Shown piece after piece: positions 1 through 34,979 of a DNA stretch of 34,979 bases. The stretch is taken from positions 1-34,979 of the forward strand of contig JAFXZW010000100.1 in NCBI GenBank assembly GCA_017541035.1, written 5' to 3'. The notes below the pieces were generated by a model. That model was not told where the DNA came from. It searched no databases and saw only the letters and a list, made by a program, of their open reading frames with translations. The first letter of the stretch is position 1. Every line of letters begins with the position of its first letter. Both the position numbers and the translations under genes were made by a program. This DNA comes from Eubacterium sp. (GTDB lineage: Bacteria; Bacillota; Clostridia; Lachnospirales; Lachnospiraceae).

Positions 1-224
1 AAATAAGAGTTTTCCAGTAAATTTAAAGATATTTTACCACAAAACAGCCTCGAACGATAGAAATAGATTTAAAAAAACAGCAAGTTTTAAGGGGGATGTA
101 GAGTTTACCCTTTCATACCGACTTTACTTTTACAATTCACGGACGACCTATTTCGCAGATGATTTTCGTATTCCATAATCAGTAACCTATTACCGGACAT
201 CGTCATTCGGTGGGTTGCCGTGGG
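1..224. other. Left-edge stretch without a recognisable gene
   Basis: This AT-rich stretch has no gene that I can support. One plus-strand frame is open from the window edge to a TAA at 176-178 (58 codons). It could be the tail of an upstream gene, but its composition is not convincing and no family is recognisable. No terminator hairpin is visible. Confidence 0.4.
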
Positions 225-254
225 TTGTAAATCCGGCATTTCCCGTGCTATACT
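225..254 (+). promoter_or_regulatory. Candidate sigma-A promoter for the DUF4405-flavodoxin gene
   Basis: A TTGTAA -35 box (225-230) and a TATACT -10 box (249-254) are separated by 18 bp, with TGC directly before the -10 box (extended -10). It points at the gene starting at 457 and would give a leader of about 195 nt that contains the 67-bp repeats. This is inferred from consensus only. Confidence 0.5.
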
Positions 255-291
255 TGTTGAAAATCCGATTCGGTACAACAGAGGCAGAACT

Positions 292-440
292 GTTGTATAT
301 CCGACCTGTTACAGTAGAGAAAGAAATGCTGTATATCTGATCTGTCAGTGGTAGAACCGTTGTTTATCCGACCTGTTACAGTAGAGGAAGAGATGCTGTA
401 TATCCGATCTGTCAGGGGTGGAACCGTTGTTTATCCAACC
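292..440 (+). repeat. 67-bp tandem repeat in a gene leader (2.2 copies)
   Basis: Near-identical units start at 292, 359 and 426 (the last partial). Each 67-bp unit is built of two related halves of 36 and 31 bp that begin G(T/C)TGTATATC or a close variant, so the pattern is two-tiered. The array ends just before the ribosome binding site of the gene at 457. In copy 2 an AGGAAGAG precedes an ATG at 393 that opens an 18-codon frame ending at 449. Confidence 0.85.
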
Positions 441-456
441 CGGAAATGAGGAAAAA

Positions 457-1860
457 ATGGGTAAGAAAATAAAGATCATTGTGGATATTGTGATGACGAT
501 CTCGTTGTTTCTTTTGATGGGAATGCGTCTCACGGGGCAGTTGTGGCACGAGATCACCGGTACAGTGATGTTTGGTCTTTTTATCGTGCATCATATTCTG
601 AACCGGAAATGGATCAAGGCAATTCCGAAGGGAAAATATACTGCCTACCGGGTGATGCAGACATTGATCAATGTATCTATGGCGGTAGGAGTTATCCTGC
701 TCATGCTGAGCGGTATGGCCATGTCCGGTTATTTATTCGAATGGCTCTCTCTCCCGATTGGTGCGGCAACAGCCAGATCGATCCATTTGATCACCAGTCA
801 CGCCGTTTATCTGGTGATGAGCATGCATATCGGTATGCATTTTGCTGTGATGATCGGAGGCATGGGGCGGAAGATCAAAGAAATCAAAAAGCCCTGGGGC
901 AGTATCCTTGTGGGATTCTTTCGGGTAATGGCTGCCGGCATTGCGGTGTATGGCCTTTTCGCCCTGCTGAACCGCAAATTTATCTCCTACATAACGGGTA
1001 AGATAGCTTTTGTCTATGTGGACTATGATGAGCCGGTTTTCCGCTTTTTCCTCGACTACGCGGCCATCATGGGGCTCTGCATTTTCATTGCCCATTATGT
1101 ATCGAAATTTCTGCGGCCCGGTCTAAAAAACCGCATCAGGGGAATCGGGATTTCCTTCCGGGAGCATACAGCAAAGGCTGTTATTCTGACTGCGGTGATT
1201 CTGGCCGGAATCGTAGCGGCGTCGATCTACGGACCACAGTACATCAGGCGCCATTATGTCACGGTGGAAATGAACCGATCCTCAGTGATGGGGCCTGAGA
1301 CCGTGGATATGGGTAGCCGGAATGGGATCGTTATATCCTTCACCCGGGTAGGTAATACGGATTTTGCTCCCGATGTGGATGCAGTATCCGGGGCTTCACT
1401 CATGGAGGAGAATGGGCATCTGATCGGAAATGCCGGTCTGTTGGGGGATATGGTGCAGCAGATCACCGGATTCGACCGTTATGAGATCCGGGTAGAGAAA
1501 AAATATTCCTCATCCTATGGCGATACGATCTCCGAAGCAAGACAGGAAATGAACAGTGGGTATGTTCCTACATTCACGGGAGAACTGCCGGATCTATCGA
1601 AATATGACACGGTGGTCCTGGTGTTCCCGCTCTGGTGGTGGACTTTGCCGGTACCGGTAAAGGAATATGTGAAGCAGGCAGACTTCTCCGGGAAAACCAT
1701 TTACTGCCTTGTGACTCACGGGGGGAGCGGCTTCGGAAGTGCTGTCGAGGATCTTGCCGGGATCACCGCCGGAACCGTGAGCGATAAAAAACTTGCAGTC
1801 ATGGATCAGGACGTTACGGACGCGTGGACGAAGGTACTGGAGTGGATACGGGGATGGTAG
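457..1860 (+). CDS. DUF4405 membrane cytochrome-like domain fused to a flavodoxin domain
   Basis: This is a predicted membrane redox protein of 467 residues. The N-terminal part (about residues 1-255) has roughly seven hydrophobic helices. Histidines in the WHE, VHH and MHIGMH contexts are typical of DUF4405, a b-type-cytochrome-like family associated with flavinylation systems. The C-terminal part (about 290-467) is flavodoxin-like: SFTRVGNTD resembles the FMN phosphate loop, and FPLWWWTLP (about 390-398) and THGGSGFG follow as further FMN-contacting loops. I chose ATG 457 because GAGG at 448-451 sits 5 nt upstream. The GTG at 418 lies inside the tandem repeats and has no ribosome binding site. 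By the positive-inside rule the flavodoxin domain would lie outside the membrane, which is unusual. It appears monocistronic. The electron donor and acceptor are unknown. Confidence 0.8.
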   Translation: MGKKIKIIVDIVMTISLFLLMGMRLTGQLWHEITGTVMFGLFIVHHILNRKWIKAIPKGKYTAYRVMQTLINVSMAVGVILLMLSGMAMSGYLFEWLSLPIGAATARSIHLITSHAVYLVMSMHIGMHFAVMIGGMGRKIKEIKKPWGSILVGFFRVMAAGIAVYGLFALLNRKFISYITGKIAFVYVDYDEPVFRFFLDYAAIMGLCIFIAHYVSKFLRPGLKNRIRGIGISFREHTAKAVILTAVILAGIVAASIYGPQYIRRHYVTVEMNRSSVMGPETVDMGSRNGIVISFTRVGNTDFAPDVDAVSGASLMEENGHLIGNAGLLGDMVQQITGFDRYEIRVEKKYSSSYGDTISEARQEMNSGYVPTFTGELPDLSKYDTVVLVFPLWWWTLPVPVKEYVKQADFSGKTIYCLVTHGGSGFGSAVEDLAGITAGTVSDKKLAVMDQDVTDAWTKVLEWIRGW

Positions 1861-2053
1861 TTCCAGGTGCTTTGCAAAAGAATATGGAGGTTGAGAAGGA
1901 TTCGCCGTGAAATGTAATATACTCTATGGGAAACCAATCCGTGTAACGGGAGATAGAAGCATGCGTTGACAAGGCAGAACGAGTGTTTTTCTGAGTTTAA
2001 TTAGTTTCCGAAATCCATCGAATCAAATAATTATTACCAGATATGTAATACTC

Positions 2054-2089
2054 GGAAGGGGATCGGCCTTGAGAGGCTGATCCCCTTCT
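2054..2089. terminator. Hairpin, probable terminator
   Basis: A 16-bp stem (GGAAGGGGATCGGCCT pairing with AGGCTGATCCCCTTCT, one G-T pair in the middle and one at the base) closes a TGAG loop. The tail is only GTGCATTTTCC, so the U-tract is weak. It could stop transcripts of the upstream redox gene. Confidence 0.6.
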
Positions 2090-2193
2090 GTGCATTTTCC
2101 GATTGCGGATTATTATGCGGTGTGATAGAGTTAAGGTAGTGTTCGTAAGTCACAGATACAATTTTATATTAAGCTGTTATGCGTGACGAAGCG

Positions 2194-2249
2194 ATCCTTT
2201 TTTCGTTGCCGGATGATCATTTGATCGATCCGGTAATAAAAAAAAGGAT
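2194..2249. repeat. Long imperfect inverted repeat, possible bidirectional terminator
   Basis: ATCC-T6-CGTTGCCGGAT (2194-2214) faces ATCCGGTAAT-A8-GGAT (2228-2249). The inner GATCATTTGATC is also self-complementary. T-runs flank the stem on the plus-strand side. It could be a terminator, or an end of a mobile element next to the Rpn-like gene. Confidence 0.5.
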
Positions 2250-2379
2250 TTTTTATGCAACAAAATGTTACGTATGAAACGCTTTCCTGCCGGGACAGGT
2301 CACCGCCATGTCATTTGTGAAACAGAATGTTGCGGAAATGGCCCAATTTGGTTGACATAATCACGACAGGGGGTATGAA

Positions 2380-3255
2380 ATGGAACTTACGATCAGAAAT
2401 CATATGATCTTCAGCCTGGTAATGCGCAGGGAAAATCTTGCGAGAAAGTGCCTGGAAAGGATTCTGGGAAAGAAGATCCGGAAACACATCGAAACGGAGA
2501 AAACGGAAGAAATAGCAGCGGGTACACATGGCATTCGACTGGATGTCTATTGTGAAAATGAGGAGGCTGTGTATAACATCGAGATGCAGGCCTACCAGAT
2601 GGAGGATCTTCCCAAAAGAAGCCGTTACTATCAGGATGTCATGGACATGACTTTGCTCGAAAAGGGTAAATCTTATGACGTCTTGAAAAAGAACATTGTG
2701 ATCTTCATCTGCACCTATGATCCCTTTGGACAGGGGAGGCACATTTATACTTTTGAAAACTGCTGTTTAGAGGACCCGGAGATCTGGCTGAAGGATGAAT
2801 CTACGAAGATATTCCTGAATACCAAGGGAATGAAGAACGACATTCCGAAACCGCTGAAGCTGTTCCTGGATTACATCGAAACTGGGAAAACCACAGATGA
2901 GTATACAGCGGAACTGGACAAGGCAGTTGGAGAGGTCCGGAATGACGAGAAGTGGAGGGAACCGATCATGACATTGGAAATGCTCATAAATGACAGACTC
3001 CATGCAGCGGTAAAAGAAGCCAGGAGCGAAGGCCTGGCGGAAGGAAGAACGGAAGGAAGAGCGGAAGGCCTAGTAGAAGGAAAGGCGGAAGGCCTAACGG
3101 AAGGACGGTTCGATGAAAAAAAGAAAACAGTAATCCGCATGCTTAATGCCGGAATAACGGAGGACATGATTCAGGTCGCTACAGGGCTGACATCAGAGGA
3201 AGTAGACTTGATCCGGAAGGAGTATCAAGAAAAAGAAACATTATCGAAGATGTAA
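2380..3255 (+). CDS. Rpn-family PD-(D/E)XK nuclease / transposase-like protein
   Basis: This protein of 291 residues belongs to the Rpn group (recombination-promoting nucleases, often annotated as transposase-like). It begins with the family's ELTIRNHMIFSLVM-type opening. GIRLDVYCENEE followed by YNIEMQAYQ gives the D...ExQ catalytic pattern of PD-(D/E)XK enzymes. Residues about 210-245 are a tandem EG-rich run (EGLAEGRTEGRAEGLVEGKA) common in this family. The tail (AGITEDMIQVATGLTSEEV) resembles the small helical end domain of family members. ATG 2380 is preceded by AGGGGG with a 6-nt gap, and an in-frame TGA at 2353 blocks a longer start. The gene stands alone between two hairpins. Its cellular role and real mobility are not established. 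Confidence 0.85.
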   Translation: MELTIRNHMIFSLVMRRENLARKCLERILGKKIRKHIETEKTEEIAAGTHGIRLDVYCENEEAVYNIEMQAYQMEDLPKRSRYYQDVMDMTLLEKGKSYDVLKKNIVIFICTYDPFGQGRHIYTFENCCLEDPEIWLKDESTKIFLNTKGMKNDIPKPLKLFLDYIETGKTTDEYTAELDKAVGEVRNDEKWREPIMTLEMLINDRLHAAVKEARSEGLAEGRTEGRAEGLVEGKAEGLTEGRFDEKKKTVIRMLNAGITEDMIQVATGLTSEEVDLIRKEYQEKETLSKM

Positions 3256-3260
3256 TGTGG

Positions 3261-3300
3261 AAAAGAGGGTCAACCTTGAATTTGGTGATCCTCTTTTTTT
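3261..3300 (+). terminator. Rho-independent terminator after the Rpn-like gene
   Basis: AAAAGAGGGTCAACC and GGTGATCCTCTTTTTTT form a stem with a short loop followed by a run of seven T. It begins 5 nt after the stop codon. The A-run on the other side would also let it act in reverse. Confidence 0.85.
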
Positions 3301-3356
3301 GGTGAATTTTCACAAAAATTTTTATGAATAAAGTATGAACAAAGAAGGGGGCTTTC

Positions 3357-3397
3357 TTGCACATGTAGATATTATGTGGTAAAATCGACATAACTCT
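3357..3397 (+). promoter_or_regulatory. Promoter of the giant-pilin operon, twin of the one at 21938
   Basis: TTGCAC (3357-3362), a 17-bp spacer ending in TGTGG, and TAAAAT (3380-3385) form an extended -10 sigma-A promoter. It is followed by ACATAACTCT (3388-3397). The same layout, spacer end and downstream 10-mer occur at 21938-21978 before the pilus assembly genes. The transcript would have a leader of about 130 nt before ATG 3523. Confidence 0.7.
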
Positions 3398-3522
3398 AAT
3401 TAGGATGATAGCATGGGGGAAGTGGACTCTTTTAATGGAATTAAGCAGAAAACATGAATAGAAAATAAGTTTAGAAATCCTAAAGCGTGGATACAAACAG
3501 GTGTAAAAATGAGAGGCTGCTT

Positions 3523-6500
3523 ATGGAAATAATGATTAATCGGAATTCGAGATGTACGAAAATGAATAAAGGGATGGGAAGAAAAGGCTTCACAATGGTG
3601 GAGCTTATTGTCGTGTTGGTGATTTTGGCGATTCTGGCAGCAGTAGTAGTACCATTGATGTTTGGTTTCACAGATAGTGCGAAGGAGAAGAAATATACGG
3701 AAGAGGCCAAAAGGGCCTTAACGGCAGCTGAATCAATGCTTTCCACTGCGTATACGGAAAATTTGATGTATGTTCCAGCCAGGCTGCGGGAGCAGGCGGA
3801 GTTGGATGCGAATCTTCCAGACACAGGCCTGACTGTTTATACTAAGGAATCATTCCGTGTTGCCGACGGAACGTCCAAGACACTTGCATGTTACACGATA
3901 GTTGAGGCTGTATACAAAACCGACGATGGTCATTATCTGTACTATGATGGTTCGGAGTGGACAGTTAAGGATAGTCAGCCGGCAAGTGCTGATATAAAGA
4001 ATTCCGATAATGACATTATTGTTTGGCCTCGTGGACAGTATCTCACTGACTCGGCAGGAAATGCCAGTGATACAACAGCTCAAGGGGGCAATGATCCCAG
4101 CGAGCCAATCACTGAAGATGATGATACTAAGACGCATGATTATAGTGCAGACAATCCCGATGAACCGGAACCTGACATGCCAGATGATAGCTTCAAATCA
4201 GCATATATTAAGCTTGTAAGTGATGATCACTCAGTTTCTTTTGGTGGATCGCCCACATTTGAGACAATTTATACCGAAGATAATGGATTTGCGGAGAATC
4301 CAACCTATACTTTGAATACAATGCTGTATGATGACTCTAAAATGACATGGCAGAAAGGGGAGGATATTCCCTGTACCAGTCAAAGTGATTTCGCCGACCG
4401 TGTGAAGGAGTTGGTTGAGCAGTTGGCTCCTCCGGAAGGTGACGATCGTCCGACAACAACTTTTACTTTCCATGTTTCAGCGGATGAAAAGACGATTTCT
4501 ATTCCGATTACTTTTGAAGCATATAATAAAAAAACACTTTCTGTTTCTGTAATAGGTGGTGATGATAACACTAACACAGCAACTGTTAAATACGGAATGG
4601 TTTCGGGGCTTGATATAAGTCAGCTGCCGGTTGTTTCCGTGTCCGGAAATGATAATACGAAGTTTAGCGGGACATGGTATGGCAAAGCAAATGGTGTTGA
4701 TATCAGTGGTGCTGAAGCGAAAGACGCCAATTTTGCGACAGAGGTGAAGAATGTCGTAGATTCCTGGATGAATGCTAAAGTGCAGGAAGCTGAGAATTCA
4801 ACAGGGACACTGGATGTGGTTGCAATCGAAGCACAGGGTGTTTCCTTTGTTGCGCCGGCCGATGTTTATAAGACATTGTATGTCAAGGAAACAGATGGCG
4901 CTGGTAATACCGGGTTAATTAAGTTTGGTTCCGGTGCGGGTACAACCACGCAGTTGGTAAAGAAATATGCTAAAAATGAAAAGACGAAAGAACTATTTAC
5001 AGTAAACGGTTCGGGAGAAAAATCGGCAAGTGCCGTAGACGAAAATACATATTCTATCTTTACAGAGAATCCAATCTATGTTGGAAATGTGCCCTTTGCG
5101 TCCGCCAAAAAGAAGTTGAAGTTTTGGCATGTTTTTGAAAGCAATAATACAGGCGGAGAGCTAGTGGAGGACCTGAGCAGGAGGAATAGACAGAAGGATT
5201 GTAGTAGTATTCTATTAGGTAAACTCTATGATCCGACGTATGAGAAATATGGAGAAGTTGCGGAAATTGAGTTGACAGACTTGAGCACCCGACTTATTTA
5301 TTCCGATAATTCCCCTACTCCACTGAAGAGCACTTTTGAGACTCTCGTTGGTGGTGCCGGAAACATTAATGCAATCGAATTTTGTTTGAATCCTGATGAA
5401 CCGACACGTTACGCATCGCGGGATAAGGAAGTATGCATTTCTACGACAACGATTAAAGCCGGAAGCACATCTGGGATGTTAAAATTGAATGATGACGGAA
5501 AGTATGATGTGGCTACATATGATACTAATTACCCGGCGTATACAGTAGCATATCGTGTGAAGGATTCAAACGGAAAGTACACGATCTATGTCCTTGTAGA
5601 GGATGGGTCCGAGATGAAGGCACAGGGTAGTTATGCTCATCTTCATGATGGATTCAATTCCATGAGTGAGAATACATTTGTGTCGCATTTGGATACGGCT
5701 GCAGTGAATGATATGCAGTACATGTTTAATAAATGCGGTGCTCTTACAGGCTTGAATTTGGACAACTTTGAGTATACTGAAGTTCAGTCAACTGCATATA
5801 TGTTTGCTGAATGCGAACAGTTGACGAGCATCACTATGTCCGGACCGGCACCCAAGTTGACCACCATGGAGCGTATGTTCTCACAGTGTAAAGAAATACA
5901 AACGATCAACATGGGAACTTTCGATACAAGTGGTGCCAATGGGTCGGCTTCCATGCTTACATCTACAAAGAGGTTCCTGGATGGCGCTATCAAGTTGGAA
6001 AACTTGGATATTCGTAAACTTGATACCCGTTCTGTTACAAATATGGAGAGTATGTTCCGGAGTTGCGATGTTTTAGAGTCGATCACGTGGGATGACGGGA
6101 TTTATCCGCTTCACATTGATAGTGCGACGGATATTAATAGCCTTTTCTATAAATGCCATGCTATCAAGGGGGTAAGACTTGTTGGAAGTAACGTGGACAG
6201 TAAGGCGGCTACGGCGATTGAGACGCCCGCGACCAATCCTAAGATAGACAACGGGACGGGTATCTTTAAGCAGTGTTATGCATTACAAACAGTAAGGTTT
6301 GAGGATATCAAATTCACTGCACTGACGGGATTCGGGAATTTCTTTAGTGAGGTTAAGTCTGGCATAACGACTGTTGTATTTGACAACGTTGTAGCTCCGG
6401 CAGTGACGTCTTTTTATAGTTTGTTTGGGAATGATAAAGTGGATAGTGCTTGTACAAACCTGACGACTGTTACTTTCGATGGTTGTGGCTTTGCAGGCGT

Positions 6501-9500
6501 TACAACCATGGAAAAAATGTTCCGTAACTGTACGAGTCTTCAGGTCAGTGGAATTGATTTTACAGATACGAATTTTGGCAGTTTGAATAATACCAAATAT
6601 ATGTTTGCCGGCTGCACCGGCTTTGTAGGGGCAATCGATCTTGATTCTACTCAGTTGGATTTAAGCAATGTGACAAATATGCAGTACATGTTTGAGGGTT
6701 GCACGGAGCTAACATCAGTGACTGTTTTTCCGTCTTGTAGCAGTGGTGTTAATTGCGATTACATGTTCCATAATTGTGATGCGCTGGTAGTTGTGGATTC
6801 CTTTAATATTCAATATGCTTCAAGCATCAAGGGATTATTCCAGAGCTGTGATCAATTAACAAGTGTCACACTTACAGGAAGTAATTCAGACAGCGGTGAT
6901 GCATCGGCTATTGATACATCGTTGACTCAGGTGGCGGATGCCTTTAAGGAAGACAGCTCTTTGGATACCATCAATATCGAGAATCTTCGATTTTCCGAGT
7001 TAACGAGTATGGGTGCGTTCTTTACAGATGTTAAGTCATCTCTGACAACGGTTTCTATTACAAATGTTGCGGCACCCCAAATGACGTCGTTTAGTAGATT
7101 GTTCCAGGGCTGTTCGTTATTAAGCAGCCTAACGTTTGATTGGAGGGGCTTGTCTACAATATCGGATATGAGCTACATGTTCTCCGGATGCGGTGTTCTG
7201 GACTTTGAACAGGTGGTGGACATTGTTCCCTCAAATCCTTCCGGTGTAAATTGCAAATATATGTTTGAAAACTGTGATTCATTTACAGATGTGCAGTCTT
7301 TTAACATCCGATATGCAAGTGATATTTCATATCTGTTTAATAAGTGCGATGGGCTTGTGAGCGTATCTTTGGTTGGTGACGGAATGGATCAAGGAGCTCT
7401 GCTTGAGACAAACCAGGATAAAGCAGCAGGTATATTTAATTCTTGTAATACTTTTTCGTCGTTGACTATTTCTGATCTGTATTTCGAAAAATATCAAAAT
7501 GGTGGTGAAATACCGGGGAATGTTGGAGACAAAGATAAAGCTTTTTCGTTGCAAAGGATTTTGAGATGGGCACCGGCGGAGAATATCGTATTGCGGAATA
7601 TTGCTTTCCCTGTTACCTTTGGTTCTTCTTACCAGATGTTTTATCAAAATAAGGTCGTTAAGTCGATAGTCCTCGAGAACCTAAAACTGCCCGGATTGGG
7701 ACGTATGAAACAGATGTTCTCTGAGTGTTCAAATGTTGAAACGATTACCTTCAAGAAGTTTGATGCGCCGAATGCGTGGAATTACGGAATCATGTTTAGG
7801 GATTGTCAAAAGCTTAAAAAGGTCGATTTTGGAAACGTTAATGAAGAGGGAGAAATACATACCTTTAACACAAATCACAACTCTGATTTTGAGGATATGT
7901 TCAAGAATTGCTATTCCTTACAGACTATTAAGGGGCTTGAGAAATTCAACACCTCGAGTGGAGTTGCGTTCACAAATATGTTTTATGATTGCAGATCTTT
8001 GGAAGTGTTGGATCTGTCTGGTTTTGTTATTGATCCGAGCAAACTCACAACTGTTTCAAAGCTTGAGAATATGTTTGGTACGACTGCGGAGAGCCAATTG
8101 ACTACGATTTATGCTTCTGAAGATTTTGTCCTTACATCTAAGCTTGAAGAAAAAAACATGTTTGGAGCAGGGTTGATCCATCTGTGTGGAGCGAACGGAA
8201 CCGCCATAAATAATGCTAGTTCTCCCAATAAGAAGTATACAGGCTATTATGCGTGGATCGACGGCAGAACTACGGATGGTCGTGCTGATTCACAAGGTTA
8301 CTTCACAAACAGCTCGCTAAGTAAGGCAAAATTGCGTGTAACAAATGGTAATTGGGTGAGTGCAGGTCTCCCCTCTGGAATGAGTGGTACTATTACCGCA
8401 TTTGGAAGAAATGATACATATAAAACCGAGCAAGAGCTTTTGGCATATTTTGATGCTAACCCAGAGGTGACACACTTCGAGTGCCATGATTCGAACTACA
8501 ATAACATAAATGTATACTTTTGGATTGACAGTGATAATAAACTGAATTGGTGGTCCGTGGCAAGGACGGTTTATATCAATGATAATACAATCAACATGTT
8601 CCAGAACTGGACAAACCTGGTTTCCGCTGACCTTAAATATTTTGACACAACCTGTATGTCAAGTATGAGTCAAATGTTCAGTGGGTGTACATCGCTTCAA
8701 CGAGCAAATATTAGTTCCTTCAATTATGACAATATATCATCGATATCAAAGATGTTCTATAATTGTGGAGCCCTTTCATCAGACGACGTACAGGGTGTTC
8801 GCACTGCAAGATTGGCGGGTGTAAATTGCAGCGAAGCATTTAGTGGATGCGAGGCATTTACAACGATCAAAGCCTTTGATATCACATATGCAAATGATAT
8901 CAGTGGATTGTTCAAGAATTGCAGTAATCTGACAAACGTAACACTGACGGGCTCGGGATATAAAGAGTCATCGGAAAAATGCGAATTGGCGAATGATGTG
9001 AATAAGAATAAAGAGGTTTTTAAGGATGCAGGGACTGAAGGCTTTTCGCTTACAATCAAGAATATATATTTCAAGAATTACAAATCAAATAAAGGTCAGG
9101 TTGCAACCGATAAGGCTTTATACAACCATGGCTTATACACATTGATTCATTCCGCAGAAAATGCTACAAATATCGAGTTAAATGGCGTTACGATGCCGAA
9201 TGTATATACCATGGAGTTTATGTTTGGAACATACACCAATAAAGAAGAGATAAAGGATGTTGGAAGTGTAAGAGATTTCCCGAAACTTGAAAACGTAAAA
9301 TTGATCAATATCAATGCCCCGATACAACGAATGAAGTCGATGTTCAAGTTGGCTGAGAATCTGAAAACAGTTGTGTTCAAGAATTTCGATACTTCATGGG
9401 GGTGGAATTTCAGCGTTATGTTCCAGGGGTGTTATAGTCTTACCAGCGTTGAGTTCGGAAAAGGATTCACAACTTTTGGAAGTAATGTACAGAATCCTGA

Positions 9501-10047
9501 GAGTTGGGATTTCCATACTGATTTCAACAGGATGTTCGACAGTTGTTGCAGTCTTACTTCCATTAAGGGAATAGAACGGTTTAACACATCAAATGCAAAA
9601 ACCATGACATTTATGTTTAATAATTGCTATTCTCTTAAAGAACTTGATCTGTCAAGCTTTGATACGACAGGCATGACGCATAAGTTCAAAATTACATACA
9701 ATGGAAGCAAGTGGGAAACACCTTTCTATCATATGTTCTGGACAGAAAGCGTCCCGGAGCAATACAGTAAGGAAAGCAGCGAATTGAAAACTATTTATGC
9801 TTCCGAGGACTTTACAGTACCCAGCAATTATATTGACGATAAGAATAAGAGCGTTGTGATTAATCCGAACACAATTCCAATGTTTGGTGAAAAACTGACG
9901 AATCTGACTGGTGGCAGCGCCAATGCCACAACAATGAATTCGGTAGATTCATCGAAGAAAAATACAGCATACTATGCGTGGATTGATGGCAGGAGTACGG
10001 ACACCAGAAGTGATACGCAAGGCTACTTTACAATGAAAACAAAATAA
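3523..10047 (+). CDS. Giant type IV pilin-like protein with BspA/DUF285 leucine-rich repeats
   Basis: This is a protein of 2174 residues. The N-terminus is a type IV prepilin signal: a basic leader ending GRKG22, then FTMVELIVVLVILAILAA, with cleavage expected after G22 and Glu at mature position 5. After the pilin helix and about 650 residues of unassigned sequence come DUF285 repeats of the pattern MxxMFxxCxxLxxLxLxxF (about residues 720-1570 and 1690-2174). Each block ends in the same cap: TIYASEDF, MFG, then YYAWIDGR and QGYFT (from residues 1528 and 2090). DUF285/BspA proteins are known surface and adhesion proteins, but fusion to a prepilin signal at this size is unusual. ATG 3523 has GAGAGG 6 nt upstream; the GTG at 3487 has no ribosome binding site. 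It is first in a five-gene pilin operon. I infer a pilus-displayed adhesin. Confidence 0.9.
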   Translation: MEIMINRNSRCTKMNKGMGRKGFTMVELIVVLVILAILAAVVVPLMFGFTDSAKEKKYTEEAKRALTAAESMLSTAYTENLMYVPARLREQAELDANLPDTGLTVYTKESFRVADGTSKTLACYTIVEAVYKTDDGHYLYYDGSEWTVKDSQPASADIKNSDNDIIVWPRGQYLTDSAGNASDTTAQGGNDPSEPITEDDDTKTHDYSADNPDEPEPDMPDDSFKSAYIKLVSDDHSVSFGGSPTFETIYTEDNGFAENPTYTLNTMLYDDSKMTWQKGEDIPCTSQSDFADRVKELVEQLAPPEGDDRPTTTFTFHVSADEKTISIPITFEAYNKKTLSVSVIGGDDNTNTATVKYGMVSGLDISQLPVVSVSGNDNTKFSGTWYGKANGVDISGAEAKDANFATEVKNVVDSWMNAKVQEAENSTGTLDVVAIEAQGVSFVAPADVYKTLYVKETDGAGNTGLIKFGSGAGTTTQLVKKYAKNEKTKELFTVNGSGEKSASAVDENTYSIFTENPIYVGNVPFASAKKKLKFWHVFESNNTGGELVEDLSRRNRQKDCSSILLGKLYDPTYEKYGEVAEIELTDLSTRLIYSDNSPTPLKSTFETLVGGAGNINAIEFCLNPDEPTRYASRDKEVCISTTTIKAGSTSGMLKLNDDGKYDVATYDTNYPAYTVAYRVKDSNGKYTIYVLVEDGSEMKAQGSYAHLHDGFNSMSENTFVSHLDTAAVNDMQYMFNKCGALTGLNLDNFEYTEVQSTAYMFAECEQLTSITMSGPAPKLTTMERMFSQCKEIQTINMGTFDTSGANGSASMLTSTKRFLDGAIKLENLDIRKLDTRSVTNMESMFRSCDVLESITWDDGIYPLHIDSATDINSLFYKCHAIKGVRLVGSNVDSKAATAIETPATNPKIDNGTGIFKQCYALQTVRFEDIKFTALTGFGNFFSEVKSGITTVVFDNVVAPAVTSFYSLFGNDKVDSACTNLTTVTFDGCGFAGVTTMEKMFRNCTSLQVSGIDFTDTNFGSLNNTKYMFAGCTGFVGAIDLDSTQLDLSNVTNMQYMFEGCTELTSVTVFPSCSSGVNCDYMFHNCDALVVVDSFNIQYASSIKGLFQSCDQLTSVTLTGSNSDSGDASAIDTSLTQVADAFKEDSSLDTINIENLRFSELTSMGAFFTDVKSSLTTVSITNVAAPQMTSFSRLFQGCSLLSSLTFDWRGLSTISDMSYMFSGCGVLDFEQVVDIVPSNPSGVNCKYMFENCDSFTDVQSFNIRYASDISYLFNKCDGLVSVSLVGDGMDQGALLETNQDKAAGIFNSCNTFSSLTISDLYFEKYQNGGEIPGNVGDKDKAFSLQRILRWAPAENIVLRNIAFPVTFGSSYQMFYQNKVVKSIVLENLKLPGLGRMKQMFSECSNVETITFKKFDAPNAWNYGIMFRDCQKLKKVDFGNVNEEGEIHTFNTNHNSDFEDMFKNCYSLQTIKGLEKFNTSSGVAFTNMFYDCRSLEVLDLSGFVIDPSKLTTVSKLENMFGTTAESQLTTIYASEDFVLTSKLEEKNMFGAGLIHLCGANGTAINNASSPNKKYTGYYAWIDGRTTDGRADSQGYFTNSSLSKAKLRVTNGNWVSAGLPSGMSGTITAFGRNDTYKTEQELLAYFDANPEVTHFECHDSNYNNINVYFWIDSDNKLNWWSVARTVYINDNTINMFQNWTNLVSADLKYFDTTCMSSMSQMFSGCTSLQRANISSFNYDNISSISKMFYNCGALSSDDVQGVRTARLAGVNCSEAFSGCEAFTTIKAFDITYANDISGLFKNCSNLTNVTLTGSGYKESSEKCELANDVNKNKEVFKDAGTEGFSLTIKNIYFKNYKSNKGQVATDKALYNHGLYTLIHSAENATNIELNGVTMPNVYTMEFMFGTYTNKEEIKDVGSVRDFPKLENVKLININAPIQRMKSMFKLAENLKTVVFKNFDTSWGWNFSVMFQGCYSLTSVEFGKGFTTFGSNVQNPESWDFHTDFNRMFDSCCSLTSIKGIERFNTSNAKTMTFMFNNCYSLKELDLSSFDTTGMTHKFKITYNGSKWETPFYHMFWTESVPEQYSKESSELKTIYASEDFTVPSNYIDDKNKSVVINPNTIPMFGEKLTNLTGGSANATTMNSVDSSKKNTAYYAWIDGRSTDTRSDTQGYFTMKTK
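8104..8311 (+). repeat. First DUF285 C-terminal cap inside the giant pilin
   Basis: It encodes TIYASEDF, an MFG motif, then YYAWIDGRTTDGRADSQGYF. The same sequence of motifs closes the protein at 9790-10044. It marks the end of the first leucine-rich block and points to an internal duplication. Confidence 0.75.
9790..10044 (+). repeat. Second DUF285 C-terminal cap at the end of the giant pilin
   Basis: It encodes TIYASEDF, MFG, a GG-containing loop, then YYAWIDGRSTDTRSDTQGYF just before the end of the protein. It is homologous to the cap at 8104-8311. Similar caps end many BspA-like surface proteins of Firmicutes. Confidence 0.75.
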
Positions 10048-10070
10048 GAATAGTAAAAAGGAATGATGAT

Positions 10071-13000
10071 ATGGGTTTTTCAATATTTAAACTTCATATC
10101 CGTAAGGTGCATGCATCATCCGACAGGGGTTTTACCCTTGTTGAGTTGATTGTTGTGCTTGCATTGATGGCGATTTTGCTCAGTATCACGGCTTTCGGTT
10201 CGATTAGCTGGCTTGATTGGAGTCGTTTCCAGCAGGAGGATAGTTATGCAGAATCTATCTTTTATGCTACACAGAATCAGATTACTGAGATGGATGCAAG
10301 TGGCGCATTGGATCAGAAAATGGATATGCTGCGTAATAGCGCCGGAAGTTTCGACTCTATTTATGTCCTTGCTCATGGGAAGGATTCAGCTGCTGGTTTT
10401 TCCGGATACTATGATACAAATGGAAATCTGTATGAGTGGAATAAATTGTGGAAGGACAAAAACCTGGATAAAGAGGAACGTACACTTCTGCATCTGACAG
10501 CAGACGCGACTGATTATGATGATTATCTTGATGATCCCTCAAATGTAGATCCGGGGACCCGGGTTTTGTTTGATTTGATAGGTGCAATTATTTCAGACAA
10601 AAAAGTGTTAAATGGGTCGATTGCTATAGAATTTTCGCCGGAAGCGGCACAGGTTTTTGCGGTTTGTTATTCGGATCAGGCAGATGGCTTTGAGTATCGT
10701 GATACCACAGCTGCGGGAAGAGTTGATATTCGGAATCGTAAATTGCAGATCAGAAAAGACGAAATGGTCGGATACTATGCGGTCGACTCTTTGACGATGA
10801 AGCTGAAGGGGAAGAGCAGAAATTCAGCAGGATATACGCTTGAACTTGAGAACGAAGATTATTTCTCAATGATTCTTCATCCGAGAGATGAGGTAAAGCT
10901 TGAGGAGGCGAAACTGACATTTACCATAAATGGTGCATCTACATATGCCGGAAATTATGATAAGCAGTTTACATTTGTGATTGATGGATCGGATGAAGAT
11001 ACAAGTGATGACATTACAGCTAAGAATCTGACGGATGCGCTCGATAATCCGCTGAATGTCAAGTGTGATTTTTCCAAGGGACTATATGCGGATACGGATG
11101 ATCGCGTATTCCGAATTCCTGTGTGGAAAGATGACGCGACAGGATATGTTCATATCATTCTTGATGCGGCAGACATTCAGGCACAGTCTCTTTTATATGC
11201 ACAATCACTTGGGGGGATTGCAGGTATCAGCGATGCCGAGAAGACACAGGCACAGGAGAATTTCCGCAGAACATTTAGCTTCTATCGGTTTGGTTTGCCG
11301 AATGTTCGGTTCCTTCGGGCAGACGTTTTGGTAGCGTCTTCTTCAGGCAATGGCGGGGGCTCCGCCGGACGCAGAGTAGGAGGCGAGGTTATCCCTTATG
11401 GTACGAATGGGATTTTAGGAGAGGCGGTCACTTTTGCTAATTGGGATTCCAAGGATACGGATCAGACATATGGTATACTGAATGGGCGCCATTTCTATAA
11501 TATTCGCTTTGAATCTGATTATAGTGATGAGTTTAAAATGTTCGAAATATATAGCGATGGAGATGCAAAATCCAGAGAATTCGTTTTAAAGAGCAATATT
11601 GATTGGGCTTCCTATGCATATTTGACGAATTCCTTCCCTACCTCTTTAGGAGGTGTCACGTCAGGAACTTATGGGATCGGATTGAATCCTTTGGAGCTTC
11701 CTCGTGAATTGTATTACGAAGAATCTGATGGAACGAAAGTCAGCCCCGGTACGGATATGAAGAAATATCCGTTCCCGAGTTTTCGTATGCTTTCATATAG
11801 TGATAAGTTCACTCAGGAGAAGGACCCGTCCGCGGATGACGATTATTTTTCCATTTCAGGATTAAACATTTCGCTGGCTGCGAATTGCATTTATGGCATC
11901 TATGGAGAGGATGTCCAGGACTGTTTCAGGGATTCCTCTACAATGTCAAAAGCTTTTCGTATGGATAATTCATCTTCGTATGATACGCTGATCCAATATG
12001 GTAAAGCAGGTATGCTTGCGCTAGGACTTTTTGCTGAGAATGGAGGAGAACTCAGCAATCTGGAGATTGACAGAATTCAGGTTAGAGGAGTGGAAGGTTT
12101 TCCGGTGAGTACACCTGATAAGTATCTTGTTGCATCACGAGTTGGTGGATTTGTCGGTGAAAACCTTGGCACGTTAACAAAACTCTATATCGATGAGAGG
12201 AGAGCGAAGGGCACGAAGGCCGAGTCCTGGATACGGGGACGTTCAGATGTGGGCGGAATCGTTGGCCATCAGTATTGGATCGTAAAGAAGAAGGGGGAAG
12301 TAGCGTCTACAATCACCAATGATAATCCGTATCCTGATACTACAATCACAATATCAGGTTGTGTCAACAACGCAAAGGTTACCGGTATCGGTTATGTTGG
12401 TGGTATCATAGGACGAATATATCCGAAAGGCGCAGATAGTTTCGATGTTCAGTGCCGGATTGGGGATACTGATAAGCGATACAATACATGGTACCTTACC
12501 ATACTTCATGAAAAACTCTTTAGTATGAGTGTTGCAGAAAGGAATGTGATTGAGGGATGCAAAAACCACGGTGAGATATCCATGGATCCTTCGTATGCGG
12601 AAAAGGAGATTGACGGAAATTCCTTCCGTAGAGGATACTATTTCGGAGGTATAGCCGGAGCGGCGTTCCAATCACAGTATACTGCGGGTAATTCCTTGAA
12701 CTATGATTTCAGTTCAAATGCAAATAAAAGAGCGGTGATTAAAAATTGCGACAGTGATACACTCTATACAAAAACAGATTTAATGAAGATCCTAAACCCC
12801 GGTAATGATGGCGAGAATATGAAGGAGGCGAAGAGATTTCTTCGCATGCAGTTTGTTGGTGGAATTGTTGGTGGCGCAGCGTATGCATATATTGAGGATT
12901 GTTCCACTACTCCGTCTGGTGAGAATAAAGGAAAGTATTCTTTCCTGTTTGGGGATCGGTATGTGGGTGGAGTGGCTGGTTATGCCGTAGAGACTACATT

Positions 13001-16000
13001 TACGGGATCAGATACATACAATAAAAATGAGTTTGTTAAGCTCGTCGAGCTTGGATTGACGGGGGAAAGATCAAAGTATAGAAGTGATTATTCTGTGATC
13101 AATGGCACCGGCGTGTATGGAAACTATGCGATTGGTGGAATCGCGGGGGCTTTTGGAATACCGGAAGGTGAACATGATGGGGATTTGATAGTGAAATCCG
13201 GGCTTGAGGCAGCATACTCCGGATCTTATTCAGATGGTCAGAAAACGGTTACCATGGGTATTGGATATCCGGCAGGTTGTGGAGCGTCGATATCAAGTCA
13301 GCACGCTATTACCGGCCTCCTCAATACGTCGGTTGTTCTGGGTGGAAGTTTCAATGCGAAAGTAAACAGTAATGAGAATTTGGTGGGCGCTGAAACAACC
13401 GATCGGTGTTACTATGGTATCGGCGGCGTGGCCGGCGTGCTTGCTACCACGATCCGAAATGCTGATTATGTTCAGTCAGAAGCAACAAAATCTTTTTATT
13501 ACGGATTGATCTGTACAGGAATAACGAATGCTCCGACGGATGTTTCCAAACTGACCGCAGTTGATAAACTCTGCACTATTGTTGAAAATTCGCTTTTCGT
13601 TACGGACGGAACCGGCGGAATTGTGGGAGAGGCGCTTCGGAACGGGAATCTGAACTCCGCTCTGGGTAAGGCTCGTTACAGTTCCACGATCGATGCCGTA
13701 ATCTTTGGCAGGAATCGTGTCGGGGGTGCGATTGGAGATAATTCTGCGTCAATAAGTAGTGGCGGACAGTCCGTTGTTGCAAATATGTATCCTTCCAAAG
13801 TGAACAGTGGAAGTTCAGGCCTTGTTGTCTTCGGATATGAGAATGTTGGTGGTTTGGTCGGCGCATTTTCTGATAACGGTGGAAACGGAGTAACCGCAAG
13901 CTTTAATTCCGATGATAATATATTTAAAAATGGTAATAATGACGTGATTATTACAACGCCCTTCCGTGTATTGGGATATCGTGCAGTAGGTGGCGCGATT
14001 GGCACATTTTACGCTGATGACGGGAAGGAAGCAAAGGTGACGGCGAAAATAAAGATAGAGGCAAGTGCTGTTATCACCGGCAGCATGTATGTCGGAGGAG
14101 CAATTGGAATTCAGGAGGGATATTCGAAGTCAAATGCGAGATATATCTTACGACTGCAGAATACAAGCGTTCGTGCTGATTGCTTTGCCGGCAGTATAGC
14201 AGGTGCTATACTTTCTGATCGTGGTTATTGGCCGTTAGATAAGTTGACGGATAATACAACTAACAGTAAGGTGAATAATGCAAAAGCAGAAGCGGACATA
14301 TGTGCCGGATTCGTGACTGGGCTTTATGCGTATCAGGGAACTCCGGGCGAGAACGTGGATAGTAATAGTGTACTATGGAACACCACAGGTGAGAACGGAA
14401 TTCAGAACTACAAGCGTTATGATGACGGATCTCATAATGGATTGTACAATATTACGAAAATCAACAATCTGAAGTGTACGGTACCTGATTCATTTGATGA
14501 GAATACGTATTTGGAATTCATTAAAGGAATCAAGGGAGTATACAATGATTTGCTTGTTCCGACCGCCGGTATTGTGATAGATATGCAGGGCTTTTGTGAA
14601 AAGGTACAGGAAAAGGGCGGAATTGTTTCAGCGAAGCTTTATGTTGGTGGACTGTGTGGATATATACCGGAGCGAATTGTCAGTGATAGTGACATAGAAG
14701 CAGGGAGGACGCTGACGATTTATTACTATCGAAATCGTTCCAGGTTAAGAACTTCCGGGGCGGTTCGTTCCTGTGAGATAGGTTCAAATGATGAGAATTA
14801 CTATTCATATCTTGGCGCGGTTACCGGACGGATTCCTCCGGGAATGAAGTTAAGTAGTTGTAAAAACACTTCCGGATCACAACCTTCGGAAGAAGCCGTA
14901 GGGAATTATTATGCTAAATCCACAAATACCAGTTTTGTTGGTGGACTGACAGAGGTGAATGCCGGCTGGATCGAATATGCAGGCTATTTGAATGCAAGCA
15001 CCAATAAGTTATACTTTGATGACAAAGCCATGAATTCTAAAGTTTATTATATTGAGAATATAAATGGTGGAGTAGGATATGTGGCCGGATTAAATGGAAC
15101 AAGTATTACGGATGGCGTTTATACTGGAGTTATTTGTAATAGCGCAGATGTGTATTGGCTTAGGGGAAAGACAGTTGGTGGAATCGCGGCAGCAGCGGGT
15201 GGTTCTTCTACAATACGTGATTGCGTGAGCCATGGAGATATTACAGTAATTAAAAATAACAACGCAAGCGGAGATAAAGGCGCGGCAGGGATTCTGTATG
15301 AGGTATCAGACTTTGTTCCGGCAGGGAAAACAATTGTTCTGTCCGATAATTCCAGCAGTTGCAAGACAACAATAGATAAAAGTTGCGATGGCGCCAAGAT
15401 AACCGGCATTGTTTATAATACCCGGGGAAAGGGTGATGTTATCCGTTGCCGGAATTATACTCCGGAGCTGTCTTATGCTATTACTTCGTCTGAAGTGGGA
15501 AAACGTGCAAATTCAATTATCTATTGTATAGATGCTAGTAACAGTGCTGAAAAATCGAGTGACAAATATACTGGTTTCGGAATGACCACCGGTAATCTTG
15601 ACAGTATGTATGGTAATCTTTATATCGGAAAGAAGACCGGGCAGACACAGTACTTTGCAGTCAATAGTATGTATGTTAATAATTTCGCGGATTATGATGG
15701 GAAAGCGCTTACAGACGCGGATCTGAAAGTGCCGATAAGAACTTATGACGAACTGCCTTCAAGAACAAGGATAGAATCTCAGATACAGGGCAATGCCGGC
15801 TGGGAGGATAGTCTGAAGAACTCCGATGATACCGGATATCGCGGTGTTGAGATCAACGTGGTTGATGGTAGTGGGCATTCGAATGGCACTTACGCGGATG
15901 TGGATGCTATCACTATCCGTTGGAACAAAGGAAGTGTAGATGAGACATATCAAAATCAGATGATTCTTTATGATGCTGATGGAAAGAGAATGTCTATAGG

Positions 16001-16649
16001 ACAGATTCTTACATCTGTATCGAGTGGATCGGATTTTGATCAGAAGGTAGACATCTCTGAGTATTGGAATAACAGGGCGACGAACGGAATTCGTTATGAT
16101 TCGGGATTTAACATTGATCAGATTTCAAAAATAGTGATCATTGTATGTGGAGCGACGAACGGTTCGGGTACAATTGGTATCAAGGGACTGTCGTGGAATA
16201 CAACAAGAGCGGGACAGGCGGTATCCGTGCCTATGATATTTGATCCCAGTAGAAATGTGAGCAGTTTAACTGATGCGCTGGAAGAGGTCGAAAAGGATCA
16301 GTTGTCGATGCTTTACTTTGAAGAAACAGCAGCAAATCAGCCGCATCTCTATTTAAATGGTGTATCAACAGGTATTAGCGCAATTGATGTTGATCGAAGG
16401 GCGGCGGCTGATCAACACGATCCGCCTAAGATTGAGCTTGTGAACACAGATGGTTCTCAGCAGTATTTCTCAGAGGACTATCTGAACAATTCGCAAACTT
16501 TCAGACAGAATAATTCCTTTGCTGATATCGCAAATATCGCTTCTGCGGCGGATAGAAGTAATATTCCGATCCCGAGGTTCAATTTTTACAGGTATTTGGA
16601 TATGGAGCATCGCCTTCCTGCAATCTATTACCCTGATACTACGCCGTAG
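10071..16649 (+). CDS. Giant type IV pilin-like protein with GLUG-type VGGxxG repeats
   Basis: This is a protein of 2192 residues with a prepilin signal: the leader ends SSDRG20, then FTLVELIVVLALMAILLS, with Glu at mature position 5. From about residue 690 to 1730 it has some 15-20 copies of a VGGxxG motif (VGGFVG, VGGIVG, IGGIAG, VGGAIG, VGGLCG), each followed by short beta-strand-like stretches and often a xxxC element. This matches the GLUG motif of bacterial surface proteins and suggests a long beta-helix-like or stacked beta domain. The last 300 residues form a separate region that I cannot assign. AAGGA at 10058-10062 sits 8 nt before ATG 10071, and the gene starts 23 nt after the BspA-like pilin. 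There is no LPXTG anchor, so surface attachment would rely on the pilin helix. Confidence 0.88.
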   Translation: MGFSIFKLHIRKVHASSDRGFTLVELIVVLALMAILLSITAFGSISWLDWSRFQQEDSYAESIFYATQNQITEMDASGALDQKMDMLRNSAGSFDSIYVLAHGKDSAAGFSGYYDTNGNLYEWNKLWKDKNLDKEERTLLHLTADATDYDDYLDDPSNVDPGTRVLFDLIGAIISDKKVLNGSIAIEFSPEAAQVFAVCYSDQADGFEYRDTTAAGRVDIRNRKLQIRKDEMVGYYAVDSLTMKLKGKSRNSAGYTLELENEDYFSMILHPRDEVKLEEAKLTFTINGASTYAGNYDKQFTFVIDGSDEDTSDDITAKNLTDALDNPLNVKCDFSKGLYADTDDRVFRIPVWKDDATGYVHIILDAADIQAQSLLYAQSLGGIAGISDAEKTQAQENFRRTFSFYRFGLPNVRFLRADVLVASSSGNGGGSAGRRVGGEVIPYGTNGILGEAVTFANWDSKDTDQTYGILNGRHFYNIRFESDYSDEFKMFEIYSDGDAKSREFVLKSNIDWASYAYLTNSFPTSLGGVTSGTYGIGLNPLELPRELYYEESDGTKVSPGTDMKKYPFPSFRMLSYSDKFTQEKDPSADDDYFSISGLNISLAANCIYGIYGEDVQDCFRDSSTMSKAFRMDNSSSYDTLIQYGKAGMLALGLFAENGGELSNLEIDRIQVRGVEGFPVSTPDKYLVASRVGGFVGENLGTLTKLYIDERRAKGTKAESWIRGRSDVGGIVGHQYWIVKKKGEVASTITNDNPYPDTTITISGCVNNAKVTGIGYVGGIIGRIYPKGADSFDVQCRIGDTDKRYNTWYLTILHEKLFSMSVAERNVIEGCKNHGEISMDPSYAEKEIDGNSFRRGYYFGGIAGAAFQSQYTAGNSLNYDFSSNANKRAVIKNCDSDTLYTKTDLMKILNPGNDGENMKEAKRFLRMQFVGGIVGGAAYAYIEDCSTTPSGENKGKYSFLFGDRYVGGVAGYAVETTFTGSDTYNKNEFVKLVELGLTGERSKYRSDYSVINGTGVYGNYAIGGIAGAFGIPEGEHDGDLIVKSGLEAAYSGSYSDGQKTVTMGIGYPAGCGASISSQHAITGLLNTSVVLGGSFNAKVNSNENLVGAETTDRCYYGIGGVAGVLATTIRNADYVQSEATKSFYYGLICTGITNAPTDVSKLTAVDKLCTIVENSLFVTDGTGGIVGEALRNGNLNSALGKARYSSTIDAVIFGRNRVGGAIGDNSASISSGGQSVVANMYPSKVNSGSSGLVVFGYENVGGLVGAFSDNGGNGVTASFNSDDNIFKNGNNDVIITTPFRVLGYRAVGGAIGTFYADDGKEAKVTAKIKIEASAVITGSMYVGGAIGIQEGYSKSNARYILRLQNTSVRADCFAGSIAGAILSDRGYWPLDKLTDNTTNSKVNNAKAEADICAGFVTGLYAYQGTPGENVDSNSVLWNTTGENGIQNYKRYDDGSHNGLYNITKINNLKCTVPDSFDENTYLEFIKGIKGVYNDLLVPTAGIVIDMQGFCEKVQEKGGIVSAKLYVGGLCGYIPERIVSDSDIEAGRTLTIYYYRNRSRLRTSGAVRSCEIGSNDENYYSYLGAVTGRIPPGMKLSSCKNTSGSQPSEEAVGNYYAKSTNTSFVGGLTEVNAGWIEYAGYLNASTNKLYFDDKAMNSKVYYIENINGGVGYVAGLNGTSITDGVYTGVICNSADVYWLRGKTVGGIAAAAGGSSTIRDCVSHGDITVIKNNNASGDKGAAGILYEVSDFVPAGKTIVLSDNSSSCKTTIDKSCDGAKITGIVYNTRGKGDVIRCRNYTPELSYAITSSEVGKRANSIIYCIDASNSAEKSSDKYTGFGMTTGNLDSMYGNLYIGKKTGQTQYFAVNSMYVNNFADYDGKALTDADLKVPIRTYDELPSRTRIESQIQGNAGWEDSLKNSDDTGYRGVEINVVDGSGHSNGTYADVDAITIRWNKGSVDETYQNQMILYDADGKRMSIGQILTSVSSGSDFDQKVDISEYWNNRATNGIRYDSGFNIDQISKIVIIVCGATNGSGTIGIKGLSWNTTRAGQAVSVPMIFDPSRNVSSLTDALEEVEKDQLSMLYFEETAANQPHLYLNGVSTGISAIDVDRRAAADQHDPPKIELVNTDGSQQYFSEDYLNNSQTFRQNNSFADIANIASAADRSNIPIPRFNFYRYLDMEHRLPAIYYPDTTP

Positions 16650-16677
16650 TGCTTTAGACTGAAAAGGAATGAATCGC

Positions 16678-17475
16678 ATGAAGAATAACAAGCAACGATC
16701 AAAACTGCATAAAGTAGACGGGAATGACCGGGGTGTGGCTTTGATCGCTGCAGTGGTTATCATATCCATACTGATCGTTTTCACATTCTCCCTCATGTTG
16801 GCTGCCTATAACCTGTATTCATCACAGAATAAGAATGTGTCCAGTATGATGTGCACACAGGCGGCGAATACACTTAGCGCAGCATTGGATCAGGAGTTGA
16901 CTTATGAGAATAAAAGTACCGGAAAGTATCCCGAAAAGGATAGCTATCTGTACAGATACATTCGGTATAATCTATGTCAGTCCGATACTTGGCCGTATTA
17001 CAAAGCGGGAACTGCTGGACACGGTCAAAAGGAAGCGTATCGGATTTTTGAACTGGTGCATGCAAATGGGAAGAAGGTTCAGAGTGCCGGGGGAAAGATA
17101 TCTGAATCCGAAACTCGGACGATTACGAGTATCGAAGGAAAACCCGGAAGGATTAAGATCTGTATGTATTGGGAACCGCCGAAGTCTGCTACAGAAAGCG
17201 AGCTTGTGAATAATGCATCAAACCTGCCCTTTAAAAAAGGAATCATACTGCACGTGATTGTTACCTGCGAATCGGCCAGCCAAACGTATTCGGTAGAAAA
17301 AAAGTATGTGCTTGACATATCCCATTATGGTATGGAAGGTGCGTCAAAAATGAACAGAATTGTTACAGCGGCTTCTGATCCTGCAATTAATCCATTGGGG
17401 ATCGATCCGGATGTGGATACGGAAAAGTTTACTAAAGATGAGCAGTGGATTTGGAGTATAACGGAAGAGCAATGA
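16678..17475 (+). CDS. GspK/PilX-like minor pseudopilin
   Basis: This protein of 265 residues has a basic leader ending GNDRG19 followed by the hydrophobic stretch VALIAAVVIISILIVFTFSL. Position +5 of the mature form is Ala, not the usual Glu. That is the hallmark of the GspK pseudopilin, and the RGVAL-type start is common in PilX/GspK proteins. In those families the protein lacking Glu5 sits at the tip of the pseudopilus and starts assembly. ATG 16678 lies 9 nt after AAGGA; the in-frame ATG at 16669 directly abuts that site and is less likely. Its stop overlaps the next start (ATGA). The extracytoplasmic part shows no domain I recognise. Confidence 0.75.
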   Translation: MKNNKQRSKLHKVDGNDRGVALIAAVVIISILIVFTFSLMLAAYNLYSSQNKNVSSMMCTQAANTLSAALDQELTYENKSTGKYPEKDSYLYRYIRYNLCQSDTWPYYKAGTAGHGQKEAYRIFELVHANGKKVQSAGGKISESETRTITSIEGKPGRIKICMYWEPPKSATESELVNNASNLPFKKGIILHVIVTCESASQTYSVEKKYVLDISHYGMEGASKMNRIVTAASDPAINPLGIDPDVDTEKFTKDEQWIWSITEEQ

Positions 17476-18002
17476 TCAAGGTGAGGGATATGACCAAAAG
17501 AAATCGTGGTATAATAGTGAATAACAGCGGAGAGACAATGGTCGAAATGATCGTATCCTTTACGATTTTGGCAATCGTCATGTTGGCACTCGGAGGGATG
17601 ATTTACTATTCCTCCGTCCTTCGCATGCGTGCTACGGATACTTCCGATGTTTGTTCATCGTTCTATCAGGCGATATATAAAAAGACTCCGGATGCTGATC
17701 AGGTAGATGCATACTATTACGTTGGCAGCCACGCCGATGATAATACTACGATGTTTAAGTTTGTACTTAGTGACGATACAGACGATGATAACCTGAGGGA
17801 CATTCGGACAAAATTCACGAATGCAATTAAGGTGCCAAATATCGATGCTACGGGATATAAGAGTAAGGATCCGTTGATAACCTCGGAGAATCTGGTTACG
17901 CCAAGAGCGGTACTATTTATGTACAACGGAAGTGTAAAATCTTCATCCATTACAGGTAATACCACCGGTAGTGGTTCAGGCGGCAATTCAGAAGGAAACT
18001 AA
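17472..18002 (+). CDS. Minor pilin/pseudopilin with atypical +1 Glu
   Basis: This protein of 176 residues has a leader ending NNSG20 and the core ETMVEMIVSFTILAIVMLAL, so Glu is at mature +5 as in type IV prepilins. The +1 residue is Glu where Phe or Met is common. The start ATG overlaps the previous stop by four bases (ATGA), and GGAAG lies about 4 nt upstream. The globular part (residues 50-176) has no recognised domain and ends in a Gly/Ser/Asn/Thr-rich tail. Translation is probably coupled to the GspK-like gene. Gene order suggests a GspI/J- or PilV/W-like partner in a tip complex, but that role is an inference. Confidence 0.75.
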   Translation: MIKVRDMTKRNRGIIVNNSGETMVEMIVSFTILAIVMLALGGMIYYSSVLRMRATDTSDVCSSFYQAIYKKTPDADQVDAYYYVGSHADDNTTMFKFVLSDDTDDDNLRDIRTKFTNAIKVPNIDATGYKSKDPLITSENLVTPRAVLFMYNGSVKSSSITGNTTGSGSGGNSEGN

Positions 18003-18021
18003 GAACGAAGGGATATTTGAC

Positions 18022-18693
18022 ATGAAGATCAGATGCATGTGGAAAAACCTATATCGTAAAAAGAACGATCGTGGCTCAACGATGATTGAGATGGTCGTTT
18101 GCTTTGCGTTGCTTGGGATTTTCATGGCCAGCGCAGCAGTTATGATATCTAATGTGACCTCAATTCATTATGAGATTAAAGGAGAGTTACTGTCAAGAGA
18201 GGTATCGGATATTCTGATGGAGAAGATGGTTTCGGAAATTGATGGTGCCGCCTATTACGGAATTGGTAACGATGGAAATCCTAAAATATTGAATGGTAAT
18301 TCCGAAATAGAGTTGACGGATAAAACTGATACCCATGTGACGTTGAAGATGAGTGAATCTCAGTTGATGGTTCATTATCATGAAATCTTAATTGATGGAT
18401 CAGACAAAGATCCGAAAAGTAGAAATGCATCGGATTGGAAATTTGACAAGAATCTTTATAAAGGTTTTTATCTGACCGGATTGTCTTTCTATATGGGTGG
18501 GGGTAAAAATCCTTCTGACCCAGATAAGTATGGGCTATCATCTATCAGTATGTCGGATTATCCGTCAAATGTGGTTTTGATTCTTATGAAATTAAAGCGT
18601 CAGGGAAACAATGAGGAGTATCATTACTATCGATTTGTAAAGATGTATAATGTTCCTGAGACAAATAATCCGGACCCTTCACCAGCACCTTAA
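18022..18693 (+). CDS. Minor pilin/pseudopilin (PilW/GspJ-like position)
   Basis: This protein of 223 residues has the leader ending KKNDRG18 followed by STMIEMVVCFALLGIFMASA, with Glu at mature +5. The first mature residue is Ser. ATG 18022 has AAGGGA 8 nt upstream and lies 19 nt after the previous stop, so it is the last gene of the five-gene pilin operon. The rest of the protein contains no domain I recognise, and it ends in a Pro-rich tail (NPDPSPAP). Longer minor pilins at this position are often GspJ/PilW-like. I see no clear terminator in the 100 nt after its stop. Confidence 0.75.
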   Translation: MKIRCMWKNLYRKKNDRGSTMIEMVVCFALLGIFMASAAVMISNVTSIHYEIKGELLSREVSDILMEKMVSEIDGAAYYGIGNDGNPKILNGNSEIELTDKTDTHVTLKMSESQLMVHYHEILIDGSDKDPKSRNASDWKFDKNLYKGFYLTGLSFYMGGGKNPSDPDKYGLSSISMSDYPSNVVLILMKLKRQGNNEEYHYYRFVKMYNVPETNNPDPSPAP

Positions 18694-18749
18694 CAGCACT
18701 ATCATACTTATGATTAATAAAAGCTACCAATAATTTGAAACAATTTGAG

Positions 18750-18803
18750 TACTCATTACCGACATGCTCCCGAAGAGGCAGAAAGGAACATTCGTAATGA
18801 GTA
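18750..18803 (+). promoter_or_regulatory. Stem enclosing the start codon of the second Rpn-like gene
   Basis: TACTCATTAC (18750-18759) is perfectly complementary to GTAATGAGTA (18794-18803). The second arm contains the ATG at 18797, and the ribosome binding site lies in the loop. Such a stem could limit translation of the nuclease gene. This is a sequence observation without functional proof. Confidence 0.45.
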
Positions 18804-19657
18804 ACGAGAAAGATCTCACTCAAATGCAACTTGAAGACCATAATGATGTTTTTGAAGACATCATTAATGTACTCCTCTTTAATGGTGAACGTGTCATACG
18901 TGCGGAAGAACTTGAGGATATTCTTCCCAAGAGTCAGTACAAGGCTGAGACAGGAGTCCTTCACGAAGAAGAAAGGGATATTGCAAAGGCATGGAGGAAG
19001 GGGCAGTTTCGCCTTGCGACTATTGGATTAGAGGATCAGAGTGCGCATTGCAAGTTTATGCCGCTTCGAATCATAGCGTATGATGGGGCAAATTATCGAG
19101 AACAGTTGTTGGATAAGCATATTCGCTACGCATATCCGGTTCTGTCTATCGTACTCAATTTTACCATGCACAGATGGAGATCGCATCGGACATTGCACGA
19201 GTGTCTCGATATTCCGGAGCCGTTTCTGCCATACATTAACGATTACAAGATTCATGTGTTTGATATCGCATTTCTTTCGGATGAAAAGATCGGAATGTTT
19301 CGTAGTGATTTCCGAATTGTAGCCCGGTATTTTGCTGACCGGCGAAGGAAGAGGCCCTTTCGGTTCCCGGATAAAGTGCCGGAACATGTGGATGAGGTGC
19401 TGAAGCTGTTATCTGTGTTGACAGGGGACAGAAGATTCAGTGAACAGTGGGTCATTTCGGAGGGTGAAGAAAAGGAGAATATCAATATGGCAGAAAAGTG
19501 GATTGATGAGATCGAAGAAAGAGGAGAAGCCAAAGGCAAGATTCTGGCTTACTATGATTGTGGAACGCCCATTGATACGATAGCTGAGAAGGTGGGCAAG
19601 ACGGTTGATTATGTAACACAGGTACTTAATCTTTCTCCAACGGTTGCAGGGAGGTAA
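18797..19657 (+). CDS. Rpn-like PD-(D/E)XK nuclease family transposase
   Basis: This protein of 286 residues belongs to a family frequent in Lachnospiraceae and usually annotated as PD-(D/E)XK nuclease family transposase. Recognisable stretches are the opening HNDVFEDIINVLLFNG, then SQYKAETGVLHEEERDIAK and IGLEDQSAHCKFMPLRIIAY. LHEEERD and GLEDQ give the D...ExQ-type active site, and YREQLLD follows. The C-terminal 25 residues (DCGTPIDTIAEKVGKTVDYV) resemble a helix-turn-helix tail. I chose ATG 18797 because AAGGA lies 9 nt upstream. The ATG at 18764 would add 11 residues without a good site. It differs in subfamily from the Rpn gene at 2380. Together the two bracket the pilin operon. No terminal inverted repeats or target duplications are obvious. 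Confidence 0.85.
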   Translation: MSNEKDLTQMQLEDHNDVFEDIINVLLFNGERVIRAEELEDILPKSQYKAETGVLHEEERDIAKAWRKGQFRLATIGLEDQSAHCKFMPLRIIAYDGANYREQLLDKHIRYAYPVLSIVLNFTMHRWRSHRTLHECLDIPEPFLPYINDYKIHVFDIAFLSDEKIGMFRSDFRIVARYFADRRRKRPFRFPDKVPEHVDEVLKLLSVLTGDRRFSEQWVISEGEEKENINMAEKWIDEIEERGEAKGKILAYYDCGTPIDTIAEKVGKTVDYVTQVLNLSPTVAGR

Positions 19658-19732
19658 TAATCTGTATCTGAAATGGAATCCCCTGCTAAGACTCGGGCAA
19701 GACAGTTCTCATAGTGACAAAAGGATTTTTCC

Positions 19733-21814
19733 ATGAACCGTATCGATGATTATCCAACTCATGAACTGAATGGCATCCGATACCGGATTGGGCGGGTGCA
19801 GCCATACGGGGCGACGATGGTTGGTAATGGCGGAATCAATTTTTCCGTACATTCCAAGGATGCGACGTCCTGTTCGCTTGTGTTGTATCACAGGGGGGAC
19901 AGGGAGCCATTTGTGACGATTCCCTATCCGGAGGAGTTTCGCATTGGAAATGTTTACTCCATGATCGTGTATGATCTGAATTATGAGGAACTGGAATACG
20001 GTTATAAAATGGATGGCCCGTGGGATCCCGCTCGCGGTCTTCGTTTTGATAAGGAGAAGGTGCTTCTGGATCCCTACGCGCATGTGGTAAACGGGCGCGA
20101 GATCTGGGGACAGGAGACTTATCCGGGAGATTCCTTTTCCATAAGAGGATGTGTGGCGCCCAATGATTACAGCTGGGAAGGAGATAAGCCTCTGGAGATC
20201 CCCATGCGGGATCTTGTTATCTATGAAGCTCATGTGCGAGGATTTACGAAGGATCCGTCTTCGGGGGTGAATTATAAGGGGACTTATTCCGGGCTGATTA
20301 AGAAAATCCCGTACCTTAAGGAACTGGGGATCAACTGCATTGAGCTGTTGCCGGTGTTTGAGTTTGATGAGCTTGAGAATACGCACACGTATGAAGGAAA
20401 AACGCTGTATAATTACTGGGGTTACTCCACGGTGAATTTTTATTCGCCGAAGGAGGGGTATGCCAGAAGCGCGTTGAACGATCTTGCTTCCGAAGAGTTC
20501 AAGTATCTGATTAAGAAGATGCATCAGGCAGGGATCGAGGTGATCCTGGATGTGGTTTTCAATCATACAGCAGAGGGAAATGAACTGGGACCCACCATTT
20601 CCTTCCGGGGCATTGACAACAGGACCTATTATCTGCTGTCACCGGAGGGGGAGTATCTGAATTACAGTGGCTGCGGGAATACCATAAACTGCAATAATGC
20701 CGTGACGCGCGGTTTTATCCGAAACTGTCTCCGGTACTGGGTTGCGGAGTATCATATCGATGGATTCCGTTTCGATCTGGCGGCCATTCTTTCCCGGGAT
20801 ACGGAAGGGAATCCGATGGTGAATCCGCCGCTTTTGGAGTCATTGGCGCAGGATGTGATCCTTGGGAAATGTAAGCTGATCGCGGAGGCATGGGATGCTG
20901 CGGGCCTCTATCAGGTGGGAAGATTTCCGGCCTGGCATCGCTGGGCGGAGTGGAACGGGCGTTATCGCGACTGTCTGAGAGGCTTTTTGAAGAGCGGTGC
21001 GGAGTGCGGACCGGAGTTGATCCAGAGGATTCAGGGGTCACCGGATCTTTACAGCACGCGTGGGTCGGATGCATCGGTGAATTTTATCACCTGTCATGAC
21101 GGCTTTACGCTGTGTGATCTTGTGTCCTATAACGAGAAGCATAACGAGGCAAATGGGGAAGGGAATCAGGACGGTTCCAATGATAACATCAGCTGGAACT
21201 GCGGCGTAGAAGGGGAGACGGATGATCCGGAGATCATCAGCCTGCGAAAACGTCAGATCAAGAACGCAGCGGCTCTTCTGCTGCTCAGCCGCGGGGTGCC
21301 CATGCTGCTGGCAGGAGACGAGTTCATGAATACGCAGTATGGCAATAATAATGCGTATTGTCAGGATAATGAGATTTCCTGGCTGAACTGGGATAATCTT
21401 ACCGAGCATGCTGATATTTTTGCTTTTTTCAAAAAGATGATCGCGTTTCGCCATGCCCATCCGGTGTTGCGGAGAAATGATTATCACATGGGACAGAATC
21501 TATCGGGCTATCCTGAGCTTTCGTTCCATGGAACGAGGCCCTGGGATATGGATACGGAAAGTCCATTTCTATGCTTCGGATTCCTGTATGCGGAACCGGC
21601 AGCGGAGTTCGGGACGGAGCAGGATACATTTATCTACTGCGCGGTGAATGCGTTCTGGGAAGAGAAGGAATTCGGCCTTCCGCTGATTCCGCAGGGAAAA
21701 GAGTGGGAGATCGTAGCCTATACAGGCGATCCGGAGGACAGGAGAGCCGGTGAGAGGGTTCCGGATAAGGTGGTACTGATGCCGCGGAGCCTGATGGTGC
21801 TTGTAGGAAGGTAA
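19733..21814 (+). CDS. glgX: Glycogen debranching enzyme (isoamylase-type, GH13)
   Basis: This protein of 693 residues is of normal length for GlgX/isoamylase. It hydrolyses alpha-1,6 branch links of glycogen or limit dextrin in the cytoplasm. The N-terminal 150 residues are a CBM48-type beta domain (NFSVHSKDATSCSLVLYHRG; YGYKMDGPWDPARGLRFD). The GH13 barrel follows with VIYEAHVRGFT, DVVFNHTAEG, DGFRFD (nucleophile D348), AEAWD (acid/base E385) and CHDGF (third acid D456). GDEFMNTQYGNNNAYCQDNE is typical of GlgX. AAAGGA lies 8 nt before ATG 19733. It sits alone between the two pilus units, with no other glycogen gene in the window. Start, active site and length are all intact. Confidence 0.93.
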   Translation: MNRIDDYPTHELNGIRYRIGRVQPYGATMVGNGGINFSVHSKDATSCSLVLYHRGDREPFVTIPYPEEFRIGNVYSMIVYDLNYEELEYGYKMDGPWDPARGLRFDKEKVLLDPYAHVVNGREIWGQETYPGDSFSIRGCVAPNDYSWEGDKPLEIPMRDLVIYEAHVRGFTKDPSSGVNYKGTYSGLIKKIPYLKELGINCIELLPVFEFDELENTHTYEGKTLYNYWGYSTVNFYSPKEGYARSALNDLASEEFKYLIKKMHQAGIEVILDVVFNHTAEGNELGPTISFRGIDNRTYYLLSPEGEYLNYSGCGNTINCNNAVTRGFIRNCLRYWVAEYHIDGFRFDLAAILSRDTEGNPMVNPPLLESLAQDVILGKCKLIAEAWDAAGLYQVGRFPAWHRWAEWNGRYRDCLRGFLKSGAECGPELIQRIQGSPDLYSTRGSDASVNFITCHDGFTLCDLVSYNEKHNEANGEGNQDGSNDNISWNCGVEGETDDPEIISLRKRQIKNAAALLLLSRGVPMLLAGDEFMNTQYGNNNAYCQDNEISWLNWDNLTEHADIFAFFKKMIAFRHAHPVLRRNDYHMGQNLSGYPELSFHGTRPWDMDTESPFLCFGFLYAEPAAEFGTEQDTFIYCAVNAFWEEKEFGLPLIPQGKEWEIVAYTGDPEDRRAGERVPDKVVLMPRSLMVLVGR

Positions 21815-21818
21815 TGCG

Positions 21819-21889
21819 GGTGTTACCGGGATTTAGGTTAGCACCGGGGGTGTGAAAGTAATAGATAATTCCCGGTTCTAAGTAACACC
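21819..21889 (+). repeat. Imperfect long hairpin after glgX
   Basis: GGTGTTAC (21819-21826) pairs with GTAACACC (21882-21889). Inside it, TTAG pairs with CTAA and CCGGG with CCCGG. No U-run follows directly, although TTTTT and TTTTTTT lie 15-30 nt further on. It may be a weak terminator of glgX. Confidence 0.4.
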
Positions 21890-21937
21890 ACGGGTGAATG
21901 GCATTTTTGGACGTTTTTTTAGGAAAAATGACACTTC

Positions 21938-21978
21938 TTGTATATCTGCACGATTTGTGGTAGAATTAACATAACTCT
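21938..21978 (+). promoter_or_regulatory. Promoter of the pilus assembly operon, twin of the one at 3357
   Basis: TTGTAT (21938-21943), a 17-bp spacer ending TTTGTGG, TAGAAT (21961-21966), then ACATAACTCT (21969-21978). Spacer length, the extended -10 TGG and the downstream 10-mer match the promoter of the giant-pilin operon. The first gene starts about 85 nt downstream. Confidence 0.7.
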
Positions 21979-22058
21979 GTCGATATGATAATTTAGGACT
22001 GGATAAATGGCAGTTATTGATCCGGTCCTGCAGGGGGACTAAGAGCACGAGGGAAGGT

Positions 22059-22517
22059 ATGGATAGGGAAAGAGAAGCGCAGACCAGGCAATGGATGCAC
22101 AAGCTTTTCAAGATCATTGGGATCACCGTGGCGGCGCTGATCATCGGCGCGGCTGTCTTTTTCGTATTCAAACTTCAAGCTGATGCTAAAGCTGTCCTTC
22201 GGGAGGCCAAGAACACACGAATGGCGCTCCAATCTGCTGATATCGAGATGTACGCGAAGGGCAAATCTGTTTTTAATCCCTCAAATGAAAATGGAATAGA
22301 GAACGGCGTAACGGGACTGGTGAACCAGATCTACAAGCCGGAAGGAACCTACCGGATCACGGGTTATGACGCGAAGAGGCATGAGGTCACCGGCATGACC
22401 TATGAGAACGGTCATTTCTTAGTGACCTATCAGCTGAAGGGCGACGCTATTTACTGGGATGTGGATTATCGGATGAACGTGTATCATTACGATGATGATG
22501 ACATAGTGGTGCGTTAG
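22059..22517 (+). CDS. Single-span pilin-like protein of unknown role
   Basis: This protein of 152 residues has a charged 15-residue N-terminus, one hydrophobic helix (about residues 16-38, KIIGITVAALIIGAAVFFVF), then a helical stretch ending ALQSADIEMYAKG that resembles the long helix of pilins. It lacks the prepilin signature: no G-F junction and no Glu at +5. It may therefore be a membrane-anchored helper or an unprocessed pilin relative. ATG 22059 follows a GAGGGAAGG region; the TTG at 22017 has no better site. It is the first gene behind the assembly-operon promoter. No family is recognised, so the role in pilus assembly rests on position alone. Confidence 0.7.
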   Translation: MDREREAQTRQWMHKLFKIIGITVAALIIGAAVFFVFKLQADAKAVLREAKNTRMALQSADIEMYAKGKSVFNPSNENGIENGVTGLVNQIYKPEGTYRITGYDAKRHEVTGMTYENGHFLVTYQLKGDAIYWDVDYRMNVYHYDDDDIVVR

Positions 22518-22528
22518 CTGAGGAATTT

Positions 22529-22686
22529 CCGGGCAAAGATTGGAAACGACTAAAAGGATGAAAATATTTGCCCATTTATTGGAGATAGTCCGCTTAAAGA
22601 CTGGAAATGATTGGGAGAATGAAGGTTATGGCCCATTTATTGGTGATTTACCGGGCAAAGATTGGAAATGATTGAGAGAGTAATGT
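22529..22686 (+). repeat. 61-bp tandem repeat before the prepilin peptidase gene (2.6 copies)
   Basis: Units start at 22529, 22590 and 22651 with CCGGGCAAAGATTGGAAA or a close variant; the third is partial and ends at the ribosome binding site of the next gene. The 61-bp period is not a multiple of three, so the array is probably not coding. A 37-codon frame (22558-22671) crosses the units. Copy-number change would alter the spacing inside the operon. Confidence 0.85.
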
Positions 22687-22689
22687 AAG

Positions 22690-23100
22690 ATGGACTGGTT
22701 GGAATTTACAATCATCTTATCCCGTATTTTTATCGAGATAATCTTTTTTGCAATCGGTGCCAGCATTTTCTCGTTCCTGAATGTGATCATTTACCGACTT
22801 CCCCGACATATGCAGTTTTCACTGGGACACTCCATGTGTACGACCTGTGGGCATGAGCTTTCCATGAGGGATATGATCCCAATCCTTTCCTGGCTGAAGC
22901 TGAGAGGAAAATGCAGGTACTGTGGAGCGAAGGTTTCCGCCAGGTACACCATCGTGGAAACGCTGGGTGGGTGCTTTGCGGTATTGTGGACACTCGTTTT
23001 TGGGATAAAATGGCCTGCGCTGGCTGCATTTCTTGCATCCGGTGCTCTGACGGTGGTAATATATATTCTGTATGACAAGATGAAGCAAAGCCGCCTCTGA
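22690..23100 (+). CDS. pilD: Prepilin peptidase N-terminal domain only (half-length PilD)
   Basis: This protein of 136 residues matches the N-terminal half of type IV prepilin peptidase. It has a first helix with FAIGASIFSFLNVIIYRLP, then a zinc-type module CTTCGHELSMRDMIPILSWL with GKCRYCGAKVSARYTIVE (two CxxC pairs), then two more helices. Full-length enzymes have about 230-290 residues and two catalytic Asp, the second in a GGGD motif. Here the chain stops at YILYDKMKQSRL. D129 may align with the first catalytic Asp, and the rest of the peptidase domain is absent. An 18-bp palindrome and a REP-like element begin right after the stop, which suggests truncation. The N-terminal domain is linked to N-methylation, so this could be a methylation-only or inactive protein. 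A complete peptidase would be needed elsewhere. Confidence 0.8.
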   Translation: MDWLEFTIILSRIFIEIIFFAIGASIFSFLNVIIYRLPRHMQFSLGHSMCTTCGHELSMRDMIPILSWLKLRGKCRYCGAKVSARYTIVETLGGCFAVLWTLVFGIKWPALAAFLASGALTVVIYILYDKMKQSRL

Positions 23101-23139
23101 ATGACATGAACATGTCATCCTGAGCGAAGCGAAGGATCT
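23101..23139 (+). repeat. REP-like dispersed element after half-length pilD
   Basis: The perfect palindrome ATGACATG-AA-CATGTCAT (23101-23118) follows the stop codon directly. It overlaps the core TGTCATCCTGAGCGAAGCGA that runs into AGGATCT (23113-23139). The same core occurs in both orientations in gaps at about 25964, 26024, 29821 and 31247. Confidence 0.75.
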
Positions 23140-23225
23140 GACTGGGCCGATGAAGGTAAATCGCTCCATCCGGTGCTTCAGAACCGAATGCAGGAGCAAA
23201 ATGACAGGCGTGAAAGGATAAAGCT

Positions 23226-24434
23226 ATGGCAACAACCTTTCGTTACAAAGCACAAAATGAAGACGGACGGATCCTGTCCGGTTCGATCAAGGCACAGGAT
23301 CAGGCTGAGCTGCAGGGGAAGCTGAAGAATGACGGCCTTCTTTTGGTGGATGCAAAGGAGCTGACCAAGGGAAAGACAGTCTACAAGAAGCTGAAGGAGG
23401 ATCAGGTGTCGGAATTTTCCCGGAACCTGGGACGTCTTCTTTCGGCCGGCGTGACACTGGTAAAGGCTCTACAGATCATGTCGGAGGATGAGTCCATTAA
23501 GGAGACGGAGCGTAAGCTCTACACGGACATCCTTCGAAGTGTTCGTTCCGGTATGACGCTGTCCGATGCGATGGAGGATCAGGGCGGCTGTTTTCCAACG
23601 CTTTTTGTAAATATGATACGAAGCGCGGAGAGCGGCGGAAATATGGACGTGACGGCGCTGAACATGGCTGAATATTACAGCAAGGAGTATCGCCTGAAAC
23701 AGAAGGTGAAGAGCTCCATGACTTACCCGAAGATCCTGGGAGCCCTGATCGTCGTGGTTCTGATCGTCATCATGGGCTTCGTTCTGCCGCAGTTTGAGGG
23801 TATGTTCTCACAGATGGATTCCCTTCCTCCGACAACGGAACTCCTGATGGGTTTGTCAGATTTTGTAGCGAAGAAATGGTACCTTCTGCTTTTCGGGATT
23901 ATTGTCCTTTTCATGGTATGGAAAGTGGTTTCTTCCCTTCCGAAGGTGCGGCTCTTCCTGGATAAAATGGAGATCCACCTTCCGAAGATCGGAAAACTCC
24001 GGAGAGTTGTATATACGGCACGTTTTGCACGAACCCTTGCCAGTATGTACAGTGCGGGTATCCCCATTGTAACCTGTCTGCAGATCGCCCGATCCACCAT
24101 CGGGAATAGCTATATTGAAAGCCAGTTTGATCAGATGATCGCGGATATCCGGGCCGGAAAGTCCCTTTCCGAGGGTCTGGCGGAGATCGACGGTTTCGTG
24201 AAGAAGCTTCCTTCCTCCGTTGCGGTTGGTGAGGAAACGGGTGCGTTGGACAATATGCTGAATTCCATAGCCGATCAGATGGAGTATGATTCCGAGATCG
24301 CTATCGGTAAGCTGGTGGCGATGATCGAACCCCTGATGATCGTCATAATGGCAGTAATGGTCGGGTTCATCATGGTTGCAGTAATTCAGCCGATCTACGG
24401 ATCTTATCAGACGATCGCAGATCAGGGAGGTTGA
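23226..24434 (+). CDS. pilC: Type IV pilus inner-membrane platform protein PilC/GspF
   Basis: This protein of 402 residues is of usual family length. It is the polytopic platform that couples the assembly ATPase to pilin extrusion. It begins with the typical FRYKAQNEDGRILSGSI strand region. Two T2SF repeats follow (about residues 65-190 and 268-390), each with the family patterns FSRNLGRLLSAGVTLVKAL and FARTLASMYSAGIPIVTCL, plus SAESGGNMD and GEETGALDNML. Three hydrophobic segments are visible (about 167-192, 220-240 and 370-393). AAAGGA precedes ATG 23226. Its last codons carry the AGGGAGG site of the next gene, only 3 nt away, so translation is probably coupled. Confidence 0.95.
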   Translation: MATTFRYKAQNEDGRILSGSIKAQDQAELQGKLKNDGLLLVDAKELTKGKTVYKKLKEDQVSEFSRNLGRLLSAGVTLVKALQIMSEDESIKETERKLYTDILRSVRSGMTLSDAMEDQGGCFPTLFVNMIRSAESGGNMDVTALNMAEYYSKEYRLKQKVKSSMTYPKILGALIVVVLIVIMGFVLPQFEGMFSQMDSLPPTTELLMGLSDFVAKKWYLLLFGIIVLFMVWKVVSSLPKVRLFLDKMEIHLPKIGKLRRVVYTARFARTLASMYSAGIPIVTCLQIARSTIGNSYIESQFDQMIADIRAGKSLSEGLAEIDGFVKKLPSSVAVGEETGALDNMLNSIADQMEYDSEIAIGKLVAMIEPLMIVIMAVMVGFIMVAVIQPIYGSYQTIADQGG

Positions 24435-24437
24435 TGT

Positions 24438-25958
24438 ATGAGCGTAAGTGTATATTTTTCCAACCAGATCATACAGGTTGCAGTAGGAAGGCGCGGCAGG
24501 AAGGGTTCTCTCTCCGCAGTGCATACCACATGGGCGCCGGAAGGCAGTATCATCAATGGTATCATCATGGATGCAGAGTCTCTTGGTGCGCATGTTAAGG
24601 GTTTCTGGGAGGAGAAGAAGCTTCCGAAAAAGGATGTCTATCTGGTCCTGAACAGTAACAAGATCGCAGGTAAGAACCTAGCGGTTCCGATACTGAATGA
24701 GAAGAAAACCATCGGTTTCATTCAGCGTGAATTTGCGGATATGCAGCGTGAGGACGCAGATAATACCATCGCTTATACGGCGATGGGACAGGATCGCAAG
24801 TCCAAGACACGCAAGCTATATGCGGAGATGGCTCCGAAGGATCAGTTAAAGGAATTTATTCAGCTCTTTGAATCCATCGGAATTCAGCTGAAGGGAATCA
24901 TTTCCGGCGAGGGAAGCATTATCGGTTATGCGCGGCAGACGATCCTTCCCATGGCAAAGACCTTCGTTCTGCAGATCATTAACGGAAACCTTGTATCAAA
25001 TGTCCTTTTCGCTGACGGCGAATTCCGATATTATAACTCGATCCGTTGTTTCAATGAGCCCGGTACGGAGGCTTATCTGGACGATCTGGCCCGTTCTCTG
25101 AACCAGATGGAGCAGTTTATGGGAGCGCAGAAGATCGTTGCCACCATTGAACAGGTACTGATCGCCGGCACGGAGGGAAATAACCTTCCCATGTACCGCA
25201 GAGCGGTTGCGGATCGTGGAATCAATGCGCCGGTGGAAATGATCAATACCGGTATCAGTTCGGATCCGGAGCTGGAGAAACAGGCGCAGCTTGCGCTTTT
25301 TGCGGTATCCGGTCTTTTTGATCAGGGCAAAGCCAGCAACTTCCTGACCAACTTCGATGCAAAAGAAGATGAGAAGCAGGTCATGGATCCCAAGACCCGG
25401 AGAAGGATCATTTCAGTCATTACAACATTTATCGTGATGGCGGTAGGCTTCGGCATCGCACTGACGCTAAGACTGATCCGGGATGCCCAGTACAACGAAT
25501 TACATGAGTATAATACCAAGGCCAGTACAAAGCTTCAGGTTATGGCCTATGATGAAGCCGTTGCGAAGCGTGACAGCATGCTGGCCAAGTACAATGCCAT
25601 CAATTTTGTGTCATCTTCGGTACAGTCCTATCCCCTCTGCAATAAGGAGATCGTCGAGGTGCTGGAGAATACGGCGAGGGGCTATGCGGCGATTGAAGTA
25701 AACAGCTTTAACGCCGAGTCCGGTAAGGTTGGGTTCACAGCAAGAGCTGCAAATGTAAATGACATTTACCTGTATATCGATCGTCTTCTGATGGAGAAGA
25801 TCTTTGTGGATGTGGTTCACACTGGTTATACCTATGATACCCGTGCAGGCCTTTACAATATCCATGTAGAGTGTACGCTGGCGGAGTCGGTAGGACGTAA
25901 TTTGGAAGCGACGGAGGTTACGGTAGAGCCGGAAAGCGTGGAAGAGGAAACTGAGTAG
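24438..25958 (+). CDS. pilM: PilM-PilN fusion protein (GspL-like architecture)
   Basis: This protein of 506 residues looks like PilM joined to PilN. Residues 1-315 are a cytoplasmic actin-like domain (SVSVYFSNQIIQVAVG at the start, SGEGSIIGYARQ and a late LALFAVSGLF helix). One membrane span follows (about 324-346, after KTRRR), then an external coiled region and an alpha/beta domain (FTARAANVNDIYLYIDRLL), as in PilN. In most type IV pilus systems these are two genes. GspL of type II secretion has this fused layout. The protein links the ATPase and platform to the external PilO-like partner. AGGGAGG lies at the end of pilC, 3 nt before this gene. The tail is Glu/Val-rich. A REP-like array separates it from the next gene. 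Confidence 0.8.
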   Translation: MSVSVYFSNQIIQVAVGRRGRKGSLSAVHTTWAPEGSIINGIIMDAESLGAHVKGFWEEKKLPKKDVYLVLNSNKIAGKNLAVPILNEKKTIGFIQREFADMQREDADNTIAYTAMGQDRKSKTRKLYAEMAPKDQLKEFIQLFESIGIQLKGIISGEGSIIGYARQTILPMAKTFVLQIINGNLVSNVLFADGEFRYYNSIRCFNEPGTEAYLDDLARSLNQMEQFMGAQKIVATIEQVLIAGTEGNNLPMYRRAVADRGINAPVEMINTGISSDPELEKQAQLALFAVSGLFDQGKASNFLTNFDAKEDEKQVMDPKTRRRIISVITTFIVMAVGFGIALTLRLIRDAQYNELHEYNTKASTKLQVMAYDEAVAKRDSMLAKYNAINFVSSSVQSYPLCNKEIVEVLENTARGYAAIEVNSFNAESGKVGFTARAANVNDIYLYIDRLLMEKIFVDVVHTGYTYDTRAGLYNIHVECTLAESVGRNLEATEVTVEPESVEEETE

Positions 25959-25963
25959 GAGAG

Positions 25964-26130
25964 AGATCCTTCGCGCTCCGCGCTCAGGATGACAGAAGGG
26001 CATGCTCAGGGCGGCGGATAGTATGTCATTCCGAGCAAAGCGAGGAATCTTTTGATACGAGAAATCCTGCGCACTCAATGTGACAGAAGGGCATGCTCAA
26101 GATGACAGAAGAACATGCTCAGGGCGACGG
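25964..26130. repeat. Composite REP-like array inside the pilus assembly operon
   Basis: It contains a minus-orientation core (AGATCCTTCG ... TCAGGATGACA, 25964-25994), a plus-orientation core (TGTCATTCCGAGCAAAGCGA, from 26024) and a degenerate minus copy (from 26060). ATGACAGAAGGGCATGCTCA or close variants occurs three times (about 25989, 26080 and 26102). The 200-nt gap between pilMN and pilO is otherwise empty. Confidence 0.75.
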
Positions 26131-26159
26131 TAACCAAGTGGGAAAATGGAGGACGATCC

Positions 26160-27110
26160 ATGAAGACAAATATGACTGAGAAGGATAAAAAGCTTCTGGT
26201 GACCATGCTGATCATCGTGATCGTTGTGGCCATCGGTTACTGGGGCATTATCCCGCAGATCAAGGCTTACAATGAACTGGAGACGAAGATCGAAAGGGAA
26301 GAAGAAACGCAGAAGCTGAACAAGCTGAAGATACAGAATACGGCCATCATTGAAATGTCGGCAGAAGAGTATGAGGAGAAGCTTGCCAAGGTAAAGGATC
26401 AGTTCTATCAGATCATGACCAGTGCCGAAGTGGATCAGATGATGACGGATCTGGCTACAAAGCGGGGACTGACGATTTACGAGCTGAATTTCAATATGCC
26501 TAAGGGCACTACGGGACGAAGAGCCTATGTGAATTCACAGCTTTATCAGCTGCAGAACGCGATGATCGAGGAATATAATAAAGCTGAGGAAGCTGAGGAA
26601 GCAAATGAAAAAAGCAGCAGCAAGAAGTCTTCAACAGAGGACGAAGACAGTACCGAGTCCTCGTCCAAGTCTTCTTCCAAGTCCTCCTCCAAGGCAACTC
26701 AGGAGGTAATGCAGGCAATCGCCGGCGTAGAAGAGGGTGGCTATCATCCGAATACCGAGGTCTACGCGGTTCCGATCACCTATACCGTTGGCGGTGAGGT
26801 CAGTGTTCTGGAGGATTTCCTGGAGGAAGTCGGCCAGATGGAGAAAATGGCACTTCTCACCAGTTACTCCTGGGGAGAGTACCGGACTTATGTGATCAGA
26901 GATGCGAATGGGAATATCATTTCCACAGACGGAAATACAACCGTAACAACCACCACCGTTAATGATCAGGGTGAAACGGTAACATCCACTGTACCGGATG
27001 GTAAGGTAAGAAAGTCTCTTACCGTCCATCTGGAGATCTATATGTGCGATACATCAGCAGTTAATGCGGATGAGGGAGATACAGAAGAAGCTGTAGAAGA
27101 GACCGAGTAG
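26160..27110 (+). CDS. pilO: PilO/GspM-like pilus alignment protein with Ser-rich insert
   Basis: This protein of 316 residues has a short basic cytoplasmic start, one membrane helix (about residues 11-32, LLVTMLIIVIVVAIGYWGII), a coiled coil rich in Glu/Lys (33-60) and an alpha/beta external part. That is the PilO layout; PilO partners PilN in the alignment complex around the pilus base. A low-complexity insert of about 40 residues (near 140-181, Ser/Lys/Glu-rich) splits the external domain, and a Thr-rich hairpin-like stretch (GNTTVTTTTVNDQGETV) lies near 258-275. ATG 26160 has GGAGGA 6 nt upstream. An upstream ATG at 26115 lies inside the REP-like array and is rejected. Assignment rests on topology and gene order more than on sequence motifs. 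Confidence 0.75.
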   Translation: MKTNMTEKDKKLLVTMLIIVIVVAIGYWGIIPQIKAYNELETKIEREEETQKLNKLKIQNTAIIEMSAEEYEEKLAKVKDQFYQIMTSAEVDQMMTDLATKRGLTIYELNFNMPKGTTGRRAYVNSQLYQLQNAMIEEYNKAEEAEEANEKSSSKKSSTEDEDSTESSSKSSSKSSSKATQEVMQAIAGVEEGGYHPNTEVYAVPITYTVGGEVSVLEDFLEEVGQMEKMALLTSYSWGEYRTYVIRDANGNIISTDGNTTVTTTTVNDQGETVTSTVPDGKVRKSLTVHLEIYMCDTSAVNADEGDTEEAVEETE

Positions 27111-27138
27111 GTTGTAACAACAAACGGGGAAGGAAACT

Positions 27139-28824
27139 ATGGAAGCAAGGTCAAATAAGAACATTCGTATCGGTGATGTGCTGAAGGAATTCGGGTATGT
27201 TACCGATGACGACATCGGTGCAGCGATTGAATACCAGAAGACCCATGAAGGAGTACGTCTGGGTGGTGCGCTGATCGCAATGAATATCATCACGGAACGG
27301 CAGATGCTGGAGGCTCTGGGACGGAGACTTCAGTATAATGTGGTGAACATTTCCGATCTTGTTGTTGATGTAAATGCGGTGGAGACCATTCCCCAGCCTT
27401 TGGCGGAGAAGTACGGCATGATGGCCTACAGGATCGAGGACGGCGTGCTCTATGTCCTGACAAATGATCCGCTGAACTTTTACGGCATTGAGGATATCCG
27501 GCAGGTAACCGGAACGGATCTGATGATCGAGCTGACGGAGAAGCAGCCGCTGGAGAATGCCATCCAGTATTACTATTCCGAGGTATCCGCGAAGAAGGCG
27601 GCGGACAAGGCGGCGAAGTCGTCTCTGGCTGAGGATGATATCATCGAGGTGAATGTTGAGGATGCGGACGACGACACCCCCATCATTAACCTGCTGAATT
27701 CACTGGTAGTACGTGCCTATAACTCGAACGTTTCCGATATTCATATCGAGCCCTTTGAGAAGCATACCTCCATTCGTATGCGTATGGACGGTGTCATTGT
27801 TGATTTCATGACGCTCCCCAAGAGCATTCATAACTCCCTGATCGCCCGCGTGAAGATCGTCGGCGATTTGGATATTGCAGAGCGGCGTATTCCCCAGGAC
27901 GGACATTTTAAGACAAATGTTGAAGGTACACCGATCAACGTTCGTGTGTCTGTTATTCCTACGGTATTCGGAGAGAAAGCAGTTCTTCGTCTGCTGGCAT
28001 CCGCGGCTACCATTGATCATAGCGGAACCTTTGGTATGAACGACCGCAATTACCAGCTGGTGAGCAATATGCTGAGATCTCCCAATGGTATTGTTTATGT
28101 GACGGGACCGACAGGTTCCGGTAAGTCCACCACGTTGTACATGATCCTCTCCGAGCTGTCCCAGAGGGCGGTGAACATTTCCACCATTGAGGATCCCGTG
28201 GAGAAGAACTTGCCGAAGCTGAATCAGATGCAGGTAAATGTAACGGCAGGTCTGACCTTCGAGATCGGACTGCGTGCTCTGCTGCGTCAGGATCCGGATA
28301 TTATCATGCTGGGTGAGACCCGTGATGCGGAAACGGCTTCCATCGCCGTTCGTGCCGCGATTACCGGTCACTTCGTTCTTTCCACTTTGCATACCAACGA
28401 TGCGGCATCTTCGGTTACCCGTCTGATCGATATGGGAATCGAGCCCTACATGCTCGCCAATTCGCTGGTTGGAATCATTGCTCAGCGTCTGGTACGTAAG
28501 GTGTGCCCCGATTGCGGACAGTGGGGGGAGCCGACTGAGGATGAGCTGCGGATCATCGGCCGTCCGATAGAGCGTATCATGCATAAGGTGGGATGTAAGA
28601 AATGTAACGGAACAGGTTACCGTGGGCGTATTTCCATCCATGAGATCCTGCCGGTGGATAAGCCCGTGAGGAAGCTCATTTCCGATAATGCTACTTCCGA
28701 AGAGATCAAGGAATATGCCCGGAAGGATCTGGGTATGCTGACACTGAAGGAAAGCTGTATGGAATTGATCCAGGAGGGGCTTACCACAGCGGAAGAGCTG
28801 GTGAAGGTAGCGTACTACGATTAA
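27139..28824 (+). CDS. pilB: Type IV pilus assembly ATPase PilB/GspE
   Basis: This protein of 561 residues is a normal-length hexameric ATPase that powers pilus extension at the inner face of the membrane. The N-terminal 140 residues are an MshEN/GspE-N domain (IRIGDVLKEFGYVTDDDI; LAEKYGMMAYRIEDGVLYV). The ATPase core has SDIHIEPFEKHTSIRMRMDG, Walker A GPTGSGKST (323-331, K329), the Asp box, Walker B IIMLGETRDAET (E393) and the His box HFVLSTLHTNDAASS. Two CxxC pairs (C456/C459 and C486/C489) form the zinc site of assembly ATPases, which retraction ATPases (PilT) lack. GGAAGGA precedes ATG 27139. It is the last gene of the operon. No second ATPase is present in the window. Confidence 0.96.
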   Translation: MEARSNKNIRIGDVLKEFGYVTDDDIGAAIEYQKTHEGVRLGGALIAMNIITERQMLEALGRRLQYNVVNISDLVVDVNAVETIPQPLAEKYGMMAYRIEDGVLYVLTNDPLNFYGIEDIRQVTGTDLMIELTEKQPLENAIQYYYSEVSAKKAADKAAKSSLAEDDIIEVNVEDADDDTPIINLLNSLVVRAYNSNVSDIHIEPFEKHTSIRMRMDGVIVDFMTLPKSIHNSLIARVKIVGDLDIAERRIPQDGHFKTNVEGTPINVRVSVIPTVFGEKAVLRLLASAATIDHSGTFGMNDRNYQLVSNMLRSPNGIVYVTGPTGSGKSTTLYMILSELSQRAVNISTIEDPVEKNLPKLNQMQVNVTAGLTFEIGLRALLRQDPDIIMLGETRDAETASIAVRAAITGHFVLSTLHTNDAASSVTRLIDMGIEPYMLANSLVGIIAQRLVRKVCPDCGQWGEPTEDELRIIGRPIERIMHKVGCKKCNGTGYRGRISIHEILPVDKPVRKLISDNATSEEIKEYARKDLGMLTLKESCMELIQEGLTTAEELVKVAYYD

Positions 28825-28903
28825 GTGATGACTCCGGCCATTCCGAACGGACGTTTCGGCTCGTTGGCTGAAGCTTATATTTGAACCCATCAGGCAAATG
28901 TGT

Positions 28904-28933
28904 GAGGCGAAGAATAAAGTGGTTCTTCGCCTC
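28904..28933. terminator. Hairpin after pilB, possible terminator
   Basis: GAGGCGAAGAA (28904-28914) pairs perfectly with TTCTTCGCCTC (28923-28933) around an 8-nt loop. No U-run follows, so termination strength is doubtful. Its sequence resembles half of the dispersed REP-like element. Confidence 0.5.
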
Positions 28934-29086
28934 ATGATATATACGTTAAGGGAGTCAGGCAGGGATTGTGCTTTGCATGAATGTCCATTTGGCATCCGAC
29001 GCGATAATCGAGTAAGAGAGGAATCATTTCCCGCCTGTTCGATTACGAAAAATAGTATTCACATCACAGGATAAAGGAGAAAGGAT

Positions 29087-29761
29087 ATGAAGATTGGAAT
29101 TATCATAGCGATCAAGAGGGAACTGGAGGCTTTTCTGGAGAGCGGATCCGGTATCCGGCGGGAGAATTTATTCGGGCATACGATATATCATACGGAGATG
29201 GAGGGACACGAGGTCAGTGCTGTTGTATCAGGGTATGGAGAGATCGATGCCGCTGCAGCTACCCAGCTACTGATCGTACAGTCCGGATGTGAGATCGTGC
29301 TGAATTTCGGCGTAACGGGAGCACTGATTCCAGGTTTGCAGGTGCAGGATCTTTTTCTGGTGCGTCGCGTGTGTCATTATGATTACGATGTGTCTCCGAT
29401 TGATCCCGTGAAGGTTCACCAGTATGAGGAGTACCCGGATGAGTTCATTCCGCTGGATCAGGAACTTCTGGAAAAGGCAAAGAAGATACTACCCGGATTG
29501 CAGGAAGTGGGGGTGGCCAGCGGATGTCAGTTTATCGAAAAGAAAGAGGAAAAGGATGAACTGGCGGCTTTGGATTGTCAGATCTGTGATATGGAGATCG
29601 CGGCTATCGCCCGGATTTGTCTGAAGAACGGTGTGAAGTGTTTTTCCATCAAATGTATCAGTGATACCTACGAGGGTAACGGCGGTGATTTTAATCAGAA
29701 TGTCACCCGCAGCGCAAAACGTGCCTTTGCTGTACTGAGAGAATTGATAAGGGCATTATGA
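29087..29761 (+). CDS. mtnN: MTA/SAH nucleosidase-like protein (phosphorylase superfamily)
   Basis: This protein of 224 residues is typical in length for 5'-methylthioadenosine/S-adenosylhomocysteine nucleosidase, which splits the adenine from these by-products of SAM use. The start MKIGIIIAIKRELEAFL places Glu at position 12, as in known enzymes. SGYGEIDAAAATQLL is the glycine/Asn-Asp motif, followed by LNFGVTGAL. CDMEIAAIARIC gives the ribose-binding Glu (E170), and IKCISD gives the catalytic Asp (D193). Some regions diverge (for example the CHYDYDVSP loop), so a related nucleosidase is possible. AAAGGAGAAAGGAT precedes ATG 29087. The gene appears to be single and converges with azlD. Confidence 0.75.
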   Translation: MKIGIIIAIKRELEAFLESGSGIRRENLFGHTIYHTEMEGHEVSAVVSGYGEIDAAAATQLLIVQSGCEIVLNFGVTGALIPGLQVQDLFLVRRVCHYDYDVSPIDPVKVHQYEEYPDEFIPLDQELLEKAKKILPGLQEVGVASGCQFIEKKEEKDELAALDCQICDMEIAAIARICLKNGVKCFSIKCISDTYEGNGGDFNQNVTRSAKRAFAVLRELIRAL

Positions 29762-29790
29762 CCGGAGCTTTTTATCCTGAATTCCGAAGA

Positions 29791-29849
29791 GGTGAAGAAT
29801 CTTGTGCTTTCAGCATGAAGAGATTCTTCGCCTTCGGCTCAGAATGACT
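29791..29849. repeat. REP-like element with hairpin after the nucleosidase gene
   Basis: GGTGAAGAATCT (29791-29802) pairs with AGATTCTTCGCC (29821-29832). The second arm opens a minus-orientation REP-like core that runs through CTCAGAATGAC. It lies 30 nt after the stop codon and may help end transcription. Confidence 0.65.
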
Positions 29850-29860
29850 CCTTCCAGGGT

Positions 29861-29959
29861 AACATTTTTCAGGGGAAAGCTTTCAAGGGAACATTTTTCA
29901 GGGGAAAGCTTTCAGGGAAACAGTTTTCAAGGGAAAGCTTTCAGGGAAACACTTCTCAG
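29861..29959. repeat. 29-bp tandem repeat between convergent genes (3.4 copies)
   Basis: Units start at 29861, 29890, 29919 and 29948 (partial) and read AACATTTTTCAGGGGAAAGC followed by TTTCA(A/G)GG and a last base. The array runs right up to the azlD stop codon at 29961. It contains AAAGCTTT palindromes. Confidence 0.85.
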
Positions 29960-29960
29960 G

Positions 29961-30269
29961 CTACACGATCAGTTCCACCAGGTAGACTGCCAGGCAGGCT
30001 GCCAGGGCAACGGTTGTAAGGGAACATTTCCGGAGGGCCAGAATGATCGCTACCAGAAGGCCTGCCGAGGCGGACCAGACAGAGCCGGTTGCCGTGAAAA
30101 TGGCCGGTATGGTCATGGCGGTCAGTACAGCGTAAGGGATATAGTACAGGAAGGAACGGATGAAACGGTTTCGGATCCTGTGGCGTATGGCAATAAAGGG
30201 CAGCACACGGATCAGATAGGTGGAGCCTGCCATGATCGCAAGATAGATGAAGAAAGAGGATGTCGTCAT
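29961..30269 (-). CDS. azlD: AzlD branched-chain amino-acid exporter small subunit
   Basis: This protein of 102 residues is the small membrane partner of AzlC in branched-chain amino-acid export. It has three to four hydrophobic helices (FFIYLAIMAGSTYLIRVLPF; YYIPYAVLTAMTIPAIF; SAGLLVAIILALR; ALAACLAVYLVELIV). The STYLIRVLPF stretch is characteristic of AzlD. The start overlaps the azlC stop by four bases (ATGA), and a GGGAGGT site lies inside azlC, so the two are coupled. Its stop codon abuts the 29-bp repeat array. Confidence 0.9.
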   Translation of the reverse strand: MTTSSFFIYLAIMAGSTYLIRVLPFIAIRHRIRNRFIRSFLYYIPYAVLTAMTIPAIFTATGSVWSASAGLLVAIILALRKCSLTTVALAACLAVYLVELIV

Positions 30270-31207
30270 GAGCGCACCTCCCTTCCGGAGTTATGTGCAT
30301 CTGTGAAAACAGATGCTTTTTTTTGTTTGATCGCTTCGGTACGCGAAGCAGCAGACGAATTTTCTTTGGGGGAGCCCTCGGAATGGGTGCATTTTGGGGC
30401 AACCGACGTATTTATTCCGGATTCCCGGGAGCCCTCGGAATGAGTGCATTTTGGGGCAACCGACGTATTTATTCCGGATTCCCGGGGGCTTTCCGGGTCT
30501 GCGGATTCGTAATCGGGATCCGGTTCCTCTTCCACCGGTCGGATGATGGCGGCGATGGCAGCTGCGGCGATGGCGGCAATGCTGATGGCAATGCCGGGAG
30601 AGACTGTCTTCAGGAGTGGGAGATAGGTGAAGCCCACGCTGATCAGAGCAGCGATTCCGGCAGCCAGAAGAATGTATTTATTATCCTTTGCCGGAGGCAC
30701 GACGATGGCAACAAACATGCCGTAAATGGCGATGCCAAGGGCACTCATGATGGCCGCGGGAAGAACATTTCCAAGGGAGGCTCCCAGTCCGGTGCCGAGC
30801 GTCCATCCAATCCAGGGAAGGGTGGCAAGTCCGGCGAAGAAGGAACGGGAGACGATAGGTCGGGAGACTGCGACGGCAAAGATTTCATCAGTGATAAAAA
30901 AACCGAGAATCCATTTCCAGACGCCTCGGAAACGACGATCCAGCTTCTGAGAGAGGGAAATGGACATGAAGGAATACCGGACGTTAATGGTAAGCTGGGA
31001 AATCAGCATATCCAGATAAAGTCCGGGGGTTGTCATGATCCCGATACCGGCGAACTGACCGGCGGAGGTGACGGTTGTAAGAGAGATCAGAGTCGCCTGC
31101 CAGATGGTAAAGCCGTATTTTATGGCCATGATTCCGAATGTAAATGATACGGACAGGTATCCCAGTGCTATGGGGATACCTGCCCGAAGACCTTTTTTGT
31201 ATTCCAT
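30266..31207 (-). CDS. azlC: AzlC branched-chain amino-acid exporter with repeated C-terminal tail
   Basis: This protein of 313 residues is longer than the usual 230-250. Residues 1-225 are a normal AzlC membrane domain (GIPIALGYLSVSFTFGIMA; TSAGQFAGIGIM; NVRYSFMSISLSQKL; GFFITDEIFAV). It exports branched-chain amino acids together with AzlD. After the last helix, about 85 extra polar residues follow. They include two 19-residue copies of ESGINTSVAPKCTHSEGS plus one residue, encoded by a 57-bp DNA repeat (30372-30485). The tail looks like a recent extension by repeat growth and not like a domain. The stop overlaps azlD. The gene lies 159 nt after agcS, across a REP-like element. Whether the tail affects function is unknown. 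Confidence 0.88.
   Translation of the reverse strand: MEYKKGLRAGIPIALGYLSVSFTFGIMAIKYGFTIWQATLISLTTVTSAGQFAGIGIMTTPGLYLDMLISQLTINVRYSFMSISLSQKLDRRFRGVWKWILGFFITDEIFAVAVSRPIVSRSFFAGLATLPWIGWTLGTGLGASLGNVLPAAIMSALGIAIYGMFVAIVVPPAKDNKYILLAAGIAALISVGFTYLPLLKTVSPGIAISIAAIAAAAIAAIIRPVEEEPDPDYESADPESPRESGINTSVAPKCTHSEGSRESGINTSVAPKCTHSEGSPKENSSAASRTEAIKQKKASVFTDAHNSGREVRS
30372..30485 (-). repeat. 57-bp tandem repeat in the 3' part of azlC (2 copies)
   Basis: Units at 30372-30428 and 30429-30485 differ visibly by one base near the start (GGGTGC against GAGTGC) and at the junctions. 57 bp equals 19 codons, so copy changes keep the frame and only lengthen or shorten the AzlC tail. Confidence 0.85.
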
Positions 31208-31246
31208 GATGAATCCTCATGTCTATCTGTCATCGCCAGGACGGAG

Positions 31247-31346
31247 AGATCCTTCGTCACAGGCACTCCGTGAAATGACAGGAATGTGCCGCTTCGCGGG
31301 TGCGGAATATACGAAAGTTTTATGCCAGATGCGCTCCTCGGGATGA
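31247..31346. repeat. REP-like element between azlC and agcS
   Basis: AGATCCTTCG (31247-31256) followed after about 20 nt by a TGACA end (31276-31280), then CGGGATGACAGC near 31339, matches the minus-orientation form of the dispersed element. The core is degenerate. It fills most of the 159-nt gap. Confidence 0.55.
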
Positions 31347-31366
31347 CAGCATGATGCTGCAGATAT

Positions 31367-32938
31367 TTAGTCTTCACCGGTTTCGCGGATCTTTCTCTCG
31401 TGTTCGTCCTGAATGTCCGGGAAGTGTGAGAGCATGGGCGGAATGTCCTTTCCCTTGATCCGTCGGTCTACGTAGTTCTGCGTCAGCTTAATGACCAGAG
31501 GTGTGAGGGAGAGAACGCCGATCAGGTTCGGAAGCATCATCATGCCATTAAAGGTATCGGAAATGTCCCATGCAATGCTGGAGGTCATCATTGCACCCAG
31601 CATGATCGCCGCAACAAAGACAATCTTGTAGATCCTTGTGACGATCTCCGATTTGCCGCCGGACAGGTATTCCACCGCCTTTGTACCGTAGTGAGACCAG
31701 CCCAGAATGGTGGTGAAGGCGAAGAGCAGGATGGCGATGGCGATAAAATATTTTCCAAACTCAAAATTACCGAACTTGAATACAGAGTTGAAAGATTCCG
31801 CTACAAGAGTTGCGTCACTTCCTGCTGAATGTACGCCTGTATTCAGATCGATCACACCGGAGGTGAGGATGGTCAGAGCGGTGAGTGTGCAAATGATAAT
31901 GGTATCTGCAAATACCTCAAAGATTCCCCAGAGGCCCTGCTTGACCGGCTCGACCACATTTGAATTGGAGTGAACCATGACGGAGGAACCGAGACCGGCC
32001 TCGTTGGAGAAAACGCCGCGCTTGCACCCCATGGTGATGATCTTCTGGAGAGCAATGCCGGTTGCACCGCCCCAGGCAGCCTGTTCGGTAAAGGCCATGG
32101 AGAAGATGGAGCTAAAAGCCTTTCCGATGGAGGAAATGTTGACGAAGATTACGATAAGGGCTCCCCAAATATACATGATTACCATGAAGGGGATGATCTT
32201 CTCTGCTACATTTGCAATACGCTGCAGACCGCCGATCACGACGATGCCCACCAGAATCAGGATCACGATGCCGAGGATCAGGTGATACATGGTAACGGCA
32301 GAGTCACCTTTGCCATAAAGTACATTTTCGGACAGGGCAGGAATATCAAAGGCAGAGGTGAAATTCAGGACGATTTTGTTGACCTGTCCCATATTTCCGA
32401 TACCGAAGGAGGCAAGAACGGCACAGATCGCGAAGATGATGGCCAGTACACGTCCTACCTTCTTCATGCCCTTCTTGCTGCCGAGGCCGTCCTGCAGGTA
32501 GTACATAGGGCCACCGGACCATTCACCGGATTTGTTCTTGCGGCGATAGTAGATGCCCAGGATATTCTCGGAGTAGTTGGTCATCATGCCCAGGAATGCG
32601 GCTACCCACATCCAGAAGACCGCACCGGGACCACCGGTTACGATGGCACCCGCGACGCCTGCGATATTTCCGACGCCTACAGTTGCCGCTAGAGCGGTGC
32701 AGAGTGCCTGAAACTGGGAGATAGAGCCCTTGTCACCTGTGTGGGAACGGACTTTCTTTTGAAAGAGATTGCCGATGGTCTTCTTGATCCAGTGCCCGAA
32801 ATGGGATACCTGGAAGAATTTTGTGCTGATCGTCAGGATGAGACCTGCGGCGATCAGCAACCAGACGCCAACCTTTGTCCATACGAAATCGTTGACCATG
32901 TCGTTTACTTCAGCGACATTGTTGATAAATGAATCCAT
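31367..32938 (-). CDS. agcS: Sodium:alanine (amino acid) symporter, AgcS family
   Basis: This protein of 523 residues is a sodium-coupled importer of alanine or glycine with 10-11 membrane helices. Family signatures are clear: SQFQALCTALAATVGVGNIAGVA with GAIVTGGPGAVFWMWVAAFLGM, YSENILGIYYR, GGPMYYLQDGL and FSNEAGLGSSVMVHSNS. A GGAGGAA site lies 5-6 nt before the ATG, and the gene follows the EIIC-like gene by 43 nt in the same direction, so they probably share a transcript. The substrate is inferred from the family; alanine, glycine or another small amino acid are all possible. Confidence 0.93.
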   Translation of the reverse strand: MDSFINNVAEVNDMVNDFVWTKVGVWLLIAAGLILTISTKFFQVSHFGHWIKKTIGNLFQKKVRSHTGDKGSISQFQALCTALAATVGVGNIAGVAGAIVTGGPGAVFWMWVAAFLGMMTNYSENILGIYYRRKNKSGEWSGGPMYYLQDGLGSKKGMKKVGRVLAIIFAICAVLASFGIGNMGQVNKIVLNFTSAFDIPALSENVLYGKGDSAVTMYHLILGIVILILVGIVVIGGLQRIANVAEKIIPFMVIMYIWGALIVIFVNISSIGKAFSSIFSMAFTEQAAWGGATGIALQKIITMGCKRGVFSNEAGLGSSVMVHSNSNVVEPVKQGLWGIFEVFADTIIICTLTALTILTSGVIDLNTGVHSAGSDATLVAESFNSVFKFGNFEFGKYFIAIAILLFAFTTILGWSHYGTKAVEYLSGGKSEIVTRIYKIVFVAAIMLGAMMTSSIAWDISDTFNGMMMLPNLIGVLSLTPLVIKLTQNYVDRRIKGKDIPPMLSHFPDIQDEHERKIRETGED

Positions 32939-32981
32939 AGTTTCCTCCGTTAAAGAAGCAGTAAGTGACAGCTTGATTTGT

Positions 32982-34073
32982 TTACTGCAGCTTCATATCG
33001 CCTTCTTTTACCCAGCCGATCTTTTTCAGAATGGCATTGAAGATAAGGGACAGAATAGCGGGAAGGACAAGGGAAATGAGAACCAGTCCGATCCAATCCA
33101 TTGCAGTGATGGAGCTTTTGATACCGGCATCAACATCTGATACCCAGCCGGTGTAAACACCGATCTGACCGACGAGGCCACAGGTGCCCATACCTGAAGA
33201 TACCGGAGCACCGTTCATTTCCAGGTGGAAAAGACAGGTGGCCATGGGACCGGTAATGGCAGAAGCCAGTGTCGGAGCTATCCAGATCCGTGGATTCTTT
33301 ACAATATTTCCCATCTGAAGCATGGAGGTTCCAATGCCCTGAGAGATCAGGCCGCCCCAGCCGTTTTCCTTGAAGGAGATTACGGCAAAGCCAATCATTT
33401 GCGCAGAGCAGCCTGCAACGGCCGCACCGCCCGCAAGACCGACGAGTCCGAAGGAGGCACAGATCGCAGCGGAGGAAATGGGCAGAGTTAGCGCCATTCC
33501 TACCAGTACGGATACAAGGACACCCATGAAGAAGGGCTGCAGTTCGGTGGCATTCATGATGATCTCACCGATCCACATGGCTCCCTTTCCGATGGCGGGA
33601 GCGATAAGCCAGGACAGGAAAATGCCGGAGCCGATGGTAACAAGAGGCGTGACAAGGATGTCCACCTTGGTTTCCTTAGAGATCGCCTTTCCAAGCTCGG
33701 AAGCTATGATAGCGATGAAAAGTACGGCAAGAGGCCCTCCGGCGCCGCCCAGAGCATTGGCTGAAAAACCTACGGTGATCATGGAGAAGAGCACCAGAGG
33801 AGGACATTTCAACGCATTTCCGATGGCGACTGCCATGGCCGGTCCGCTCATGGCGCTGGCGAGACCGCCGACGGTGTAATCCTTGCCGGCTACGGTTGCA
33901 ACGGTATCTGTCAGAAAACCGATACCGAATTGTTTGCCGATGGTATCAATAATGGTGCCGATGAGAAGGGAACAGAAAAGACCCTGTGCCATTGCACCCA
34001 GAGCGTCAATCCCGTAGCGGGAAAGGGAGATCTGGATATCCTTCCGCTTGAGAAATGCCTTAAACCTGTTCAT
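32982..34073 (-). CDS. PTS EIIC-like membrane protein (PfoR type)
   Basis: This protein of 363 residues resembles the PfoR-type EIIC family, integral membrane proteins named after a putative regulator of perfringolysin O in Clostridium perfringens and also annotated as PTS sugar transporter subunit IIC. Visible family stretches are RYGIDALGAMAQGLFCSLLI, SGPAMAVAIGNALKCPPLV, GAGGPLAVLFIAIIASELGK and SGMGTCGLVGQIGVYTGW. It has eight to ten hydrophobic helices and no EIIA or EIIB domain. AAAGGAG lies 8 nt before the ATG, and a good promoter (34108-34136) is on the same strand. It heads the minus-strand transporter group. The substrate and any regulatory role are unknown. Confidence 0.85.
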   Translation of the reverse strand: MNRFKAFLKRKDIQISLSRYGIDALGAMAQGLFCSLLIGTIIDTIGKQFGIGFLTDTVATVAGKDYTVGGLASAMSGPAMAVAIGNALKCPPLVLFSMITVGFSANALGGAGGPLAVLFIAIIASELGKAISKETKVDILVTPLVTIGSGIFLSWLIAPAIGKGAMWIGEIIMNATELQPFFMGVLVSVLVGMALTLPISSAAICASFGLVGLAGGAAVAGCSAQMIGFAVISFKENGWGGLISQGIGTSMLQMGNIVKNPRIWIAPTLASAITGPMATCLFHLEMNGAPVSSGMGTCGLVGQIGVYTGWVSDVDAGIKSSITAMDWIGLVLISLVLPAILSLIFNAILKKIGWVKEGDMKLQ

Positions 34074-34107
34074 GAGATGACTCCTTTCTGAAATAAAAAC
34101 AAATGCA

Positions 34108-34136
34108 ATACTACCATAAATGAATGCTTTTCACAA
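34108..34136 (-). promoter_or_regulatory. Promoter of the PfoR-like / AgcS unit
   Basis: On the minus strand TTGTGA (34136-34131), a 17-bp spacer ending TGG, and TAGTAT (34113-34108) form an extended -10 promoter. The start codon lies about 35 nt further on. It overlaps a divergent plus-strand candidate (34128-34156). Confidence 0.6.
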
Positions 34137-34156
34137 GTGTTTCCTTATGATACAAT
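34128..34156 (+). promoter_or_regulatory. Candidate divergent promoter for the small gene at 34265
   Basis: TTTTCA (34128-34133), 17 bp, TACAAT (34151-34156) with TGA before the -10 box. The -35 box is weak, and the call rests mainly on the -10 box. Its -35 overlaps that of the minus-strand promoter. Confidence 0.4.
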
Positions 34157-34169
34157 AAGCTGTAAATCT

Positions 34170-34238
34170 GCAAAGTGGTGCATGGTACGAGGCAGCGTGC
34201 GGTGCAAAGCAGTGCGTGGTACAAGAAAGTGCCGCGGT
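34170..34238 (+). repeat. 34-bp imperfect tandem duplication in a leader
   Basis: GCAAAGTGGTGCATGGTACG (from 34170) and GCAAAGCAGTGCGTGGTACA (from 34204) open two diverged units of about 34-35 bp. They lie between the candidate promoter and the small gene at 34265. Confidence 0.6.
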
Positions 34239-34264
34239 AAAAAGCGAAAGAGAGGGAAATGAAT

Positions 34265-34489
34265 ATGGGTATGATGGATGCAGTGGAACTGAAGAACAGG
34301 ATTCCTGTTATGGCACAACAGCATCCGAGGGTAGTGGCTTTTTTTAAGGAGAACTGGAGTGAGCTTCAGGAAGGCGCTATTCTGACGCTGAACGTAAAAT
34401 CAAAGGAAGGAAAGGAAATGGTGACTAATATGCGCCTTTCCGCTAATGATGTTGAGGTTCTGCACCTGATCCGCAAGGCGTTGAGCTAA
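34265..34489 (+). CDS. Small conserved-looking protein of unknown function
   Basis: This is a protein of 74 residues (76 if ATG 34259 is used). ATG 34265 has GAGGG 8 nt upstream, while ATG 34259 is only 2 nt from it. The sequence is soluble, alpha/beta in appearance, with HPRVVAFFKENWSELQEGAI and a C-terminal SANDVEVLHLIRKAL helix. No Cys, membrane segment or known motif is visible. The clear ribosome binding site and the strong terminator downstream support a real gene. I do not recognise the family. Confidence 0.7.
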   Translation: MGMMDAVELKNRIPVMAQQHPRVVAFFKENWSELQEGAILTLNVKSKEGKEMVTNMRLSANDVEVLHLIRKALS

Positions 34490-34587
34490 AGAAAAAGCAA
34501 GGAAAAAACGCGAAATATAACTGATTCGTACATATTTCACAAAATTGAAAGCTGTGTTTTTGACGAAGGCATATTTTATGTAAAGGG

Positions 34588-34632
34588 AAGACCCCCTTAT
34601 CCACAGATTAAAGTGGATAAGGGGGTCTTTTG
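34588..34632. terminator. Strong terminator with 17-bp perfect stem
   Basis: AAGACCCCCTTATCCAC (34588-34604) pairs perfectly with GTGGATAAGGGGGTCTT (34613-34629) around an 8-nt loop, followed by TT. It lies about 100 nt after the small gene. The flanking TCTTTT makes it the clearest terminator on the right side. Confidence 0.88.
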
Positions 34633-34911
34633 CTGTGGAAAAGAAGGGGAAATCCGGATAAGGAGAAAAAGGAAGAAGGGGAGAAAAAGAAATGCGTAAA
34701 TAAGAGATTGGTATGAGGGAAAAAAGAGGGGCGAAAAATGGGAAAAGGACAGAAATGATTAACTTCAAAATCGCAAAAAGAAACGGAATATGGAGCAAGA
34801 TTCTCTATATATTTAGAGATTTACAATGCGGTTTCGATCGTGGTACATTGAGTGCACCGCAGCACACCGATGAACCTGTGTGAAGGCAATACATATCAAG
34901 GAGGAAGAGAT
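34633..34911 (+). promoter_or_regulatory. Purine-rich intergenic stretch with a candidate promoter
   Basis: The stretch is very purine-rich up to about 34800 and has no gene. TTACAA (34821-34826), 17 bp ending GTGG, TACATT (34844-34849) matches the extended -10 layout of other promoters here and points at the gene starting at 34912. The hairpin TCTCTA/TAGAGA (34802-34819) lies just upstream. Confidence 0.45.
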
Positions 34912-34979
34912 GTGAAGGAGTTGCGGATTGGAATCTGCAGCAGGGATGACCGTTACGCGGCAAGCCTTGCCATGGCGCT
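34912..34979 (+). CDS. Start of an unknown gene cut by the window end
   Basis: A GTG start at 34912 has a perfect AAGGAGG (34898-34904) 7 nt upstream. Only 22 codons are present: it begins VKELRIGICSRDDRYAASLA. This hydrophobic strand followed by a DxxY helix is compatible with a receiver-like or TadZ/CpaE-type N-terminus, but it is too short to assign. The ATG at 34910 runs directly into a stop. Confidence 0.65.
   Translation, partial: MKELRIGICSRDDRYAASLAMA

Follow-up and report, generated by a model that had tools for sequence, protein, structure and literature searches.

The window (the whole stretch of 34,979 nucleotides analysed) was contig C19 of a 2.98-Mb genome in 139 contigs. Its features are listed in Table 1. 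Two neighbouring genes had been read from the sequence as coding for about 2170-2190 residues each, and both were confirmed with intact frames, giving proteins of 2174 aa (from the ATG at 3523) and 2192 aa. The open reading frames were unbroken from 3487/3523 to 10047 and from 10071 to 16649. Computed masses of the mature proteins were 237.8 kDa for giant 1 (P0001) and 235.6 kDa for giant 2 (P0002), roughly tenfold what is usual for a pilus subunit. With the start codons chosen by us, the gaps between genes of the pilin operon measured 23, 19 and 19 bases, and one gene pair overlapped by 4 bases (ATGA), which is operon-like. Two unrelated genes parted this operon from an assembly operon (22017-28824), 4 to 10 kb downstream, which comprised PilC, PilM, a PilO-like protein, PilB and others. 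A type IV filament machine is thereby encoded close to both giants.

Table 1. Features of the window (slash in a signal, predicted prepilin cleavage site).
Feature	Position	Strand	Evidence and remarks
PDDEXK_2 transposase-family gene	2380-3255		flanks pilin operon
Promoter-like element GTGGTAAAATCGACATAACTCT	3376..3397	+	upstream of pilin operon
Giant pilin 1 (P0001, 2174 aa)	3523..10047	+	class III signal, ~150-aa pilin module, linker region, DUF285/BspA-type LRR
Giant pilin 2 (P0002, 2192 aa)	10071..16649	+	class III signal, conserved head, GLUG-like repeats
P0003, K-type minor pilin without Glu5	16669..17475	+	G/VALIA; no Pfam family match
P0004, minor pilin, I-like by position and signal	17472..18002	+	G/ETMVE, Glu at +1 and +5; N_methyl 22.7 bits vs 21.2; has orthologs
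P0005, minor pilin, J-like by position	18022..18693	+	G/STMIE; N_methyl over cut-off; alignment
Gene beyond pilin operon	18764-19657		between pilin and assembly operons
Glycogen-debranching gene	19733-21814		between pilin and assembly operons
Promoter-like element, second copy	21957..21978	+	before assembly operon
P0009, conserved one-TM protein	22017..22517	+	near PilC in relatives; PDB best 0.031, unconvincing
Stand-alone A24_N, N-terminal prepilin peptidase domain without catalytic half	22690..23100	+	PF06750 5.4e-30; short form likewise in three relatives
PilC-type platform protein	23226..24434	+	PF00482 7.6e-58
PilM, probably fused to PilN-like C-terminal part	24438..25958	+	family profile vs PDB 3jc8 8e-8; fusion suggested by sequence
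Putative PilO-like protein (by position and one N-terminal TM segment)	26115..27110	+	no Pfam match; similar genes in relatives
PilB extension ATPase (P0014) with MshEN domain	27139..28824	+	PF00437 3.4e-123, PF05157 8.5e-12

Full type IV prepilin signals had been noticed on both giants, and both passed the Pfam N_methyl cut-off of 21.2 bits: P0001 with GRKG/FTMVE (26.5 bits) and P0002 with SDRG/FTLVE (29.4 bits), each followed by a hydrophobic stretch. The DUF285 leucine-rich repeats proposed for giant 1 were borne out by Pfam (PF03382, E 3.2e-64, 9 stretches; PF13306, 4.8e-15), and DUF285/BspA leucine-rich repeats (LRR) are thus present from residue ~730 onwards. At the other end, residues 22-155 of P0001 covered almost end to end a 169-aa pilin whose gene lies downstream of pilB in G160, a genome of the same genus (42% identity over 144 columns), and the pilin module (first ~134 mature residues) was 41% identical over 148 columns to the small pilin of G120. 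The module also matched geopilin 7tgg (9e-6) and S. sanguinis PilE1 8pfb (1.5e-5) with phmmer. Identity of giant 1 to 7 orthologs dropped from 37-47% at residues 1-150 to 16-24% over the following 150 residues, apparently the pattern of a graft onto a complete small-pilin module. By the small-pilin match, the break at ~150 and the LRR from ~730, giant 1 consists of a distinct pilin module and a separate non-pilin domain. Both N_methyl and DUF285 were over their cut-offs in 8/8 giant-1 orthologs scanned, which had been chosen by BLAST similarity to P0001.

In giant 2 the helix region resembled small pilins. The conserved head had no match among PDB sequences, and past the helix a pilin fold is therefore only putative. 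The GLUG repeats seen by the sequence-only reading stood as repeats: the motif [VIFL]G[GA][ILVFA][AVICL]G occurred 14 times, compared with 0.09 times on average and never more than twice in shuffles (n=2000). The family name did not stand, since Pfam Glug gave no match to P0002 even at E<=1, and the repeats are termed GLUG-like only. Among nine other giant-2 orthologs, one passed the Glug cut-off (L050, 7e-8), two were slightly below it and six had no match. Identity of giant 2 to 8 orthologs was 33-48% in the N-terminal 150 residues but fell to 9-24%, with many gaps, in the last 92; the base of the protein thus appears conserved and its far end variable. Glu5 was invariant across a 24-sequence giant-2 alignment (A3), the rows of which were selected for carrying the signal. 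Five of 28 candidates were dropped from this alignment, two being cut at the far end (signal visible in both) and three being without N-terminus in the locus.

The three minor pilins predicted behind the giants, one of them without Glu5, were found (P0003 without, P0004 and P0005 with), and orthologs were alike; a small minor pilin set with one Glu5-less member is what characterises the HIJK type. N_methyl was present in P0005 and its 11 orthologs (12/12), and beyond it the members of the J alignment had just single weak matches to unrelated families. The label "GspK-like" held for the family only in a loose sense. GspK was the commonest NCBIfam match among K orthologs (4/11 at E<=0.5, best 3.7e-4), but P0003 itself had no match to NCBIfam GspK, and unrelated membrane families matched 3/11 K orthologs at similar E-values. 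Searching the K family against PDB sequences yielded nothing usable. The names K, I and J are used here on the basis of gene order, signals and this near-background GspK match.

For the assembly genes, PilM was recognised with the family profile; the single sequence (P0012) retrieved no PilM from the PDB. Neither secretin GspD nor GspC or GspL was detected among the 18 window proteins scanned with Pfam. The prepilin peptidase fragment in the window has no catalytic half, and the full enzyme of this genome sits on another contig. A second PilB system is located on contig C60 and could serve the giant pilins too. A small major pilin was absent near PilB in the window; the small major pilin of this genome is likely encoded by a gene on C107.

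For regulatory features, the window was scanned with generic promoter and terminator models, and the counts were barely over background (57 promoter-like sites vs 45.2, sd 5.8, in shuffles; 16 terminator-like sites vs 13.0, sd 3.8). Rfam yielded no family at threshold across the window and none at E<=1 in the region ahead of giant 1, so that no known c-di-GMP riboswitch was seen. One promoter-like element (22 positions, 20 specified) occurred ahead of the pilin operon and again ahead of the assembly operon, with a similar stretch preceding each copy. In the 2.98-Mb genome it was present at exactly two places with <=2 mismatches and at a third with three; as the pattern was derived from its two sites, only its absence elsewhere is informative. 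A similar element (3 mismatches, <100 bases ahead of giant 1) was found in 2/8 relatives, UBA4381 (L054) and AC2029 (L060), and none within 4 mismatches in the region upstream of giant 1 in the other six, G160 included. Pilin and assembly genes form a single block in relatives such as G160, L055, L056, L058 and L062. From this layout, the arrangement in the window looks like a block that was split by an insertion, with a copy of the element kept on each half.

Gene order in relatives was compared in two overlapping sets of sequences, family genomes and loci from public genomes (L112 is a contig of G120). G160 has the order giant 1 - giant 2 - K - I - J - P0009 - A24_N - PilC - PilM - PilO - PilB - one gene - small pilin. 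G120 has the same order as far as listed, its listing containing neither A24_N nor the gene that precedes the small pilin; its I gene would fall at the border between two of the stretches read. P0003 matched 13/200 family genomes (own genome counted). In 10/12 of the other P0003-positive genomes, a signal-bearing giant (1542-4429 aa) was present in the stretch around K, and the giant adjoining K was of the giant-2 type in 10/10. Of the other two, G152 has a 198-aa prepilin in place of the giant, and G179 has no giant around K; its head matches lie on C19 and ~9 kb further along C25, the frames having 7664 and 3515 codons. Giant 2 ranges in size from about 1.5 thousand to more than 7 thousand residues.

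For the public genome scan, 99 relatives were found and 80 loci were kept. A complete giant 2 (>=1000 aa, Glu5 signal) was present in 22/80 loci, with 1881 to 3906 aa. These loci were sought partly using the signal peptide pattern, so that their signal count is not independent; the count with a helix-free profile (see below) is. The other 58/80 loci were outside the criteria, and many of them match the pilin helix only or end at a contig or locus border. At least one of K, I and J accompanied the complete giant 2 in 19/22 loci; none was found in L061 (which ends 346 bases later), L072 and L074. Small pilin genes were located downstream of pilB in L038, L040, L088 and L091. In nine giant-2 loci (L041, L043, L052, L064, L065, L068, L069, L070, L075) an ATPase-like gene of 349-379 aa stands next to PilB or at the place where PilB is truncated; by size and a partial P0014 match it is putatively PilT-like. 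Conservation beside K-I-J-type pilins and assembly genes, together with the alignment of the P0001 module to almost the whole G160 pilin, supports the identification of the giants as pilins.

For the co-occurrence of giants and assembly machinery in Lachnospiraceae, a giant-2 profile without the pilin helix (A5) was used. It matched 44/397 family genomes and 8/391 genomes drawn from the class, 3/8 of the latter belonging to the own family (own genome counted). The sole strong class-level match outside the family was in G491 (5e-78; 2034 aa, signal present, two small prepilins after it). PilB was searched with P0014 at E<=1e-80, and 36 head-negative genomes, taken in handle order with seven less complete ones omitted, served as controls. 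PilB was found in 41/44 head-positive vs 17/36 head-negative genomes (Fisher 7e-6), and at E<1e-195, a subfamily cut picked after viewing the match table, in 31/44 vs 0/36 (4e-12); kinship of the genomes was uncorrected, and the p-values are therefore descriptive. For 30 strong head matches, the best PilB was within 30 kb in 23 cases, at 49 kb in one and on other contigs in three, with none in the remaining three. The N-termini were also checked for these 30 of the 44 matches, the other 14 being weaker. A script called a Glu5 signal in 26/27 strong matches from PilB-positive genomes; in the 27th (G172) the signal was visible by eye and the gene broken. Of the three PilB-negative heads, two were intact and began with an ordinary hydrophobic segment in place of the signal; the third bears a signal and ends at 338 aa. 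Homologues without pilus assembly genes had been named as an observation that would speak against a pilus role; the genomes without PilB (3/44) held just the two signal-less heads and the 338-aa truncation. As far as these searches go, the giant-2 family appears tied to one PilB subfamily.

We consider it likely that the giants are giant modular type IV pilins, most probably displayed at the tip of a filament. The class III signal would insert each giant into the membrane, and the prepilin peptidase of the genome would cleave after the Gly. The PilB/PilC/PilM/PilO-type machine encoded downstream would then assemble them. P0003, being without Glu5, would start the filament and form the initiating tip complex together with P0004 and P0005. 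Giant 2, which is kept beside K, would join this complex as a fourth subunit, and giant 1, with its major-pilin-like module, would be found at the tip, just below it or in the shaft. Both proteins are of ~240 kDa; their LRR and GLUG-like parts would stick out from the filament and serve as binding domains, and the giants probably act as huge adhesins on a hair-like filament. Rumen, omasum and rabbit gut are among the apparent sources of the relatives (some of them deduced from project codes), and a ligand might reasonably be sought in plant fibre, in mucus or on other microbes.

The module of giant 1 is closest to the small pilins encoded downstream of pilB, and the K neighbour is of the giant-2 type in all ten genomes with such a giant; both would suit a brush, with giant 1 inserted in the shaft at intervals and giant 2 alone in the K-I-J tip. 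A filament body has been argued, in the parts of the publication consulted, to be unable to hold bulky modules (PMC10628169), and the common operon of both giants would fit low, equal amounts, which makes the brush unlikely. The giants might also be no filament subunits but plain surface adhesins, with the prepilin signal (cleaved or not) as a membrane anchor and the wall spanned by sheer length. A C-terminal LPxTG anchor is absent from P0001 and P0002 (a lone LPDTG of P0001 sits inside the pilin module), so that the N-terminus must anchor them, and the two heads held by an ordinary hydrophobic N-terminus in PilB-less genomes indicate that the head is viable without a pilus. Such an anchor predicts a signal independent of PilB, whereas the signal was called in 26/27 heads with PilB vs 0 intact of 3 without. 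With the PilB co-occurrence and the complete small-pilin module of giant 1 also against it, we regard this as distinctly improbable.

Still less probable is a type II secretion-like pseudopilus, a short wall-spanning piston by which the giants would be exported or released and no long pilus made. It would agree with the weak GspK match in 4/11 K orthologs and with the position of the other T2SSE-family matches of the genome, which, a PilT-sized one included, are all on C60 and none beside the PilB of the window. The small pilin genes behind pilB in four loci, the PilT-like gene in nine giant-2 loci and the presence of PilM argue against it. Chance or mis-assembly, by which signals and giants would be artefactual, might be suspected in an assembly of 139 contigs. 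It was rejected as having next to no probability, because intact signal-bearing giants recur across genomes of relatives, in 22 loci (1881-3906 aa) and in 10/12 K neighbourhoods, the two sets overlapping.

The preferred reading, modular pilins near a filament tip, has a described counterpart. In the S. sanguinis model, as given in the parts of the publications consulted, the filament grows tip-down from a starter pilin without Glu5, and bulky modules are at the tip because the shaft cannot fit them (PMC9934059, PMC10628169, PMC10191384). According to the same kind of excerpts, S. sanguinis PilB and PilC are a modular pilin pair of a monoderm host with a class III signal with Glu5, a small pilin module, a C-terminal binding module and a tip complex with one Glu5-less pilin (PMC8179133, PMC9934059, PMC10628169). 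They differ in size, with 50.5 and 52.8 kDa vs 237.8 and 235.6 kDa (mature), and in their modules, vWA and lectin vs LRR and GLUG-like repeats (PMC8179133, portions consulted). Unlike S. sanguinis PilB/PilC as described there, the giants are accompanied by three small minor pilins. The four-subunit logic with a Glu5-less cap is likewise known from the GspH/I/J/K and PilHIJK tip complexes, with K orthologs weakly resembling GspK; the small H subunit would here be replaced by a giant (PMC10191384, portions consulted). Among gut Clostridia, pili are tied to cellulose binding in Ruminococcus albus and R. flavefaciens, whose pilins are small (14 kDa Pil3; GP25), with giants not reported in the parts of these publications consulted (PMC3672088, PMC6916266). 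The searches of open-access PMC literature for GLUG together with pilin retrieved nothing related.

BspA/DUF285 surface proteins carry the same repeat type as giant 1 (PF03382, PF13306). They are usually anchored by lipidation or a sortase signal, whereas giant 1 has a prepilin signal and a pilin module at its head. We take the InterPro entry IPR026906 to be the BspA-type LRR. In the consulted text of an InterPro survey of modular pilins (>1,200 proteins, 264 architectures) this entry is among the 15 commonest extra domains, and LRR pilins are therefore probably already contained in it (PMC8179133). The domain-richest case presented there is an 860-residue protein, and neither a pilin of several thousand residues nor a GLUG pilin nor a dedicated operon is described in that text; Dataset S1 of the survey may list such proteins (PMC8179133). 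The principle of modular pilins is thus known. As far as open-access PMC searches go, the novelty lies in the size and pairing of the pilins, in the conserved family of giant 2 and in its link to one PilB subfamily, and the giants are far larger than the modular pilins found described.

More tentatively, and with somewhat less than even confidence, the genes may define a distinct Lachnospiraceae subclass of type IV filaments with its own PilB subfamily, devoted to the display of giants, in which giant 2 takes the tip position of the H-type minor pilin, and a major-pilin derivative, giant 1, is in the shaft or below the tip. In that case the pilins that a type IV machine pushes through a Gram-positive wall would exceed in size any found described. 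The modular pilins studied in detail are, in the literature as consulted, the ~50-kDa S. sanguinis pair; the proteins reported here are of ~240 kDa, with relatives of 2 to 4 thousand residues, and the conserved gene set with giants occurs in gut and rumen Lachnospiraceae. The giant-2 head was also found in open frames of 2215 to 2441 codons in Lachnospiraceae NE2001, AC2029 and Eubacterium sp. MSJ-21, whose genomes are titled as strains and not as MAGs. Two questions thereby become testable: which size of cargo type IV extrusion through a thick wall can handle, and which targets are bound by the pili of gut Clostridia.

The prepilin peptidase of the assembly block is represented by its stand-alone N-terminal domain, and the same short form was found in a same-genus relative (G160, L037), in NE2001 (L091) and in RUG11997 (L056); the enzyme is full-length in loci L041, L063, L065 and L088. 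In the genome of the window, the sole Peptidase_A24 match above cut-off was located on contig C107. P0009 is also included in the assembly block of relatives. A prepilin signal is absent from this protein, and its outline was read by us as pilin-like.

The transposase-family gene, glgX and the gene preceding glgX border or interrupt the pilin-assembly block. G+C content was 0.38-0.46 in the pilin operon versus 0.46-0.55 downstream of 19 kb.

Features inside and outside the window (unprefixed coordinates refer to the window)
Feature	Location	Remark
PDDEXK_2 transposase-family gene	2380-3255	
One further gene, then glgX	18764-21814	
P0009, conserved one-TM protein	22017-22517	
A24_N, stand-alone N-terminal domain of prepilin peptidase	22690-23100	four cysteines kept, catalytic half absent
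169-aa pilin	G000:C107 (L016:11088-11597)	sited apart from the pilus genes of the window
Second pilus locus	G000:C60 (L013, L014)	

The N-terminus of the small pilin on C107 resembles that of giant 1, the first giant pilin (69% over 39 aa). A small pilin gene lies 3' of pilB in several relatives. In the minor pilin P0004 (17472-18002), position +1 after the cleavage Gly is Glu and not a hydrophobic residue; other residues occupy this position in 11 of 11 aligned orthologs.

The second pilus locus encodes two ATPases, PilB and a PilT-sized one, and one gene appears PilC-like as judged from its translation. Its further products are a 159-aa pilin, a 611-aa prepilin, a 1063-aa candidate without Glu5 and a 2188-aa protein containing DUF5057.

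Giant genes were also found in other genomes. Locus L072 carries two giant-2-type genes in tandem, the first encoding 3220 aa and the second reaching past the locus end, with almost identical signals; matches to the small minor pilins K, I and J were not found within this locus. In G179 (genome contamination 7%), a 7664-codon open frame on C19 (L167, L168) carries a class III signal bearing Glu5 and adjoins PilB and PilT-like genes.
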